64,000 nt of DNA from Lentzea albida (lineage in GTDB: Bacteria > Actinomycetota > Actinomycetes > Mycobacteriales > Pseudonocardiaceae), in NCBI RefSeq assembly GCF_900111005.1, contig NZ_FOFV01000016.1, positions 186,001-250,000 on the forward strand. Reading direction: 5' to 3'. Shown here in pieces: positions 1-64,000 of this stretch. A model generated the notes under the pieces. That model was not told where the DNA came from, made no database searches, and saw only the letters and a list, made by a program, of their open reading frames with translations. Each line of letters starts with the position of its first letter. The stretch's first letter is position 1. Both the position numbers and the translations under genes were made by a program.

Positions 1-841
1 CGACGGCCGCGGCCGGGATCAGCAGGGCCAGCGGGATGATCGTCGCGCCGGTGAACGCCCACAGGAACGGCACGAACAGCGAGGCGACGTAGCCGACGAC
101 CGCGAGCGCGACGCCCCACTTGACGCCCAGACCGATCCACCGCCCGGTCATGACGATCCGCGCGAGGACCATGCCGAGCGCGAACTCGAACAGGCGCGAG
201 ACCGGGAAGTTGTAGACGAACCAGATCTGGGTGTAGGACGCGGGACCCCACGGCCAGACCGGCGCCGACGGCAGCGCCAGCTTGGCGATCAGCGGCACCA
301 GCAGCACCGCGAGGACCGCGGCGCCGGCGTAGAGCCACAGCCGGGACGGGCGGATCTTGTTGACCAGCACCAGCAGGAACGGGAAGGACAGGTAGAACAG
401 GGCCTCGACGGACAACGACCACGCGACGCCGTTGCCGGACAGCAGGACGTCGTAGTTCGGGACCCACGCCTGCAACAGGAACAGGTTCGCCAGGGCGGAG
501 GCCGGGTCGACCGCCTGCCGGAACACCAGCAGCAGCACGATCGCCGCGACGAACGTGACGACGTGGTTGGGCAGGATCTTGGCGAACCGCCGCCGGAAGA
601 AGTTCCCCTTCGTGTCACCGGGCCGCGCCGAGTACGTCAGCACGAATCCACTGAGGACGAAGAAGAACGACACGCCGACGAACCCGGCGGTGCTCGTCGC
701 GAGCATGTACAGGAAGCCGATCTCAGGAGTCCTGAAGAGGAACTCCAGGCTGCCGTGGAAGACGAAGACCATTGCCGCGGCGACGAACCGCATGCCCGTC
801 AGCGACGGGAGTCTCGACGAACTCGCTACTTGGCTCGACAC
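1..841 (-). CDS. Acyltransferase family 3 membrane O-acyltransferase (partial)
   Basis: This is an integral-membrane acyltransferase of the OafA/MdmB type (Acyl_transf_3), which moves acyl groups onto sugar or polyketide hydroxyls. The N-terminus reads RLPSLTGMRFVAAAMVFVFH, the family's usual first helix with its Arg/His pair, and is followed by several hydrophobic segments separated by short basic loops. About 280 codons are visible and the reading frame stays open to the left edge, so the C-terminus is missing. I chose the GTG at 841, 16 codons before the first ATG, because the conserved LPSLTG segment lies between them. It diverges from the 2,3-dehydratase gene across 173 bases. The likely role is sugar or aglycone O-acylation in the cluster; the substrate is not visible. 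Confidence 0.82.
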   Translation of the reverse strand, partial: MSSQVASSSRLPSLTGMRFVAAAMVFVFHGSLEFLFRTPEIGFLYMLATSTAGFVGVSFFFVLSGFVLTYSARPGDTKGNFFRRRFAKILPNHVVTFVAAIVLLLVFRQAVDPASALANLFLLQAWVPNYDVLLSGNGVAWSLSVEALFYLSFPFLLVLVNKIRPSRLWLYAGAAVLAVLLVPLIAKLALPSAPVWPWGPASYTQIWFVYNFPVSRLFEFALGMVLARIVMTGRWIGLGVKWGVALAVVGYVASLFVPFLWAFTGATIIPLALLIPAAAV

Positions 842-1014
842 GGTGGGGACCTTTCGGAAAGCGGATCGACGGTGGTCGCCCGATGGTGGGAACACGCCAT
901 GGCGAATGGCTCGCGACCTGCTCGAAGGCTTTTCCCTCCGCCACTTCCCGATCCGTTCTCCAGCGGGCGCGGACACCGTTTCGGAGTCGAGGGAAGTCCC
1001 CCAGGGAGGTTGCC
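842..1014. promoter_or_regulatory. Divergent promoter region with possible SARP repeat
   Basis: This 173-base gap separates the divergent acyltransferase and 2,3-dehydratase genes, so promoters for both must lie here. TCGCG at 911 and TCGAA at 922 are exactly 11 bases apart, the spacing typical of SARP heptamer repeats. The match is weak because TCG is common in GC-rich DNA. A GGGAGG ribosome-binding site ends just before the GTG at 1015. Confidence 0.3.
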
Positions 1015-2424
1015 GTGCCACCGTCCACCACGGAGCTGCGCAGGCGGGAGGACACCGACCTCCCGACGAGGCTCGCGAAGTCCGCCGCCACCGAGCAGGG
1101 GGCGTTCCTGCAGACCGAGCACTTCGACCTGTGGCTCACCGAACGCTGGCTCGCCAACGCGTTCCGCGTCGAGCGCATCCCGTTCGCCGACCTGGACCTC
1201 TGGTACACCGAGGAGGAGACGGGGAACATCCGGCACCAGAGCGGGAAGTTCTTCACCGTCGAGGGCCTGAAGGTCGACACGCCCACGCGGTCGTGGAGCC
1301 AGCCGATCATCCGCCAGCCCGAGGTGGGGATGCTCGGCATTCTGGTCAAGGAGTTCAACGGCGTTCTGCACTGCCTGATGCAGGCGAAGATGGAGCCGGG
1401 CAACCCGAACCTGCTCCAGCTCTCGCCGACCGTGCAGGCCACGAAGTCGAACTACACCCGCGTGCACAAGGGCGCCAAGGTGAAGTACCTGGAGTACTTC
1501 GCCGAGGGCGCCCAGCGCGGCCGCGTGATCGTCGACGTGCTCCAGTCCGAGCACGGTTCGTGGTTCTACCGCAAGAGCAACCGCAACATCGTCGTCGAGG
1601 TGACCGAGGACGTGCCCGCCGACGACGACTTCGTCTGGCTCACGCTCGGCCAGGTCAACTCGTTGCTGCACCGGGACAACCTCGTCAACATGGACTCGCG
1701 CACGGTGCTCTCGTGCCTGCCCGCGCGCGGTTTCGGCGAGCCCGCCACCGAGTTCCAGTCCGCGCTGCTGGCGTCCCGGGACCCGCACGCGGGCGCGCTG
1801 TCGGCGACACCGGACGTGCTGAGCTGGTTCACCGGCCAGCGCGCCGACCACGACATCGACGTCTCGCGCGTGCCGCTGGGCCAGGTGCCGGGCTGGATCC
1901 GCACCGACGACGAGATCAGCCGCGAGGACGGGAAGTTCTTCCGGTGCGTGGCGGTGCGGGCGATCGCCGGCAACCGCGAGGTGACCAGCTGGACGCAGCC
2001 GCTGTTCGAACAGCACGGCAGGGGAGTGGCGGCGTTCATCGTCAAGCAGTTCGCCGGCGTCCTGCACGTGCTGGTGCACGCGCGGCTGGAGGGCGGGTTC
2101 CTCGACACCGTCGAGCTGGGGCCGACCGTGCAGTGCGTGCCCGGCAACTACCACGACGCCGAACGGCCGCCGTTCCTCGACCACGTGCTGTCCGCGGAGA
2201 AGTCGAGGATCCACTACTCGACGGTGCATTCCGAGGAGGGCGGCCGATTCCTCGACACCGAAAGCGACTACCTCGTCGTCGAGGCGGACGATTCATTCCC
2301 GACGGATGTTCCGCCGCAGTACGCGTGGGTCACCGTGGGCCAGCTGACCGATTTGCTGCGGCACGGCCGTTACGTGAACGTGCAGGCCAGGACGCTGGTG
2401 GCGGCGCTCAACGCCCTCGGCTAG
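1015..2424 (+). CDS. NDP-hexose 2,3-dehydratase
   Basis: The enzyme removes the C2 hydroxyl of NDP-4-keto-6-deoxyglucose, the committed step to 2-deoxysugars, giving the 3,4-diketo sugar used by a 3-ketoreductase. The 469-residue length is normal for the family. The protein is an internal duplication, as in the EvaA/TylX3 fold: each half carries a WLxxxR-like start, a GKFFxVxGL/GKFFRCVAVR segment, a WxQPxI/WTQPLF segment and a GVLHxLxxAxxE segment (near residues 70-150 and 300-380). The GTG at 1015 follows GGGAGG at the right spacing; an open frame upstream of it has no family similarity. The other deoxysugar genes (nucleotidyltransferase, 4,6-dehydratase, 3-ketoreductase) are not in the window and probably lie to the left. 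Confidence 0.93.
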   Translation: MPPSTTELRRREDTDLPTRLAKSAATEQGAFLQTEHFDLWLTERWLANAFRVERIPFADLDLWYTEEETGNIRHQSGKFFTVEGLKVDTPTRSWSQPIIRQPEVGMLGILVKEFNGVLHCLMQAKMEPGNPNLLQLSPTVQATKSNYTRVHKGAKVKYLEYFAEGAQRGRVIVDVLQSEHGSWFYRKSNRNIVVEVTEDVPADDDFVWLTLGQVNSLLHRDNLVNMDSRTVLSCLPARGFGEPATEFQSALLASRDPHAGALSATPDVLSWFTGQRADHDIDVSRVPLGQVPGWIRTDDEISREDGKFFRCVAVRAIAGNREVTSWTQPLFEQHGRGVAAFIVKQFAGVLHVLVHARLEGGFLDTVELGPTVQCVPGNYHDAERPPFLDHVLSAEKSRIHYSTVHSEEGGRFLDTESDYLVVEADDSFPTDVPPQYAWVTVGQLTDLLRHGRYVNVQARTLVAALNALG

Positions 2425-2534
2425 TCGACCGGGCGGGAAATAGTACCTGCGTCACCTGCGAAAAACACGATCGGGTTACGCGGCTCTAGCGCGAATCGAG
2501 TGCCACCCGATCCGGCTTGAATAGCGTGGTCACC
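2425..2534. other. Intergenic gap before first glycosyltransferase
   Basis: This 110-base gap holds no clear terminator. It is relatively AT-rich near 2440-2475 and lacks a good Shine-Dalgarno before the ATG at 2535, so the downstream gene may have its own promoter and a short or leaderless mRNA. Confidence 0.3.
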
Positions 2535-3722
2535 ATGAAGATCCTAGTGAGTAGCGGTCCGTCGTTCGGGCTCTACTTCCCCGTCGTCCCGCTGGCGTGG
2601 GCCTTGCGGGCCGCGGGTCACGAGGTGCTCGTCGCGAGCCCGGAGAGCATGGCCGCCACGGTCAACGGCTCCGGGCTCCCGCATGTGGCCACGTACGGCC
2701 CCATGCACATGCGCGAGGTCATGCTGCACGACCGCGCGGGCAACCCGCTGGCACAGGCGAGCACCGAGGAGGGCCTGCTGGAGCAGGTCGGCCGCGGGTT
2801 CGGCCGGCTCGCCGCCCGCACTCTCGACGGCATGCTCGCCATCACCGAGGCGTGGAAACCGGACGCCATCATCGGCGAGGCGCACGCGTTCTCCGCCGGT
2901 GTCGCCGCGAAGCTCCACGGGATCCCGTGGTTCGAGAACGGCATCGGCATCGGGTACCGCTCCGACATCGACGGCTGGACCGCGCAGGAGTTCGCGCCCG
3001 AGCTGGAGAAGCTCGGGTTCGACGCGTTGCCGCACCCCGACCTGGTGCTGGACACGTGTCCCGCGATCATCCACCCCGCGGACGTCCGCGACAACGTCGT
3101 TGCGGGACAACCGATGCGGTGCGTCCAGTACGACACCCCCGCCCCGGTCCCCTCGTGGGTCTTCGAGAAACGCGACCGCCCGCGCATCATGATCACGCTC
3201 GGCACGATCCTGCCGAACTCCCCCGCGGGCCCGGCGATCTTCAACGAGCTGGTCCGCACCCTGCCCTCGCTGGGTGTGGAGCTCGTGCTCGCGATGCCGG
3301 ACGAGGCGGTCGCCAAGCTCGCTCCGCTGCCCGACGCCGTCGTCGCCGCCGGGTGGATGCCGCTCACCTCCGTGCTGCCCGCCTGTGATCTCACGGTGCA
3401 CCACGCGGGTGGGGGATCGACCATGTCCTCCCTGATCGCCGGACTCCCTCAGCTGCTCGCTCCGGGAGTCATGGCGGAGCAACGGGATTCCGCGCAACGC
3501 CTCTGCGACTTCGGCGCCGCCAGGCAGCTGCAGTCGCAGGAGGTGGAACCGGCCGAGGTCCTCGAGGCCTGCCGGGCGTTGCTGGAGGACGCGTCCTACA
3601 CCGATCGCGCGAGCGAGTTGAAACAAGCGATAGAGGAAATGCCCTCGCCCGGCGCGGTAGTGCCGGTGATCGAGGACTTCGTCCGTCACCGCGCCGTCGG
3701 CGCAGCGGAAGAAACTGAGTGA
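2535..3722 (+). CDS. UGT-type (GT1) glycosyltransferase 1
   Basis: This is a GT-B fold transferase that moves a deoxysugar from an NDP donor to a natural-product acceptor. The N-terminal acceptor half starts KILVSSGPSFGLYFPVVPLAWALRAAGHEV, where the usual GH is replaced by SF. The C-terminal donor half has ITLGT near residue 217 and the donor motif VHHAGGGSTMSSL near residue 290. The 395-residue length fits antibiotic glycosyltransferases. I start at ATG 2535 because MKILVSSG is the normal family beginning; TTG 2517 and GTG 2526 are in-frame alternatives. It is followed after 6 bases by the exporter gene and is probably in one operon with it. A second, divergent glycosyltransferase at 6664 suggests two glycosylation events. 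Confidence 0.93.
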   Translation: MKILVSSGPSFGLYFPVVPLAWALRAAGHEVLVASPESMAATVNGSGLPHVATYGPMHMREVMLHDRAGNPLAQASTEEGLLEQVGRGFGRLAARTLDGMLAITEAWKPDAIIGEAHAFSAGVAAKLHGIPWFENGIGIGYRSDIDGWTAQEFAPELEKLGFDALPHPDLVLDTCPAIIHPADVRDNVVAGQPMRCVQYDTPAPVPSWVFEKRDRPRIMITLGTILPNSPAGPAIFNELVRTLPSLGVELVLAMPDEAVAKLAPLPDAVVAAGWMPLTSVLPACDLTVHHAGGGSTMSSLIAGLPQLLAPGVMAEQRDSAQRLCDFGAARQLQSQEVEPAEVLEACRALLEDASYTDRASELKQAIEEMPSPGAVVPVIEDFVRHRAVGAAEETE

Positions 3723-3728
3723 GGAGCT

Positions 3729-5318
3729 ATGACCCAGAACATCGACGCGGCGCCGGATTCAGGTGCGCAGAGTTGGCCCGGTGCCAACGCGAACCAGGGT
3801 GAGCCGTTCAAATGGCGCTGGCTGGCACTCGGTGTCATCCTGCTGGCCACCGCGATGGACATTCTCGACTCGTTGATCACGGTCATCGCCGCTCCGTCCA
3901 TCGTGGCGGACATCGGTGGTGGCGCGACCTTCATCCAGTGGCTCGGTGCCGGCTACACGCTCGCCATGGCGTGCGGCCTGATCATCGGCGGCCGGCTCGG
4001 TGACATCTTCGGCAAGAAGCAGATGTTCATCGTCGGCGCCACGGGCTTCACGCTGGCCTCGGCGCTGTGCAGCGTCGCGACCACGCCGGGCGTGCTGGTC
4101 GTCGCCCGCGTGCTGCAGGGCCTCTTCGGCGCGATGATGCTGCCGCAGGGCCTCGGCGTCATCACCGAGGTGTTCCCGCCCAAGGAGATGGCCAAGGCGT
4201 TCGGCGCCTACGGCCCGATCCTCGGTCTCGCGACCATCGGCGGCCCGATCCTCGGCGGCTGGCTGATCAACCTCGACCTGTTCGGAACCGGCTGGCGCGC
4301 GATCTTCCTGATCAACCTGCCGCTCGGCCTGCTGGCGATCATCGGCGCCATCAAGACGTTCCCCAAGGCCAACAAGACGGCCAAGAAGCTCGACCTCGTC
4401 GGAGCGCTGCTCGCCTCCGGCGGTGCCGCGCTGCTCGTCGTCCCGGTCGTGCAGGGACGTGAGGAGGGCTGGCCGGCGTGGACCTTCGTGTCCATCGTGG
4501 CCGGTGTGATCACGTTCTTCGTGTTCGGCTGGTACGAGGGCCGTCGCGACAAGAACGGCGGCGAGCCGCTCGTCGTGCCGTCGCTGTTCAAGAAGAAGGC
4601 GTTCAACGGCGGTCTGGTGGCGGGCCTCGCGTTGTTCTCGGCGCTCACCGGCTTCTCGCTGGTGCTCAGCATCTACCTGCAGCTGGGCCTCGGGTTCACC
4701 GCGCTCGGCGCGTCGCTCGCGGTGCTGCCGCAGGCGATCGGCTCGACGTTCGGCTTCGCCGCGTCCGGTGCGGGCCTCGCCGCCAAGCTGGGCCGCCGCC
4801 TGATCCACATCGGACTCACCGGCATGATCCTCGGCCTGGTCGCGTTCTACCTCACGATCAAGCTGGGCGGCCCGGACGTCGGCGGCTGGGCGATGTCCCC
4901 GTCGCTGTTCTTCGCGGGCATCGGCATGGGTCTCGCGATGGCGCCGTTCTTCGAGCTGATCCTCGCGGGCGTCGACCCGCACGAGACCGGTTCGGCGTCC
5001 GGCACGCTGACCTCCGTGCAGCAGTTCGGTGGCGCCCTCGGCGTCGCGGTCCTCGGCACCGTGTTCTTCGCGGTGGTGGGCGGATCCGGCTACCTGCCGG
5101 CGATCGAGACCAGCATCTGGGTGGTCGTGGCACTGGAACTCGCCGCGGCCGGGCTGATCTTCTTCCTGCCGAAGATGCCGAAGCCCGCCTGGGACCCGAG
5201 CGCCTGGGAGGGCGGTGACGGCGGTGGCGAGTGGAGTGCCGAAGCCGCCGCGCAGTGGGGTGGTGGCGACACCGCCGACAAGGCCGCGGCCGACTGGAAC
5301 GCGGACGCCAAGAAGTAA
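3729..5318 (+). CDS. DHA2-family MFS drug exporter (14 TM)
   Basis: This is a proton-driven exporter of the EmrB/QacA (DHA2) family and probably provides self-resistance by exporting the cluster product. It has a cytoplasmic N-terminus of about 30 residues, then the family signature LDSLITVIAAPSI in TM1 (corresponding to LDxTIVNVALP) and motif A, GGRLGDIFGKKQMF, between TM2 and TM3. Hydrophobic segments continue through residue 480. The C-terminal 45 residues form a hydrophilic tail rich in Trp, Gly, Asp and Ala. At 529 residues it fits the 14-helix group. A GAGGAG ribosome-binding site lies 6 bases before the ATG. It is coupled to the glycosyltransferase upstream and followed by a strong terminator at 5339-5374. 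Confidence 0.93.
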   Translation: MTQNIDAAPDSGAQSWPGANANQGEPFKWRWLALGVILLATAMDILDSLITVIAAPSIVADIGGGATFIQWLGAGYTLAMACGLIIGGRLGDIFGKKQMFIVGATGFTLASALCSVATTPGVLVVARVLQGLFGAMMLPQGLGVITEVFPPKEMAKAFGAYGPILGLATIGGPILGGWLINLDLFGTGWRAIFLINLPLGLLAIIGAIKTFPKANKTAKKLDLVGALLASGGAALLVVPVVQGREEGWPAWTFVSIVAGVITFFVFGWYEGRRDKNGGEPLVVPSLFKKKAFNGGLVAGLALFSALTGFSLVLSIYLQLGLGFTALGASLAVLPQAIGSTFGFAASGAGLAAKLGRRLIHIGLTGMILGLVAFYLTIKLGGPDVGGWAMSPSLFFAGIGMGLAMAPFFELILAGVDPHETGSASGTLTSVQQFGGALGVAVLGTVFFAVVGGSGYLPAIETSIWVVVALELAAAGLIFFLPKMPKPAWDPSAWEGGDGGGEWSAEAAAQWGGGDTADKAAADWNADAKK

Positions 5319-5338
5319 GCGCAACACCTGAATTGTCC

Positions 5339-5374
5339 GGAAGGCTCGCCGATCTCGCGATCGGCGGGCCTTCC
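5339..5374 (+). terminator. Hairpin terminator after exporter gene
   Basis: GGAAGGCTCGCCGATC pairs with GATCGGCGGGCCTTCC, a 16-bp stem with one G-U pair and a 4-base loop. There is no long U-run, as is common in actinomycetes. It ends the glycosyltransferase-exporter unit before the SnoaL-like gene. Confidence 0.75.
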
Positions 5375-5417
5375 GCACGTAGTGGGCTCTTTTCAAGAAA
5401 TCTTCGAGGGAGACTCA

Positions 5418-5867
5418 ATGACCGCGGTGGCAGAACCTTCTCTGGACGTCGCGCTGGCCGCGACGTACAAGAAGTCGATCAGCGAGCACTACAAGGACCT
5501 CGCGCTCAAGCTCCAGGTCGCGCTGAACACCCAGGACCTCAGCCTGGTCGACGGCCTGATCCACGACGAGTTCCTCGACGTCACGGGCCCTCCCGGGATG
5601 TTCCCGGACGGTCCCGAGGGCGTGCGGCAGCACATCCTGTGGCTCAACCGCCGGTTCAAGGACGCGAAGTGGGAGGTGCAGCAGGCCGTCGCCGAGGGCA
5701 CCACCGTCGTGCTGCGCGTCCGCTTCACCGGCATCGAGACCGAGGAAGGCCAGGCCGCACCCGTCGGCACGCGGTTCACCTACGCGCAGGCGCACTACTT
5801 CGAGGGCCGCGACGGCCTCCTGGTGCAGCACATCGGTGTCCGCAGCGAACAGGACATCTCCCAGTAA
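5418..5867 (+). CDS. SnoaL-like cyclase/hydroxylase-fold protein
   Basis: This 149-residue protein has the NTF2/SnoaL alpha+beta-barrel pattern: an N-terminal helix pair (LALKLQVALNTQDLSLVDGL), the IHDEFLDVTGPPGMFPDGPEGVRQH segment and C-terminal strands ending VQHIGVRSEQD. Family members in aromatic polyketide clusters close the last ring or act as hydroxylases. GPEGVRQHILWLNRRF matches the helix before the active-site pocket. The ATG at 5418 follows a GAGGGAG site. The sugar-type SDR starts 9 bases after its stop. Cyclase and hydroxylase roles cannot be separated from sequence alone. Confidence 0.8.
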   Translation: MTAVAEPSLDVALAATYKKSISEHYKDLALKLQVALNTQDLSLVDGLIHDEFLDVTGPPGMFPDGPEGVRQHILWLNRRFKDAKWEVQQAVAEGTTVVLRVRFTGIETEEGQAAPVGTRFTYAQAHYFEGRDGLLVQHIGVRSEQDISQ

Positions 5868-5876
5868 GGGACTTCC

Positions 5877-6650
5877 ATGGACGTCATCGGACGTGGCTTC
5901 CTCGCCACGAACCTCGCCCGAATCGCGGGAAAGCATCATGACGTCGTCGCGTTCGCGGCCGGATCCTCCTCGACCGTCGCCACGTCGTCGGACGAGTTCG
6001 GCCGCGAGACCGGCATCCTGCACGACGCGATCGGCAGGTGCCGCGCGGAAGGCAAGATGTTCGTCTACTTCTCCACCGCGTCCGCCGCGATGTACGGATC
6101 CCCGGACTCGCCCGGCACGGAGGACGGACCGGTCTACCCGGGCAACGCCTACGGGCGCCACAAGCTCGCGATGGAGGCGCTGATCCGCGCCTCCGGGGTG
6201 GCGCACCTCGTGCTGCGCCTGGGACATCTCGTCGGTCCCGAACAGCCGCCGCACCAGATGATGCCCACCCTGGTGGCGCAGGTGCGGTCCGGCGAGATCG
6301 AGGTCTGGCGAGGCGCGCACCGCGACCTCGTCGACGTCCTCGACGTGGTGCGCCTGCTCGACGCGATGCTGACCGTCCGCGTGTCGGACGAGGTCGTCAA
6401 CGTCGCCAGCGGCGTGCCCGTCCCGGTCGAGGACGTCGTGGCACACCTCGAGAACAGGCTGCGCGTGCCGTTGCGGAAGAGCTACCGCGACGCGTTCGCG
6501 CGGCACGACATCTCCCTGGCCAAGCTCACCCGCCTCGCACCCGTCGTGCGCGAGCTGGGCTTCGGCCCCCACTACTACCGGCGCGTCGTCGACCGCTACC
6601 TCAGCGCGACGACCGGCGTGCCACTCGAAGTCCTACCGTCAGCCGGATGA
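5877..6650 (+). CDS. NAD-dependent epimerase/dehydratase-type SDR
   Basis: This is an extended-SDR-like protein of 257 residues with a shortened Rossmann start (VIGRGFLATNLARI, a GxGFxA dinucleotide motif). It has the catalytic Ser in FSTASAAMYGS near residue 70 and YGRHK near residue 98, the YxxxK pair. The sequence NVASGVPVPVEDVVAHLENRL in the C-terminal half is typical of sugar-nucleotide epimerase/4-ketoreductase folds. In antibiotic clusters such proteins act as NDP-4-keto-6-deoxyhexose 4-ketoreductases or as aglycone reductases. Its position between the SnoaL-like gene and glycosyltransferase 2, with gaps of 9 and 13 bases, places it in one operon and favours a sugar role. Confidence 0.75.
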   Translation: MDVIGRGFLATNLARIAGKHHDVVAFAAGSSSTVATSSDEFGRETGILHDAIGRCRAEGKMFVYFSTASAAMYGSPDSPGTEDGPVYPGNAYGRHKLAMEALIRASGVAHLVLRLGHLVGPEQPPHQMMPTLVAQVRSGEIEVWRGAHRDLVDVLDVVRLLDAMLTVRVSDEVVNVASGVPVPVEDVVAHLENRLRVPLRKSYRDAFARHDISLAKLTRLAPVVRELGFGPHYYRRVVDRYLSATTGVPLEVLPSAG

Positions 6651-6663
6651 AGGAGCAACGGCA

Positions 6664-7836
6664 ATGCGAGTACTGATCAGCACGTGGCCGGCGAGCGGGC
6701 ACCTGCAGCCGATCGTCCCACTGAGCTGGGCACTGCGCGGTGCCGGTCACGAGGTCGTCGTCACCACACCCCAGCACCTCGTGCCCTTCGTGAAGTCGAC
6801 CGGCCTCGACGCGATCGCCCTCGGCGAGGAGCAGGACCAGAAGATGATGCTGCAGGGCATCATCCAGCAGGCCGGCGAGAACGCCTCCCCCGCAGAGGCG
6901 CTGCCGCGGCCGGACCGCCAGTTCTGGGGCAACATCGCCTACGGCCCCGCCGGTCGCACCGCGGAGGTCCTCCCGCTGCTGCTGGAGAAGGCCAAGGCGT
7001 TCGCGCCCGACCTGATCGTGTCGGACCCGATGGACCTGTCCGGGCGGCTGCTCGGCGGCATCCTCGGCGTGCCGGTCGTGCGGCACCGCTGGGGCGTCGA
7101 CCCGCTCACGGAGGCGTTCGAGGAGACCGCTCACATGGTCCTCGACCCGGTGGCGCAGCAGATGGGCCTGACCGGCCTTCCGGAACCGGAGCTGACCATC
7201 GACCCGTGCCCGCCGTCGTTCCAGCTGCCCGGCCTCGAGCAGGGCCGCCCCGTGCGGTACCTGCCGTCCAACGGTTTCGGCGCCGTGCCGGCGTGGGCGC
7301 TCGAGGAGCCGTCGAAGCCGCGCATCTGCGTGTCCTTCGGTTCCATGCCCAAGGAGCTCGGCATGCGCAAGGTGCTGGGCTGGGTCTACGAGGCCATCGC
7401 GCGCCTCGGTGACGTCGAGGTCGTCCTCGCCGTGCCGAACGGGATCGACGCCGAGGACCACTCGGTCATCGCGGACAAGGTGATCTCGTCGTCGCACCTG
7501 CCGCTGAACCTGTTCATGCGCACGTGCTCGGTGATCGTGCACCACGGCGGTTCCGGCACGGGCCTCACCGCGCTGAACGCCGCCACGCCGCAGCTGGTGC
7601 TGCCGCAGTTCGCCGACCACTTCCCGTGGGCGGAGCGGCTCGAGGCGACCGGTGCCGGCGCGTTCGTCGAGGGCACGGAGAAGCAGCAGGACGTGTCGTT
7701 CATCCAGGACCTCCTGGAGGAGCTGATCCACAAGCCCGAGGCCAAGGAGGCGTCGCTGGCGCTGCAGGCCGAGATCCACGGCGCGCCGTCCCCGGCCGCG
7801 CTGGTGCCGGAGCTGGAGGCCCTCGCGGGCGTCTGA
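6664..7836 (+). CDS. UGT-type (GT1) glycosyltransferase 2
   Basis: This 390-residue GT-B glycosyltransferase starts MRVLISTWPASGHLQPIVPLSWALRGAGHEV, the standard SGH acceptor-domain start. It has the interdomain CVSFGSM strand near residue 222 and the donor-binding motif VHHGGSGTGLTALNAATPQLVLPQFADH near residue 293, including the PPxFADH-like end that contacts the sugar nucleotide. It is diverged from glycosyltransferase 1, so the two probably add different sugars or act at different positions. It is the last gene of the SnoaL-SDR-GT operon and ends at a perfect hairpin. The start ATG follows AAGGAGCAACGGCA. Confidence 0.94.
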   Translation: MRVLISTWPASGHLQPIVPLSWALRGAGHEVVVTTPQHLVPFVKSTGLDAIALGEEQDQKMMLQGIIQQAGENASPAEALPRPDRQFWGNIAYGPAGRTAEVLPLLLEKAKAFAPDLIVSDPMDLSGRLLGGILGVPVVRHRWGVDPLTEAFEETAHMVLDPVAQQMGLTGLPEPELTIDPCPPSFQLPGLEQGRPVRYLPSNGFGAVPAWALEEPSKPRICVSFGSMPKELGMRKVLGWVYEAIARLGDVEVVLAVPNGIDAEDHSVIADKVISSSHLPLNLFMRTCSVIVHHGGSGTGLTALNAATPQLVLPQFADHFPWAERLEATGAGAFVEGTEKQQDVSFIQDLLEELIHKPEAKEASLALQAEIHGAPSPAALVPELEALAGV

Positions 7837-7850
7837 ACCCCGGACGTGGA

Positions 7851-7880
7851 GAAGCCCCCGGCTCGCGAGCCGGGGGCTTC
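7851..7880. terminator. Bidirectional terminator
   Basis: GAAGCCCCCGGCTC, a GC/GA centre and GAGCCGGGGGCTTC form a perfect 30-base palindrome. It lies between the convergent glycosyltransferase 2 and quinone-oxidoreductase-like genes and can terminate both. Confidence 0.85.
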
Positions 7881-7891
7881 TGCGTTGTCCT

Positions 7892-8920
7892 CTAGTCGTT
7901 GAGCTGGAGCACGACCGTGCCCGCGTACTTCTTGTCCAGCAACCCGATGAACGCCTCCGCCGCGAACGGCACGCCGCCCTTGACGACGGTGTGGGCGAAG
8001 GAGATCTTGTCCTCCTTCAGCCACGTGGAGAACTGCTGGTTCCACGCGGCCAGCTGCTCCTCGGTGTCGAAGGTGGCGAAACCCCTGAACGTCAGCTGCT
8101 TCGCGATGGCGCGCATCAGGGCCAGGCGCGGGTGGTCGCCGTCCGTGCCGCCGATCTGGCCGCTCAGCGCGCCGCACAGGGCGAACCGGGCGCCGGGCTG
8201 GGCGTGTTCGACGGCGGCCTCGAACTGGTCGCCGCCGACGTTGTCGAAGCACACCGTGATGCCGTCGGGGGCGAGCGCGCGCAGCTGGTCCAGCACCGGG
8301 CCGTCGTGGTAGTCGAACGCCGCGTCGAAGCCGGCCTCGTTCAGCAGGAAGTCGACCTTCTCCTTGCTGCCGGTGGAGCCGATGACGAGCTTGGCGCCGC
8401 GGGCCTTCGCGATCTGCCCGGCGAGCGTGCCGACCGCGCCGGTCGCACCGGAGACGAACACGATGTCGCCCTCACCGGCGCCGGCCATCTCGACGATGCC
8501 GCGCCACGCCGTGGGGCCGTTGGCGAGGTAGTACTCCGCGCCGGGCAGCAGCGAGCGGTCGAGCTTCTTCACGCCGAAGCCGGGGCTCACGACGGCCCAC
8601 TCGCGCCAGCCCTCGTAGTGCAGGACGAACGTGCCCACCGGCAGCTCTTCGTTGTGGGAGACCACGACGGTGCCGACGGTGGTGCACCACGGGGTCTTGC
8701 CGATCTCGTAGTTGGGGATCGGCAGCGCCGTCTCCTCGTTCATCAGGTCGCGGTACACCGAGCCGAGGAACATCCACTCGTTGCGCACCAGCACCTCGCC
8801 GTCGCCGGGGGTGGGCGTCGGCACCTCGACGAGCTCGAAGTTCTCCTGGGTCAGCCGGTCCGCCGGACGCGAAACCAGGCGCAGCTCCCGCGACGTCGTC
8901 GGAATCGCTTCGGCGCTCAT
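7892..8920 (-). CDS. MDR-family NADPH-dependent oxidoreductase
   Basis: This 342-residue medium-chain reductase belongs to the zinc-independent leukotriene-B4 dehydrogenase / curcumin reductase branch. An N-terminal GroES-like domain is followed by the Rossmann domain with VSGATGAVGTLAGQIAKARGA (AxxGxxG, near residues 155-175). VIGSTGSKEK and CFDNVGGD are typical of the NADPH-binding branch. No catalytic zinc cysteine cluster is seen. Such enzymes reduce alpha,beta-unsaturated ketones or quinones. It is divergent from the GMC gene and shares the 134-base regulatory gap. A tailoring reduction of the aglycone is likely but the substrate is unknown. Confidence 0.85.
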   Translation of the reverse strand: MSAEAIPTTSRELRLVSRPADRLTQENFELVEVPTPTPGDGEVLVRNEWMFLGSVYRDLMNEETALPIPNYEIGKTPWCTTVGTVVVSHNEELPVGTFVLHYEGWREWAVVSPGFGVKKLDRSLLPGAEYYLANGPTAWRGIVEMAGAGEGDIVFVSGATGAVGTLAGQIAKARGAKLVIGSTGSKEKVDFLLNEAGFDAAFDYHDGPVLDQLRALAPDGITVCFDNVGGDQFEAAVEHAQPGARFALCGALSGQIGGTDGDHPRLALMRAIAKQLTFRGFATFDTEEQLAAWNQQFSTWLKEDKISFAHTVVKGGVPFAAEAFIGLLDKKYAGTVVLQLND

Positions 8921-9054
8921 ACGGATCTCCTTATGCCTTGCACAGTGGGGTTTCCACCGTCCCCCCGCACGGCTTCGGCTGCCTTGAGAGGTGCCTGAGC
9001 CACCTCAAGGCACGTGCGAGCGCGGTTGCAGGGCGCACTGGCTGACTTGGGGCC
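8921..9054. promoter_or_regulatory. Divergent promoter with dyad and 11-bp repeats
   Basis: This gap lies between the divergent MDR oxidoreductase and GMC oxidoreductase genes. TGCCTTGA at 8980 is answered by TCAAGGCA ending at 9011, with inner GAGGTG/CACCTC arms, giving an imperfect dyad of about 32 bases. TTGAG at 8984 and CTGAG at 8995 are 11 bases apart, as in SARP sites. Either a dyad-binding regulator or the cluster SARP could bind. Confidence 0.4.
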
Positions 9055-10419
9055 ATGGCTGACTTCGACGTCATCGTGGTCGGCAGCGGCTCGGCGGGCG
9101 GCGTTCTGGCGGCACGGCTGTCGGAGGACCCCTCGCGGCGCGTGCTGCTGCTGGAAGCGGGACCTGACGACCCCGCCGCGGGCCCCACGCACAACTGGAT
9201 GTACCGGTCGGAACCGCAGATCGGCGGAGAGCCGCTGAACCTGCCGCGCGGCAAGATCGTCGGCGGTTGTTCGGCGGTCAACGCGTGCATCGCGTTGCGC
9301 GGCGCGCCTTCCGACTACGACGCGTGGCCGGGCGACTGGTCGTTCGACCGGGCCCGGTCCTACTTCGAGACCGTCGAGTCGGTCGTGCCGATCCGCCGGC
9401 CCTCCGACGACATGACCTCGACGAACCGCGCGTTCATCGAGACCGCCGTCTCCCTGGGCATGGAGCGGCTCGAGGACCACAACGCGCCCGGTGCCGTCGG
9501 CGCCGGCCCGGTGCCGCTGAACGAGGTCGGTGGCGTGCGGCAGAGCACGGCCGTCACGTACCTCGCGGCCGCCCGGTCGCGGGAGAACCTGACGATCCGG
9601 CCGAACTCGCTGGTGTGCAAGGTCCTGGTGCGCGACGGCCGCGCGGTCGGCGTGGTGCTGCTCGGCGGTGAGACGGTGTCGGCCTCGACGGTCGTGGTCG
9701 CCGCCGGCGCGTACGGCTCGCCCGCGGTGCTGATGCGGTCGGGGATCGGGCCCGCCACGGCGTTGTCCGCCCTGGGCATCTCGGTCGTGGCCGACCTGCC
9801 GGTGGGGCAGGGGTTGCAGGACCACCCCCTGGTCACGGTGAAGCTGATGGGCCGCGGTCCCGCGCTGTACCAGGCCGTCGCCACGACGCCGTCCGGCCTG
9901 CAGTTCCTGCCCGGCGCCCCGTCGCCCGCCGAGACGACCGGCGCCAACCTGATCATCTCCGTGGCGCTGCTCAAGCCGACCTCGCGCGGCCGCGTGTGGC
10001 TGCGCTCGGCCGACCCGACCGACGCGCCGCACATCGATCTCGGCCTCTTGCGGTCCTACGAGGACAGAGCGCTGATCCGGTCCGGTGTGCGCGACCTGCT
10101 GCGCCTGATCGGCACCAAGCCGTTCGCCGGGGAGATCGACGGTCCGCCGCTCAACAGCCCGCCCGCGGACCTGTCGGACGACCAGGCGCTCGACCGGTGG
10201 ATCTTCGCGAACACGGGCACGTACCACCACGCGGTGGGCACGTGCGCGATGGGGTCCGTGGTGTCACCGGACGGGCAGGTGCTCGGCGTGGACGGCCTCT
10301 GGGTCGCCGACGCCTCCGTGATCCCGGAAGTGCCCGCAGCCAACACCAACCTGCCCACCATGATGCTCGCGGAGCACGTCTCCGCGGTACTGATCGAGGA
10401 GTCGCGCAATGTCGCTTGA
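9055..10419 (+). CDS. GMC-family FAD oxidoreductase
   Basis: This 454-residue flavoenzyme of the choline dehydrogenase/glucose oxidase (GMC) family oxidises alcohols or sugar hydroxyls, or acts as a lyase-like tailoring flavoprotein. DVIVVGSGSAGGVLAARLSED at residues 4-24 is the FAD-binding GxGxxG, and VLLLEAGP and LPRGKIVGGCSAVNACI are the GMC signature blocks. Near the C-terminus YHHAVGTCAMG supplies the catalytic His, and the ADASVIPEVPAANTNLPTMMLAEH block closes the FAD domain with an Asn in the second catalytic position. It is somewhat short for the family (usually 500-550) because the substrate domain is compact. Its stop lies 11 bases inside the next gene, so the two are coupled. Confidence 0.9.
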   Translation: MADFDVIVVGSGSAGGVLAARLSEDPSRRVLLLEAGPDDPAAGPTHNWMYRSEPQIGGEPLNLPRGKIVGGCSAVNACIALRGAPSDYDAWPGDWSFDRARSYFETVESVVPIRRPSDDMTSTNRAFIETAVSLGMERLEDHNAPGAVGAGPVPLNEVGGVRQSTAVTYLAAARSRENLTIRPNSLVCKVLVRDGRAVGVVLLGGETVSASTVVVAAGAYGSPAVLMRSGIGPATALSALGISVVADLPVGQGLQDHPLVTVKLMGRGPALYQAVATTPSGLQFLPGAPSPAETTGANLIISVALLKPTSRGRVWLRSADPTDAPHIDLGLLRSYEDRALIRSGVRDLLRLIGTKPFAGEIDGPPLNSPPADLSDDQALDRWIFANTGTYHHAVGTCAMGSVVSPDGQVLGVDGLWVADASVIPEVPAANTNLPTMMLAEHVSAVLIEESRNVA

Positions 10420-10999
10420 GCTGGACGCCGCCGCCCAGGACCTGCTGTTCCGGGAAGCCCGCACCGCCAACACGTTCTCGTCCGACCCGGTCTCCGACGA
10501 GACCCTGCAGGCCGTCTACGACCTGGTGAAGTACGCGCCGACGTCGATGAACCAGCAGCCGCTGCGCATCGTCCTGATCCGCACCGACGACGCCCGCGAG
10601 CGCCTGGTCAAGACGATGTACGGCCCGAACGGCGCCAAGGTCGCGCAGGCGCCCCTGGTCGCGATCCTCGCCGCGGACCTCGAGTTCCACGAGCTGATGC
10701 CGCGGGTGTTCCCGCACTTCCCCGAGGCCAAGGACATGTTCGCGGACCCCGCGATCCGCGAGGCGTCGGCGATCCAGAACGGCACGCTCCAGGCCGCGTA
10801 CTTCCTGCTCGGCATCCGGGCGGCCGGCCTGAACGCCGGGCCGATGATCGGGTTCGACGCGGAGGCCGTGAACCGCGAGTTCTTCCCGGACGGCAAGCAG
10901 AAGGTGCTGCTGGTGATGAACATCGGCAAGCCCGGTGAGAACGCCTGGTGGCCGCGGTCGCCGCGGCTCGAGTACGACGAGGTCGTGTCCGCCGCCTGA
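10409..10999 (+). CDS. Nitroreductase family protein (RutE/HadB-like)
   Basis: This 196-residue FMN-dependent enzyme resembles the malonic semialdehyde reductase RutE branch of the nitroreductase family. RTANTFSSDPVSDETLQAVYDLVKYAPTSMNQQPLRIVLI is the characteristic FMN-binding N-terminus, and LNAGPMIGFD followed by VLLVMNIGKP gives the dimer and FMN contacts. It overlaps the GMC gene by 11 bases, so the pair is probably co-translated and may act on the same intermediate. An alternative idea is that it supplies the FMN oxidase activity missing from the SagB-like protein at 19817. Both belong to one superfamily, but the gene is 9 kb away and closer to RutE than to SagB. Confidence 0.85.
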   Translation: MSLELDAAAQDLLFREARTANTFSSDPVSDETLQAVYDLVKYAPTSMNQQPLRIVLIRTDDARERLVKTMYGPNGAKVAQAPLVAILAADLEFHELMPRVFPHFPEAKDMFADPAIREASAIQNGTLQAAYFLLGIRAAGLNAGPMIGFDAEAVNREFFPDGKQKVLLVMNIGKPGENAWWPRSPRLEYDEVVSAA

Positions 11000-11012
11000 G
11001 GTGGAGCGGGAG

Positions 11013-11042
11013 GAAGGCCCCGGCCGGGTGGCCGGGGCCTTC
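11013..11042 (+). terminator. Terminator after nitroreductase gene
   Basis: GAAGGCCCCGGCC, loop GGGT, GGCCGGGGCCTTC: a perfect 13-bp stem just after the stop at 10999. Confidence 0.85.
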
Positions 11043-11060
11043 GTCGTGGCGGGAACGGGA

Positions 11061-11084
11061 AGCCCTGCCTGCGTGGGCAGGGCT
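11061..11084 (-). terminator. Terminator for the SMP-30-like gene
   Basis: AGCCCTGCC and GGGCAGGGCT form a short strong hairpin immediately beyond the stop of the minus-strand gene at 11091. Together with the hairpin at 11013 it insulates the convergent units. Confidence 0.65.
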
Positions 11085-11090
11085 GGTGCC

Positions 11091-11927
11091 TCACGGCTTC
11101 GGTCGCGGGATCGCCACCGACGTGTAGCTCGTCTGCGGCGTCGCCTCCGTCGTGAACCGCCCGTTGATCACGTACAGCAGGTCGTCGTGCAACGCGAGCG
11201 AGCTGGGGATGTCGAACCGCGGGTCGCTCACCCGCCGCAGCACCTTGCCGACCGTGCCCTCGTGGTTGAGCCGCAGGAGCACGACCTCGTTGCGCACGCC
11301 CATCGCCACGTACAGCAGGTCGCCGTCGAGGACCATGCCGTCGCAGTCCATCAGGTCCTCACCACCGAGGTCGACGCTCGTGGCGCGGCCGGTGGCCGTG
11401 TCCACGTGGAACAGTCCGCCGGTGTTGGACTGGTTGACGAGCAACGCGGTGCCGTCCGGCGTCTGGCAGATCCCGTTGGCGTTGAAACCTTCCTCGAGGT
11501 ACTCGATGTCACCGCTGAGCGGCAGCTGGGAGACCTCGTCGAGCTCCGGCAGCTCGCCGTTGCCGCCCAGGGGGAGCTTCCACAGCACCGGCAGCACCGA
11601 GTCGGTCGCCCACGCGGCGGTCGGGGTGAGGGCGAAGTCGTTGACCAGTCCCGCCAGCGGGTAGGAGGCCAGGGTGGCGCCGGAGGCCGCGTGGATCACG
11701 TGCGCGTCGCCCGCGAAGCCGCCCGCGATGAACAGGCGGCCCCTGCGGTCGAGCTTCACGCCGGCCGAGGCGGTGCCGGGGCCGGGGTGGATCAGCCTGC
11801 CCTCGCCGGTGATCAGGTCCGCGCGGTAGATGGACCCGTCGGCCAGCGAACCGAAGTACGCGAACGGACCGGGCCCGATCGTCATCGACTCTGGCCGGAA
11901 TCCGTCCGGCAGCGCGATCGTCGTCAT
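11091..11927 (-). CDS. SMP-30/gluconolactonase-like beta-propeller protein
   Basis: This 278-residue protein shows repeating beta-propeller blades (GSLADGSIYRADLITGEGRLI, GVKLDRRGRLFIAGG, FNANGICQTPDGTALLVNQSNTGGLFHVD, MDCDGMVLDGDLLYVAMGV). It resembles SMP-30/strictosidine-synthase-like lactonases. NANGI, CDGMV and the acidic residues at blade tops resemble the metal ligands of SMP-30. No signal peptide is seen, so it is probably cytoplasmic. It is 31 bases downstream of the two AlkZ-like genes on the same strand and is probably the third gene of that unit. A role in hydrolysing, epimerising or sequestering a reactive product is possible; this is inference only. Confidence 0.65.
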   Translation of the reverse strand: MTTIALPDGFRPESMTIGPGPFAYFGSLADGSIYRADLITGEGRLIHPGPGTASAGVKLDRRGRLFIAGGFAGDAHVIHAASGATLASYPLAGLVNDFALTPTAAWATDSVLPVLWKLPLGGNGELPELDEVSQLPLSGDIEYLEEGFNANGICQTPDGTALLVNQSNTGGLFHVDTATGRATSVDLGGEDLMDCDGMVLDGDLLYVAMGVRNEVVLLRLNHEGTVGKVLRRVSDPRFDIPSSLALHDDLLYVINGRFTTEATPQTSYTSVAIPRPKP

Positions 11928-11958
11928 ACCGGCCAGAAAACCGCAGCTCGCTCCAGGT

Positions 11959-13014
11959 TCACTCGAAGATCACGGCGTGGTCCGCACCGGGCGCCACGAA
12001 CTCCAGCAGGCGGTGTCCCTCGGCCTCGACCAGCGCGCTGTCTCGTTTCAGGAGCCGCTGGTACGGGGAGAGCGACAGGGTTCCCTTCGCCACCTTCCAG
12101 GTACCGCTGACGAACCCGTCGACGGTGAAGCCGCCGCGGGTGGACGAACCGTTGAAGCCGGGGGAGGTGATCCGGGTGCGGTCGGCGTGCGAGAGCGCGA
12201 CGTTGTCGAACTCGGGCAGGAACCGCGGCGGCGCCGGGGTGTCCTCGTCCGGCCGCGGCGAGTCCTCGTGGTCGAAGAGCGTCCTGCCGTTCTCGTCGGT
12301 GAACCGCCGCAGCGGCAACCGGTCGAACACCTCGGACAACCTGGTGAGACCGGACCACGTCTGCGCGTCCTGGACGCTCGCCGGTCCGAACGCCCTGAGG
12401 TAGCGGGACACCACCTCGGTGATCGACGGTGCGGGCAGGGACTCGGCGCCGAGCCAGGTGTGCAGCGTGGCGTGGTCGCCCCGGCCCTGTGCGACGCCCC
12501 AGACGCCTCGCGGGGGGATCTGCGCGAGCGGGACGAGCAGCTGCACCGCGTACGCCAGGGCGGTCGCCTGATGGCCGGGCCAGCGCTCCTGCAACAGCTT
12601 GCCGAGGTCTTCACGCGTGCGTGGTTCCTCTTCGAGCAACGAACGGCCGTGCTCGGCGAGTTCTTCGGGGTCGATGCCCGCGATCTGCTTCCCGTTGTGG
12701 CCGGTGAAGTTCACACGGTCCAGCACGGGTTTCAGCAACGGCCGCAACAACAGTGCGTCGCGGGCGCTCACGAGGTGGATCGTGCCCCTCATCAGCACGA
12801 GGCGGACCGCGGAACGGTCCTCCAGGGTGGCGGCGAGGGCGGCGGGCTGAAAACCGCTCACCCGCGACCACAGGCCCACGTACGGCGACAGCGGGACCTG
12901 GGACTGCATGCCCACCAGGTGTTCCACGACCTCCAGAGGTGCCTTCTCGCTGCGTTCCAACAGGAACTGCCGGGCCAGCAGCGCCCGGTTCAACTGCCGT
13001 GCGGAGAGCTTCAC
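11959..13014 (-). CDS. AlkZ-like HTH_42 DNA glycosylase A (self-resistance)
   Basis: This 351-residue protein belongs to the HTH_42 winged-helix family, whose characterised members AlkZ and YcaQ/AlkX excise bulky alkylated bases and unhook crosslinks. The family's catalytic QxQ motif is Gln37-Ser-Gln39 in LVGMQSQVPLSPYVGLW. The E. coli YcaQ branch has QxD instead, so this sequence falls on the AlkZ side linked to DNA-alkylating antibiotics. Conserved blocks MRGTIHLVSARDALLLRP, AFGPASVQDAQTWSGL, FLPEFDNVALSHADRTRI and VDGFVSGTWK follow in family order. The GTG start at 13014 overlaps the stop of the upstream paralogue (GTGA). This implies that the cluster product alkylates DNA, probably through an epoxide. 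Confidence 0.88.
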   Translation of the reverse strand: MKLSARQLNRALLARQFLLERSEKAPLEVVEHLVGMQSQVPLSPYVGLWSRVSGFQPAALAATLEDRSAVRLVLMRGTIHLVSARDALLLRPLLKPVLDRVNFTGHNGKQIAGIDPEELAEHGRSLLEEEPRTREDLGKLLQERWPGHQATALAYAVQLLVPLAQIPPRGVWGVAQGRGDHATLHTWLGAESLPAPSITEVVSRYLRAFGPASVQDAQTWSGLTRLSEVFDRLPLRRFTDENGRTLFDHEDSPRPDEDTPAPPRFLPEFDNVALSHADRTRITSPGFNGSSTRGGFTVDGFVSGTWKVAKGTLSLSPYQRLLKRDSALVEAEGHRLLEFVAPGADHAVIFE

Positions 13015-14084
13015 CCGACCACGAGCTCCCGCGTCGTCGCGTCCGGAGCGGCGAAGCGCATCAGCGCGTCGGCCTCCTGCTCGACCACCTTCAGGTCCTT
13101 TTTGGACAACGGCTTGAACAGCGTCAGCGTCAGGGTCGCGGTCTTCTTCTGCTCCTTGAGCTTCCAGATCCCGTGCACGAACCCGTCGACCAGGAGCGTG
13201 GCCGCGATGCCCGCGCCGACGCAGACCTTCTTGCGGATGTCGTCGTCCATCACGCGGGTGCGGTCGAAGTGCGACACCATCAGGTTGTCGTACTCGGGCA
13301 GGAAGCGGACCGGCGCCGGCGTGTCCCCTTCCGGCCGAGGTGCGTCGCGCAGGTCGTAGAGCTCCTGGCCGGTGTCGGACCGCAGCACCTCCAGCTCGGG
13401 ACCCATGTCCTTGAACACCTTGGCCATGAACGTCAGCCCGGTGAACGCTTGGAGGTCCTTGACGGTGGCCGGCCCGTACGCGGCGAGGTAGCGGCGCACC
13501 AGGTGCTTCGGGTCCGGGTCCTTCGTGAGCTCGCGGTCGAGGAACGGCTCCGCGAGCGTCGACGGCACCGACCCGCCCTTGCCCCACGGCGGCACGTGCA
13601 CCAGCGGCACCAGGTACTGCACGGAGTACGCGAGCGCCAGCGGATCGCGGCCGGGGAACCGCTCGCTCATCGACTCGCGCAGCTGCACCTGCGTCAGGGC
13701 CTTGCCGCGCAACAGCTTCTTGCCGTGTTCGGCGATCTCGGTGAGGTCCAGGCCCTCGGTCTCGCGGCCGAAGAAGCCCTTCTGCGCGCGGTTGAGGACG
13801 GGCTGGAGCAACGGCCGCAGCCACAGCAGGTCCGTCGTGGTCACGAGGTGCATGGTGTAGCGCATGAGCGACGACCGGACGATCTGGCGGTCCAGGATGA
13901 GCTTCGAGAGCTCGTCGCGGTCGAAGTGCTCCAGGCGTGCCCACAAACCGATGTAGGGCGGGAAGGGCAGCTGCGCCTGCAGCCCGACGAGCTGCTCGGT
14001 GGCTTCGAGCACGCCGAGGTCGTGGCGCTGCAGCAGGAGTTGGCGCGCGAGGGTGGCTCGGTTGATCGCGCGGCGGTCCAGCAC
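13011..14084 (-). CDS. AlkZ-like HTH_42 DNA glycosylase B (self-resistance)
   Basis: This 357-residue paralogue of the next gene has the same architecture. The catalytic motif is Gln36-Ala-Gln38 in LVGLQAQLPFPPYIGLW. MRYTMHLVTTTDLLWLRP, AYGPATVKDLQAFTGL, FLPEYDNLMVSHFDRTRV and VDGFVHGIWKLKE match the HTH_42 blocks. The GTG at 14084 follows an AAAGG site. The two proteins are clearly diverged, so this is not a recent duplication. From memory, trioxacarcin and LL-D49194 clusters also carry more than one such glycosylase, which supports a DNA-alkylating aromatic polyketide here. Confidence 0.88.
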   Translation of the reverse strand: MLDRRAINRATLARQLLLQRHDLGVLEATEQLVGLQAQLPFPPYIGLWARLEHFDRDELSKLILDRQIVRSSLMRYTMHLVTTTDLLWLRPLLQPVLNRAQKGFFGRETEGLDLTEIAEHGKKLLRGKALTQVQLRESMSERFPGRDPLALAYSVQYLVPLVHVPPWGKGGSVPSTLAEPFLDRELTKDPDPKHLVRRYLAAYGPATVKDLQAFTGLTFMAKVFKDMGPELEVLRSDTGQELYDLRDAPRPEGDTPAPVRFLPEYDNLMVSHFDRTRVMDDDIRKKVCVGAGIAATLLVDGFVHGIWKLKEQKKTATLTLTLFKPLSKKDLKVVEQEADALMRFAAPDATTRELVVG

Positions 14085-14123
14085 GGGAAGGCCTTTCTGT
14101 AAAAGCACGGGAAACGCGGAAAC

Positions 14124-14157
14124 GCGGCCGTCACCGGAGGTTACCGGTGACGACCGC
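14124..14157 (-). terminator. Hairpin between ketoreductase and AlkZ genes
   Basis: GCGGCCGTCACCGG pairs with CCGGTGACGACCGC, a 14-bp stem with one mismatch and a 6-base loop. It follows the SDR stop at 14180 on the minus strand and separates that operon from the AlkZ unit. Confidence 0.6.
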
Positions 14158-14179
14158 TTCAGGACGGGAAGGACGCAGG

Positions 14180-14998
14180 TCAGGCAGCGTCGCCCTCGAT
14201 GCGCGAGCGGAACCACGACATGAACAGGTGGTCGGTGCCCGCGGTGAGGTCCTGGCCGCCGTCGATCGTGATGATCTGGCCGGTGACCCAGGAGCTGGCG
14301 GGGCTCGCGAGCTGGGTGATCCACGGCGTGATGTCCTCGACCGTGCCGGTGCGGCCCAGCGGCATGATGTCCGCCAGCGTGGCGAAGATGCCGTCGGTCT
14401 CCTCCTCGTTGAGACCGTTGGCCGCGTACACCTCGGTGCGCACGCCGGCCGGCGCGACGGCGTTGACCCGGATGCCGAGCGGGGCCAGCTCGCGCGCCCA
14501 AGTGAGCGTCAGGCTGTGCATGCCGGCCTTGCTGGCCGCGTACAGCGCCGCGCCGGGCTCGGGGTTGTGGCCCGCGACCGACGACACGAACACGATGTTG
14601 CCCCCCGGCTTGGCGAGGAACTGGTAGAGCGCGCCGGTGAGGCGGACCGGGCCGAGCAGGTTGATGTTGAGCAGCTCGTTGCTGGCCTTCTCGTCGAAGT
14701 ACTCGGCCAGGGTGTTGCGGAAGATGCCGGCGTTGTGCACGAGCACGTCCAGCTTGGCGCCGTTGGTCTCGACGGCGTCGGCGACGGCCTGCGCGCCCTC
14801 GGCCGTGGTGACGTCGGCGGCCACGGGGACGATGTTCGGGTGCAGCTCGGCGACCTCGTCCAGCCGCTCCTTGCGGCGGCCGGTGATGATCACACTCGCG
14901 GCGCCGAGCTTCGCGAACTCGACGGCGGCGTGCTTGCCGATGCCGGTGCCACCACCGGTGACGACGACTCGCTGGCCTTCAAACGGCTGGTCGGACAT
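14180..14998 (-). CDS. SDR-family oxidoreductase
   Basis: This 272-residue classical SDR has VVVTGGGTGIGKHAA (TGxxxGIG, residues 11-25), LVHNAG near residue 86, catalytic Ser in FVSSVAG and YAASK near residue 150. WVTGQIITIDGG gives the usual C-terminal strand. It does not resemble the ActIII C9-ketoreductases closely, so a tailoring ketone/alcohol conversion is more likely than first-ring reduction. It follows the KSIII-like and flavodoxin genes on the same strand with a 78-base gap. A C-terminal extension (FMSWFRSRIEGDAA) runs past the usual family end. Confidence 0.85.
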   Translation of the reverse strand: MSDQPFEGQRVVVTGGGTGIGKHAAVEFAKLGAASVIITGRRKERLDEVAELHPNIVPVAADVTTAEGAQAVADAVETNGAKLDVLVHNAGIFRNTLAEYFDEKASNELLNINLLGPVRLTGALYQFLAKPGGNIVFVSSVAGHNPEPGAALYAASKAGMHSLTLTWARELAPLGIRVNAVAPAGVRTEVYAANGLNEEETDGIFATLADIMPLGRTGTVEDITPWITQLASPASSWVTGQIITIDGGQDLTAGTDHLFMSWFRSRIEGDAA

Positions 14999-15076
14999 GG
15001 TCTGGGTTCCTTTCGAAAGCCATCGGGTGTCACACCTATCCAGCCAAAAGCGTCTGGCATCTCACTTGAGCGGCGG

Positions 15077-16099
15077 TCAGGCCGCCCAGGACGGCTTCGC
15101 GTCGATCTCCAGCACGGCGCAGCCCCAGCTGTACCCGGCGCCCACGCCGAACAGCACGACGCGCTGCCCCGGACGGGCCTGACCGGTGTCGACCAGGTGC
15201 CCGAGCCCGGCGAACTGGTCGCCCGCGCCGAGGTGCCCGACCGTGCGGCTCCACTCCCACGTCGTGCGCGAGGTGTCGATGTCGTACGGGCGCAGGTAGT
15301 TCACGTCGAGGCGGCGCCGGCCGAAGTGCGGCAGCACCACCCAGTCCGCGTCACCTATCTTCATGTCCGCGTCCGCCAGCGCCTCCTCGACGGCGGCGGC
15401 CTGGCCCGCGTTGGCGCGGTTGATGCCGAACGAGAGCCCGTACTGCCTGGCGAACGAGTTCTTGGCGGCCTCGAAGTCCACCGGCATGCGGTGCGAGAAC
15501 GGCGCGAGCCCCATCGGTTCGTCGCCGCGGTGCAGCGGCTCGAGATCGGAGTCCGCGTTGATGGCCAGGGAGAGCAGTCGCGCGTACCCGCCTCGCCGCG
15601 ACAGGACGACCGCGCTGGCGCCGTCCGCGTAGGGCGTGCCGGGGTCGGTGCGCCACCGGTCGATGCCGGGCAGGCAGAACCGGTCCGCGGTGGTCAGCAA
15701 CGCGTCACGACCGGGGCTGAGGTACCGCACGGCGAGGTCCAGCGCGGCCATGCCGCCGTTCGACATCTGCCGGATCTCGAGCGCCAGGCAGTTGTTGCGC
15801 ACGGTCTCGCGCTGGATGTAGCTGCCGACCGGCCACAGGTCCTGGCCCTGGTGGTAGGTGGTGGCGTGCAGGATCAGCTCGACGTCGTCCCCGGTGCTGC
15901 CGGCCCGCGCCAGTGCCTGCTGGGCCGCCTTGACGCCCATCTCGGCCGCCGACTCGTCGGGGGAGTAGGCGACGCTGGTGACGTCCGTGCGGGCGACCAG
16001 CTTCGGCTCGCACTCGCCGGAGTCGATCGCGTCCTGCACCCTCAGCGTCGCGGGGAGGCGGATCCCGTTGCCCCGCAGGTAGATGCCTTCGACGCGCAC
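15077..16099 (-). CDS. KSIII-like acyltransferase (CerJ type) with Ser nucleophile
   Basis: This 340-residue thiolase-fold protein belongs to the KAS III-like acyltransferases that move acyl groups from CoA or ACP onto sugars or aglycones (CerJ, ChlB3-type). The position of the nucleophile reads EIRQMSNGGMAALDLA, with Ser113 where CerJ and FabH have Cys. The His is in VLPHFGRRRLDV (His258). The third catalytic position is Asp294 in GHLGAGDQFAGLGHL, where condensing KSIII has Asn and CerJ has Asp. The Asp fits acyl transfer rather than decarboxylating condensation. A Ser nucleophile is also known in the starter-specifying DpsC. The GTG start directly follows the flavodoxin stop. It may attach an acyl decoration or help select the starter. 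Confidence 0.8.
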   Translation of the reverse strand: MRVEGIYLRGNGIRLPATLRVQDAIDSGECEPKLVARTDVTSVAYSPDESAAEMGVKAAQQALARAGSTGDDVELILHATTYHQGQDLWPVGSYIQRETVRNNCLALEIRQMSNGGMAALDLAVRYLSPGRDALLTTADRFCLPGIDRWRTDPGTPYADGASAVVLSRRGGYARLLSLAINADSDLEPLHRGDEPMGLAPFSHRMPVDFEAAKNSFARQYGLSFGINRANAGQAAAVEEALADADMKIGDADWVVLPHFGRRRLDVNYLRPYDIDTSRTTWEWSRTVGHLGAGDQFAGLGHLVDTGQARPGQRVVLFGVGAGYSWGCAVLEIDAKPSWAA

Positions 16100-16687
16100 T
16101 CAGACCTCCTTCAGCGCACGGGCGACCCGCACGACCCGGTCGGCCTGCACGCGGGCGGACTGCAGCGCGACCTCGCCCACCGGCTTGGAATCCGAACCCA
16201 GGACGTGAGATGTGCCGTACGGGTTCTCGTTCAGCCCCGGCGGCACGATGATCCCGCCGAAGTGGCAGACCATGTTGTGGATGGAGACGATCGTGGTCTC
16301 CATGCCGCCGTGCGTGCTGCCGCCCGACGTGAACGCGCTGTACACCTTGTTCGCGAGGCGCCCCTGGAACCACGCGGGACCCAGCGTGTCGATGAACTGC
16401 TTGAGCTGCGCGGACATGTTGCCGAACCTTGTGGGCGTGCCGAACAGGACCGCGTCGGCCCACAGCACGTCCTCGACCTGGGCGACCGGCACGTCCTCGG
16501 TCTGCCGGAGGTGCTCGGCCCACGCCGGACGCGAGTCCACGGCGGCCTGGGGCGCGAGTTCGGCCGCCCTGACCAGCCTGACCTCTGCTCCCGCCTTCTC
16601 CGCGGTCTCGGCGATCTCGGTGGCGATGCGGTGGATCGTCCCGGTGGACGAGTAGTAGACGACGGAGACGTTGACGCTGCGTTCCAT
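16100..16687 (-). CDS. WrbA-like flavodoxin / NAD(P)H:quinone reductase
   Basis: This 195-residue flavodoxin-fold protein has VVYYSSTGTIHRIATEIAETAE at residues 8-29 (FMN phosphate loop), FGTPTRFGNMSAQLKQFIDTLGPAW and KVYSAFTSGGSTHGGMETT, all WrbA hallmarks. It probably reduces quinones or flavin partners, either for polyketide quinone tailoring or against redox stress. The ATG at 16687 begins MERSVNVSVVYYS. It is the first gene of the minus-strand unit flavodoxin, KSIII-like protein, SDR, and is divergent from the response regulator with 110 bases between them. Confidence 0.88.
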   Translation of the reverse strand: MERSVNVSVVYYSSTGTIHRIATEIAETAEKAGAEVRLVRAAELAPQAAVDSRPAWAEHLRQTEDVPVAQVEDVLWADAVLFGTPTRFGNMSAQLKQFIDTLGPAWFQGRLANKVYSAFTSGGSTHGGMETTIVSIHNMVCHFGGIIVPPGLNENPYGTSHVLGSDSKPVGEVALQSARVQADRVVRVARALKEV

Positions 16688-16736
16688 GGCGGGATCCCTT
16701 TCGCAGGCAGGTCCCCACCACCGTTGCCGGTGCGCC

Positions 16737-16754
16737 TCGACGCGGCGTCGAGCG
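16737..16754. promoter_or_regulatory. Possible SARP direct repeat (TCGACGC / TCGAGCG)
   Basis: TCGACGC at 16737 and TCGAGCG at 16748 are direct heptamers spaced 11 bases, the textbook SARP layout and close to TCGAGCG-type boxes. They lie between the divergent flavodoxin and response regulator genes. Assignment to the SARP at 23132 is inference. Confidence 0.4.
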
Positions 16755-16797
16755 CGGCCTGAACGCCGGGGGATATGGTTCTCGCCGGAGGGGCGCA

Positions 16798-17403
16798 ATG
16801 ATCAGGGTTCTGCTGGCCGAGGACATGCACATGGTGCGCGGTGCCCTCATCGCGCTGCTCAACCTCGAACCGGACATCGAAGTCGTGGCCGAGGTGAGCT
16901 CGGGGGACAAGATCCTTCCCATGGCGCGGCAACACAAACCGGACGTGGCGGTGATCGACATCGACCTGCCAGTCCTCGACGGCCTGAGCGCGGCCGCGAA
17001 GATCCGGGAGACGATGCCGTCGGTCCGCACGCTCATGCTCACGTCGCTGGGCCGCCCCGGCACGCTGCGCAAGGCGCTGGCGGCCCGCGTGGACGGGTTC
17101 CTGCTCAAGGACGCCCCGCCCGGCCAGCTCGCGGGCGCGATCCGCGACGTGGCGGCGGGCAAGCGCGTGGTCGACTCCCAGCTGGCGCTCGCCGCCTGGG
17201 ACCGCGGGGAGTGCCCGCTGACGGACCGCGAGCTCGAGGTGCTGCGCCTGGCCGCGGCCGGGTCGGACGCGCCGGAGATCGCCGTGGCGCTGTCGCTGTC
17301 GACCGGGACCGTGCGCAACTACATGACGACCATCATCACCAAGCTGAACGGCCGCAACCGGGTGGACGCGATCCGGATCGCGGAAGAAGCCGGCTGGATC
17401 TGA
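16798..17403 (+). CDS. NarL/DesR-type response regulator
   Basis: This 201-residue response regulator has a receiver domain (residues 1-118) with phospho-acceptor Asp54 in AVIDIDLPVLDG, the acidic pocket LAEDMHM and Lys in FLLKDAPP. A LuxR-type HTH (residues 138-200) contains LTDRELEVLRLAAAGSDAPEIAVALSLSTGTVRNYMTTIITKLNGRNR. It is encoded convergently with the double histidine kinase at 17456, its probable partner. The DesR branch usually senses membrane or antibiotic stress through such HisKA_3 kinases. It may control the exporter or the tailoring genes. Confidence 0.93.
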   Translation: MIRVLLAEDMHMVRGALIALLNLEPDIEVVAEVSSGDKILPMARQHKPDVAVIDIDLPVLDGLSAAAKIRETMPSVRTLMLTSLGRPGTLRKALAARVDGFLLKDAPPGQLAGAIRDVAAGKRVVDSQLALAAWDRGECPLTDRELEVLRLAAAGSDAPEIAVALSLSTGTVRNYMTTIITKLNGRNRVDAIRIAEEAGWI

Positions 17404-17455
17404 GCAGGCAGCGGGAGAGGGCGCCGCGAGGCGCCGGACCTCCGCGCGACACCGC

Positions 17456-19714
17456 TCAGCTGCCCAGCGGGATCTCGGCGTGCAGGCGGAACGTGCGGTC
17501 CGACGTCGGACCGGCGTCCAGGCTCCCGCCCAACGCCCCCACGCGCGTCGTCAGGTTCCCGATGCCGCTGCCGTCACGCGAGTTCCGGTCCATCGTCGGG
17601 ATGCCGTCGTTGATGATGTCCATCGTCACCAGCCGAGGTGAGCTCGACAGCACGATCTCGCAGCGCTCGGCCTTGCTGTGCCGCAGCAGGTTCGTCACGC
17701 CCTCGCGCAGCACCGTCGCGAGCGTCACCCGCACGTCGACCGGCAGCCCGTCGCACGAGTCGATGCGCACGGTCACGTCGATGTCGGCCGCCGACAGCAG
17801 CGCCTGCGCCGACTGGGTCTCCTCGTCCAGCGACAGCTCGCGGTAGCTCAGCGCCACGGACCGCACGTCCGCGAGCGCCTGCCGGGAGATGTCCAGCACC
17901 TCGCTGAGCTCCTGACGGGCGCGGCCGGGGTCGATCGTGAGCAGGCGGTGGGTGAGCTCGCTCTTCAACGTGATGGCGGACAGGCTGTAGCCGAGCAGGT
18001 CGTGCAGGTCGCGGGCGAACCGCAGCCTCTCCTTCGTCACGGCGGCCGTCGCTAGCTCCTCGCGCGCCTCGTGCAGCTCGCTCACCATGGACCGCAGCCG
18101 GGCCAGCGCGTACAGCACCAGGCCGTGGTTCATCGCGGCCATGACTCCCCACGCGACGTACACGGCGTCCTGCCCGAGCACGCTGAAGACGACGCCCTGG
18201 CCGGCCACGACGACGAGGAACCCCACCCAGCCCGCGGTACGGGGCAGCAGGAGCGCGGCCGACCCGGCGATGAAGCCGGGCAGACCGATGAACGGGCTGC
18301 CGTACACGAACTGGGGCACGTACACGCAGACCGCGAGCGCGCCGAGCACCGCGGCCGTCCGCGCGGGGGTCAGGTGGACCTGCGGACGGCTCACGAGGCC
18401 CAGCACCAGGGCGATCATGCCGGCGATGCTGACCAGGGCGACCGCGATCCCGAACGGTCCGAGCAGCTCGTAGTCGTGGAACGACAGCGTCGCCGCCATG
18501 AGGCCGTACCCGACCACCACGGACGTGACGAGCACGTGCGCGAACCGCGTCGGGATCGGCAGGCCCGCCGTGCCGCGCTCGCCCGCCGGTTCCTCCGGCG
18601 CGGGGGTGACCGGCACCTCGGCGTGCAGCCGGTAGGTGCCGTCCGGGGAGGACTGGGCGGACAGGGACCCGCCGATTCCCTTGGTGCGGGTGGCGAGGTT
18701 CGTGAGGCCGCTGCCCCTGCCGGTCGTGGTCTCGCCGGGAGCGCCGTCGTTGACGATGTCGATCGACACCCGGTGCGCGTCGCCGGAGATCCTGATCGAG
18801 CAGCGGGTCGCGTCGCTGTGCCGCAGCAGGTTCGTCACACCCTCGCGCAGCACCGTCGCGAGTACCGTCCGCGAGCGCGGCGACAGCTCACCGCAGTCGA
18901 ACTCGATCGTCGTCGCGACCCCCGCCGCGGCCAGGACCGACCGCGACGACTCCACCTCGTCGGTCAGCGACAGCTCGCGGTAGCTCGACGCCACGGCGCG
19001 GACGTCCTTCAACGCCTCGCGGGCGATGGTGAGGATCTCGGTCAGCTCGCGCAGCGCGCGTTCGGTGTGCTGCCCCACCAGCTTGCGGGCCAGCTCCACC
19101 TTCAGCGTGATCGCGGACAGGCTGAAGCCGAGCAGGTCGTGCAGGTCGCGGGCGAACCGCAGCCGCTCCTGCGACACCGCGAGCTCGGCCAGTTCGGAGC
19201 GGGCCGTCTCCAGCTGCCTGACCAGCGTCGGCAGCCGGGACAGGCCGTAGACGACCAGGCCGGAGACCACCGGTGTCAGCACGTAGTAGGCGAGCTCGGC
19301 GAGGTTCGCGACGTACAGGTACTTGATCCCGCCGTTGGTGAGCGCCACCGCGGCGAACACGAACCACCGCACGCGTCCCGGCAGGACGAGCAACGCGCTG
19401 CCGGCGAAGAACCCCGGCATGCCGGACCACGCGTTGGGGAAGTAGAGGACGGGGACGAAGACCAGCAACGCCATCGCGCCCAGTGCCAGGTACGCCCTGA
19501 CCGACCGCAGATCGGCCCCCGGCCGCGAGAACACCCGCAGCTGCAGGTACCCGATCGAGAACAGGCAGGCAAGCGATCCGACGACCCGCACCGGCGTGAC
19601 GCCGGCCTGCAGGACGTAGAAGAAGGCGTTGCCGAGGTAGTTGGCGAACACGACGCTGATCACGACGTACGCCAAGCGACGGGACACGGATGAGCGTTCC
19701 TGTCGCAGTGTCAC
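17456..19714 (-). CDS. Double-module HisKA_3 histidine kinase
   Basis: This 752-residue protein is two complete DesK/NarX-like sensor kinases joined head to tail. Each module has about five or six membrane segments, then a HisKA_3 box and an HATPase_c domain. The phosphorylatable His is in RLRFARDLHDLLGFSLSAITLK (His192) and RLRFARDLHDLLGYSLSAITLK (His571). The ATPase N-boxes are EGVTNLLRHS in both halves and the G-boxes are GSGLTNLATR and GSGIGNLTTR. The half junction is near residue 375 (a Pro/Glu-rich linker). GTG 19714 is chosen for its GGGAGC site; the frame is open further upstream. Neither module has lost key residues. It ends 52 bases from the convergent response regulator. Confidence 0.88.
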   Translation of the reverse strand: MTLRQERSSVSRRLAYVVISVVFANYLGNAFFYVLQAGVTPVRVVGSLACLFSIGYLQLRVFSRPGADLRSVRAYLALGAMALLVFVPVLYFPNAWSGMPGFFAGSALLVLPGRVRWFVFAAVALTNGGIKYLYVANLAELAYYVLTPVVSGLVVYGLSRLPTLVRQLETARSELAELAVSQERLRFARDLHDLLGFSLSAITLKVELARKLVGQHTERALRELTEILTIAREALKDVRAVASSYRELSLTDEVESSRSVLAAAGVATTIEFDCGELSPRSRTVLATVLREGVTNLLRHSDATRCSIRISGDAHRVSIDIVNDGAPGETTTGRGSGLTNLATRTKGIGGSLSAQSSPDGTYRLHAEVPVTPAPEEPAGERGTAGLPIPTRFAHVLVTSVVVGYGLMAATLSFHDYELLGPFGIAVALVSIAGMIALVLGLVSRPQVHLTPARTAAVLGALAVCVYVPQFVYGSPFIGLPGFIAGSAALLLPRTAGWVGFLVVVAGQGVVFSVLGQDAVYVAWGVMAAMNHGLVLYALARLRSMVSELHEAREELATAAVTKERLRFARDLHDLLGYSLSAITLKSELTHRLLTIDPGRARQELSEVLDISRQALADVRSVALSYRELSLDEETQSAQALLSAADIDVTVRIDSCDGLPVDVRVTLATVLREGVTNLLRHSKAERCEIVLSSSPRLVTMDIINDGIPTMDRNSRDGSGIGNLTTRVGALGGSLDAGPTSDRTFRLHAEIPLGS

Positions 19715-19816
19715 AGCAGCAGCTCCCACGCGAGGGTCTGGACGCGGCCATGATACGGGCGCTTCCTGGGAAATCTCGCGTTTCGCGGACCTCGAACGGA
19801 GCAACATGGCGGCGTA
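19715..19816. other. Gap between RiPP operon and kinase gene
   Basis: This 102-base gap on the minus strand lies between the SagB-like stop and the kinase GTG. I see no strong hairpin, so read-through from the RiPP operon into the kinase is possible. Confidence 0.4.
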
Positions 19817-20488
19817 TCAACACCTCGGGACGACGAGTTGCGCACCGGCGAGATAAGCGACGACGTCCGCGACCAGCGTCCTGCTGACGTGCAACGCGTC
19901 CGAGATGTGCGCGATGGTGGTCTCGCCGTCGAGCAGGGACTTCGCGATCTCCGTCGCGGGCGCGCTGTGCAGGATCACCTGGTACTGGCGTCCTCCGCAG
20001 GTCAGCGCCTGGTCGCCGTTGAGCCGCTCGATCTCGGTGCCCGGCCGCATGGACACGGTCTCGTGGTCGCCGATGTGCGGCAGCGTGAACACGGCGTCCC
20101 CGGTCACGGCCACGACGGACAGGATGGGGCCGGCGCCGTCGTCCATGCCGAGCGACGGCACGACACATCCACCCAGTTGGTCGAGCGTGTTCTTCAGCTT
20201 GCGCCAGATCAGGCACGGTCCGCCGCCGGTCTTCCACCGCACGAAGTTCTCGTGCAGCGCGGAGATGTTCTCCAGGGCGACGGGCCCGAGACTCATGCGG
20301 TGCAACGCCTCCCGCACGACCGGGCTGGTGTCCGCGAGCTGGATCGCGCCCCACCTGCCGTGCACGGTGAGGTGCTCGGAGCTCTCGTCGACGAAGGCGT
20401 CCTCCAGCAACGACCACAGCGGGCGTCCCGTCGGGACGTGCGATTGCGTGGGCACCACGGCGCTGCTCCGCTCCGGCAGGTGGGTCAC
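19817..20488 (-). CDS. SagB-type leader/N-terminal domain protein without nitroreductase
   Basis: This 223-residue protein resembles the N-terminal region of SagB-type (thiopeptide and linear azole) dehydrogenases: an HLTVHGRWGAIQLADTSPVVREALHRMSLGP strand-helix block, a central helical segment, SLGMDDGAGPILSVVAVTGDA, and a second winged-helix-like block ending LDGETTIAHISDALHVSRTLVADVVAYLAG. The FMN-binding nitroreductase domain that normally follows, roughly 200-250 residues, is absent, and the stop is clean. The GTG at 20488 overlaps the YcaO stop (GTGA), so it is translated with the cyclodehydratase. If it cannot oxidise, the peptide would keep azolines, or another oxidase would act. It might instead bind precursor. 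Family assignment is from pattern memory. Confidence 0.55.
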   Translation of the reverse strand: MTHLPERSSAVVPTQSHVPTGRPLWSLLEDAFVDESSEHLTVHGRWGAIQLADTSPVVREALHRMSLGPVALENISALHENFVRWKTGGGPCLIWRKLKNTLDQLGGCVVPSLGMDDGAGPILSVVAVTGDAVFTLPHIGDHETVSMRPGTEIERLNGDQALTCGGRQYQVILHSAPATEIAKSLLDGETTIAHISDALHVSRTLVADVVAYLAGAQLVVPRC

Positions 20489-22746
20489 ATGAACAACGGG
20501 ATCGGGTTGAGCTCGTCGTACCGGCGTGGCCGGTTCAGTCGCCCCAGTTGTACCGGCACGTCGTAGAGGCGCCCTTGAGCGAACCTCGACCAGAAGTGGC
20601 GCAGCCCCGGCACGACGACCCTGACCACCGGGAGACCGAGGTCGGGCCTGGTCTGGTCCAGCACGAGCACCTCCATCCCGCGTGCCTCCAGGGCGTCCCG
20701 GATGCCGCGGATGTCGTCGGCCAGGTCGTCGCGGTGCTGGTGGTCGTGGTGCGACGCGTCGTGCGGTGCGACGGCCGGATCGGGTACCAGCCAGGGCTGC
20801 TCGGCGACCCGGGTCTGCTCGAACCAGGTTCTCGTGTCGGTGTCGAACGAGTCCAGGCCGGCGGTGCCGCAGACCATCGGCATGCACTGGTTCAGCTCGG
20901 TGAGCGCCCTGCGTGCGGCGATCCGCGGGTCCAGGTGCGCGCCGCAGCCGAGCATGACGTCCTCGCGGCCGCCGCCGGTGCGCCGTGACAGGGCCACCAT
21001 CACGGGCACGCCGAGGTCCGCGGTCACGTCGAGCAGCCACACCTCGCGGCCGAGACCGGCGTGCACCTCACGGCACTCGTCGATCCACCGGTCGCGGAAC
21101 GAGTCCAGGTCGACACCCGGCACCGGCGTGCGGTTGTACCACCAGATGGCGACGGCGTCCCGTTCGACGAGTTCCAGCAGCGCCTGCAGCACCGCGTCCT
21201 CGAGGCTGCTGCCGGCGGCGCACCCGTTGGAGTTCGCCGTGACGCTCGGCGGGCAGGGGGCGCCGAAGTACGACATGCCGGTGGGCAGGTACCTGTGCCG
21301 CTGCTCGGTGAGCGACCAGTACGGGGTCCAGCTCATCACCTCGTCCTCGTCGAACGGGGTGGTGACGTGCTGGAACTTCGAGTGGGCCGCGTTCCAGGCG
21401 TCCCTGCCGGCGAACTGGCGCGGGTCGTAGAGCTGCACGGCGCCGGGGTGGACCGCCCGGTCGCCCAGCGACCGGTAGCTGCCGCTCACCTGGGCCTCGT
21501 CGCCGCAGAACGTGCCGCTGCGCCGTTCCACCGCCTCGCACAGGGCGCCGACCTCGGCGTCGAGCGGCGTCACGCCCTTGCCGCCGGTTTCCGTCCGCAG
21601 TGACGAACGCAGCCCCTCGATCCCTTCGCCGTCGGCCGCGATGTTCGAGCCGGACCAGAAGGAGTTGAAGAACGCGGGTCCGGTGGTGTTGCGGCGGATG
21701 TCCCGCACGATCCCGGTGAGCGGGCCGACGAGGTGCCGGTAGGTGTCGAGCACCTCCTGGGGCGACGCGGACCGGTGGCCGCCGCCGGAACAGGAGCGCT
21801 TCCTGCGGCTTTCCAGCCGGACGGGCTCGAACGCCCTGCGTGCGACCACCTCCGGGTCCCCGCAGCCGGGGCACTGCGGGCGGACCCGCACCTCGTGCTG
21901 CGCGACCTTCATGGTGAGGCTGTCGTAGCTCCAGATGGACCGCTGCGCGTCCTGGCGCAGGCCCGCGAGCCACTTGGCCGCCTCGACGGAGGCGATCTCG
22001 AGCGCGGTCGCCCGCAGCGACGGCAGCCCGATGGTCGCGCGGGGTGCGGGACCGCGTTCCCCGCACCGCGCCCGCACGTGGGCCTCCGCCGACCGGTTGG
22101 CCGACAGCCTCGTGGCGAGGCACCGCCAGCACGGGCCGTCGCCGGGCGTGAAGAAGGGACCCACGCACACCTGCGCGCCGACGGGCTTGAGCAGCAGCCA
22201 GGGGGTACCGGCGGCCCGGTGCGCGGCGTCGAGCTCGCGGAGTTCGGGAGCCAGGTAGTCCGCACACGCCACGACCGTCAGGTCACCACTCCCCGAGGTG
22301 ACCGCCAGTCCGTTGCGGTGCAGCGCGTCCACGACCGCGTCGCGGTCGATGTCGCCGATCGTGACGACGGAGACGAGCGACGTCGTTGTCGCCGCCACCG
22401 CGTCCGCGGGATCGAGGCCGGCCGCGTCCCAGTACGCGAGTGAGGCCTCGATGTCGGCCGAAACGTCCTCCGCGCCCCTGCAGCTGATCAGGCCCGCCGC
22501 GGTGAGCCGGGCGAGCATGCGTTCGACCTGGTCCGAGGTCAGGTCGGCGGATGCGTCGCGCAGCAGCGCCGTGAGGTCGCGGGTGCCGTCGAGCAGCAGT
22601 GCGAGCGTCTCGACGTGCGGGCCCTGCAACGCCGTGACCCCGGATTCCCCGAAGAGGTACACGGCTTCGCCCCGCACGATCTGCGGCCGGAGGTGCCGTT
22701 TGAACCCGATGCGTCGCGCATCCGGCTCGGCCAGGTCCTCTCTCAT
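20485..22746 (-). CDS. Fused E1-like/YcaO azoline cyclodehydratase (TOMM)
   Basis: This 753-residue protein catalyses ATP-dependent cyclodehydration of Cys, Ser or Thr in a ribosomal precursor peptide. Residues 1-90 (RHLRPQIVRGEAVYLFGESGVTALQGPHVETLALLLDGTRDL) form the leader-binding start of TOMM cyclodehydratases. Residues 90-330 are E1/ThiF-like with zinc cysteines GPCWRC and CPGC. The YcaO domain follows: RTETGGKGVTPLDAEVGALCEAVERRSG (ATP and Mg binding), then NGCAAGSSLEDAVLQALLELVERDA, and a C-terminal NPIPLFM end resembling the PxPxP tail. The ATG overlaps the precursor stop (ATGA) and the stop overlaps the SagB-like GTG, so three genes are coupled. Its place inside a type II PKS cluster is unusual. 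Confidence 0.9.
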   Translation of the reverse strand: MREDLAEPDARRIGFKRHLRPQIVRGEAVYLFGESGVTALQGPHVETLALLLDGTRDLTALLRDASADLTSDQVERMLARLTAAGLISCRGAEDVSADIEASLAYWDAAGLDPADAVAATTTSLVSVVTIGDIDRDAVVDALHRNGLAVTSGSGDLTVVACADYLAPELRELDAAHRAAGTPWLLLKPVGAQVCVGPFFTPGDGPCWRCLATRLSANRSAEAHVRARCGERGPAPRATIGLPSLRATALEIASVEAAKWLAGLRQDAQRSIWSYDSLTMKVAQHEVRVRPQCPGCGDPEVVARRAFEPVRLESRRKRSCSGGGHRSASPQEVLDTYRHLVGPLTGIVRDIRRNTTGPAFFNSFWSGSNIAADGEGIEGLRSSLRTETGGKGVTPLDAEVGALCEAVERRSGTFCGDEAQVSGSYRSLGDRAVHPGAVQLYDPRQFAGRDAWNAAHSKFQHVTTPFDEDEVMSWTPYWSLTEQRHRYLPTGMSYFGAPCPPSVTANSNGCAAGSSLEDAVLQALLELVERDAVAIWWYNRTPVPGVDLDSFRDRWIDECREVHAGLGREVWLLDVTADLGVPVMVALSRRTGGGREDVMLGCGAHLDPRIAARRALTELNQCMPMVCGTAGLDSFDTDTRTWFEQTRVAEQPWLVPDPAVAPHDASHHDHQHRDDLADDIRGIRDALEARGMEVLVLDQTRPDLGLPVVRVVVPGLRHFWSRFAQGRLYDVPVQLGRLNRPRRYDELNPIPLFM

Positions 22747-22922
22747 GCCGCGAGGACTTCTTCGTACCTCACGAACGACCGGGTGCCGGGAGAGGTGGCG
22801 CACCAGTTCATGGGCAGGAAGTCGGCCGAGGACTCACGGTCGAACTCGTAGATCTTCACGTCGGCGGAGTCGTCGACGGCGGTGATGGAAACCAGCTGCT
22901 CCACGGTGGCGGTGGGGTACAT
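22743..22922 (-). CDS. Candidate TOMM/RiPP precursor peptide (59 aa)
   Basis: This is a 59-residue peptide read on the minus strand from ATG 22922, with GGAG 7 bases upstream and a stop overlapping the YcaO start (ATGA). The leader-like part (MYPTATVEQLVSITAVDDSA and on to about residue 37) is acidic, with Asp17, Asp18, Asp21, Glu26, Asp28, Glu30 and Asp34. The C-terminal part holds the only Cys and several cyclisable residues: NWCATSPGTRSF gives Cys41, Thr43, Ser44, Thr47 and Ser49, then VRYEEVLAA closes it. Up to five azoline positions exist; Ser44 precedes Pro. Position, coupling and composition fit a precursor, but I know no family with this core and the leader/core border is not defined. 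Confidence 0.72.
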   Translation of the reverse strand: MYPTATVEQLVSITAVDDSADVKIYEFDRESSADFLPMNWCATSPGTRSFVRYEEVLAA

Positions 22923-23131
22923 GTTGAACTCCGATGTTTGCGACCGAGTTGACGTGGGTAATCATGAGGACTTCGGCTAATGGCCTGGTAGTTACCGCTT
23001 AACGCGCCTCGGTATGAAGTTTTCATACCCCCGCCGGGGAGAACTCACCCGAGATCGATGGCCGGTGCACTAACGGCGTCCCCACCTGCGGACCACACTG
23101 GTTCTCAAGTTCGAGCAGAAGGGGGACGGCG
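22923..23131. promoter_or_regulatory. Divergent control region of RiPP operon and SARP gene
   Basis: This 209-base region separates the divergent precursor and SARP genes and is AT-richer than its surroundings. It must hold both promoters. The clearest element is the dyad at 23011-23029. No credible ORF lies inside. Confidence 0.6.
23011..23029. promoter_or_regulatory. Operator-like palindrome GGTATGAA-N3-TTCATACC
   Basis: Perfect 8-base arms with a 3-base spacer, placed about 90 bases from the RiPP precursor start and 103 bases from the SARP start. The length and symmetry fit a dimeric repressor or activator site that could coordinate both directions. The binding protein is unknown. Confidence 0.55.
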
Positions 23132-23941
23132 ATGCACATCAAGGTCCTGGGGCCGGTCGAGGCCAAGGTGAACGGCCGATCGGTGACGCCGTCGGCGGCC
23201 AAGCCGCGGCAGATCCTGGCGCTGCTCGCGCTGCACTCGGGTTCGGTCGTGTCCGTGCCGACCCTCATCGAGGAGCTGTGGGACGACCGCCCGCCGCGCA
23301 GCGCCCGCACCACGTTGCAGACCTACATCCTGCAGCTGCGCCGGCTGATCGGGGACGCGCTGGCCGCGTCGGACGAGAGCGGCGCCAAGGAGGTGCTGGT
23401 CACGCGCTACGGCGGCTACCTGCTGGACGTGCCGGAAGAGGCCGTCGACGTGCACGAGTTCGAACGGCTGGCCCGGGCGGGCCAGAACGCCTACGACGCG
23501 GAGGACTTCGCGGTCGCGTCGAGGCTGCTGCGGTCGGCGCTGGACATCTGGCGCGGTCCGGCCGTCGTCGACGTCCGGCCGGGCATGCCGCTCAGCGTCG
23601 AGGTCGTGCGCCTGGAGGAGTCCCGGCTCGGCGTGATGGAGATGCGCATCGAGGCGGACATGCGGCTGGGCAAGCACAAGGCGTTGCTCAGCGAGCTCTC
23701 CGTGCTCACCGTGCAGAACCCGATGAACGAGAACCTGTGCGCGCAGTACATGATCTCGCTCTTCCGCGCGGGACGGCAGTGGCAGGCCCTGGACGCGTTC
23801 CGGGCGTTGCGCCGCACCCTCGTCGACGAGCTGGGGGTCGAGCCGTCCGCGCGCCTGCAGCAGTTGCAGCACGCCATCGTGACGTCCGATCCGCGGCTCG
23901 ACCGCGCGGAAGCCCGGCAGTTGCAAGGACTTCTCGCCTAG
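23132..23941 (+). CDS. SARP-family transcriptional activator
   Basis: This 269-residue Streptomyces antibiotic regulatory protein is the probable pathway-specific activator. An OmpR-like winged helix spans residues 1-95 (MHIKVLGPVEAKVNGRSVTPSAAKPRQILALLALHSGSVVSVPTLIEELWDD, then TLQTYILQLRRLIG). A bacterial transcriptional activation domain spans about 100-250, ending DELGVEPSARLQQLQHAIV. The length matches ActII-ORF4/DnrI-type small SARPs without an ATPase. A GGGGGACGGCG stretch precedes the ATG. It is divergent from the RiPP operon and followed by a strong terminator. Confidence 0.95.
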   Translation: MHIKVLGPVEAKVNGRSVTPSAAKPRQILALLALHSGSVVSVPTLIEELWDDRPPRSARTTLQTYILQLRRLIGDALAASDESGAKEVLVTRYGGYLLDVPEEAVDVHEFERLARAGQNAYDAEDFAVASRLLRSALDIWRGPAVVDVRPGMPLSVEVVRLEESRLGVMEMRIEADMRLGKHKALLSELSVLTVQNPMNENLCAQYMISLFRAGRQWQALDAFRALRRTLVDELGVEPSARLQQLQHAIVTSDPRLDRAEARQLQGLLA

Positions 23942-23954
23942 TCCAACGCTCGAG

Positions 23955-23988
23955 CGGCCCCCGCCACACTGTGGCGGGGGCCGTTTTT
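23955..23988 (+). terminator. Intrinsic terminator after SARP gene
   Basis: CGGCCCCCGCCACA and TGTGGCGGGGGCCG form a near-perfect stem directly followed by TTTTT: a classical Rho-independent terminator. Confidence 0.92.
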
Positions 23989-24109
23989 CGTTGCACCCCA
24001 AGCATTTCCGGGTGATGGGTTCGAGGAACCCTCCACCGGACTACCAGCGCACCCTGGCAACCTCACTGGTGGGGCGAGTGGATACGCCCGGTGAGGAAAG
24101 GAAAAAGCC

Positions 24110-24361
24110 GTGAGCGCACTGACCATCGAGGGTCTCAAGGAGATCCTCAACGAGGCCGCCGGCGATGACGACTCGTTCAAGGCCGGCCAGGACATTCTCG
24201 ACACTCCGTTCCTCGAGCTGGGCTTCGACTCGCTGGCCCTGCTGGAGACGGTGGCGCTGATCAAGCGCAAGTACGGCGTCGCCGTCGGCGACGACGAGCT
24301 CGCGCACCTCGAGACCCCGCGCCAGCTGCTGACCAAGGTCAACGGGGACATCGCGGCCTGA
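24110..24361 (+). CDS. Type II PKS acyl carrier protein
   Basis: This 83-residue carrier protein tethers the growing poly-beta-keto chain on phosphopantetheine. Ser41 in FLELGFDSLALLETVALIK is the attachment site, and the following helix (DDELAHLETPRQLLTKVNG) is typical. The GTG start follows GAGGAAAGG. It is the first gene of the PKS operon, preceding the cyclase, small protein, DRE-TIM-like protein, KS-alpha, KS-beta and acyltransferase. Having the ACP first and the KS pair later differs from the common KS-CLF-ACP order. Confidence 0.97.
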   Translation: MSALTIEGLKEILNEAAGDDDSFKAGQDILDTPFLELGFDSLALLETVALIKRKYGVAVGDDELAHLETPRQLLTKVNGDIAA

Positions 24362-24395
24362 CCGCGGGCCGAGCCGAGAACGGAGACACGGGGAC

Positions 24396-25331
24396 ATGAC
24401 GCACACCACCACGCACACGGTCATGATCGGTGCCCCCGCCAAGGTGGTGTACGACCTGATCGCGGACGTCACGCGCTGGCCGTACATCTTCGGGCCCACG
24501 GTGCACGCCGAGGTGTTCGAGACCGACGGGCCGACCGAGCGGCTGCGGCTGCACGCCTTCGCCAACGGTGACGTGCGCACGTGGACGTCCCGCCGTGAGC
24601 TGGACTCGGCGAACCTGCACGTCAGGTTCGAGCAGGAGCGTTCGGCGGCGCCGGTGAAGTCGATGGGAGGGGAGTGGCGGATCACGCCGATCGCCGACTC
24701 GGCGACGCGCGTCGACCTCCTGCACCACTTCACCGTCGCCCAGCCGGAGGCCGTCGACCTCGTGCTGAGGGCGGTGAACAACAACAGCGACGCCGAGCTC
24801 GCGGCGCTCAAGCGTGCCGCCGAGTACGGCGACGAGTACGACAAGCTGGTGCTGTCGTTCTCCGACAGCATCACGATCCACGCGACCCGCAAGGACGTGT
24901 ACGAGTTCCTGTACCGGTCGGACCTGTGGCCGCAGCGGCTGCCGCACGTCGCCCGGCTCGACCTCACCGAGGCCGTGACGGGCGTGCAGTCCATGGAGAT
25001 GGACACGCGCAGCCCGGACGGCTCGATCCACACGACGCACTCCGTTCGGGTGTGCACGCCGCACGACACGATCGTCTACAAGCAGACCAGGACGCCGCCG
25101 ATCATGGCGGCGCACATCGGCAGGTGGACGTTGCGGGACATCGGTGACGGCATCGAGGCGGGCATCGAGGCCACCTCGCACCACACCGTCGTCATCCGTC
25201 CCGAGGTCGTGCAGGAGGTGCTCGGCGCGGACGGCACGCTCGAGCGCGCCCGTGAGCTGATCCGCCACGCGTTGGGCACGAACAGCCTCACGACCCTGCG
25301 GCACGCCAAGGAGTTCGCCGAGAACGGCTGA
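24396..25331 (+). CDS. Didomain aromatase/cyclase
   Basis: This 311-residue protein has two START/SRPBCC (polyketide cyclase) domains, residues about 5-145 and 155-305. Domain 1 begins THTVMIGAPAKVVYDLIADVTRWPYIFGPTVHAEV and domain 2 begins FSDSITIHATRKDVYEFLYRSDLWPQRLPHVARL. Both keep the Trp-Pro segment and Arg residues lining the pocket. Didomain enzymes of the ActVII/GrhQ kind direct C7-C12 or C9-C14 first-ring closure and aromatisation, normally in pathways that reduce C9. It starts 34 bases after the ACP stop. Confidence 0.93.
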   Translation: MTHTTTHTVMIGAPAKVVYDLIADVTRWPYIFGPTVHAEVFETDGPTERLRLHAFANGDVRTWTSRRELDSANLHVRFEQERSAAPVKSMGGEWRITPIADSATRVDLLHHFTVAQPEAVDLVLRAVNNNSDAELAALKRAAEYGDEYDKLVLSFSDSITIHATRKDVYEFLYRSDLWPQRLPHVARLDLTEAVTGVQSMEMDTRSPDGSIHTTHSVRVCTPHDTIVYKQTRTPPIMAAHIGRWTLRDIGDGIEAGIEATSHHTVVIRPEVVQEVLGADGTLERARELIRHALGTNSLTTLRHAKEFAENG

Positions 25332-25349
25332 TCTGTGAGGTGGTGGGCG

Positions 25350-25535
25350 ATGGGGCTGGTCGGTGTGGACCTGTTGACCGCGGCGGCTCGTGCCGCGAGC
25401 CGCAACGGCCTGCACGTGGTGTCGATGTACCTGGAGAAGGCCGCGGTCGAGCACCAGCGCAAGGGCTGCCCGTCCGACGTGGCGCCCTGCGCCCAGGAGA
25501 TCGAGGCCTCCCGCGTGCTGCTGTCGGGGTTCTGA
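25350..25535 (+). CDS. Small conserved-looking protein in PKS operon
   Basis: This 61-residue protein of unknown function starts at ATG 25350 after a GAGGTGG site, 18 bases beyond the cyclase stop. It reads MGLVGVDLLTAAARAASRNGLHVV and ends CAQEIEASRVLLSGF: an amphipathic helix, a basic centre (VEHQRKGCPSDVAPC) and a closing helix. Two Cys, at about residues 42 and 49, could bind metal or form a disulfide. Its place in the middle of the minimal-PKS operon and good codon use argue that it is real. I do not recognise it. Confidence 0.6.
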   Translation: MGLVGVDLLTAAARAASRNGLHVVSMYLEKAAVEHQRKGCPSDVAPCAQEIEASRVLLSGF

Positions 25536-25561
25536 CGGGACGAAGCGCGAGGGGGTTCTGG

Positions 25562-26242
25562 GTGGAGCTCTACGACATCTCGCTGCGCCGCGCCGGCTCG
25601 TCCGTCACCGACAGGCTGGTCGCGGCGCGGCACCTCGACGCACTCGGCGTCGCGTTCGTCGACGGAGGCAGGCCGGACCGCCGGTTCTACCACCGGGCGG
25701 CCGTCGAACTCCGGTTGCGGACCGCCACGCTGACCGCCTCCGGCCGGCCGGAGGACCTCACCGCGCTGCTCGCCGCGGAGACGACCGCGGTGGCGGTGGT
25801 TGTTCAGGGGCACGGCTTCTCGGTCCTCCGCGAAGCCGTGCGCCAACTCGTGCGCGCCGGACGGCGAGTGGTCGTCGAGGCGCGGGACTTCTTCGACGGC
25901 TGGCTGATCGACCCCGAACACGCTTTGGAGGTCGTGCGGACAGCCGCGGAGGCCGGGGCGGACACCGTGGTGCTGCACGACACCGCGGGCGCGTTGTGGC
26001 CGGACCAGATCGGCGAGATCGTCGAGTCGGTCGCGGAAACCGGTGTGCCCCTTGGTTTCGGTTGTCCCGACGACGGCGGATCGGCGGCGAAGCAGTTGTT
26101 CGCGGCCGATGCGGGGGCCGGGCTCGTACAGGGGTCCTACGCCGTCGTTCGAGGTGGCCTCGATCGGGCCGTCTCACCATTGCCCTGTCCGAGATTGGAG
26201 CAGACCGTGTCCGCACAGAAGGCGATTGGAGGTGTCCGATGA
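25562..26242 (+). CDS. DRE-TIM metallolyase-like pseudoenzyme (CimA-like)
   Basis: This 226-residue protein follows the citramalate/homocitrate synthase TIM barrel: VELYDISLRRAG aligns with LYDTTLRDG, ALGVAFVDGGRPD with LGVxFIEGGWP, VEARDFFDGWLIDPEHALEVVRTAAEAGADTVVLHDTAGALWP with the FDAEHFFDGY-LCDTNGG region, and VPLGFGCPDDGGSAA with VPLGIHCHNDAGLA. The metal ligands are lost: the Asp of RD is Arg10, and HxH is Gly167-Cys-Pro169. The C-terminal regulatory domains are absent (full enzymes have over 500 residues). It is therefore unlikely to condense acetyl-CoA; a binding or structural role is inferred. GAGGGGG precedes the GTG and the stop overlaps the KS-alpha start (ATGA). Confidence 0.7.
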   Translation: MELYDISLRRAGSSVTDRLVAARHLDALGVAFVDGGRPDRRFYHRAAVELRLRTATLTASGRPEDLTALLAAETTAVAVVVQGHGFSVLREAVRQLVRAGRRVVVEARDFFDGWLIDPEHALEVVRTAAEAGADTVVLHDTAGALWPDQIGEIVESVAETGVPLGFGCPDDGGSAAKQLFAADAGAGLVQGSYAVVRGGLDRAVSPLPCPRLEQTVSAQKAIGGVR

Positions 26243-27507
26243 GTCGTCGCGCCGTCATCACCGGGGTGGGCGTGGTCGCACCTGGTGGCATCGGAACGAA
26301 GGCGTATTGGAAACTGCTGTCCGAAGGGCGTACGGCGACTCGCAACATCACGCACTTCGACGCGTCTCCGTACCGCTCCCGCATGGCGGGAGAAGCAGAT
26401 TTCGACCCAGTGCGCGAAGGCCTGACACCGCAGGAGATCCGCCGGCTCGACCGGGCCGCGCAGTTCGCGGTCGTCGCGGGTCGCGAGGCGATGTCCGACT
26501 CGGGCATCGAGTTCGACCAGCTCGACCCGGGCCGCATCGGCGTCTCGCTCGGCACCGCCGTCGGCTGCACGACCTCGCTGGAGCGCGAGTTCATCGTCGG
26601 CTCCGACCGGGGCCGGTACTGGGAGGTCGACCAGTCCTACGCCGTTCCGCACCTCTACGACTACTTCACGCCGTCCTCGATGGCGACGGAGCTGGCGTGG
26701 ACGGTCGGCGCGGAAGGTCCGGTCTCCGTGGTCTCCACGGGTTGCACCTCCGGCCTCGACTCGGTCGGCTACGCCGCCGAACTGATCATGGAGGGCTCCG
26801 CGGACGTCGTCGTCACCGGCGGCACCGAGGCCCCGCTCTCCCCGATCACCGTGGTGTGCTTCGACGTGATCCGCGCGTCGAGCACCCGCAACGACGACCC
26901 CACCACGGCGTGCCGGCCGTTCGACAAGACCCGCGACGGCCTGGTGCTGGGCGAGGGTTGCGCGATCATCGTGCTGGAGGAGCTCGAGCACGCCCGTGCC
27001 CGCGGCGCCCACATCTACGGTGAGATCGGCGGCTTCGCCTCGCGGTGCAACGCCTACCACATGACGGGCCTGCACCCCGAGGGCATCGAGATGTCCGACG
27101 CCATCAACATCGCGCTGAAGCAGGCGCGGGCGGACGCCACGGACGTCGGCTACATCAACGCGCACGGGTCGGGCACGAAGCAGAACGACCTGCACGAGAC
27201 GGCCGCGTTCAAGCGTTCGTTGGGTGCGCACGCCTACAAGACCCCGGTCTCCGGCTTCAAGTCGATGATCGGGCACTCGCTGGGCGCGATCGGGTCCCTG
27301 GAGATCGTCGGCTCGCTGCTGGCGTTCGAGCAGGACCTCATCCCGCCGACGGCGAACCTGCACGAGCCGGACCCCGAGTGCGACCTCGACTACACGCCGC
27401 TGGTCGCGCGCGAGAAGAAGGTCAACACGGTGCTGACCGTGGGCAGTGGTTTCGGTGGATTCCAGAGCGCCATGGTGCTCAAGAAGGTGGAAGGGGCAGG
27501 CCGGTGA
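26239..27507 (+). CDS. Type II PKS ketosynthase alpha
   Basis: This 422-residue condensing subunit forms a heterodimer with the next gene product and elongates the chain from malonyl-ACP. The nucleophile is Cys169 in VVSTGCTSGLDSVGYA. Catalytic His residues lie in YINAHGSGTKQND and MIGHSLGAIGS. The length and start (MSRRAVITGVGVVAPGGIGTKAYW) are standard. It is coupled by overlap to both the preceding DRE-TIM-like gene (ATGA) and the following CLF gene (GTGA). Confidence 0.98.
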   Translation: MSRRAVITGVGVVAPGGIGTKAYWKLLSEGRTATRNITHFDASPYRSRMAGEADFDPVREGLTPQEIRRLDRAAQFAVVAGREAMSDSGIEFDQLDPGRIGVSLGTAVGCTTSLEREFIVGSDRGRYWEVDQSYAVPHLYDYFTPSSMATELAWTVGAEGPVSVVSTGCTSGLDSVGYAAELIMEGSADVVVTGGTEAPLSPITVVCFDVIRASSTRNDDPTTACRPFDKTRDGLVLGEGCAIIVLEELEHARARGAHIYGEIGGFASRCNAYHMTGLHPEGIEMSDAINIALKQARADATDVGYINAHGSGTKQNDLHETAAFKRSLGAHAYKTPVSGFKSMIGHSLGAIGSLEIVGSLLAFEQDLIPPTANLHEPDPECDLDYTPLVAREKKVNTVLTVGSGFGGFQSAMVLKKVEGAGR

Positions 27508-28718
27508 CTCGGGCGGTGGTGACGGGAATCGGCATCGCGTCGCCGAACGGGCTGGGGCCGACCGCGTACTGGCGGGCGACCCTGCACGGGGAGGCGGCGA
27601 TCAAGCCGATCACCCGGTTCGACAGCGCGAACTACTGGGCGAAGATCGCCGGCGAGGTGCCCGGCTTCGAGGCAGGGCGGCACCTGCAGGGCCGCCTGCT
27701 GCCGCAGACGGACCACATGACGCGGCTGACACTGGTCGGCACGGACTGGGCGTTGCGTGGTGCGGGCGTGCAGCCCAACGACATCCCGGACACCGACATC
27801 GCGGTCATCACCGCGGCGACGGCGGGCGGGTACGAGTTCGGCCAGCGCGAACTGCAGAAGCTGTGGCACCAGGGCCCCGAGTACGTCTCGGCGTACCAGT
27901 CGTTCGCGTGGTTCTACGCGGTCAACACGGGCCAGATCTCCATCCGGCACGGCACGCGCGGTCCCGGCGCGGTGGTCGTGTCGGAGCAGGCCGGTGGCAT
28001 CGACTCCATCGGGCACGCGCGGCGCCAGCTGCGCAAGGGCGTCCAGCTGGCCCTCACGGGCGGCATGGACTCGTCCCTGTGCCCGTGGGCGTGGGTGGCG
28101 CACCAGGCGTCGGGTTGCCTGTCCCGCAACAACAACCCGAAGCGCGCCTACCTGCCGTTCGACCGCGACGCCTCCGGGTACGTCGCGGGCGAGGGCGGCG
28201 CGATCATGGTGTTGGAGACGCCGGAGTCGGCGGCCGAGCGTCCCGGCACGCGCATCTACGGCGAGATCGTCGGGTACGCCTCGACGTTCGACTCGCGGAT
28301 GCCGTCGCGGGAGCCGGGTCTCAAACGGGCCGCGGAGCTCGCGCTGCGCGACGCCGGCATGGACGCCTCCGAGATCGACGTGGTGTTCGCCGACGCGGCG
28401 GGCATCCCCGAGCTCGACAAGGCCGAGGCCGAGGCGATCAAGGGCATCTTCGGGCCGTACGGCGTGCCGGTGACGGCGCCGAAGACCATGACCGGCCGGC
28501 TCTTCGCCGGTGGCGGGTCCCTGGACGTGGCGTCGGCGATCCTCTCCATCTACTGGAGCGCGATCCCGCCGACCGTCAACGTCGAGAACCCGGTGCCGGA
28601 GTACGAGATCGACCTCGTGATGAACGAGGCGCGGCACGGCAAGGTCAAGGCCGCGCTGGTGCTCGGCCGCGGCAAGGGCGGCTTCAACTCCGCCATGGTG
28701 GTGCGCGAGTACAGGTGA
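27504..28718 (+). CDS. Type II PKS chain-length factor (KS beta)
   Basis: This 404-residue KS homologue has the active-site Cys replaced by Gln162 in VVSEQAGGIDSIG, the mark of chain-length factors. With KS-alpha it sets the number of condensations and helps priming by decarboxylating malonyl-ACP. GTG 27504 overlaps the KS-alpha stop. The residues of the tunnel gate cannot be turned into a chain length without alignment. A long hairpin follows the stop. Confidence 0.98.
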   Translation: MTRAVVTGIGIASPNGLGPTAYWRATLHGEAAIKPITRFDSANYWAKIAGEVPGFEAGRHLQGRLLPQTDHMTRLTLVGTDWALRGAGVQPNDIPDTDIAVITAATAGGYEFGQRELQKLWHQGPEYVSAYQSFAWFYAVNTGQISIRHGTRGPGAVVVSEQAGGIDSIGHARRQLRKGVQLALTGGMDSSLCPWAWVAHQASGCLSRNNNPKRAYLPFDRDASGYVAGEGGAIMVLETPESAAERPGTRIYGEIVGYASTFDSRMPSREPGLKRAAELALRDAGMDASEIDVVFADAAGIPELDKAEAEAIKGIFGPYGVPVTAPKTMTGRLFAGGGSLDVASAILSIYWSAIPPTVNVENPVPEYEIDLVMNEARHGKVKAALVLGRGKGGFNSAMVVREYR

Positions 28719-28727
28719 TGTCATGCC

Positions 28728-28766
28728 TCGGGGGCCGTGAAGGTGTCACCTTCACGGCCCCCGAGC
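28728..28766. terminator. Perfect 19-bp inverted repeat between CLF and acyltransferase genes
   Basis: CTCGGGGGCCGTGAAGGTG and its exact complement are separated by a single T. It lies in the 66-base gap after the CLF stop, with no U-run. It may be a partial terminator or mRNA-stabilising hairpin that lowers acyltransferase expression relative to the KS pair. Confidence 0.7.
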
Positions 28767-28784
28767 CGTTTCTGGAGGGGACTT

Positions 28785-29702
28785 GTGGACGTAGCACTGA
28801 TGTTTCCCGGGCAGGGGTCGCAGTACCCGCGGATGGCGGCCTCCCTGTACGGCACGGACGCGGTGTTCACCTCGGTGGTCGACGAGGTGTTCGAACTGTT
28901 CGGCGAAGTGGGCTCGATCGCCTGCGACGACTGGCTTTCCGGCGCGGACATCGACCACGTGTCGCGCGCGCAGCCGTTGCTGTTCGCGATCGACTACGCG
29001 CTGGGGCGCACGGTCCTGTCGTGGGGTGTGAAGCCCGTCGCGCTGATCGGGCACTCCGCCGGCGAGGTCGTCGCGGCGACCCTGGCGGGCGTGTTCTCGC
29101 TGGAGGAAGCGGTGTCGCTGGTGCGGGACCGGGTGGTGTCGGCCGTGTCGATCCCGTCCGGCGGCATGCTCGCGGTGGCCGCCTCCGAGGCCGAGATGCT
29201 GCCGTACCTGCAGGGCGATGTGGCGATCGCGGCCGTGAACTCCGCCCGCCAGACCATGCTGGCCGGCTCGGACGCGCCGCTGGCCGAGGTGCGCGCCCGG
29301 CTGGAGGCGGACGAGTTCATCGTCGTGACCGTGCCCGCCACCACGCCGTTCCACAGCCCGGCGATGCAGCCCGCCGTGGACGAGGCGCTGGCGGCGTGGA
29401 ACGTGTCGCCGCGAGCCCCCCGGATGCCGGTGTACTCCGGGTACACGGGCACGCTGATGACCGAGCACGACGCGACGTCGGCGCGGTTCTGGACGCGTCA
29501 GCTGACCGACGCCGTCTACTTCGGACCTGCGCTCAACGACCTGCTGGCGATGTACGACGTGCTGCTGGTCGAGGCCGGTCCCGGGCAGACGCTGACGTCG
29601 TTCGCGCGGCGCACCAAGGCGGTGCGGCACGGCGCTTCGCAGGTGCTGCCGCTGCTGGACGCCAACGACTCCGTCGAGACCGCACGCGCTCGTCTGGTGT
29701 GA
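28785..29702 (+). CDS. Malonyl-CoA:ACP acyltransferase
   Basis: This 305-residue FabD-like acyltransferase loads acyl units onto the ACP. The nucleophile is Ser91 in LIGHSAGEVVAATLAG. The His is in VPATTPFHSPAMQPAV, and FPGQGSQYPRM begins the fold at residue 7. Many type II clusters borrow FabD from fatty acid synthesis; a dedicated copy can load an unusual starter or boost malonyl supply. The GTG 28785 follows GGAGGGG. A hairpin ends the operon at 29713. Confidence 0.93.
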   Translation: MDVALMFPGQGSQYPRMAASLYGTDAVFTSVVDEVFELFGEVGSIACDDWLSGADIDHVSRAQPLLFAIDYALGRTVLSWGVKPVALIGHSAGEVVAATLAGVFSLEEAVSLVRDRVVSAVSIPSGGMLAVAASEAEMLPYLQGDVAIAAVNSARQTMLAGSDAPLAEVRARLEADEFIVVTVPATTPFHSPAMQPAVDEALAAWNVSPRAPRMPVYSGYTGTLMTEHDATSARFWTRQLTDAVYFGPALNDLLAMYDVLLVEAGPGQTLTSFARRTKAVRHGASQVLPLLDANDSVETARARLV

Positions 29703-29712
29703 GCACATAAAA

Positions 29713-29743
29713 GGGCCGCCCTCCGGCTGGAGGGCGGCTCTTT
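29713..29743 (+). terminator. Terminator of the PKS operon
   Basis: GGGCCGCCCTCC, loop GGCT, GGAGGGCGGCTC, then TTT: a 12-bp stem with one G-U pair, 10 bases after the acyltransferase stop. Confidence 0.85.
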
Positions 29744-29765
29744 GGCGTTCATTCAGTGGTGTGAC

Positions 29766-29867
29766 TCAGAACGTTGGCGGCGTATCCGCGCTCAGCAGGG
29801 CGCCTCGCGGCACCACGACGCACCCGTCTGAGCACGAATACACCGGCAACGTTCCGAGCCACGCCAC
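29766..29867 (-). CDS. Doubtful short ORF (33 aa), Cys-containing
   Basis: GTG at 29867 overlaps the stop of the 20-codon ORF upstream (TAGTG). The product is about 33 residues, hydrophobic, with SCSDGC in the middle and a PTF end. Third positions are GC-rich. It could be the continuation of the upstream ORF after a one-base frameshift, or chance. Confidence 0.2.
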   Translation of the reverse strand: MAWLGTLPVYSCSDGCVVVPRGALLSADTPPTF

Positions 29868-29929
29868 TAATCGATGCCGCGGACGATGTGGTCTTCGGAC
29901 TCCGGTGGGTAGAACTCGTTGTCATCCAT
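29867..29929 (-). CDS. Doubtful short acidic ORF (20 aa)
   Basis: The peptide begins MDDNEFYPPESEDH and ends at TAG. It is strongly acidic and its third codon positions are mostly G or C, unlike the overlapping 58-codon frame. The ribosome-binding site is poor (GGGAAG almost touching the ATG). The two short ORFs are what I can see in the 297-base stretch between the acyltransferase and cyclase genes. Confidence 0.25.
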   Translation of the reverse strand: MDDNEFYPPESEDHIVRGID

Positions 29930-29999
29930 ACTTCCCAAGGTAAGTACGGTGATTCAGCTCTCACTTGAGCCCGGGTTCGAAACGAACGTTCGCGTGGTG

Positions 30000-30776
30000 T
30001 CAGTCGTCGAGCAGCGCGACGGCCCTGGTCCAGCCCGCACCGGCGCCCTTGATCTTGACCGGGAACGCGACGACGGTGAACCCGAAGTCCGGCAACGCCT
30101 CCAGGTTCGACAACCGCTCGATCTGGCAGTACTCGCGGTCGCGGCCGGCGAAGTGCGCGGGCCACAGCACGCTCTCGTCCTGGGTCTGCAGGTACCGCTT
30201 GACGATGTCGGGGAACGGCGCGTCGAGGCTGAACGCGTCGGTGGCGATCACCTTGACCCCGAGGTCCAGCAGGAAGTTCGTGGCGGGGCCGTCGAGCCCG
30301 GTGTAGTCGGTGAAGTAGGTCTGGGTGCCCGCGTGCTCGGCCGCGCCGGTGTCGAGGACGACGATGTCCATCGGCTTCGGCGTGTAACCGATGCGCGCGA
30401 ACTCCTTCTCGAGCACCTCGACGCCGATGACGCCGGTGCCGTGACCGCGGACGTCGAGCTTCACGCCGGGGTTGTGGAACCACTCCAGCGGCATCTCGTC
30501 GATGTGGCGCGGGATCCCGTTGCCGTACGTGGTCTTCGAGCCGTAGTGCGACGGCGCGTCCACGTGCGTGCCGGTGTGGGAGGTCAGGCTGATCCGGTCC
30601 AGCGTGAGGAACTCGGAGTCCCGCAGCACGGAGACGTCGAACTCGATGCCGAGCCGCGCCTTGAGCTGCTCGGCCATGTGTTCCGCGCCCTGGGCGGCCG
30701 TGAGCACCTCGTGCGTCACCGGGTCCGCTTCGTACGCGGATGCGTCAATGGGGGAAGACAGATCGATGATGCGCAT
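30000..30776 (-). CDS. Kynurenine formamidase-like cyclase family protein
   Basis: This 258-residue protein belongs to the metal-dependent cyclase/formamidase family often found in aromatic polyketide clusters. The metal site is in LTSHTGTHVDAPSHYG (HxGTHxDxPxH, residues about 66-80), with DTGAAEH and a late ALLDD end. RIIDLSSPIDASAYEADP is the usual N-terminus. It could catalyse late ring closure or an amide/ester hydrolysis. It is divergent from the ABM monooxygenase, sharing a 96-base gap that carries TTGAG/TCAAG repeats. Confidence 0.85.
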   Translation of the reverse strand: MRIIDLSSPIDASAYEADPVTHEVLTAAQGAEHMAEQLKARLGIEFDVSVLRDSEFLTLDRISLTSHTGTHVDAPSHYGSKTTYGNGIPRHIDEMPLEWFHNPGVKLDVRGHGTGVIGVEVLEKEFARIGYTPKPMDIVVLDTGAAEHAGTQTYFTDYTGLDGPATNFLLDLGVKVIATDAFSLDAPFPDIVKRYLQTQDESVLWPAHFAGRDREYCQIERLSNLEALPDFGFTVVAFPVKIKGAGAGWTRAVALLDD

Positions 30777-30800
30777 GGAGCCGAGCTTGGCGGGCGTTCC

Positions 30801-30817
30801 TTGAGCACGTCTCAAGA
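30801..30817. promoter_or_regulatory. Possible regulatory repeat TTGAG-N6-TCAAG
   Basis: TTGAG at 30801 and TCAAG at 30812 are 11 bases apart and also form the arms of a small dyad (CTTGAG-CACGT-CTCAAG). The element lies between the divergent cyclase and ABM genes and resembles the one at 8980-9011. It could be a SARP site or a dyad operator. Confidence 0.35.
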
Positions 30818-30872
30818 GGCGGTGTGCATGGTTTTCCCCAGTCGGACACCGTTTTCTCCGAGGAGCCACGTC

Positions 30873-31175
30873 ATGATCACCTTCGTCAACCGCTTCACGC
30901 TCACCGGTGACCCCGAGGAGTTCGAGAAGGCCTTCGACGAGACGGCGGCCTTCCTGCGCGAGCAGCCGGGCCTGGTCCAGTACACGCTGTCGCGCCAGCT
31001 CGACGACCCGGCCTCCTACGTCAACATCGCGCTGTGGGAGAGCGCCGACGCCCTGCGCGCGGCCCTCGCGCACCCGGACTTCGGCAACCACGCCAAGGCG
31101 ATGCGCGGCCTCGCCGAGTCCTCCGGCGCGATCTTCAGCCCGCGCCTGTCGTTCGTGTCCTCCACCGAAGCCTGA
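30873..31175 (+). CDS. ABM-family antibiotic biosynthesis monooxygenase
   Basis: This 100-residue ferredoxin-like dimeric oxygenase of the ActVA-Orf6/TcmH type oxidises phenols to quinones without cofactor. [63 protein letters not shown] matches the family, including the central Trp in [14 protein letters not shown] site precedes the ATG. Its stop shares one base with the next start (TGATG), joining it to the CoA-transferase-like gene. Confidence 0.88.
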
Positions 31176-32170
31176 TGTCACCCCTGGAGGGGCTGAAGGT
31201 CGTCGAGTTCGGCGGCATCGGTCCCGGCCCGCACGGCGCCATGCTGCTGGCGGACCTCGGCGCGGAGGTAACGCGCGTCGAGCGTCCGTCCGGCGGCCTG
31301 TCCGTCGTGCCGGACGCCTCCCGCGACTTCCTGTTGCGCGGCAGGCGTTCGGTGTCGGCGGACCTGAAGTCCGCCGAGGGCCGTGCCGCCGTTCTCTCGC
31401 TGATCTCGTCGGCCGACGTGGTGATCGAGGGCTTCCGCCCCGGCGTGCTGGAGCGGCTCGGCCTCGGGCCGTCGGACTGCCTGGCGGTCAACCCCGGGCT
31501 GGTCTACGCGCGGATGACGGGCTGGGGGCAGGACGGACCGCTCGCGCAGCGCGCCGGTCACGACATCAACTACCTGTCGGTGACCGGGGTGCTGCACGCG
31601 ATCGGCAAGCCGCCGCTGAACCTCGTCGGCGACTTCGGCGGCGGCTCGCTCTACCTCGTGCTCGGCGTGCTGGCGGCGTTGTGGGAACGGCAGCGCACCG
31701 GTCGCGGCCAGGTCGTGGACGCGGCGATCGTCGACGGGGTGGCGTCGCTCGCGCAGATGATCTGGTCGATGAAGGCGCAGTCGGTGTGGGAGGACGCGCC
31801 GGACGCGAACCTGCTCGACGGCGGGTGCCCGTTCTACTCGATCTACGAGTGCGCGGACGGCCGTTCCGTCGCGGTGGGGTCGCTGGAGCCGCAGTTCTAC
31901 GCCCTGTTGCTGACCGGTCTGGGGTTGTCCGCCGACGACCTCCCCGCGCAGATGGACCGCGCCTGCTGGCCGTCGCTGCGCAAGACGTTCACCGAGGTGT
32001 TCCTGACCAGGACGCGCGACGAGTGGTCGGAGGTGTTCGCGGGCACGGACGCGTGCGTGAGCCCCGTTCTGACGCTGGAGGAAGCCGCCTCGCACCCGCA
32101 CCTCGTGGCACGCGGGGTGTTCACGCAGGAAGGCGCGGCCGTTCCTGCACCGCGGTTTTCCAGCGACTAG
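31175..32170 (+). CDS. CaiB/BaiF family, alpha-methylacyl-CoA racemase-like
   Basis: This 331-residue member of the class III CoA-transferase fold is closest in motifs to alpha-methylacyl-CoA racemases. [29 protein letters not shown] starts it; [13 protein letters not shown] and [21 protein letters not shown] carry the racemase His and Asp. It would interconvert 2-methyl-branched acyl-CoA epimers. Co-translation with the ABM gene suggests cluster membership and hints at a branched acyl-CoA building block, such as a 2-methylbutyryl-type starter; that is inference. The protein is slightly shorter than typical (about 360). Confidence 0.82.
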
Positions 32171-32181
32171 ATTTGGTCTTC

Positions 32182-33111
32182 GTGGAACTGCGCATCTTCA
32201 CCGAGCCCCAGCAGGGGGCGAGCTACGACGACCTGTTCCGGGTGGCGCGGACGGCCGAGGACGCCGGCTACGGCGCCTTCTTCCGCTCCGACCACTACCT
32301 CAAGATGGGGTCGGTGGAGGGACTGCCCGGCCCGACCGACCCGTGGATCACGTTCGCCGGCCTCGCCCGCGACACGTCGACGATCCGCCTCGGCACGCTG
32401 ATGACCGCCGCGACGTTCCGCCACCCCGGGCCGCTGGCCATCAGCGTCGCCCAGGTCGACCAGATGTCCGGTGGCCGCGTGGAGTTCGGCATCGGCGCCG
32501 GCTGGTACGAGGCCGAGCACACCGCGTACGGCATCCCGTTCCCGCCGCTGGGAGAGCGCTTCGAGCGCTACGAGGAGCAGGTCGCGATCATCACCGGCCT
32601 GTGGGAGACCCCGGAGGGCGGCACGTTCTCGTTCGAGGGCAAGCACTACACGTTGACGGACTCGCCCGCGCTGCCTAAGCCCGCGCAGGAACGCGTCCCG
32701 CTGCTGATCGGCGGCATGGGCGCCAAGCGCACCCCGGCGCTGGCCGCGTCCTACGCCACCGAGTTCAACCTGCCGTTCGTCGGCATCGACGCCGCCGTCG
32801 AGCAGTTCGCCCGCGTCGACGCCGCGTGCGAGGAGATCGGCCGCGACCCGAAGGAGCTCATCCGCTCCGTCGCCCTCGTCGCCGCCGTCGGCCGCACCGA
32901 CGCCGACGTCGCCCGCCGCGCCGCCGCGATCGACCGCGAGGTCGGCGAGCTCAAGGAGAACGGCCTGGCCGGTACCCCCGCCGAGGTCGTCGACCGCATC
33001 GGCGCGTGGCGTGACGCGACCGGTGTGCAGCGCGTGTACCTGCAGGTCCTCGACCTGGCCGACCTCGACCACATCACCGAGATCGCGTCGGACGTGGCGC
33101 CCCAGCTCTGA
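32182..33111 (+). CDS. LLM-class F420-dependent oxidoreductase
   Basis: This 309-residue luciferase-like TIM barrel is probably F420-dependent. ELRIFTEPQQGASYDDLFRVARTAEDAGYGAFFRSDHYL, TSTIRLGTLMTAATFRHPGPLAISVAQVDQMSGGRVEFGIGAGWYEAEH and PLLIGGMGAKRTPALAASYATEFN are characteristic blocks. It starts at GTG 32182, only 11 bases after the racemase stop, so it is in the same operon and may reduce a polyketide intermediate or be a housekeeping neighbour. The stop lies inside a GATATC-type palindrome at the cluster border. Confidence 0.88.
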   Translation: MELRIFTEPQQGASYDDLFRVARTAEDAGYGAFFRSDHYLKMGSVEGLPGPTDPWITFAGLARDTSTIRLGTLMTAATFRHPGPLAISVAQVDQMSGGRVEFGIGAGWYEAEHTAYGIPFPPLGERFERYEEQVAIITGLWETPEGGTFSFEGKHYTLTDSPALPKPAQERVPLLIGGMGAKRTPALAASYATEFNLPFVGIDAAVEQFARVDAACEEIGRDPKELIRSVALVAAVGRTDADVARRAAAIDREVGELKENGLAGTPAEVVDRIGAWRDATGVQRVYLQVLDLADLDHITEIASDVAPQL

Positions 33112-33126
33112 TATGTCGGATATCAG
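33108..33126. repeat. GATATC-family palindrome 1 (holds both stop codons)
   Basis: CTGATAT-GTCGG-ATATCAG. The TGA at 33109-33111 ends the LLM gene and the TCA at 33123-33125 is the stop of the convergent Tat protein gene, so one palindrome provides both stops. It is the leftmost copy of the family and marks the border of the biosynthetic cluster. Confidence 0.8.
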
Positions 33127-33617
33127 GCGAGCGCTTTGCGCACCGACGCCGGCATCGGCATCACGTACCCCGCGAAGCGCCGCCGATGTCCGATGTATCG
33201 CAGTTGCAACCCCGGTTCGTCGAGGTAGCGCTTCTCCAAGCCGTCCTGGCCGAGCACGACCTTGAGGCCGCGCCCGAGCATCGACGGCGAGTCGAGGCCG
33301 AAGCGCGCCCGGAGCACGTCCGCGGCCGCGTGGTCGCCGAACTCCAGCGCGGCCCGCCGCACGGACTCGACCGGCACGACCAGGTACGGCTCGTCGGCGC
33401 GGACCCCGTCGCGGTGCGCGATGCCCAGCGCGGTCAGCGCCCTCTGGTGCGCGCCGCCGTCGAGCCCGAGGTGGTACTGCTCCCACTCGCCGACCTGGAT
33501 CTCACCGGACCACGTGCGGACAGGAGCGGCCACCGCCGCCGGTCCTGTCCCGAACCCCGTGGACGTCAGTGCCGTGATTCCGGCAGCAGTGAACAACTGG
33601 CGTCGGGACAACCTCAC
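33123..33617 (-). CDS. Tat-exported protein of unknown function
   Basis: This 164-residue protein has a twin-arginine signal: LSRRQLFTAAGITALTSTGF, then a likely cleavage after AAVAA-APV near residue 31. The mature part begins TWSGEIQVGEWEQYHLGLDGGAHQRALTALGI and contains no domain I recognise. A diverged GATATC-type element (33178-33198) lies inside its coding sequence (encoding LRYIGHRR). It sits where lipA would be expected beside lipB. Confidence 0.7.
   Translation of the reverse strand: MRLSRRQLFTAAGITALTSTGFGTGPAAVAAPVRTWSGEIQVGEWEQYHLGLDGGAHQRALTALGIAHRDGVRADEPYLVVPVESVRRAALEFGDHAAADVLRARFGLDSPSMLGRGLKVVLGQDGLEKRYLDEPGLQLRYIGHRRRFAGYVMPMPASVRKALA
33178..33198. repeat. GATATC-family element 2 (diverged, in coding sequence)
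   Basis: The plus strand reads CGCCGATGTCCGATGTATCG, a degenerate copy of the GATATC-CCGATATATCGG pattern with A-to-G changes, inside the Tat protein gene. Confidence 0.45.
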
Positions 33618-33659
33618 GACGCACCCTCCTCCGCAAGCCTGCGGTTCCCCGCCGCAGGG

Positions 33660-34385
33660 CTACGGAATGCTAGCGAAGGTGATCCCCGCCGCGACGGGGC
33701 CAGAGCGGGTCAAAGTGCGGTCCGTCAGGGGGAGGGTTCCGTCGAGCGCCGCGAGCACGGAGTCACGGGCGAGCGGAAGGACCTCGGCGACGGTGACGTC
33801 ACGGCCCAGTTCGTGCGAGAGGGAAGCGACGCCCGCGTCCGCGATGCCGCACGGGATGATGTCGCCGAACGCGTCGAGGCTCGCGTTGCAGTTGATCTCG
33901 AAGCCGTGCATGGTCACGCCGCGCTGCACGCGGATGCCGATGGCGGCGACCTTGCGCTCCGGACCGCGGTCGTCGGCGGGGATCCACACGCCGCTGCGGC
34001 CCTCGACCCGGCCGGTGTGCACGCCGAGCTCGTCGCACACGGCGATCAGGCCCTGCTCGACGCGCCGCACGTAGTCGACGACGTCGATCGGGTCGGAGAG
34101 CTTGATGATCGGGTACCCGACGAGCTGGCCGGGGCCGTGCCAGGTGATCTTGCCGCCGCGGTCGACGTCGATGACCGGGGTGCTGCCGCCGCGCGGGCGC
34201 TCCTCGTCGAGGGTGCGCTTGCCGCAGGTGTAGACGGGCGGGTGCTCCAGCAGCAGGAGGGTGTCGGGGCCGCCGGCCGCGCGCGCCTCGGCGACCTCCT
34301 TCTGCAGGTCCCACGCCGCCATGTAGTCGATGAGCCCCAGCTCACGGATGACGACGGGGTCTGACGTGGTGCGACACGAGTTCAC
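33660..34385 (-). CDS. lipB: Octanoyltransferase LipB
   Basis: This 241-residue enzyme transfers the octanoyl group from ACP to lipoyl domains (such as those of SucB at 35978), the first step of lipoate synthesis. [36 protein letters not shown] (catalytic Lys region) and [32 protein letters not shown] (catalytic Cys) are diagnostic. The GTG start lies 44 bases inside the PAP2 gene. In many actinobacteria lipA follows lipB directly; here a Tat protein gene and the antibiotic cluster follow instead. Confidence 0.96.
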
Positions 34386-34920
34386 GACCCGACGTTACCA
34401 ACCCCAGCACCATCGCGGCCAAGAGACCGACGCCCGTCACACCCAGCACGGCACCGACGACGTCGGTGACCCAGTGCATCTCGAGGACGATCCTCGCGAA
34501 CCCCGCCACCAGCACCGCGAGTACGGCCCACAGCACGCCGCGCTTCAGCAGCACGACCATCGTGAACCCGACCGACGCGACCGCGACCGTGTGCCCGCTC
34601 GGGTAGCTCGGCAGGTGGTACTCGACGGGCCGCACGCGGTCGAACAGGAACCGCGTCAGCAACGTCGCGCAGCAGATCGCGTGCAGGGCCAGCGCCTTCC
34701 ACAACCGCGCGTCACGCCGCTTCCAGGCGAGCACGAACAGCACGGCCGCGAACGCCCAGCCGATCGTCGGCCCCATCACGAGGCTGACCGCGAACGCCGT
34801 CGCCTTCAACCACTCCGGCCGGGGCAGCGCGTCGTGCACCCACACGTCCAGCCCGGTCGTCTCGGGGAGTCCCAGGAGGATCCACGAGATCACGAGCACC
34901 GCCGCGACAGCCCGCGTCAT
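34342..34920 (-). CDS. PAP2-family membrane phosphatase
   Basis: This 192-residue protein has about five membrane helices. The phosphatase motifs [14 protein letters not shown] (degenerate), [10 protein letters not shown] and [12 protein letters not shown] match the KxxxxxxRP-PSGH-SRxxxxxHxxxD pattern with weak first and third motifs (Ile/Leu between R and H). It is likely a lipid pyrophosphate phosphatase. The ATG overlaps the stop of the epimerase gene (ATGA), and the 3' end overlaps lipB. Confidence 0.82.
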
Positions 34921-35807
34921 GCGACCGCCGCGGTCAGCGCGGAGGGCAGTGCCGGGTGCAGGAAGTGGAACCCGCGGCTCTCCAGCACCTTCGGTGTCAG
35001 GCCGGGGCCGGTCAGCAGCAGTTCCTGCGCCATCTCACCGCCGAGCAGGGCCTTGAGCGCGAACGCGGGCACCGTCCACGGCGTCGGCCGGCCCAGCGCG
35101 TTGCCGACCGCCTTGGTGAACTCGGCGTTCGTGACCGGCGCCGGGCCCGCGACGTTGACCGGCCCGCGGATGTCGTCGTGCTCGACGACGAACCGGTAGG
35201 CGGACACGACGTCGTCCAGCGACACCCACGGGAAGTACTGCTCACCGGTCCCGAGCTTGCCGCCCAGGAAGAACTGGAAGACCGGCTTCAACCGGCCGAA
35301 CACGCCGCCCGAGGGGGAGATGACGACGGCGGTGCGCATCAGCACGACGCGAACGCCGCCCTCCTGGGCCGCGGACGTCGCCGCCTCCCAGTCCTGGGTC
35401 AGCCGCGACATGAACGTGTGGCCGCCCGGCGCGTCCTCGTCCACGAGCCGCGAGCCGGTGTCGCCGTAGAAGTGGGCGCCCGACGAGCTGACCAGGGTGG
35501 GCACGCCGTGCTCGACGACCGCGGCCGACAGCACCTCGGCGGGCACGACGCGGCTGTCGTGCAGCACCTGCTTGCGGGCGTCGTCCCAGCGCTTGTCGCC
35601 GATGCCCGCGCCGCACAGGTTGACGACGGCGTCGACGCCGTCGAACGTGCCGTCGTCGATGCGCCCGGCGTACGGGTCCCAGCCGCGTTCGTCGGGAGCG
35701 GCGGCCTTGCGGCGCACCAGCCGCAGCACCTCGTGGCCGGCGGCGCGCATGGACGCCACCAGGCTCGTTCCGATCAGGCCCGACGATCCCGCGATGACGA
35801 CTCGCAT
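34917..35807 (-). CDS. TIGR01777-family epimerase (YfcH-like)
   Basis: This 296-residue extended SDR has MRVVIAGSSGLIGTSLVASMRAAGHEV, AVVNLCGAGIGDKRWDDARKQVLHDSRV and VSSSGAHFYGDTGSR, the TIGR01777 signature. The C-terminal FLHPALPSAL is the usual DUF1731 end. The start is ATG 35807. The M. tuberculosis counterpart (Rv2216) sits in the same order between dlaT and lipB. Substrate unknown. Confidence 0.92.
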   Translation of the reverse strand: MRVVIAGSSGLIGTSLVASMRAAGHEVLRLVRRKAAAPDERGWDPYAGRIDDGTFDGVDAVVNLCGAGIGDKRWDDARKQVLHDSRVVPAEVLSAAVVEHGVPTLVSSSGAHFYGDTGSRLVDEDAPGGHTFMSRLTQDWEAATSAAQEGGVRVVLMRTAVVISPSGGVFGRLKPVFQFFLGGKLGTGEQYFPWVSLDDVVSAYRFVVEHDDIRGPVNVAGPAPVTNAEFTKAVGNALGRPTPWTVPAFALKALLGGEMAQELLLTGPGLTPKVLESRGFHFLHPALPSALTAAVA

Positions 35808-35849
35808 ACCTAGATCGTTCCCCACCGCGACGTCACCTGCACAGCCGCA

Positions 35850-35863
35850 TCCGACATATCGGA
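35850..35863. repeat. GATATC-family palindrome 3
   Basis: TCCGA-CATA-TCGGA in the 170-base gap between the epimerase start and the sucB stop, about 45 bases upstream of the epimerase ATG. Confidence 0.7.
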
Positions 35864-35877
35864 CCCAGGATGTGCCG

Positions 35878-35907
35878 AAGGCCACCCCGGTAAACCGGGG
35901 TGGCCTT
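35878..35907 (-). terminator. Terminator of sucB
   Basis: AAGGCCACCCCGG, loop TAAA, CCGGGGTGGCCTT: a perfect 13-bp stem downstream of the sucB stop. Confidence 0.85.
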
Positions 35908-35947
35908 CAGATCACACTGCGTCTCGCATTGCGACTCACAGGGCGGC

Positions 35948-35969
35948 GATATCCGATATATCGGATATC
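35948..35969. repeat. GATATC-family palindrome 4 (perfect, 22 bp)
   Basis: A fully self-complementary 22-base element: GATATCCGATA joined to its exact complement, core CCGATATATCGG. It lies 9 bases beyond the sucB stop. This is the best copy and defines the consensus. Confidence 0.9.
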
Positions 35970-35977
35970 AGTCCTGC

Positions 35978-37738
35978 TCAGAGGCCGAGGTCGGCCTCGA
36001 ACGCGCCCTCCTCGAGACGGTTCTTGACCGTCGTGAGGAAGCGGCCCGCGTCGGCACCGTCGACCAGGCGGTGGTCGTAGGTGAGCGCGAGGTACATCAT
36101 CGAGCGGATCGCGATGGTGTCGTTGCCGTCCTCGTCGGTCATGACGACCGGGCGCTTCTTGACGACGCCGACGCCCAGGATGCCGACCTGCGGCTGCTGG
36201 ATGATCGGGGTGTCGAAGAGGGCGCCGTTGCTGCCGAGGTTCGTCAGCGAGAACGTGCCACCGGCGAGCTCGTCCGGCGTGAGCTTGTTCGAACGGGCGC
36301 GCGCCGCCAGGTCACCGATCTTGTGGGCGATGCCCGACAGGTTCAGGTCACCGGCGTTGTGGATCACGGCGTTGAGCAGGCCGCGCTCCGTGTCGATCGC
36401 CAGACCGAGGTGCTCGGCACCGTGGTAGGTGACCTCCTTGCGCTCCTCGTCGATCGACGCGTTGAGCACCGGGTGGGCCTTGAGGGCCTCGATGGCGGCC
36501 TTCGCGAAGAACGGCAGGAAGGTGAGCTTCGCGCCCTCACGGGCCTCGAACGCCTTCTTGGCCTGGTTGCGCAGCCGGGCGATCTTGGTCACGTCGACCT
36601 CGAACACCTGGGTGAGCTGGGCCGACTGCTGCAGCGACTCGCGCGTGCGCTGCGCGACGATCTGGCGCAGGCGCGGGAGCTTCTGCACGGTGCCGCGCTT
36701 GCCCGAGTTGTCGACCGCGGCCGGGGCGGCGGTGCGAGCGGCCGGAGCGGACGCCGCGGGAGCAGGGGCGGCGGGGGCCGGAGCCGGGGCCTTCTTGGCC
36801 TCGACGGCGGCGAGCACGTCCTGCTTGCGGATGCGGCCACCGACGCCGGTGCCCTTGAGCGAGCCCAGGTCGATGCCGTTCTCCGACGCGAGCTTGCGCA
36901 CGAGCGGCGTGACGTACGGCGTGCCGTTCGCGTCGTCGCTCGAGGAAGCGGCGGCGGGAGCGGGCGCGGCCTGCGGGGCCGGGGCCGGAGCGGCCTGCGG
37001 AGCCGGAGCCGGCTTCGGGGCCTCCTCCTGCTTCGGAGCGGGAGCCGGGGCGGCCTCCTGCTTCGGCTGTGCCGTCTCCTGGGGCTTGGCCTCGGGGGCG
37101 GGAGCGGCCTGCGGGCTGCCGGAACCGACGACGGCGAGCTTGCCGCCGACCTCGACGGTCTCGTCCTCACCGGCGACGATCTCGAGCAGCGTGCCCGCGA
37201 CCGGCGAGGGGATCTCGGTGTCGACCTTGTCGGTCGAGACCTCGAGCAGCGGCTCGTCGACCTCGACGCTGTCGCCGACCTGCTTCAGCCAGCGGGTGAC
37301 GGTGCCCTCGGTGACGGACTCGCCGAGCGCCGGCATCGTGACGTCGGTGCCCTCGGCGGAACCACCCGACTGGGCGGGGGCCGCGGGGGCCTCCTGGGCT
37401 TCCTCGGAAGGCTGCTGCGGCGCGGGCTGCGTCTGCTGCGGCTCGGGCTCCGGGGCGGACTCCTGCGCCGGGGCGGGCGCGGGCTCGGCGGAACCGCCGT
37501 CACCGTCACCGATGACCGCGAGCTCGCCGCCGACCTCGACGGTGTCGTCCTCCTGCGCGACGATCTTCTGCAGGACGCCGGCCGCCGGGGACGGGATCTC
37601 GGTGTCGACCTTGTCGGTGGACACCTCGAGCAACGGCTCGTCCACCTCCACCCGGTCGCCTTCCTGCTTCAACCACCGGGTGACCGTGCCCTCGGTGACG
37701 CTCTCACCGAGTGCGGGCATCTGGACGGAGAAGGCCAT
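35978..37738 (-). CDS. sucB: 2-oxo acid dehydrogenase E2 (dihydrolipoyl succinyl/acyltransferase)
   Basis: This 586-residue E2 core protein has two lipoyl domains (residues 1-75 and about 130-205, each with [13 protein letters not shown] and its lipoyl-Lys), long Pro/Ala/Glu linkers, a peripheral-subunit-binding domain ([35 protein letters not shown]) and the catalytic domain ending [15 protein letters not shown] with the His-Asp pair. Actinobacterial DlaT-type E2 serves pyruvate and possibly oxoglutarate dehydrogenase. It is followed upstream on the same strand by lpd and precedes lipB, forming a lipoate-related set. Confidence 0.96.
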
Positions 37739-37789
37739 TGTTCGCTGACTCCTCGTGCTCTCGTGTGGCTGACTTTGTGTGGGGAACGG

Positions 37790-39178
37790 TCAGCCGTGCA
37801 CGTGCAGCGGCTTGCCGGCCAGGGCGAGGAACGCCTCGCCGAGGGCTTCAGTCTGGGTCGGGTGGGCGTGGATCAGCGGAGCCACGTCCTCCGGGAAAGC
37901 CTCCCAGCTGTAGATCAGCTGGGCCTCACCGATGAGTTCGCCGACGCGCTCGCCGACCATGGTGATGCCGACGACCGGGCCGTCGGGCGCCTTGACGAGC
38001 TTCACGCCACCGGCGGTCTTGAGGATCTGGCTCTTGCCGTTGCCCGCGAGGTCGTAGACGAACGTCTTGACGTCGCCGTACTTCTCCTTGGCCGCGGCCT
38101 CGGAGAGGCCGACGGAGGCGACCTCGGGCTTGCAGTAGGTGACGCGCGGGATGCCCGCCTCGTCGATGACCTTCGGGTTCTGGCCCGCGATCTCCTCGGC
38201 CACGAAGATGCCCTGCTGGAAACCGCGGTGCGCGAGCTGCAGGCCCGGCACGATGTCGCCGACGGCGTAGACGTTCGGCAGGTTCGTGCGCAGGCGCTCG
38301 TCGGTGATGACGAAGCCGCGCTCGATCTTGATCCCGGCCTCCTCGTAGCCGTGGCCCGCGCTGTTCGGGCCGCGGCCGACCGCGACGAGCAGCAGGTCGG
38401 CGTCGAGGACGTCGCCGTTCTCCAGCGTGACCGACACCGACGAGTCGGTCTGCGTCGCGCCGGTGAACTTGACGCCGGTCTTGAACTTGATGCCGCGCTT
38501 GCGGAAAGCGCGTTCCAGCTGCTTGGACGCGTACTCGTCCTCGGCGGGGACCAGGCGGGGCAGGGCCTCGACGATGGTCACGTCGGCGCCGAACGAACGC
38601 CACACGCTCGCGAACTCCACGCCGATGACGCCGCCGCCGAGGACGACGACCTTCTCGGGGATGAAGTCGAGGTTGAGCGCCTGGTCGCTGGTGATGACCC
38701 GGCCGCCGATCTCCAGGCCGGGCAGGCTCCGGGCGTACGAACCGGTCGCGAGGACCACGTTCTTGCCGGTGTAGCGCTGGCCGTTCACCTCGACGGTGTT
38801 CGGGCCGACGAACGTGCCGGCGCCCTCGACGAAGGTGACCTTGTTGGCCTTCGCGAGACCCTGCAGGCCCTTGTAGAGCCGCGAGATCACGCCGTCCTTG
38901 TACGAGTTCACGCCGGCGATGTCGATGCCCTCGAGCGAGGACTTGACGCCGAACTGGTCGCCTTCGCGGGCGTTGTCCGCGACCTCGGCCGCGTGCAGCA
39001 GCGCCTTGGTCGGGATGCAGCCGCGGTGCAGGCAGGTGCCGCCCAGCTTGTCCTTCTCGACCAGGACGACGGACAGGCCGAGCTCGGCCGCGCGGAACGC
39101 GCAGGCGTAGCCACCTGAACCACCGCCGAGGATGACGAGATCGGCGTTGGTGGCCGACTCCAGTTCCGGCGAAGTCAC
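37790..39178 (-). CDS. lpdA: Dihydrolipoamide dehydrogenase (E3)
   Basis: This 462-residue FAD disulfide oxidoreductase reoxidises lipoyl groups of the E2 protein. DLVILGGGSGGYACAFRAAELG binds FAD. GGTCLHRGCIPTKALLH carries the redox Cys pair. VVVLGGGVIGVEFASVWRSFGADVTIVE binds NAD, and HAHPTQTEALGEAF gives the catalytic His. It is 51 bases upstream of sucB and in the same operon. Confidence 0.97.
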   Translation of the reverse strand: MTSPELESATNADLVILGGGSGGYACAFRAAELGLSVVLVEKDKLGGTCLHRGCIPTKALLHAAEVADNAREGDQFGVKSSLEGIDIAGVNSYKDGVISRLYKGLQGLAKANKVTFVEGAGTFVGPNTVEVNGQRYTGKNVVLATGSYARSLPGLEIGGRVITSDQALNLDFIPEKVVVLGGGVIGVEFASVWRSFGADVTIVEALPRLVPAEDEYASKQLERAFRKRGIKFKTGVKFTGATQTDSSVSVTLENGDVLDADLLLVAVGRGPNSAGHGYEEAGIKIERGFVITDERLRTNLPNVYAVGDIVPGLQLAHRGFQQGIFVAEEIAGQNPKVIDEAGIPRVTYCKPEVASVGLSEAAAKEKYGDVKTFVYDLAGNGKSQILKTAGGVKLVKAPDGPVVGITMVGERVGELIGEAQLIYSWEAFPEDVAPLIHAHPTQTEALGEAFLALAGKPLHVHG

Positions 39179-39361
39179 TTCGGATCTCCTCGGGATTACT
39201 TACTACGCGCGGGTGCGCGCGAGGTACGCGGCCATCTTGTCACTAGTTGTCGAAGCGCGGTGATCCGGCATGGGCAACACCGCCTCCGAATCTCGATCAT
39301 TCACCTACTCATAACACCCTTTCCTGGCACCATGGAGGTGGCAAGCCACAGGAGGTGCCCG
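39179..39361. other. Divergent gap lpdA / conserved hypothetical
   Basis: 183 bases without a gene. It is AT-richer than average (near 39290-39330) and must hold promoters for both directions. No clear operator. Confidence 0.4.
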
Positions 39362-39688
39362 ATGGGGCTGTTCGACCGTTTCCGCAGGAAGCCGCGCCCA
39401 GGTGTGCTGCGTACCGCCTCCAACCAGGACACGAGTCACCTCGAGCAGTGGACCAGGAGCCGCCAGGGCGTCGAGGCCTATGTGGAACCGAAGACCACGG
39501 TGACCGAAACCACTGTGGTCCTGGTCGCCCACGACGGCGAGTGGACCCGCCGCCGGGTCGCGTCGCCGGACGCCGCGAGGTCGTTCGCACGCAAACTCGG
39601 CATGCCGATCTACGACGCCGGCATCGTCGGTTACCCCAAGCGCATGCGCGACTACACGGCGCGCCAGAAGAAGCTCGGCAACGGCTAG
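39362..39688 (+). CDS. Conserved actinobacterial protein, unknown function
   Basis: This 108-residue protein begins MGLFDRFRRKPRPGVLRTASNQDTSHLEQWTRSRQGVEAYVEPKT and ends GYPKRMRDYTARQKKLGNG. It is small, basic and soluble. From memory, similar sequences are widespread in Actinobacteria, often labelled only as hypothetical or oxidoreductase without evidence. AGGAGG lies 7 bases before the ATG. Its 3' end overlaps the convergent MerR gene by 4 bases. Confidence 0.8.
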   Translation: MGLFDRFRRKPRPGVLRTASNQDTSHLEQWTRSRQGVEAYVEPKTTVTETTVVLVAHDGEWTRRRVASPDAARSFARKLGMPIYDAGIVGYPKRMRDYTARQKKLGNG

Positions 39689-40647
39689 ACCGCGCGGACC
39701 GCCGCGGCGATCCACGCCTCGCTCGCGCCGGTGCCGACGTCCTCGGTCCGGTTGATCGCCGCCATCAACGCCAGGTACCGCTCCAGCACGCCCTCGAACT
39801 CCGCGACGGCCTCCCGCGCGTGCCGGTCCACGACCGGATCGGGTTCGGTCAGCGCGCGCCGGACGTCCGTCGTCCCGCCGGTGAGCCCGGCCAGCGAGGC
39901 GAGCAACCGCCCGCCGATCTCACGCCCGCGCGGCGAGCCGGGCTCCACTCCGGACCGTTCCGCCTCCCAGGCCTCGACCTCGATCAACCGGTGCGCCTCG
40001 ACGCGCGCCATCACCTCCGGCGACGTCGCCCGGCCCGCGCCGGCCGAGGCGAAGGCGGTGTGGAAGTACGTGCGCACCTCGCGCCGGAAGTCCGCGTCCT
40101 GCACCAGGTCCGCGAGCTCGATCCACGCCTGCAACTGCTCGGTGTCCGGCTCCGGCGGCAACACGGGCCGCATCCGGTGCAGCTGCTCGACGAACGCCGG
40201 GTGCACCACCAGCCCGTCCGCGACCTCATCCCAGAAGTCGTCGAGCAACCGCTCACGGTCCTCATCGGACAGTGACACGAGCGCGTGCATCAACGCGGTC
40301 TGCCGTGCGCTGCTGCCTTGCCCCACAACGGTCCGCAGCACCGCTCGCCGCCCCTGCAACTGCCGCAGCTGCCGTTCGACGACCACGAGGTGCGCACTGG
40401 CGAGGTCGTGCAACGACATCTCGTCGGCCAGCACCCGCCGCACGTCCTCGACACCGGCCCCGAGATCGCGCAACGTCCGCACGAACTCGAGCCGCGCGAT
40501 CGCCTCGACGTCATAAAGCCGATAGCCGCCACCGGTGAGAGCGGTGGGCGGCACGACACCTTCGTCCGCGTAGAACCGGATGGCGCTCACACTCAACCCG
40601 GTGCGGCGCGCGACGTCCCCGATGGGGTAGAGCTGTTCGTCGGTCAT
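39685..40647 (-). CDS. MerR-family regulator
   Basis: This regulator of about 320 residues has an N-terminal MerR winged HTH (YPIGDVARRTGLSVSAIRFYADEGVVPPTALTGGGYRLYDVEAIARLEFVRTLRDLGAGVEDVRRVL, residues 8-75), a coiled coil, and a long C-terminal region resembling TipA/effector-binding-free MerR proteins (FWDEVADGLVVHPAFVEQLHRM). I prefer ATG 40647 over GTG 40656 for spacing to an AGGG site. A perfect palindrome at 40671-40689 sits where a MerR operator is expected. Target genes may include the adjacent osmC. Confidence 0.88.
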   Translation of the reverse strand: MTDEQLYPIGDVARRTGLSVSAIRFYADEGVVPPTALTGGGYRLYDVEAIARLEFVRTLRDLGAGVEDVRRVLADEMSLHDLASAHLVVVERQLRQLQGRRAVLRTVVGQGSSARQTALMHALVSLSDEDRERLLDDFWDEVADGLVVHPAFVEQLHRMRPVLPPEPDTEQLQAWIELADLVQDADFRREVRTYFHTAFASAGAGRATSPEVMARVEAHRLIEVEAWEAERSGVEPGSPRGREIGGRLLASLAGLTGGTTDVRRALTEPDPVVDRHAREAVAEFEGVLERYLALMAAINRTEDVGTGASEAWIAAAVRAV

Positions 40648-40670
40648 GACAGCCACCCTGCTGTCTCGAC

Positions 40671-40689
40671 CGGCTTGAGACTCAAGCCG
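40671..40689. promoter_or_regulatory. MerR-type operator palindrome CGGCTTGAG-A-CTCAAGCCG
   Basis: Perfect 9-base arms around one base, 24 bases upstream of the MerR start and overlapping the osmC stop. TTGAGT on the minus strand may serve as a -35. Probably autoregulatory. It is not a SoxR box: that has CTCAAG then CTTGAG in the opposite arrangement. Confidence 0.6.
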
Positions 40690-41149
40690 TTTTCACGATC
40701 GGCTCGTGCCGCACCGGGAAGTTGACGCTGGCCGCGATGAAGCACATCGAATGGGCCTTCTCGTGCAACGCCTGCGCCGTCTCCCTGGTGCCCGGATCGG
40801 CGACGGTGACGACGGGGTTCAACATCACCCCGGTCATCCGCCCGGACCCGTCGGGGTGCTCGGTCATCGTGCCGGTCGCGTGGTCGCGGTAGCCGGTGAC
40901 CACGACGCCGTTGACCGACGCGAGGTGCAGGAACCACAGCATGTGGCACTGCGACAGCGCCGCGACGAGCAACTCCTCGGGGTTGTAGCGGCTGCGGTCA
41001 CCCCGGAACGACGGGTCCGACGACCCGAGGATCGTCTCCTTGCCCTCGATCCGGATCTCGTGCGCGCGCTCGTAGGAGTTGTACCCGGAGGTCCCGCTCC
41101 CGGTGTTGCCGGTCCAGACGACGTCGGCTTCGTAGCGATGCGTCCCCAT
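40682..41149 (-). CDS. OsmC/Ohr-family peroxidase
   Basis: This 155-residue OsmC-fold protein detoxifies organic hydroperoxides. The two redox Cys are in NPEELLVAALSQCHMLWFLHLAS and HEKAHSMCFIAASVNFPV. GTHRYEADVVWTGNTGSGTSGYNSYERAHEI is the usual N-terminus. ATG 41149 is preceded by a GGGGGAGGAGG-like stretch. It is upstream of the MerR gene on the same strand, 34 bases apart. Confidence 0.92.
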   Translation of the reverse strand: MGTHRYEADVVWTGNTGSGTSGYNSYERAHEIRIEGKETILGSSDPSFRGDRSRYNPEELLVAALSQCHMLWFLHLASVNGVVVTGYRDHATGTMTEHPDGSGRMTGVMLNPVVTVADPGTRETAQALHEKAHSMCFIAASVNFPVRHEPIVKTA

Positions 41150-41218
41150 GTGGAAATCCTCCTCCCCCCGGGCCCGGACTGCGAGAATCGGCCGAAATTC
41201 GCACCTGGGGGAGCGGAC

Positions 41219-41812
41219 GTGCGACTGGGACGCCTGCCTGTTGATGAGCAGGTCAAAGCTTTGCAAGAGGTTCTAACGCACAACGAGGTGCTGACCGGTG
41301 TCCTCGCCGGCGCGGCCGAGCTGGACCTGCCCGGCTGGTACCTGACGGCGGGATGCGTGGTCCAGACGGTGTGGAACGTCGTGAGCGGCAGATCCGCCGC
41401 GGACGGGATCCTCGACTACGACCTGTTCTACTTCGACGCGTCCGACCTGTCCTGGGAAGCCGAGGACGCCGCCGTCCGGGCCGGTCGCGCGAGGTTCGCC
41501 GACGCACCCGTCGTCGAGATCCGCAACGAGGCCCGCGTCCACCTCTGGTACGAGCGGAAGTTCGGCGTGCCGTGCCCGCCGCACGACTCGACCGAGTCGG
41601 CCATCGACTCGTTCGCCGCCACCACGTGCTGCGTCGGCGTGCGCGTGGACCCCGACGGCCGGTGGCGGGTCTACGCACCCCACGGCCTGTCCGACGTGTT
41701 CAACCTCGTCGTCAGGCCCAACCCGGTGCTCGCGCCCCGCCACGTCTACGAGGCCAAAACGGCCCGCTGGCGTGAGCAGTGGCCGGAGCTCACCGTCCTC
41801 CCGTGGCCGTGA
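41219..41812 (+). CDS. Nucleotidyltransferase-fold protein (DUF925-like)
   Basis: This 197-residue protein of the nucleotidyltransferase-like family has LPGWYLTAGCVVQTVWNVVSG, DYDLFYFDASDLSWEAEDAAVRAG (the DxDLFYFD acidic pair) and EIRNEARVHLWYERKFG. RVYAPHGLSDVFNLVVRPNPVLAPRHVYEAKTARW closes it. Family function is poorly known. The GTG follows GGGGGAG and is divergent from osmC. Confidence 0.82.
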   Translation: MRLGRLPVDEQVKALQEVLTHNEVLTGVLAGAAELDLPGWYLTAGCVVQTVWNVVSGRSAADGILDYDLFYFDASDLSWEAEDAAVRAGRARFADAPVVEIRNEARVHLWYERKFGVPCPPHDSTESAIDSFAATTCCVGVRVDPDGRWRVYAPHGLSDVFNLVVRPNPVLAPRHVYEAKTARWREQWPELTVLPWP

Positions 41813-41866
41813 AAAGCCGAACGGGCGGGAACCCCGGAGGATCCTCGCCCGCTCGAACGAGAGAAC

Positions 41867-43339
41867 TCAGCCGTTGGCCGCGATGTCCGCCAGCACGGCC
41901 GCGATGGTCCGCACCGGGACACCGGTGCCGCCCTTCGAGGTGTAGCCGTACGGCCCACCCGTGTGGAACGCCGGACCGGCGATGTCGATGTGCGCCCACT
42001 GCACGCCCTCGGCCACGAACTCGCGCAGGAACAGGCCCGCCGCGAGCATGCCGCCCCAGCGGTGGCCGGTGACGTTCGCGAGGTCCGCCAGGCGCGAGTC
42101 GAGGTCCGCGCGCAGCTCCTCGGGCAGTGGCATCGGCCACGCCGACTCGCCGACGGCGGTGCCGATGGCGGCCACGCGGTCGCGGAACTCGTCGGAGCCC
42201 ATGACGCCCGAGGTGCGCTTGCCCAGGGCGACGACCTGCGCGCCGGTCAGGGTCGCGGTCTCGATCAGGTAGTCCGGGCCGTCCTCGCACGCGCGCACGA
42301 TGGCGTCGGACAGGATCAGGCGGCCCTCGGCGTCGGTGTTGAGCACCTCGACGGTCTTGCCGCCGTACATGGTCAGCACGTCGCCGGGGCGGTACGCGTC
42401 ACCGGACGGCATGTTCTCCGCCATCGGGATCGACGCGATGATCTCCAGCGGGTACTTGAGCTTCGCGGCGAGCACCATCGTGGCGACGATCGCGGCGGCG
42501 CCCGACATGTCCGAGGTCATCTCGTCCATGCCCGCGGCCGGCTTGATCGAGATGCCGCCGGTGTCGAACGTGATGCCCTTGCCGACGAGCGCGACCTTCT
42601 TCGTCGCCTTGGCGCCCTTGTACGAGATGCGCACGAGGCGCGGCTGGCGGGTCGAGCCGCCGCCGACGCCCAGGATGCCGCCGAAGCCCTGCTTCTTCAG
42701 CGCCTTCTCGTCGAGCACCTCGACGTCGAGGCCGGCGGCGGTCGCGAGCTTCGCGGCGCGGTCGGCGAACGAGCCCGGGTAGAGGTCGTTCGGCGGCGTG
42801 TTGATGAAGTCGCGCGCGATGGCGACGGACTCGGCGATCGCCACGGCGGCCTTCAGCGCGGCCTTGTTCTCCTTGGAACCGGCGGCGTGCAGGTCGACCT
42901 TCGCGACCGGACCCTCGCCCTTGTCCGACTTGTACTCGGTGAACGAGTACGCGCCGAGCAGCGTGCCCTCGGCCGCGGCACCGACGTGCAGCGCGGCGAG
43001 CGTGTTGATCGCGCGCTTCTTGCCGCCGAGCGCGCGGGCGGCGACACCGGACGCGCGGCGCACCTGCTCCTCGCCGGCGGTCTTGCCCAGGCCCACGGCG
43101 AGGACCAGCGGAGCGGCGATCTTGCCGAAGGTCGGCACCTTCACGAGCTCGTCGGCCTTGCCGGACGCGCGCAGCGTGCCGAGCACGTCGAGCAGCGCGC
43201 CGTCGAACGCGGCGGCGACCGCTTCCGCACCGGGGGCGAGCTCCAGACCGTCCGCACCCTGCAGGGTGCCCACGACGACTGCGTCCGCGGCGGTGGTGCT
43301 CAGGTCACCCTCGGTGAGGGCCAGCTTCGGGGCTGTCAC
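41867..43339 (-). CDS. pepA: Leucyl aminopeptidase
   Basis: This 490-residue M17 cytosolic aminopeptidase has an N-terminal macro-like domain (1-160) and a catalytic domain with [32 protein letters not shown] (Lys and first Asp ligands) and [14 protein letters not shown] (the NTDAEGRL signature). The di-metal centre residues are all present. It is divergent from the permease gene across 199 bases. Confidence 0.97.
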
Positions 43340-43538
43340 GTGCTGCTCCAGGGTTGTGCGTGCGGGGGCTCAGGATCGTGACCCATGCTAAAGGTCGGAT
43401 TGGTCCAGCCAAGCCCAGCCCCGCCACGTTCGCCGCAATCCGTGACGTTCACAGTTGCGCACAGTGGCGATTCGCCCGTTTCACGCATCAACCGACCGGG
43501 TGGTTACGGCCGGATGCCCCATCTGAGAACGTGTACGC
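43340..43538. other. Divergent gap pepA / permease
   Basis: 199 bases with no gene. I see no hairpin or palindrome that stands out. The permease GTG has no strong Shine-Dalgarno (GAACGTGTACGC), so it may be leaderless. Confidence 0.35.
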
Positions 43539-44786
43539 GTGACCCACAAGCCACGCGAGGTCGTCACGACGGTCGCGCTCGGTCTTCCCGCGGTGCTCGG
43601 TGCGGGGGTCTTCGCCGGATTCGCCCCTGCCGCAGGTCTTGCGGGCTGGTGGGTTCTCCCGGCGCTGGCCATCTCCGCGTTCGCCGCCCTGTGCTCGGCC
43701 TTCTCCACCGCTGACCAGTCCCGGGCCTACCCGGACGTCGGCGGCGGTTACGGATATGTGCGGGCCCAGCTCGGCGTGTGGCCCGCGAGGATGACGGCGA
43801 GCGCACACCTGCTGGGCCGCGCCGCCATGGCCGGCGCCGTCGCGTCGATGTTCGGCGCGTACGTCGTGCCCGGCCAGCCGGTGCTCGGCGCGCTCGCCCT
43901 CGTCGTCGCCACGGCACTGCTCGGCGCGGTCGGGTTCCGCTTCACCACGGGTGTCAGCGTGCTGGTGTCGGTGGTCGTCCTCGGCGTGCTGGCGCTGGTC
44001 GTCGCGTCGAGCTTCTCGATCGCGCCCGTGCCGTCGGCGGGGGAGGCGGGCACCGTCAACGAGCTCGTCGGCGTCGCCGGGCTGATGTTCGTGGCGTTCG
44101 CCGGGTTCGAACGGATCACCGCCCCGCACCGCGGCGAACAGCCGCACCCGCCGTCCGTGCTGAAGATCGCGATCCCCGTCCTGATCGGACTGTCGTTCGC
44201 CGTCCACCTGGCCGTGGGCGCCGGTGTGCTCCGCCAGCTCGGCAGCGCGCGCCTCGCGTTGTCGCCCGCCCCGCTGCGGGACGCGCTCGTCGCGGCCGAC
44301 GCGGCGGCACTGGTGCCGCTCGTGCAGGTCGCCGCGGCGGTGGCCGGTGTGGCCGCGCTGCACTTCGTCCTCGCGTCCGCGCACCGCACGCTGACCGGCC
44401 TCGCCGAGGACGGCGACCTGCCGACCCGCCTGCGGCCCGGCGCGCTGTCGGTCGTCGTGGCCGTCGCGGCCGCGCTCGCCGTCGTGCTGATGCCGCTGGG
44501 GCTCGCGCTGGGACTGGCGGCGTGCAGCACGTTGTTCTACTACGCCTTCACGAACGCGTCGGCGCGCGTGCTGCTGCAGAACGACCGGACGTGGCCGATG
44601 CGCACGGCCTGCCTCGGCCTCGGGCTCTCGGTGCTGCTCGCGATGAGCACGCCGGTGCCCGCGCTGCTCATCTCCCTCGCGGGGCTGGGCGTGGGCACGG
44701 GCCTGATCGGCCTCTCGGCGTCGGTCAGGACGACGCTGAAAGGAAAACGAGAAGCGGAACGAGAACACACACCGCAAGGCCGATGA
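43539..44786 (+). CDS. APC-superfamily amino acid permease
   Basis: This 415-residue membrane protein has about 12 helices. VVTTVALGLPAVLGAGVFAGFAPAAGLAGWWVLPALAISAFAALCSAFSTADQSRAYPDVGGGYGYVRAQLG is the standard APC start (GxGIFAG-like, then the GGxYxY segment). It probably imports an amino acid or amine. The 3' end overlaps the convergent small membrane protein gene by 62 bases. Confidence 0.88.
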   Translation: MTHKPREVVTTVALGLPAVLGAGVFAGFAPAAGLAGWWVLPALAISAFAALCSAFSTADQSRAYPDVGGGYGYVRAQLGVWPARMTASAHLLGRAAMAGAVASMFGAYVVPGQPVLGALALVVATALLGAVGFRFTTGVSVLVSVVVLGVLALVVASSFSIAPVPSAGEAGTVNELVGVAGLMFVAFAGFERITAPHRGEQPHPPSVLKIAIPVLIGLSFAVHLAVGAGVLRQLGSARLALSPAPLRDALVAADAAALVPLVQVAAAVAGVAALHFVLASAHRTLTGLAEDGDLPTRLRPGALSVVVAVAAALAVVLMPLGLALGLAACSTLFYYAFTNASARVLLQNDRTWPMRTACLGLGLSVLLAMSTPVPALLISLAGLGVGTGLIGLSASVRTTLKGKREAEREHTPQGR

Positions 44787-44994
44787 TGCGTCCGTTGTCG
44801 GCCTGCTTGTCCTTGGTGATGGCGTGATAGCAGAAGAGGAAGATCGCGGCGATGAAGACCGCGAACACCACTCCGCCGACACCGCCGAGCACCCAGCCGT
44901 CCAGGAGGGTCATCCCGGTGCCCAGGACGAGCAGTGCTGCCTGCAAGACGGTGCGGACGTCGGCACCAGTTGAAGATCGCTGCGGCTCGGTCAT
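44725..44994 (-). CDS. Small membrane protein, unknown function
   Basis: This 89-residue protein has two predicted membrane helices (VRTVLQAALLVLGTGMTLLDGWVLGGVGGVVFAVFIAAIFLFCYHAI and IIGLAVCVLVPLLVFLS). Start ATG 44994. It is divergent from ilvE by 92 bases and overlaps the permease gene end. No recognised domain. Confidence 0.65.
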   Translation of the reverse strand: MTEPQRSSTGADVRTVLQAALLVLGTGMTLLDGWVLGGVGGVVFAVFIAAIFLFCYHAITKDKQADNGRIIGLAVCVLVPLLVFLSASS

Positions 44995-45086
44995 GTCCGG
45001 GGACTCTATAAGCTGTGACTTAGTAGGACGTCCGAGTTTTGGGAAGTGGATTTTCCGTATCCCCACCTGCGGGTTACCGTGCTCCC

Positions 45087-46178
45087 ATGACGAGCGCGTT
45101 GCCTTTCACCCGGACTCCCCACCCGCACCCGGCGACCCCGGAGCGCGTAGCGGAGGTACTTGCCAAGCCGGGCTTCGGGCAGCACTTCACCGACCACATG
45201 GTGACGATCCGCTGGAACCGCGAGAAGGGCTGGCACGACGCTGAAGTCGGCCCGTACTCCACCCTCGCACTGGACCCCGCGGCAATGGTGCTGCACTACG
45301 GCCAGGCGATCTTCGAAGGGCTCAAGGCCTACCGGCAGCCCGACGGTTCGATCGCGTCCTTCCGCCCCGCGGCGAACGCCGAGCGCTTCCGCGCGTCGGC
45401 CCGCCGCATGGCGATGCCCGAACTCCCCGACGAGCTCTTCCTGGAGTCCGTGCGGCAGCTCCTCGCGGTCGACGACCGCTGGGTGCCCTCGGCCGCGGAG
45501 GAGTCCCTCTACCTGCGCCCCTTCATGATCTCCACGGAGAAGGGCCTCGGCGTGCGACCCGCGTCCGAGTACCTCTACGTGCTGATCGCCTCTCCCGCCG
45601 GCTCGTACTTCGCGGGCGGCGTCCGCCCGGTGAGCGTGTGGCTCTCGACCGAGTACGTCCGCGCGGCTCCCGGTGGCACCGGCGCGGCCAAGTTCGCCGG
45701 CAACTACGCCGCGTCCCTCGTGGCGCAGGCGCAGGCCGCCGAGAAGGGCTGCGACCAGGTCGTCTGGCTCGACGCGGTGGAACGCCGCTGGGTCGAGGAG
45801 ATGGGCGGCATGAACCTGTTCTTCGTCTTCGGGGACAAGGTGGTCACGCCCGAGCTGACCGGCACGCTGCTCCCGGGCATCACCCGGAACTCGCTGCTGG
45901 AGCTCGCCTCCGACCTCGGCCTGACCGTGGAGGAGCGCCGCATCTCGACCGACGAGTGGGAGAAGGCCAACGCCTCCGGTGAGCTCACCGAGGTCTTCGC
46001 CTGCGGCACGGCGGCGGTCATCACGCCCGTCGGCCACGTCAAGCACGCCGGTGGCGAGTTCGACATCGCCGACGGCGGCACCGGCTCGGTGACGATGAAG
46101 CTGCGCGAGCGCCTGACCGGCCTGCAGCACGGCGCCGTCGCCGACACCCACGGCTGGATGACGACGCTGAAGTCCTAA
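45087..46178 (+). CDS. ilvE: Branched-chain amino acid aminotransferase
   Basis: This 363-residue fold-type IV PLP aminotransferase makes or degrades Leu, Ile and Val. [38 protein letters not shown] (PLP-Lys) and [29 protein letters not shown] (phosphate contacts) are diagnostic. ATG 45087 is chosen as [15 protein letters not shown] fits family starts. It ends overlapping the convergent cobS gene by 4 bases. Confidence 0.96.
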
Positions 46179-46876
46179 GCGATCACCAGTACGGCCAGGA
46201 GCGCGATTTCGGCGGCAGCACCGAGCACATCACCGGTGATGCCGCCGAAACGCTTTCCGGTGTGCTGCACGAGCAGCCACACGAGCGCGCCCGCGACCAC
46301 GACTCCGACGACGGCGCGGATGCCGAGCGGAACCGCCGCAAGTCCCAGCACCGACCACGTCGCGATGACCATCCCGGGATGCTGTGTGCCCGCAACGAGT
46401 GCACCGAGCCCCTCAGGCCGTGCGGCGGGCACGCCGCGCATACAGCAGATGCCGAACGCCGCCCGGCTGGTCGCGAACGCCAGCAGCACCACGGTCCAGT
46501 GCGCGTGGGGGAGTGCGGCGGCCTGCGCGCCCAGCACCACGATCAGCGAGACGACACCGAACGGCCCGGCGCCGCCGTCCTTCATGACCTTCAGCGCGCG
46601 TTCCGGCGGTCCGTAGCACCCGAGCCCGTCGGCGACGTCCGCGAGCCCGTCGAGGTGCATACCGCGCGTGAACAACGCGACGACGCCGACGACCAGGAAC
46701 CCGGCCACGAGCGCCGATGTATTGGATATCGCGAGTGCTTGGAGCACGCCGACGACGAGCGCGCCGATGACGACGCCGACGACGGGTGTCCAGGCGATGG
46801 CCCGGCCCGCCGCTCCGCGATCGACGTCGTCGACGCGCAGCGGCAGGACCGTCAGCCAGGAGAACGCCAGTTTCAC
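46175..46876 (-). CDS. cobS: Adenosylcobinamide-GDP ribazoletransferase
   Basis: This 233-residue membrane enzyme joins adenosylcobinamide-GDP to alpha-ribazole, the last step of cobalamin assembly. [30 protein letters not shown] and [41 protein letters not shown] (Asp-rich metal site) are characteristic. It is third in cobU-cobT-cobS, 10 bases after cobT. A GATATC-family element lies inside the gene. Confidence 0.95.
46714..46733. repeat. GATATC-family element 5 (diverged, inside cobS)
   Basis: CCGATGTATTGGATATCGCG on the plus strand, a degenerate copy in codons for ISNTSA of CobS. Confidence 0.5.
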
Positions 46877-46886
46877 GGGCGGAGCT

Positions 46887-47930
46887 TCATTCCTTGTTCG
46901 TCACGCCGGCGCTCTCGAACGTCGCCATCTCCGCGAGCACCTTCACCGCCGAGACCAGCAACGGCAGCGCCGCCACCGCGCCGGAACCCTCGCCGAGCCG
47001 CATGCCGAACTCCAGCAGCGGCTTCAGGTTGAGGTGCCCGAGCGCGATCGCGTGCGCGGGCTCGGCCGACTCGTGCCCGGCCACCCACCACGCGCGCGCA
47101 CCCGGCGCGAGCTCCTCGGCGACGACCGCGGCCGCGCCGACGACGACGCCGTCGAGCACGACCGGCGTCTTGCGCACGGCGGCCTGCGCCAGGAACCCGG
47201 CCATCGCCGCGATGTCCGCGCCACCGGCCGTGGCGAGCAACGACACCGGGTCGCTGATCTGCAGCCGGGCCCGGCGCAGCGCGTCGCGGATCGCCGCCGT
47301 CTTGCGCATCCACGCCTGGTCGTCGATGCCGGTGCCGCGCCCGACGACGGAGACGGGCTCCGAGCCGGTGAGCGACGCGATCAGCACGGCGGCGGGCGTC
47401 GTGTTGCCGATGCCCATGTCGCCGGCGACGAGCACGTCGGCGCCCGCGTCGACCTCCTCGTCGGCGAGCGCGCGGCCCGCCGCGATCGCGAGCTCGCACT
47501 GCTCGCGGGTGAGCGCGTCCTCGCGGTCGATCGACCCGGACGAGCGCCGCACCTTGTGCTGGCTGACCGCGGCCGGGGTGTCCGCGTCGACGGCCATGTC
47601 GACCACGCGCACCGTCGCGCCCGCGACCTGCGCGAGCACGTTCACCGCGGCGCCGCCGGTGAGGAAGTTCGCGACCATCTGGCCGGTCACCTCGCTCGGG
47701 AACGCCGACACGCCCTGGGCGGTGATGCCGTGGTCGCCCGCGAACACGACGACCCGCGGCCGCACGAACGGCTTCGGCGGCACGACGCCCTGGCAGGCCG
47801 CGACCCAGTTGCCCAGCTCCTCGAGCCGTCCGAGCGAGCCGACCGGCTTGGTCAGCACCGCGTGCCGGGCCTCGGCCTCGCGCAGAACGGTCTCGTCCGG
47901 CGGTTCCACCGGCGGGAACTCGGTGCTCAC
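46887..47930 (-). CDS. cobT: Nicotinate-nucleotide:DMB phosphoribosyltransferase
   Basis: This 347-residue enzyme makes alpha-ribazole phosphate. [62 protein letters not shown] and [20 protein letters not shown] are the CobT signatures; the catalytic Glu is in [12 protein letters not shown]. The GTG at 47930 begins [13 protein letters not shown]. The gene follows cobU by 41 bases. Confidence 0.95.
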
Positions 47931-47971
47931 CTGGTCGCTCCTAACCCTGCTCGTGATCAACCCTGTTGTGA

Positions 47972-48511
47972 TCAACGCAGTTTCAACGGGATGCCGGCGA
48001 CGAGGAGCGTGACCTCGTCGCACACCTCGGCGACGCGCGCGTTGAGCGCACCGAGGTGATCGCGGAAGAGCCTGCCAGAGCGCGTCGACGGGATGACGCC
48101 GAGGCCGACCTCCGCCGTCACGAGCACCAGCCGCGCCCGGCACGTGGCGACCGAACGCACGAGCTGGTCGAGGTGGGGAGTGACCGAGTCCGAGTGGTCG
48201 CCCTCCCACGCACGGGCGTCGTCCAGCACGCCGACCAGCCACGTCGACAGGTCGTCGACCAGGATCGGCGGGTCGTCGTACCGGGTCGCGGTGAGCAGGG
48301 CGGGCAGGTCGGCCGGAGCGGACGCCTCGACCGTGTGCCACGTGGACGGCCGCCGCGCCACGTGCAGGGCGATGCGCGCGTCCCAGTCCGGGTCGTCGGG
48401 GTATCTGCGCGCCGTGGCGACGTAGGTCACGACCTGCTCCGTGAGCAGGCCTTCCGCGTGCGCCGACTTGCCTGAACGCGCTCCTCCGAGCACGAGCGTG
48501 CGAGGTGACAA
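47972..48511 (-). CDS. cobU: Adenosylcobinamide kinase/guanylyltransferase
   Basis: This 179-residue bifunctional enzyme phosphorylates and guanylylates adenosylcobinamide. [18 protein letters not shown] is the P-loop, [36 protein letters not shown] carries the guanylylated His region, and [27 protein letters not shown] is the conserved C-terminal block. It heads the cob operon; only 16 bases separate it from a divergent small gene, so no B12 riboswitch fits there. Confidence 0.95.
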
Positions 48512-48527
48512 GAGTTAGCCTTCGTCC

Positions 48528-48728
48528 GTGGAATACCGCTGGCGGTACCAGGATGCACACGGACGCGACGTCGCGGGCCCGGATGTGATGTTCGCGGACC
48601 AGACCGAGGCCGAGGAGTGGTTCGGCGCCCAGTGGCGTGACCTGCTCGACGCCGGGGTCGAGCAGGTCACGCTGCTGCGTGCGGAGTCCGAGGTGTACGG
48701 CCCGATGAGCCTGCACCCGGCCGAGTAG
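48528..48728 (+). CDS. Small conserved acidic protein
   Basis: This 66-residue protein begins [50 protein letters not shown] and ends [10 protein letters not shown]. From memory, similar short proteins occur widely in Actinobacteria next to cobU or aldo/keto reductase genes. No function known. Confidence 0.72.
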
Positions 48729-48729
48729 A

Positions 48730-49716
48730 TCAGCCCTGGGCGGTGAGCCGCGGGTCGTCGGTGACGAGGCCCTCCAGGACGGCGTCGATCTTCTTCAGCA
48801 GTTCCGCGTCGAGCTTCACGCCGACGGCCTTGACGTTCTCCGTCACCTGCTCGGGACGCGACGCGCCGATGATCGCGGAGGCGACGTTCGGGTTCTGCAG
48901 CACCCACGCCACGGCGAGCTGGGCCAGCGTGAGACCGGCCTCCTCGGCGATCGGCTTGAGGTTCTGCACGGCGGTGAGGACGTCGTCGCGCATCCACCGG
49001 GCGATCATCTTCGAGCCGCGCTCGTCGGCCGCCCGCGAGCCCTCCGGGAGCTCGGCGCCCGGCAGGTACTTGCCCGTCAGGACGCCCTGGGCAATCGGCG
49101 AGAAGACGATCTGCGAGATCCCCTCACGCTCGGAAGTGGGGATCACCTGGGGCTCGATCACGCGCCACAGCATCGAGTACTGCGGCTGGTGGGAGACCAG
49201 CGGCACGTTCAGCTCGCGGGCGAGGGCGGCGCCGCGCGCGATCTGCTCGGCCGTCCACTCCGAGACACCGAGGTAGAGCACCTTGCCCTGCCGGACGAGG
49301 TCGGCGAACGCCGTCATCGTCTCCTCCAGCGGGACGGTCTCGTCCCACCGGTGCGCCTGGTAGAGGTCGACGTAGTCGGTCTGCAGCCGCTTCAGGGACG
49401 CGTTCGCGGACTCCATGATGTGCTTGCGGCCCAGGCCCCGGTCGTTGGGGCCGCCGGGCCCGGTGGGCCAGTAGACCTTCGTGAAGATTTCGAGGGACTC
49501 GCGGCGCTCGCCCTTCAGCGCGCGTCCGAGCACCGATTCCGCCGCTGTGTTCGCGTACACGTCGGCGGTGTCGTAGCTGCTCACGCCCGCGTCGAGGGCC
49601 GCGCGCACACACGCGGTGGCGGCGTCCTCCTCGATCTGCGAGCCGTGGGTCAGCCAGTTGCCGTAAGTGATCGCGCTGATGTTGAGGCCGCTGCGCCCTA
49701 GACGTCGAAACTCCAT
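48730..49716 (-). CDS. Aldo/keto reductase (Kv-beta-like)
   Basis: This 328-residue NADPH-dependent TIM barrel has [43 protein letters not shown] (catalytic Asp and Tyr), the Lys in [11 protein letters not shown], and [21 protein letters not shown] (His). [18 protein letters not shown] binds NADPH phosphate. Substrate unknown. It is convergent with the 66-residue protein, stop codons nearly touching. Confidence 0.93.
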
Positions 49717-49747
49717 GCTCGCAGCCTAGACCAGATCGTTCGTGCTG

Positions 49748-50377
49748 CTAATGAACTTCCGGAGCGTGCCACACCATGGAATACCGCCAGAAGAGGCGCC
49801 TGCGGATCCGCGCGCCGGGCACGATCTCGGCCGCCGCCGCACGGATCTCGTTCAACGTCGGGGCGTGCATCACGACCGGCATCTCGGGGTCGTGCGGCTC
49901 CTCGCCGCCACCCAGGGCCTTCACGAGCCCGACGAGCGTGTTCGCGGGCAGTGTCACGAGCTCCATCGCCCTGTCCGCCCGCGTCGCCGTCCTGTACAGC
50001 CCGACGACGACCAGCCTGCCGCCCGGCCCGACCAGCTCGGCGAGCCGGGTCAGGCCCACCCGCAGCGGCAGGTGGTGCAGGCTCGCCTCCGCGGTGACGA
50101 CGTCGTAGCGCCCGAGGTCGTGGGTGAGCACGTCACCTTGGATCCACCGCACCCCGGCGCTCGTCGCGCTCGCCCGTTCGATCATGCGGGCGCTGGCGTC
50201 GATCGCGGTGACCTCGTCGGCCCTGATCTGCCGCGCCAGCTCGCCGAGCCCGCAGCCGACGTCGAGCGCCGACCCGGCCCGGGACGGCAACTGCCGGAGG
50301 AGCCATCGGCGGTACCACGCGTTGTGGTTCCACCGGAGCTTCTCCGGCAGCTGGAGCCTGCGAGGCTTCTCGCGCAC
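49748..50377 (-). CDS. Class I SAM-dependent methyltransferase
   Basis: This 209-residue methyltransferase has ALDVGCGLGELARQIRADEVTAIDASARMIERA (motif I, GxGxGxLA) and YDVVTAEASLHHLPL (motif II/III). The N-terminus KLRWNHNAWYRRWLLRQL is typical of small Methyltransf_25 proteins. The GTG start shares a base with the DUF3043 stop, so the two are coupled. Substrate unknown. Confidence 0.88.
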   Translation of the reverse strand: MREKPRRLQLPEKLRWNHNAWYRRWLLRQLPSRAGSALDVGCGLGELARQIRADEVTAIDASARMIERASATSAGVRWIQGDVLTHDLGRYDVVTAEASLHHLPLRVGLTRLAELVGPGGRLVVVGLYRTATRADRAMELVTLPANTLVGLVKALGGGEEPHDPEMPVVMHAPTLNEIRAAAAEIVPGARIRRRLFWRYSMVWHAPEVH

Positions 50378-51003
50378 TACTTGAGCGTGTCGCCCGGCTT
50401 CACGCGCGGCTTGGGCACGCGCAGCTTGCGGATCTGGCTCGCGCGGATGAACGAGTACCAGCCGATCGACAGGCCCTTGATCGGCTCGGTCGGGAACTTC
50501 GCCCGCACCCGCTTCGTGACGAGGCGGCCGAGCACGATGCCCTCGATGACCATCGCGAGCAGCATGAACGTCGTCGCGAGCGTCGCGTAGCGCTGCACGG
50601 CCAGCGACGGCGTCAGCAGGGCCACGAACACCAGGATCGCGAGCGGCATGAACAGGCCCATGAGGTTGCGGCGCGAGTCGACGAGGTCGCGGATGTACGC
50701 CTTCACCGGACCGCGGTCGCGCGGCAGCAGGTACTTGTCCTCGCCCGCCATCATGCGCTGACGGCGCTCGGTGGCCGCGGCACGGCGCTCTTCCTTGCTC
50801 ACCTTGTTGCCGCGCATGCGCTTGAACGCCTCGCGCTGCGTGCGGGGAGGCGGCGGGACCGGACCGGTGCGCCGACCCTGCGCCTCACGCCTCTTGGGCG
50901 TGGGCCGGCCCTTGCCCGCGGTGCGGGTGGACTCGGCGACCTCGTCGGTCGCCTCCGTGGCCGTGGCTGCGGTGTCGTCGGAGTTGCGGCGCAAGAACCT
51001 CAC
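50377..51003 (-). CDS. DUF3043 membrane protein
   Basis: This 208-residue actinobacterial protein has a long charged N-terminus (TPKRREAQGRRTGPVPPPPRTQREAFKRMRGNKVSKEERRAAATERRQRMMAGEDKYLLPRDRGPVKAYIRDLVDSRRNLMGLF) followed by two membrane helices, the DUF3043 pattern. It is divergent from glycerate kinase with 42 bases between starts. From memory its M. tuberculosis counterpart lies in the same neighbourhood, next to glycerate kinase and erpA. Confidence 0.92.
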   Translation of the reverse strand: MRFLRRNSDDTAATATEATDEVAESTRTAGKGRPTPKRREAQGRRTGPVPPPPRTQREAFKRMRGNKVSKEERRAAATERRQRMMAGEDKYLLPRDRGPVKAYIRDLVDSRRNLMGLFMPLAILVFVALLTPSLAVQRYATLATTFMLLAMVIEGIVLGRLVTKRVRAKFPTEPIKGLSIGWYSFIRASQIRKLRVPKPRVKPGDTLK

Positions 51004-51045
51004 ACCATCAGGGTAGGGCAGCGGGTTTTCTGTACCTTTCGCGAG

Positions 51046-52155
51046 GTGCGCGTACTCATCGCTCCGGACTGCTTCGGCGGCACCCTGACCGCCCGCGAGG
51101 CCGCCGACGCCATCGCCACCGGCTGGCACGAGGCCAAGCCCGACGACGTCGTCGTCCAACGCCCGCTCGCCGACGGAGGCCCCGGCTTCGTCGACGTCCT
51201 GCACGCCGCGACGGGCGGCGATATCCGATATGTCACCGTCACCGGCCCGCTGGGCGAGCCCGTGGAGGCCCGCTGGCTCAGCGTGCACACCGATGGTCCG
51301 GATGCAACCGGTCGACACGTTGCCTACATCGAGTCCGCGGAAGCCTGCGGCCTCCACCTCATCCCGAAGGAGCTCCGTCCGCAGGTCTGCGAGACGGCGA
51401 CGACGCGAGGCGTCGGCGAGTTGATCGCGGCAGCCGTCGCGTCCGGGACGGACGCGGATGACAACGATGTCATCCCGGCCGGTGCCAGCCGCGTCGATGT
51501 CGTCATCGTCGGGCTCGGCGGCTCCGGCACGACCGACGGCGGTGCCGGCATGCTCGCCGCCCTGGCCGAGGCCGACGACGGCGCCGGCGTCGACCTGACC
51601 GGGGTATCGCTGGTCGCCGCGTCCGACGTCGAGAACCCGCTCCTCGGCCCGCACGGCGCCGCCAGGACGTTCGGCCCGCAGAAGGGCGCGTCCCCGGAAG
51701 CCGTCGAACGCCTCGAAGCGAAGCTCGCCGCCATGGACGTCCTCGAACCCGTATCCGATATATCGGGTGCCGGGGCGGCGGGTGGCCTGGGTGCCGCGCT
51801 GCTCTCCCTGGGCGCGACGGTGACTTCGGGCGCCGGTCTCGTCCGCGAACTCACCGGCCTCGACGCCGCCCTCGACGACGCCGACGTCGTCGTCACCGGC
51901 GAGGGCAGCTTCGACTGGCAGTCCCTGCGCGGCAAGCTCATCACCGCCGTCGCGGGCGGCGCCGCCGAACGCGGCATCCCGTGCGTCGCCGTCGCGGGCC
52001 AGGTCAGCGTCGGCCGCCGCGAGATGGGCGCGGCCGGCGTCCAGGAGGCGTACTCGGTGTCCGAGCACGTCGGCTCCGTGCAGAAGGCGATGGAGGAGGC
52101 CCGCGACAGCCTCGTCACGACGGCCAGCCACGTCGCGAACCAGTGGTCTCGCTGA
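51046..52155 (+). CDS. glxK: Glycerate kinase
   Basis: This 369-residue GlxK-type kinase phosphorylates glycerate. RVLIAPDCFGGTLTAREAADAIATGW, RPLADGGPGFVDVL (ADGGxG), VGLGGSGTTDGGAGMLAAL and VVTGEGSFDWQSLRGKLITAVA are diagnostic. GTG 51046. Two GATATC-family elements (51218 and 51753) are embedded in the coding sequence, giving GDIRY and VSDISG; these stretches are likely less conserved surface positions. Confidence 0.93.
   Translation: MRVLIAPDCFGGTLTAREAADAIATGWHEAKPDDVVVQRPLADGGPGFVDVLHAATGGDIRYVTVTGPLGEPVEARWLSVHTDGPDATGRHVAYIESAEACGLHLIPKELRPQVCETATTRGVGELIAAAVASGTDADDNDVIPAGASRVDVVIVGLGGSGTTDGGAGMLAALAEADDGAGVDLTGVSLVAASDVENPLLGPHGAARTFGPQKGASPEAVERLEAKLAAMDVLEPVSDISGAGAAGGLGAALLSLGATVTSGAGLVRELTGLDAALDDADVVVTGEGSFDWQSLRGKLITAVAGGAAERGIPCVAVAGQVSVGRREMGAAGVQEAYSVSEHVGSVQKAMEEARDSLVTTASHVANQWSR
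51218..51237. repeat. GATATC-family element 6 (inside glxK)
   Basis: GCGATATCCGATATGTCACC, matching the left half and centre of the consensus, in codons for GDIRYVT. Confidence 0.6.
51753..51766. repeat. GATATC-family palindrome 7 (inside glxK)
   Basis: The perfect 12-base core CCGATATATCGG at 51754-51765, preceded by GTAT, in codons for SDIS. Confidence 0.75.
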
Positions 52156-52168
52156 AGTGCGTGTCCAG

Positions 52169-52184
52169 CGCTGATATATCGGCC
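52169..52184. repeat. GATATC-family element 8
   Basis: CGCTGATATATCGGCC, 15 bases beyond the glycerate kinase stop and within the 169-base gap before erpA. Confidence 0.65.
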
Positions 52185-52324
52185 GGCCCCAGCGTGGTCC
52201 ACGTGACAGTCGACACCCGGGGCGACATGACGTGTCGTTGTGGGACCATGGGTAGTGGAACAAGGCGGGGCACGCCCGTGTTGTTGATGGGTGAACCGCC
52301 CGCAAAGGACCTCTTAGGAGAGCC

Positions 52325-52696
52325 ATGACGACCGCTCAGGATGCCGCTTCGACCGCCTCCGAGGCGCCCAGCCACGGCGTGACGCTGACCGATGCGGCCG
52401 CCGTCAAGGCCAAGGCGCTGCTGGACCAGGAGGGTCGCGACGACATGCACCTGCGCATCGCCGTCCAGCCCGGTGGTTGCGCAGGCCTTCGTTACCAGCT
52501 GTTCTTCGACGAGCGTGCGCTCGACGGTGACGCGATGGTCGACTTCAACGGCATGAAGGTCGCCGTCGACCGCATGAGCGCCCCGTACGTCGAAGGCGCC
52601 GTCATCGACTTCGTGGACACGATCGAGAAGCAGGGCTTCACGATCGACAACCCGAACGCCGGCGGGTCTTGCGCCTGCGGCGACTCGTTCCACTAA
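52325..52696 (+). CDS. erpA: Fe-S cluster insertion protein ErpA
   Basis: This 123-residue A-type carrier delivers Fe-S clusters to target proteins. GVTLTDAAAVKAKALLDQEGRDDMHLRIAVQPGGCAGLRYQLFFDE carries the first Cys and GGSCACGDSF the CxC pair. The N-terminal 20 residues are a short extension. AGGAGAGCC precedes the ATG. A 23-bp hairpin follows. Confidence 0.95.
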   Translation: MTTAQDAASTASEAPSHGVTLTDAAAVKAKALLDQEGRDDMHLRIAVQPGGCAGLRYQLFFDERALDGDAMVDFNGMKVAVDRMSAPYVEGAVIDFVDTIEKQGFTIDNPNAGGSCACGDSFH

Positions 52697-52702
52697 GGCG
52701 AC

Positions 52703-52754
52703 CACGCGGAGAGGCCGCGTTCCCGCATCGACGGGAACGCGGCCTCTCCGCGTG
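52703..52754 (+). terminator. Long terminator hairpin after erpA
   Basis: CACGCGGAGAGGCCGCGTT and its complement continue to a 23-bp perfect stem with a 6-base loop, starting 6 bases after the erpA stop. Confidence 0.88.
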
Positions 52755-52759
52755 TGGAC

Positions 52760-53160
52760 CGAAAACCCCTGCCGGGTGAGACCTGGACGCGAGACCTGGG
52801 GTCAGGTTTTCGGGAGGTGGCTCCCGGGATCGGATGCCCGGAGGTCGGTTCCTGGAGGTCGGAGCCCGGCGAGCAGGCGCAGGACCGCGGATGCCGGGGG
52901 ACCGGACCGCCGAGGGTCGGCCCCTGGTGTTCCGATGCCGGCGACCGGAGTGTCGAGCGCGGCGCTGGAGGTCGGATGCCGGGAACCGGAGTGTCGGGGG
53001 CTGGTGTGGAGGTCGGATGCCGGCCCTCGAGGTCAGGACGCCGGAGATCGGATCCCGCCGATCGGGCCCCGGAAGCCGGACCCCGCAGACCAGGCGCCGG
53101 AGACGGAGTTCCGGCCACCAGATCCTGGAGACCGAGCCCCTGCCGAACCCGTGCCGGACC
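52760..53160. repeat. Degenerate G-rich repeat region
   Basis: About 400 bases of imperfect repeats built on GGAGGTCGGATGCCGG and CCGGAGTGTCG. Exact copies of GGAGGTCGGATGCC begin at 52967 and 53008, and CCGGAGTGTCG recurs about 42 bases apart (52944, near 52986). Several overlapping frames are open on both strands, all low-complexity Pro/Gly/Arg-rich, so I call no gene. It may be decayed tandem repeat DNA. Confidence 0.6.
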
Positions 53161-53171
53161 AGCCCCGAAGG

Positions 53172-53321
53172 TCACACGCCGTACTCGGCGAGGCCTTCGA
53201 CCTGGTGGGCGCACCGCTCGTCGACCTGCCACGGCGCGGCGTCGCGCGGGACGGGGAGGGGGTGCTCGGGGTGGATGAGCACGACGGGGAGCTGCGCGCA
53301 GTCCTCGATCAGTTCACTCAT
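53172..53321 (-). CDS. Small protein (49 aa), unknown function
   Basis: ATG 53321 with AGAGG 8 bases upstream begins MSELIEDCAQLPVVLIHPEH; the protein continues to HQVEGLAEYGV. It is acidic with two Cys. Codon use is normal, unlike the repeat region beyond it. It could be a conserved small protein; I do not recognise it. Confidence 0.55.
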   Translation of the reverse strand: MSELIEDCAQLPVVLIHPEHPLPVPRDAAPWQVDERCAHQVEGLAEYGV

Positions 53322-53397
53322 CGTGGTCGCCTCTGGGATCGTCACCCCGTGACCGTATGTCGGCGGTCTGACCTGCGATAGCCCTACCAAACAGTAG

Positions 53398-54435
<1,038 letters not shown>

Positions 54436-54442
54436 TCGGACA

Positions 54443-55207
54443 ATGGGGACGTACCTGTTCGGCGACACCGCTGAGTCGCCCGACCCGAAGTTCGACGCGC
54501 TGAGCTCCCTGCTCGACGCGGGCACGTTCGCCCGCGTCGAGCAGCTGGGTGTCGCGGACGGCTGGCGCTGCCTCGAGGTCGGAGGTGGCGGGGGATCGGT
54601 GGCGAACTGGCTGGCCGACGTCGTCGCCCCGTCCGGGCACGTGACGGTCACCGACATCGACGTCAGGCGGCTCGAGGAGCGTGACAACGTCACGGTCCTC
54701 GAACACGACGTGGTGTCCAACATATTGCCGGGCAACGCGTTCGACCTGGTCCACGCCCGTCTGGTGCTCTTCTACCTGCCTGCCCGCGAACTCGTCCTGC
54801 GCAAGCTGCGCGACTCGCTGCGGCCCGGCGGCTGGCTCGTGCTGGAGGAGTTCGACTGCCTCCCGCTCGAAGTCCTCTCCGCCGCTCCCGACGACGCGAA
54901 GCTGATCATGCAGGTGAAGAACGCCCTGCTGACGCTGCTCGACCAGGCAGGCGCCGAACTGGCGTGGGGCGCGCGCATCGAGAGGGCGCTGCTCGACGCC
55001 GGGCTGAACGACGTCAGCGGCTCCCGCGACGTGCAGGAGTGGGAGGGCGGGTCCGCCGGCTGCCGGTTGCTCGCCACGACCGCACGCCTGGTGCGCGCGA
55101 AGCTCCCGCTCACCGACGCCGAGTTCGACCGCTACCTGGAACTGATGGCGTCCCCCGAGGTCGTCCTCAGCTCGTACGCGATGTGCAGCGCGCAAGGACG
55201 CCGGTAG
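54443..55207 (+). CDS. SAM-dependent methyltransferase
   Basis: This 254-residue class I methyltransferase has CLEVGGGGGSVANWLADVVAPSGHVTVTDIDVRRLEE (motif I), VLEHDVVSNILPGNAFDLVHARLVLFYLP and LRPGGWLVLEEFD (motif III). It follows the PfkB kinase gene by 7 bases and is probably co-transcribed. Substrate unknown. A hairpin at 55215-55240 ends the unit. Confidence 0.88.
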   Translation: MGTYLFGDTAESPDPKFDALSSLLDAGTFARVEQLGVADGWRCLEVGGGGGSVANWLADVVAPSGHVTVTDIDVRRLEERDNVTVLEHDVVSNILPGNAFDLVHARLVLFYLPARELVLRKLRDSLRPGGWLVLEEFDCLPLEVLSAAPDDAKLIMQVKNALLTLLDQAGAELAWGARIERALLDAGLNDVSGSRDVQEWEGGSAGCRLLATTARLVRAKLPLTDAEFDRYLELMASPEVVLSSYAMCSAQGRR

Positions 55208-55214
55208 AACGGGA

Positions 55215-55240
55215 GAGGGCCCCTCCGGAGAGGGGCCCCA
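55215..55240. terminator. Bidirectional terminator before asnB stop
   Basis: GAGGGCCCCTC, loop CGGA, GAGGGGCCC, between the convergent methyltransferase and asnB genes. Confidence 0.75.
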
Positions 55241-55244
55241 CGAC

Positions 55245-57173
55245 CTACAGCTTGACCGGGTAGTGCGGCTCCGGCACCACCGGCTGGATGCGGCCCTCGA
55301 CGAAGATGCCGTGCCAGATCATGAACACCAGCAGCGCCCAGATGCGGCGGCTGTGGTCGAGCACGCCCGAGCGGTGCTCCTCGATCAGCCGCAGCACCGC
55401 GGTCTTGTCGATGTACTGGTCCGTCTGCGACGCGCGCACGACGTCGACGGCCCAGTCGTGCATCTCGTCCTTGAGCCAGTGCCGGATCGGCACCGGGAAG
55501 CCGAGCTTGCGGCGGTTCAGCACGTGCGCCGGCACGATGTCGCGGATCGCCTTGCGCAGCGCGAACTTCGTCGTGTCCTTCGTGATCTTCAACTCACTCG
55601 GGATCTGCGACGCGATCTTGAAGACCTCGGGGTCGAGGAAGGGGACGCGCAGCTCCAGCGAGTTCGCCATGGTCATCTTGTCGGCCTTGACCAGGATGTC
55701 GCCGCGCAGCCACGTGAACAGGTCGACGTGCTGCATGCGCGTCACCGGGTCCCAGGTGGCCGACTCGCGGTACGGCTTCGCCGTCACGTCCATGTGGGAC
55801 ACCGACGGGTCGTACGTCTTGAGCACCTGGCGCAGGTGGTCGTCGAGGAAGATGCGCGCGTTGCCGTAGTAGCGCTCCTCCAGCGTCAACGCGCCACGAC
55901 GCAGCAGGTCCTTGCCGCGCACGCCGTGCGGGATCTTCGTGGAGACCTTGCCCATCGCCTTGCGCAGCGCGCCCGGCACCTTCTCGAAGCCCGCCAGTGA
56001 CAGCGGCTCGCGGTAGATCGTGTACCCGCCGAACAGCTCGTCCGCGCCCTCACCGGACAGCACGACCTTCACGTGCTGACGCGCTTCACGGGCGATGAAC
56101 CACAACGGCACGAGCGCCGGGTCGGCCACCGGGTCGTCGAGGTACCACGTGATCAGCGGCAGGGAGTCCATCATCTCCTGCGCGCTGACCGTGCGGACCA
56201 CGTGCTTCACGCCGATCAGCGCCGCCGACTCCGCGGCCACGTCGACCTCGGAGAACCCCTGGCGCTCGAAGCCCGTGGTGAACGTGATCAGGTCCGGGTT
56301 GTGCTCCTTGGCCAGGGCCGCGACGACCGTCGAGTCGATGCCGCCGGACAGGAACGAGCCGACCGTCACGTCCGCGCGCATGTGCTTGGCGACCGAGTCG
56401 CGCAGCGCGGCCGTGATCTCGTCGTACAGCGCGTTCGCCTCGGCCTCGCTGCGGACCGTGCGGACCTTGAACTGCGCCGGGAAGTACCGCTCGAACCGCG
56501 GCGACTCGCCCGGGACCAGTGTGAACGAGTGCCCGGACTCGACGCGGTGGATCGGGTCGTGCAGCGACTCGGGCTCCGGCACGTACTGCAGCGTGAGGTA
56601 GTGCTGCAGGCCCTTGACGTTCATCTTCGGCGCGATGCCGATCGAGGACGCGATCTCCAGCAGGACCTTCTTCTCGCTGGCGAACGCGACACCGCTCTGG
56701 CCCTGCGCCCAGTACAGCGGCTTGATGCCGAACGGGTCGCGGCCGCCGAACAGGACCTCGCGCTCGGCGTCCCAGATGATGAACGCGAACATGCCGCGCA
56801 GCTTCGAGATCGCCGCCGGGCCGAGGTAGTGGTACGCGGCGACGATCGTCTCGGTGTCGCCGTCGGTGTGGAAGACCGCGCCGTGCTTCTCGGTGAGCTC
56901 GGCCCGCAGCTCGAGGTAGTTGTAGATCTCGCCGTTGAAGTTGATCGTGTACCGGCTCGGCGACTCCGCCGGACCCCAGGTCAGCGGCTGGTGGGAGTGC
57001 TCGATGTCGATGATGGCGAGGCGGTTGAAGCCGAAGACGACCTCGTCGACCCGGCGGGTGCCGCTCTCGTCCGGACCGCGGTGCCGCATGCAGCGCAGCG
57101 CCGCCTCCACCGCCGGACGTGCGTTCTCAGCCTCGTTCTCGCTGGGGCAAACAAGTCCTGCCAGGCCGCACAA
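55245..57173 (-). CDS. asnB: Asparagine synthase (glutamine-hydrolysing)
   Basis: This 642-residue AsnB has an N-terminal glutaminase domain whose nucleophile is Cys2 (start codon then CGLAGLV), with HRGPDESGTRR and INFNGEIYNYLELRAEL. The synthetase domain follows with FLSGGIDSTVVAALAKEH (PP-loop) near residue 270 and VVLSGEGADELFGGY. I assign the start to TTG 57173 because cleavage must expose Cys directly after the initiator Met; a longer frame would bury it. GAGAGG lies about 10 bases upstream. It is divergent from ctaC. Confidence 0.95.
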   Translation of the reverse strand: MCGLAGLVCPSENEAENARPAVEAALRCMRHRGPDESGTRRVDEVVFGFNRLAIIDIEHSHQPLTWGPAESPSRYTINFNGEIYNYLELRAELTEKHGAVFHTDGDTETIVAAYHYLGPAAISKLRGMFAFIIWDAEREVLFGGRDPFGIKPLYWAQGQSGVAFASEKKVLLEIASSIGIAPKMNVKGLQHYLTLQYVPEPESLHDPIHRVESGHSFTLVPGESPRFERYFPAQFKVRTVRSEAEANALYDEITAALRDSVAKHMRADVTVGSFLSGGIDSTVVAALAKEHNPDLITFTTGFERQGFSEVDVAAESAALIGVKHVVRTVSAQEMMDSLPLITWYLDDPVADPALVPLWFIAREARQHVKVVLSGEGADELFGGYTIYREPLSLAGFEKVPGALRKAMGKVSTKIPHGVRGKDLLRRGALTLEERYYGNARIFLDDHLRQVLKTYDPSVSHMDVTAKPYRESATWDPVTRMQHVDLFTWLRGDILVKADKMTMANSLELRVPFLDPEVFKIASQIPSELKITKDTTKFALRKAIRDIVPAHVLNRRKLGFPVPIRHWLKDEMHDWAVDVVRASQTDQYIDKTAVLRLIEEHRSGVLDHSRRIWALLVFMIWHGIFVEGRIQPVVPEPHYPVKL

Positions 57174-57366
57174 GGCTCTCGCACCTCTCAAAAGACATGA
57201 AGGGGAAGACCACGGGGAAGTCCCCAGTATGCCGAAAGGGCTCCGTGTGACCGAAACTGCACCGCAGCGGCGGTGCCCCCAAGGGGTGAGCGAGGTTGCG
57301 CTGGGCTACGCTCCCGCTTGATCCGTTGGCATGACCAGTAGTTGTGAACGAGGAGGCGGGCGAGCA
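57174..57366. promoter_or_regulatory. Divergent promoter region asnB / ctaC
   Basis: 193 bases between divergent starts. A GAGGAGG ribosome-binding site for ctaC is at about 57349. No palindrome of the GATATC family is present. Confidence 0.45.
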
Positions 57367-58299
57367 GTGGGCCTGAAGGAGGGCACCAGGGCATCCCGGC
57401 TGGTGAAGACCGCTGGGCTTGTGAGCCTGGTCGGTATCGGGGCCACCGGTTGCTCCACGGACGAGGTGCTGCGCTTCGGATGGCCGCAGGCCGTCACGCC
57501 GCAGGCCGAGAAGATGCGCGAGCTCTGGACCTGGTCCGTGATCGCCGCGCTCGTCGTCGGCGTCATCGTGTGGGGCCTGATCCTGTGGTCGGTGGTGTTC
57601 CACCGCAAGAAGTCGGAGGAGCTGCCGCGTCAGACGGCGTACAACCTCCCGCTGGAGATCGTGCTCATCGTCGTGCCGACGGTGATCGTGGCGGTGTTGT
57701 TCTACTTCACCGCCATCACGCAGAACTACGTCACGGACAAGTCGGGCAAGCCCGACGTGAACGTCGACGTCATCGCGTTCCAGTGGAACTGGGAGTTCCA
57801 GTACCCGGACCACAAGACCGAAGAGGGCAACGTCGTCAGCACGGTCGGCACCTCGGGCGAGGTCCCGATCATGGTGCTGCCGGCCGGCAAGCGCATCCAG
57901 TTCACGCTGCGCTCGACGGACGTCATCCACTCGTTCTTCGTGCCGGAGTTCCACTTCAAGCGCGACGTCTTCCCGCAGCCGGAGAAGAACAACCAGGACA
58001 ACGTCTTCCAGATCGACCAGATCGACCGTCCCGGTGCGTTCGTCGGCCGCTGCGCCGAGCTCTGCGGCTCGTACCACGCGGTGATGAACTTCGAGGTCCG
58101 CGCGCTCGAGCAGGCCGACTTCGACAAGTACATCGCGCTCCGCAAGGAGATCAACGAGAAGACGGGCAAGCCGTACACCACGGCCGAGGCCCTCTCCCAG
58201 GTGAACTGTGACGAGTGGTGCTCACCGCTGGCCACGACGACGACCCCGTTCAACACCGACCGGACGGCTCGTGAAGCCTCCGGCGCGGGCCAGAAGTAG
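57367..58299 (+). CDS. ctaC: Cytochrome c oxidase subunit II
   Basis: This 310-residue aa3 oxidase subunit accepts electrons from cytochrome c domains at CuA. A lipoprotein-like signal (LVSLVGIGATGCSTDEV, lipobox Cys) is followed by two membrane helices (about 45-70 and 85-110) and the periplasmic cupredoxin domain: DVIHSFFVPEFHFKRDVFPQPEKNNQDNVFQIDQIDRPGAFVGRCAELCGSYHAVMNF holds the CuA ligands. GTG 57367 is the best start before the signal. ctaF follows after 12 bases. Confidence 0.96.
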   Translation: MGLKEGTRASRLVKTAGLVSLVGIGATGCSTDEVLRFGWPQAVTPQAEKMRELWTWSVIAALVVGVIVWGLILWSVVFHRKKSEELPRQTAYNLPLEIVLIVVPTVIVAVLFYFTAITQNYVTDKSGKPDVNVDVIAFQWNWEFQYPDHKTEEGNVVSTVGTSGEVPIMVLPAGKRIQFTLRSTDVIHSFFVPEFHFKRDVFPQPEKNNQDNVFQIDQIDRPGAFVGRCAELCGSYHAVMNFEVRALEQADFDKYIALRKEINEKTGKPYTTAEALSQVNCDEWCSPLATTTTPFNTDRTAREASGAGQK

Positions 58300-58311
58300 G
58301 GACATTCCGCG

Positions 58312-58728
58312 ATGAAGATCGAAGCTCGCGTATTCGACCTGGTGATGGCCTTCTCGTTCCTGATGGCCGTCGTCTACGGCTACTGGACGCACCTGGCGAC
58401 CGGCCACGTCGAGCCCACCGGCACGGTGGCGCTCGCGCTGACCGGTGGCCTGGCCCTCATCACCGGCACCTACTTCCGGTTCGTCGCCCGCCGCATCGAG
58501 GTGCGGCCGGAGGACAACCCCGACGCCGAGGTGTCCGACGGCGCCGGTGAGCTGGGCTTCTTCAGCCCCGGCTCGTACTGGCCGGTCGGCCTCGCGGCCG
58601 CGGCGGCGACCACAGGTGTCGCGGTGGCGTTCTGGCACGTGTGGCTGCTGGTGATCGCCGTCGTCATGGTGCTGATCATGGTCGGTGGCCTGGTGTTCGA
58701 GTACCACACCGGTCCCAACCACGACTGA
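58312..58728 (+). CDS. ctaF: Cytochrome c oxidase subunit IV
   Basis: This 138-residue actinobacterial subunit IV has four membrane helices. MKIEARVFDLVMAFSFLMAVVYGYWTHLATGHVEPTGTVALALTGGLALITGTYFRFVARRIEVRPEDNPDAEVSDGAGELGFFSPGSYWPVGLA is highly characteristic. The TGA stop is inside GATATC palindrome 9. Confidence 0.95.
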   Translation: MKIEARVFDLVMAFSFLMAVVYGYWTHLATGHVEPTGTVALALTGGLALITGTYFRFVARRIEVRPEDNPDAEVSDGAGELGFFSPGSYWPVGLAAAAATTGVAVAFWHVWLLVIAVVMVLIMVGGLVFEYHTGPNHD

Positions 58729-58748
58729 TATCCGACATACCGGATATC
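58727..58748. repeat. GATATC-family palindrome 9
   Basis: Arms GATATCCG and CGGATATC around a 6-base centre (ACATAC). The first bases belong to the ctaF stop codon, as with palindrome 1. Confidence 0.85.
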
Positions 58749-58763
58749 GCGCAGGTTCGTTCG

Positions 58764-58800
58764 GGGCCCTCTCCGTCACGGAGGGGGCCTCGAATTTTTG
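58764..58800 (+). terminator. Terminator of ctaC-ctaF
   Basis: GGCCCTCTCCGTCACGGAGG followed by GGCC, then a T-run (TTTTTG near 58795). It is the reverse complement of the hairpin at 58837. Confidence 0.88.
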
Positions 58801-58805
58801 CCGCT

Positions 58806-58827
58806 GATATGTGACACATCGCATATC
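58806..58827. repeat. GATATC-family element 10
   Basis: GATATG-N10-CATATC, a looser dyad lying between the two mirror-image terminators. Confidence 0.6.
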
Positions 58828-58830
58828 GCA

Positions 58831-58865
58831 CGAAAAAGGCCCCCTCCGTGACGGAGAGGGCCTTC
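58831..58865 (-). terminator. Terminator of the acyltransferase gene
   Basis: The minus strand reads a GC-rich hairpin then a U-run (plus strand AAAAA at 58832). Its stem is an inverted copy of the ctaF terminator, so the pair forms one large palindromic block. Confidence 0.85.
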
Positions 58866-58881
58866 GTGGTTTCCGCGGGAA

Positions 58882-59562
58882 TCACGCCGCCGCGGGCACC
58901 GGGGTCTTCTGGTACGCGTCCACGTACTCCTGGCCGCTCAGGTCCAGGATGCGGTAGATGATCTCGTCGGTGACGCTGCGCAGCACCGGCAGCGACTCCT
59001 CCATGCCTTCGTAGCGGCTGAAGTCGAGCGGCTCGCCGAAGCGGACCGTCACCGGGACGATCTTCGGGAACCTGCTGCCGACGGGCTGCACCTTGTCCGT
59101 GCCGATGATGCCGACCGGGATGACCGGGGCGCCGGACTCGAGCGCCATGCGGGCGACGCCCGTGCGGCCGCGGTGCAGCATGCCGTCGAGCGAGCGCGTG
59201 CCCTCGGGGTAGATGGCGAACGCGTCTCCGCGCGCGAGGATCTCGGCGGCCGTGTCGAGGGCCGCACGGGCGTCACGGCCCTTGCCGCGGTGCACCGGCA
59301 CGTGGCCGAGCGAGGAGAAGAACCAGCGCGACAGCGACCCCTTGAGGCCGGTGCCCGTGAAGTACTCGGCCTTCGCGAGGAACGACACACGGCGCGGCAC
59401 GACCATGGGGATCACGACGCTGTCGATGAAGCTCAGGTGGTTGGCCGCGAGGATGACGGGGCCGTCGGTGGGGATGTTCTCCAGACCTTCGACCACCGGG
59501 CGGTAGACGAGACGGGCTGTGCGAGCGACGACGTGCTTCATCACCGGGTAGAGGAAGGCCAT
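58882..59562 (-). CDS. 1-acylglycerol-3-phosphate acyltransferase (PlsC-like)
   Basis: This 226-residue membrane-associated acyltransferase makes phosphatidic acid. NHLSFIDSVVIP is the HxxxxD catalytic motif, AIYPEGTRSLDG the substrate-binding EGTRS, and ALESGAPVIPVGIIGTDKV the final motif. ATG 59562 begins MAFLYPVMKHVVARTARLVYRPV. Confidence 0.94.
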   Translation of the reverse strand: MAFLYPVMKHVVARTARLVYRPVVEGLENIPTDGPVILAANHLSFIDSVVIPMVVPRRVSFLAKAEYFTGTGLKGSLSRWFFSSLGHVPVHRGKGRDARAALDTAAEILARGDAFAIYPEGTRSLDGMLHRGRTGVARMALESGAPVIPVGIIGTDKVQPVGSRFPKIVPVTVRFGEPLDFSRYEGMEESLPVLRSVTDEIIYRILDLSGQEYVDAYQKTPVPAAA

Positions 59563-59745
59563 GTCTCCAGCATTCCAGGTGAGGATTGCCACGGCGTTAC
59601 CACGTGAGCCGCATCTCCGGCCGATCACTCGCTCGGGCTAGGCCGATGCGGCGTCCGTGCGAGCAGGGTCACGCGCCGACGACGACGCGTGACCGAAACC
59701 GCTCCGCGGTTCCCGCAAGGTCTGCTCCGGGCCTACTCGGAGGCC
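59563..59745. other. Gap plsC-like / trpD with hairpins
   Basis: 183 bases. GGTCACGCG at 59666 pairs with CGCGTGACC at 59685 (10-base loop). A second short hairpin (GGGCCTACTCGGAGGCCC, near 59726-59745) lies at the trpD stop and may terminate it. Confidence 0.5.
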
Positions 59746-60795
59746 CTACTTCGGGGACGCCTTCAACGCCTGTGAGAGCTCCACCCAGCGGCTCAACAGG
59801 CCCGCCGCGGCACCGGAGTCGATGGCGCCGGCCGCGCGGCTCAGCGAGGCCGTCAGGTCCGCGTGCAGGTCATCGGAGAACCCGCCGTGCGCCGCGATGG
59901 CCCCGGCCGCGTTCACGAGCACCGCGTCCCGCACCGATCCGGTCTTTCCCGCCACCAGGTCGCGGACCACCTGGGCGTTGACCGACGGGTCGCCGCCCTT
60001 CAGGTCCTCCTCGCGGGCGGGCTTCACGCCGAGCACGGCCGGATCGATGGTCGCGGTGCGCACCACGCCGTCCTGCGCGAGCCACGCGGACGTCGTCGTG
60101 GTCGTGGTGATCTCGTCGAGGCCGTCGTCGCCCCGCACCACCAGCGCCGTGTTGGTGCGCCGCGCGAACACGCCGGCGATCAGCGGCGCCGCGGCCGCCC
60201 GCGCGCAGCCGATCAGGCCGACGGTGGGTTGCGCGGGGTTCGTCAGGGGGCCGAGCAGGTTGAACGACGTCGGGATGCCGATCTCGCGCCGCACCGGGCC
60301 CGCGTGCCGGAAACCGGGGTGGAACACCGGCGCGAAGCAGAACCCGATCCCCAGCTCGCGCACGGTCTCCCGCACACCCTCGGCCGGCAGGTCGATCGCG
60401 ACGCCCAGCGCCTCCAGCACGTCCGCCGTGCCGCACTGCGACGACGCGGCCCGGTTGCCGTGCTTGACGACGGGCACGCCCGCGGCGGCCGTCACGATCG
60501 CGGCCATCGTCGAGATGTTCACCGAACCGGAGTGGTCGCCGCCGGTGCCCACGATGTCGGTCGCCCGCACGTCCACCGTGAACCGGTTCGCGTGCTCGAG
60601 CATCATCGTCGCGAGGCCGTCGACCTCCTCCGGAGTCTCGCCCTTGGCGCGCAGCGCGACGATGAACGCCGCGATCTGCGCCGCCGTCGCCTCGCCCGAC
60701 ATCACCTGGTCCATTCCCCAGGCGGTGTCGTCCGCGGTCAGGTCGACGCCGTCGAGCAGCCGGTTGAGCAGCGAGGGCCAGGTGCGCTGGCTCAT
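59746..60795 (-). CDS. trpD: Anthranilate phosphoribosyltransferase
   Basis: This 349-residue enzyme joins anthranilate to PRPP in tryptophan synthesis. [20 protein letters not shown] (GTGGD), [22 protein letters not shown] and [35 protein letters not shown] are diagnostic. Other trp genes are not nearby, as in mycobacteria where trpD neighbours ctaE. It follows the 136-residue receiver-like protein by 7 bases. Confidence 0.97.
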
Positions 60796-60802
60796 GACGG
60801 GA

Positions 60803-61213
60803 TCAGCCCTTGACGACGGGCACAGCCGAGCCCCGCAGCACCTCGGCCACGGTCTCGGCGGCGGCCAGCGGGTCGAGCGGGTGCACCAGCACCGCGTCCG
60901 CCTGCGACCAGGTCGCGAGCCACCTGTCGTCCTTGCGGCGCACGGCCACGACGACCGGCGGGCAGTTCGTGATCTCGTCCTTGAGCTGGCGCGACAGGCC
61001 CATGCCCCCGGTCGGCTGGGCCTCACCGTCGAGGATCAGCAGGTCGACGGTGCCGTTGTCGACCTCGTAGAGGACGTCCGCGATGGTGCCGACCTCGACG
61101 TACTCGACGCGGGACAGGTCCGGCGCCGGACGGCGGCCGATCGCAGTGATGATCGTCTCACGCACCTCGGGACGGTGGCTGAACACCAGGATCTTCGTGG
61201 TCTGCGTGCTCAT
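60803..61213 (-). CDS. Receiver-like protein without DNA-binding domain
   Basis: This 136-residue CheY-fold protein begins [29 protein letters not shown]. The receiver Asp is in [20 protein letters not shown], but the usual N-terminal acidic pair is HR in FSHRPE, and the conserved late Lys is not evident. It probably does not take a phosphoryl group in the normal way. It is coupled to trpD (7-base gap). Function unknown. Confidence 0.75.
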
Positions 61214-61278
61214 CTCTGGGCCCTCCGCTGCGACTGCCGACTGCGGTCCTGAAGAAAGTGACCAAGGTCGCCGTGATG

Positions 61279-61692
61279 CTATCGGGCGGGCTCGCCCGGC
61301 TTCTGCAGGGCGTCCCACCCCAGGGCCTCGCCGCCGAGCCGCTGCGCCAGCGAGGCCATCCGCGACCGCTCCTGGGCGCAGTGCAACGCGTCCAGCTTCT
61401 GCACCCGACTGATATGCGATATATCACCGGCGACCAGCACCCAGCCGTCCGGCGTGAGCAGCTCCCGCGCGCGTTCTACCTGGTCAGCGGGGATGCGCAC
61501 GTGATGTCGGAGCACGGCGAGGTCGTCGGAACGCCACCGCGGGGACCGCGCCAGAGCGGCCGAATCGGCCTCTGCGATGTCGAACGCCTCGACCACGACG
61601 ACGAGGTCCGGGTCGTCGACCGCCAGCGACGGTTCCTCCTCGCGACCCAGGAACCTGCGCAGCACGTCGCGCAATCGGCCCAGCAAGCTCAT
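61279..61692 (-). CDS. Conserved hypothetical protein near trpD
   Basis: This 137-residue protein begins MSLLGRLRDVLRRFLGREEEPSLAVDDPDLVVVVEAFDIAEAD and has LVAGDISHISRVQKLDALHCAQERSRMASLAQR. No domain recognised. The GDISHIS stretch is encoded by a GATATC-family element, an unusual AT-rich patch in the gene. Confidence 0.7.
   Translation of the reverse strand: MSLLGRLRDVLRRFLGREEEPSLAVDDPDLVVVVEAFDIAEADSAALARSPRWRSDDLAVLRHHVRIPADQVERARELLTPDGWVLVAGDISHISRVQKLDALHCAQERSRMASLAQRLGGEALGWDALQKPGEPAR
61409..61426. repeat. GATATC-family element 11 (inside coding sequence)
   Basis: CTGATATGCGATATATCA, one base short of a second arm, in codons for GDISHIS of the 137-residue protein. Confidence 0.65.
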
Positions 61693-61784
61693 TCGTCGAT
61701 CTCCTCGCGATCACCTGTGTGTGACCCGCCCGGCCCAAGATCTGCCCAGGACCCGATGGGCGGACGGAAATAGCGCAAGCAATA

Positions 61785-62393
61785 ATGCTGCTCGTGACCA
61801 CGGCAGCGCCTTCAATCGGCCAGCGCGTGCACTCGCTGAACCGCCCGAACATGGTCAGCGTCGGCACGATCGTCTGGCTGTCCAGCGAGCTCATGTTCTT
61901 CGCTGGCCTCTTCGCCATGTTCTTCACGGTGAAGGCCCAGAACGAGGGACCTTGGCCCCCGCCCCCCACGCACCTGAACATCCCCTACGCGTCGGTCTTC
62001 ACGATCATCCTGGTCGCGTCGTCCTTCACCTGTCAGTGGGGCGTGTTCGCGGCGGAGCGGGGAGACGTCTTCGGTCTGCGTCGCTGGTACATCGTGACGC
62101 TGATCATGGGCGCGATCTTCGTGGGTGGTCAGGCGGGTGAGTACATCGAGCTCGTCGAGAACGGCACCACGATCCCGTCCTCGGCCTACGGCACCGTCTT
62201 CTACCTGACGACCGGCTTCCACGGCCTGCACGTCATCGGCGGTCTGATCGCGTTCGTCTACCTGTTGATCCGGACGAAGCTCAGCAAGTTCACGCCGGCA
62301 CAGGCCACCTCCGCGATCGTCGTGTCGTACTACTGGCACTTCGTCGACGTCGTGTGGATCGGCCTGTTCGCCATCATCTACATCGTGCCCTGA
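61785..62393 (+). CDS. ctaE: Cytochrome c oxidase subunit III
   Basis: This 202-residue five-helix subunit III has [79 protein letters not shown] and [21 protein letters not shown], the standard family blocks. ATG 61785 or GTG 61797 may start it. qcrC follows after 61 bases, the usual actinobacterial ctaE-qcrCAB order. Confidence 0.96.
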
Positions 62394-62454
62394 CCCAGCC
62401 GGCACGCAGCCAAGCCACGAGCTCCCGAACTGACAGCAAGGGTTGCCGCACACC

Positions 62455-63267
62455 ATGACCACCACGACGAAACGCCCCCGCGGCGCCCGCACCAAGCTGC
62501 GCCGCCGGGTCGCCGGACTGCTCGCACTGGGCTTCGGCCTGCTGAGCGCCGGCATGCTGTTCGCCGCCTTCGCGCCCCAGGCGCAGACCGCCCAGGCGCA
62601 GCAGCAGGACGCACTGGTCCGCCAGGGCGAGCAGATCTACCTGAACACCTGCCTGAGCTGCCACGGCAACTCGCTCGAAGGTGTCGAGGGCCGCGGGCCG
62701 AGCCTGATCGGCGTCGGCGACGCGGCGGTGTACTTCCAGACTTCCTCCGGCCGCATGCCCATGGCGCGGCAGGAGGCGCAGGCCATCCGCAAGCCCGCGA
62801 AGCTCTCCCCCGAGGAGATCAACGCGCTGATGGCCTACATCACCGCGAACGGTGGCGAGGGCCCGAAGAAGCCCTCCGAGTCCGGTGAGGCCCTGCGCGG
62901 CGACAACCCCGCCCGCGGTGGCGAGCTCTTCCGCCTCAACTGCGCCAGCTGCCACAACTTCACGGGTCGTGGTGGCGCGCTGTCCTCCGGCAAGTTCGCA
63001 CCGGCGCTCGACGGTGTGACCGAGGAGCAGATCTACACGGCGATGCTGAGCGGTCCGCAGAACATGCCGAAGTTCGGCGAGCGCCAGCTCACGCCGGAAG
63101 AGAAGAAAGACATCATCGCGTACGTCAAGTCGGTCACCGACGGGAACAACAACTCCGGCGGCAACGCCCTGGGTGGGTTCGGACCTGTTTCCGAGGGCTT
63201 GATCGCGTTCATCGTGGGCATCGCCGCGCTCATCGGCGTGACCCTCTGGATCGGAGCCAAGGCATGA
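62455..63267 (+). CDS. qcrC: Cytochrome bc1 complex diheme cytochrome c subunit
   Basis: This 270-residue subunit of the bcc-aa3 supercomplex has an N-terminal membrane anchor (residues 17-45), two cytochrome c domains with CLSCH and CASCH heme motifs and a C-terminal helix (LIAFIVGIAALIGVTLWIGAKA). Two hemes in one chain are typical of actinobacteria, which lack soluble cytochrome c. The stop overlaps the qcrA start (ATGA). Confidence 0.96.
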   Translation: MTTTTKRPRGARTKLRRRVAGLLALGFGLLSAGMLFAAFAPQAQTAQAQQQDALVRQGEQIYLNTCLSCHGNSLEGVEGRGPSLIGVGDAAVYFQTSSGRMPMARQEAQAIRKPAKLSPEEINALMAYITANGGEGPKKPSESGEALRGDNPARGGELFRLNCASCHNFTGRGGALSSGKFAPALDGVTEEQIYTAMLSGPQNMPKFGERQLTPEEKKDIIAYVKSVTDGNNNSGGNALGGFGPVSEGLIAFIVGIAALIGVTLWIGAKA

Positions 63268-64000
63268 GCGGCGACAAGCCGACCGAGCTGCCCAGCGAGG
63301 CAGAGCTCGCGGAGATGAGCCGGGACGACCTCGTCAAGCTCGGCACGAAGATGGACGGCGTCGAGCTCGTCCACTACGAGGAGAAGTTCCCGGTCCCCGG
63401 CACCCGCGCCGAGCGTCGCGCTCAGCGTTCGGTGGCCGTGTGGTTCCTCGTCTCGGCGCTGTCGGGGCTCGCGTTCCTCGGCGTCTTCCTGTTCTGGCCG
63501 TGGGAGTACGAGTCCCCGTCGAACGAGTCGGGTCACTTCCTGCACAACCTGTACAACCCGCTGATCGGCCTGTTCCTGGGCCTGTCGGTGGTGGGCCTCG
63601 GCATCGGCGCCCTGCTGTACACCAAGAAGTTCCTGCCCGACGAGCTCGCGGTGCAGCAGCGCCACGACGGCCCGTCGACCGCGGTCGACCGCGCCACGCT
63701 GGTCGCGGAGCTCGCCGACGCGGGTGAGCGCAGCGGCATCGGCCGCCGCAGCCTGATCAAGCGCACCGCGGGCCTCGGCGCCGGCGTGCTGGGTCTCGGC
63801 GTCGCCGCCGTTCCGCTGGGCGCGCTGGTCAAGAACCCGCACTCGGACAACGAGACCAAGAACTCGCTCTGGCACACCGGCTGGAAGCCGGAGAAGCCGG
63901 GCGAGAAGGTCTACCTGCGCCGCCACACCGGCAACTTCCACGAGGTCTCCCTCGTGCGTCCCGAGGACGTCGAGCCCGGCGGTTTCGAGACGGTCTTCCC
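63264..64000 (+). CDS. qcrA: Rieske iron-sulfur subunit QcrA (partial)
   Basis: The first 245 codons of the Rieske subunit, cut by the right edge before the [2Fe-2S] ligands. It has a hydrophilic N-terminus with YEEKFPVPGTRAERRAQRSVAVWFLVSALSGLAFLGVFLFWPWEYE, a second helix (LYNPLIGLFLGLSVVGLGIGALLYT) and a third after RRSLIKRTAGLGAGVLGLGVAAVPLGALV, the three-helix actinobacterial layout. It starts at ATG 63264 overlapping the qcrC stop. Confidence 0.95.
   Translation, partial: MSGDKPTELPSEAELAEMSRDDLVKLGTKMDGVELVHYEEKFPVPGTRAERRAQRSVAVWFLVSALSGLAFLGVFLFWPWEYESPSNESGHFLHNLYNPLIGLFLGLSVVGLGIGALLYTKKFLPDELAVQQRHDGPSTAVDRATLVAELADAGERSGIGRRSLIKRTAGLGAGVLGLGVAAVPLGALVKNPHSDNETKNSLWHTGWKPEKPGEKVYLRRHTGNFHEVSLVRPEDVEPGGFETVF

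Follow-up and report, generated by a model that had tools for sequence, protein, structure and literature searches.

A putative azoline peptide signal encoded beside a type II polyketide synthase in Lentzea albida

RESULTS

Genes and features of the locus

The window, a stretch of 64,000 nucleotides from Lentzea albida, contains a type II polyketide synthase (PKS) locus with an azoline-type RiPP operon set within it, as the first-pass annotation had proposed; the genes of the operon and those of the PKS were both identified (Table 1). The three RiPP reading frames are all on the minus strand, at exactly the coordinates claimed for them, and the claimed overlaps of stop and start codons are present as well, ATGA between the precursor and YcaO genes and GTGA between the YcaO and SagB-like genes. 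By their domains and motifs, the genes surrounding the operon are a canonical type II PKS, in which KS-alpha carries the active-site Cys and the chain length factor (CLF) the usual Gln.

Table 1. Positions of genes and other features in the window
Feature	Position	Strand	Basis or remark
KSIII-like protein and flavodoxin/FMN-reductase-like protein	15077..16687	-	
LuxR/NarL-type response regulator (RR)	16798..17403	+	receiver and GerE domains
Tandem membrane histidine kinase (HK): sensor 1, kinase 1, sensor 2, kinase 2	17456..about 19675	-	H, N and G boxes in both kinases
P0003, SagB-type N-terminal domain without flavin dehydrogenase domain, 223 aa	19817..20488	-	alignment with relatives
Fused leader-binding/ThiF-like and YcaO cyclodehydratase (LynD/TruD-like), 753 aa	20485..22746	-	profile matches and alignments
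Precursor peptide gene, 59 aa	22743..22922	-	conserved leader (VKIYEFDRE region), hypervariable core with Cys/Ser/Thr, conserved C-terminal EVLAA
Palindrome GGTATGAA-N3-TTCATACC, candidate operator	23011..23029		full sequence GGTATGAAaacTTCATACC
SARP-family regulator gene, divergent from precursor	23132..23941	+	
Acyl carrier protein	24110..24361	+	domain match
Di-domain aromatase/cyclase	24396..25331	+	domain match
KS-alpha (start taken from MSRRAVITG motif)	26239..27507	+	domain match, motif VSTGCTSG
CLF	27516..28718	+	domain match, motif HQASG
Acyltransferase	28785..29702	+	domain match
Tailoring genes: cyclase (-), ABM monooxygenase (+), CoA-transferase III (+), luciferase-like monooxygenase (+)	30000..33111		

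The middle product of the operon had been described as a fused E1-like/YcaO cyclodehydratase, and the profiles agree: it scores above cut-off against TIGR03882 (142 bits; cut-off 36.9), TIGR03604 (263; cut-off 219) and Pfam YcaO (339; cut-off 25.7), and in alignments with PDB sequences its residues 16-751 pair with LynD and 13-751 with TruD. By these matches the enzyme is a member of the TOMM cyclodehydratases. It is a YcaO cyclodehydratase with a leader-binding partner, and it is accompanied by a short precursor that has a conserved leader and a core containing Cys, Ser or Thr. The leader (DDSDDMKIYxFDRE-like) is kept across 19 Lentzea loci, which argues that the precursor is more than a chance reading frame.

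An azole-forming flavin dehydrogenase, an optional part of TOMM systems, is lacking in the operon because P0003 stops before the SagB domain. The earlier label of a SagB-type leader domain was apt for this protein. It aligns with the N-terminal part of its relatives' SagB-type dehydrogenases and ends ahead of the flavin domain TIGR03605; in the wider sample, most of these relatives are 441-550 residues long, and the dehydrogenase domain that P0003 is missing was present in all four long relatives tested. Judged by this alignment, P0003 encodes no dehydrogenase. It has no match in Pfam or NCBIfam, and a profile search of PDB sequences found nothing. A nitroreductase-family protein at 10409-10999 was considered as the missing dehydrogenase and rejected, because it scores above the threshold set for a malonic semialdehyde reductase model.

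The HK and RR genes were absent from the first-pass annotation. The HK gene is the next one downstream of P0003 on the same strand, and the RR gene is convergent to it. The HK, of about 739 residues, is built from a pair of complete units; in each, some five hydrophobic segments come before a HisKA_3 and an ATPase domain. The start codon of the HK is uncertain, the reading frame being open to an ATG at 19807. On the other side of the operon, the divergent precursor and SARP genes are separated by 209 bases. Among the genes called from 7892 to 39178, neither transporter or exporter domains nor a leader peptidase were found.

Distribution of the block

One scan with the cyclodehydratase as query gave 26 loci. 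YcaO is present in all 24 genomes of the genus Lentzea, and at the Lentzea loci SARP, precursor, YcaO, SagB-like gene, HK and RR occur all together. KS-alpha (at least 87% identity) lies within 5 kb of YcaO on the same contig in 23 of the 24 genomes, the exception being G247, the genome of locus L020. Such tight linkage within the genus is what one would anticipate if, in Lentzea, the block acts mainly on the PKS.

At three loci (L020, L022 and L024) the same six genes are together, and the 10-kb flanks contain nothing related to the KS-alpha or CLF of the window. In L020 the SARP and luciferase-like genes are neighbours, the PKS core between them being missing, and the block adjoins a flavin monooxygenase in L022 and an adenylating enzyme and an FMN dehydrogenase in L024. 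L027 has SARP, YcaO, HK and RR beside an EryCIII-type glycosyltransferase and a DegT-type aminotransferase, with no KS-alpha or CLF nearby; L028 has only SARP and YcaO of the block; and KS-alpha and CLF are both present in L025, L026 and L029. The first-pass annotation had suggested checking whether YcaO and KS-alpha/CLF co-occur in related genomes, and had held that operon and PKS would be merely neighbours if relatives carried each without the other and a YcaO deletion left the polyketide unchanged. The two do go together in 23 of 24 Lentzea genomes, while the RiPP operon stands without the PKS in L020, L022 and L024. A regulatory role fits this pattern better than mere proximity.

In the family, 136 of 390 genomes have YcaO profile matches, as do 30 of 394 genomes sampled from the class; not all of these relatives of the cyclodehydratase are coupled to kinases. 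From these, 79 different loci were chosen by hand, and a YcaO gene was called in 77. HK or RR accompanies YcaO in 61 of the 77 (both in 54, one in 7); the 16 loci with neither include more distant enzymes and a group resembling a second YcaO of the window's own genome, which itself lacks a neighbouring HK or RR. In one genus, g11, another 40 loci were examined: HK and RR are both present in 19, one of them in 3 and neither in 18. Seventeen of these 18 share a layout of SARP, YcaO and SagB protein with no HK, RR or recognisable precursor; for the last, L200, the downstream stretch fetched was too short. Over all 117 loci, then, 34 have neither gene, and comprise the paralogous YcaO group, the distant TOMM enzymes and the g11 loci of that layout. 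Small reading frames with an LVIDEFDxW-like leader lie upstream of YcaO at many, by no means all, of the loci, and at many no precursor was recognised.

The YcaO block and the PKS are not kept together beyond the genus: KS-alpha plus CLF were found near YcaO in only 2 of the 77 wider loci (L152 and L154), in addition to L025, L026 and L029, and a CLF-like protein in one more (L119). On the gene neighbourhoods, the SARP/YcaO/HK/RR block looks like a regulatory unit.

A palindrome between the precursor and SARP genes

The palindrome has a single exact match in the 9.4-Mb genome, namely the one between precursor and SARP, and 18 of the 19 Lentzea loci keep its half-sites unaltered, the other one, L004, having one mismatch. 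With up to three mismatches, the true pattern gives two hits in the window's own genome (one of them exact) and a reversed control pattern also gives two. Degenerate palindromes occur at similar distances in some other genera, and conservation is weak in many. When up to 5 of 16 mismatches were allowed, a match was counted by hand upstream of YcaO at 25 of the 61 wider loci with HK or RR and at none of the 16 without (Fisher p 0.0009), where the loci are not independent of one another and some of the 25 matches are unclear as palindromes or lie at another distance. We infer that the RR binds this palindrome.

Co-variation of the peptide core with the kinase sensors

Mean pairwise distances among 17 Lentzea sequences are 0.70 for the precursor core, 0.43 for sensor 2 and 0.275 for sensor 1, followed by kinase 1 (0.185), kinase 2 (0.12), SARP (0.10), RR (0.07), CLF (0.035) and KS-alpha (0.027). 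Across 19 Lentzea sequences, the distances that correlate best with those of the core are those of sensor 1 (0.764) and sensor 2 (0.765). Lower values were obtained for YcaO (0.63-0.65), kinase 1 (0.49), P0003 (0.46), kinase 2 (0.32), CLF, RR and SARP (0.28) and KS-alpha (0.14). In sliding windows of 60 residues, the correlation with the core was 0.55-0.71 for sensor 1 and 0.20-0.40 across most of kinase 1; it rose to 0.60-0.71 for sensor 2 and was 0.19-0.29 for kinase 2. To some extent, YcaO is linked with the allele block of core and sensors. Its N-terminal leader-binding part, which adjoins the core and is variable, nevertheless correlates with it at only 0.18-0.24, as would be expected if this part reads the conserved leader.

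Given eight control segments, the partial correlations with the core are 0.61 for sensor 1 and 0.59 for sensor 2 (p 2e-4 with 5000 permutations, p values that take no account of the tree). After near-duplicates were removed, leaving 11 sequences, the sensor correlations fell to 0.40 and 0.42 and were still the highest, with CLF at 0.38, the ThiF part of YcaO at 0.26, and the kinases, SARP and RR negative. The Spearman coefficients over all 19 sequences are 0.465 and 0.45 for the sensors, the next being CLF at 0.31.

The same association is seen among close relatives. Taking the quartile of pairs that are closest in their backbone (SARP, RR, KS-alpha and CLF), the 10 pairs with similar cores show differences of 0.11 in sensor 1, 0.16 in sensor 2, 0.105 in kinase 1 and 0.06 in kinase 2, whereas the values for the 33 pairs with different cores are 0.31, 0.49, 0.18 and 0.08, respectively. 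Strains that are about 99% identical in SARP, RR and PKS proteins have different alleles of core and sensors; in L005 and L008, for example, the backbone proteins differ by 0.8%, the core by 90% and the sensors by 28% and 42%. Four g11 loci fall into two core types, with core identities of 72-78% within and 33-42% between types. The best-matching pieces of their kinases share 85-91% identity within a type and about 70-75% across types, while SARP (95-99%) and RR (99-100%) are similar throughout; YcaO and the SagB protein also change with the core type.

DISCUSSION

The gene order and its conservation, the co-variation of core and sensors, and the palindrome are read directly from the sequence. 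From them we infer a scheme that extends from azoline formation to the targets of the SARP. The YcaO fusion would bind the conserved leader and cyclise Cys, Ser or Thr residues of the core to one or more azolines. In other genera, the SagB partners would oxidise azolines to azoles; at the locus in the window the product is expected to retain azolines because the dehydrogenase domain is missing from the SagB-type protein. Release and export of the core would fall to functions that the locus was not found to encode. The core would then be sensed through both membrane domains of the tandem HK, which would phosphorylate the neighbouring LuxR-type RR. The RR would bind the palindrome and raise expression of both the signal operon, as positive feedback, and the SARP, which would in turn switch on the type II PKS. 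The simplest reading would thus be an autoinducing loop of azoline peptide, tandem HK, RR, an operator common to precursor operon and SARP, and PKS. We consider it likely that the peptide is an azol(in)e-modified, strain-specific pheromone that works like ComQXPA or agr and gates the SARP and the PKS.

Other readings have to be weighed against this one. The first-pass annotation had suggested that the peptide is a second product, a carrier for the polyketide or a part of it; none of these roles is supported, since the block travels with SARP, HK and RR, also where no PKS is nearby. Carrier or hybrid status would agree with the tight linkage in 23 of 24 genomes of the genus, but the core is hypervariable where the average difference in KS-alpha and CLF is only about 3%, it co-varies with the sensor domains of the kinase, and in other genera the block is found without a PKS and beside unrelated genes. 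On this distribution and variability we rejected a peptide-polyketide hybrid as probably wrong, and a carrier or hybrid is to us the least credible of the alternatives. Chance linkage is also very improbable. On this view, core and sensors would belong to a single recombining block of alleles and change jointly without any interaction, and the co-variation of YcaO with the core, that of kinase 1 and P0003 to a lesser degree, and the joint exchange of YcaO and SagB protein in g11 are all in keeping with it. Such a block does not readily account for a correlation that drops across P0003 and kinase 1, which separate the core from sensor 2, and then recovers in sensor 2 itself, nor for the low value at the YcaO N-terminus right next to the core.

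There is somewhat more to be said for a separate antimicrobial, a linear azol(in)e-containing peptide that the kinase senses for autoinduction or immunity, much as NisK senses nisin, with an arms race behind the diversity of cores. A TOMM-type enzyme adjoining a two-component system and hypervariable cores are compatible with this possibility, which would likewise yield co-variation of core and sensor. Against it, the genes called around the operon include none recognised as a transporter or immunity gene, the palindrome beside the precursor points to the SARP, and the SARP accompanies the block even next to unrelated genes. We therefore regard an antimicrobial as unlikely and prefer a pheromone.

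The proposed pheromone system has parallels in Bacillus, where ComQXPA serves peptide quorum sensing. As in ComQXPA, a peptide that would be modified, its modifying enzyme, a membrane HK and a LuxR-type RR are together in one locus, and a polymorphic core and sensor are combined with a conserved RR, with correlations that are weaker after removal of near-duplicates. The Lentzea locus differs in its YcaO cyclodehydratase, tandem kinase and SARP output, and in belonging to actinomycetes; no ComQ isoprenyl transferase domain is among the hits of the operon genes, whose enzyme is the YcaO fusion. The agr system, in which allele-specific pairs of autoinducing peptide (AIP) and sensor bring about autoinduction, follows a similar logic. 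In contrast to agr, the Lentzea kinase is of the HisKA_3 type, no thiolactone is expected, and the AgrB membrane peptidase has no counterpart among the hits for genes 7892-39178. With neither ComQ nor AgrB, the system is filed under neither heading.

LynD and TruD, which make cyanobactins, share with the Lentzea enzyme the fusion of a leader-binding/ThiF-like part to YcaO and align with it over nearly the full length; the Lentzea enzyme differs in its company of SARP, HK, RR and a SagB fragment. Goadsporin is, like the predicted product, an azole peptide of an actinomycete, and affects antibiotic production and development. To our knowledge it does not act through a dedicated, allele-matched sensor kinase, as is proposed for the Lentzea system.

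Among titles and the beginnings of abstracts in the open-licence PMC literature, none was found to describe an actinomycete pheromone that is modified by a YcaO enzyme and paired with a histidine kinase, and a search of that literature for YcaO, histidine kinase and Amycolatopsis together returned no papers. The portion of the TOMM census PMC4603692 that forms its main text has no mention of histidine kinase, two-component, Lentzea or Amycolatopsis. We lean towards the view that the block represents a large and so far undescribed class of actinomycete signals, azol(in)e peptide pheromones with allele-specific sensor kinases that would gate many kinds of SARP-controlled clusters. Among the signals of antibiotic-producing actinomycetes, small lactones are the best known. 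If the proposal is correct, a ribosomal, YcaO-modified pheromone that has a dedicated kinase would represent a signal chemistry new to these bacteria. A gene-encoded signal might then also be a key to silent clusters, as a synthetic core could activate one chosen strain.

Variation of the block among related loci

In three loci that lack a relative of the window's KS-alpha or CLF within 10-kb flanks (L020, L022 and L024), the block is accompanied by a second set of SARP, histidine kinase (HK) and response regulator (RR) genes of the same families as its own (see table). In another genus, g11, YcaO, the SagB protein and SARP are kept at 17 loci (L171-L184, L189, L191, L192), from which HK and RR are absent and in which no precursor was recognised.

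In one Lentzea genome (G238, one contig; L214:8588-11042), the N-terminal part of YcaO is out of frame, although precursor, HK and RR are all intact; either this strain naturally makes no signal or the sequence contains an error.

At L092, a locus of the kinase-less YcaO group, the precursor 5′ of YcaO carries repeated core-like cassettes of the AHDPVLAS type, which recall the multi-core precursors of cyanobactins.

Genes of the polyketide cluster and its border

Features in the window and in related loci
Feature	Position	Strand	Location
Shortened citramalate-synthase-like gene	25340-26242	+	inside PKS operon
Two tandem AlkZ-like DNA glycosylases	11959-14084	-	adjoining cluster
Second SARP/HK/RR set, L020	L020:15974-18685		adjoining block
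Second SARP/HK/RR set, L022	L022:15476-19030		adjoining block
Second SARP/HK/RR set, L024	L024:16275-19142		adjoining block

The citramalate-synthase-like gene is shortened in the window; the protein at the equivalent place in loci L212 and L213 has 544 residues.

AlkZ-type proteins shield the makers of DNA-alkylating compounds, and because an AlkZ-like pair borders the cluster, its polyketide might damage DNA. Among the loci compared for neighbouring genes, AlkZ-like relatives lie near the block only at L014, L015, L017 and L019.
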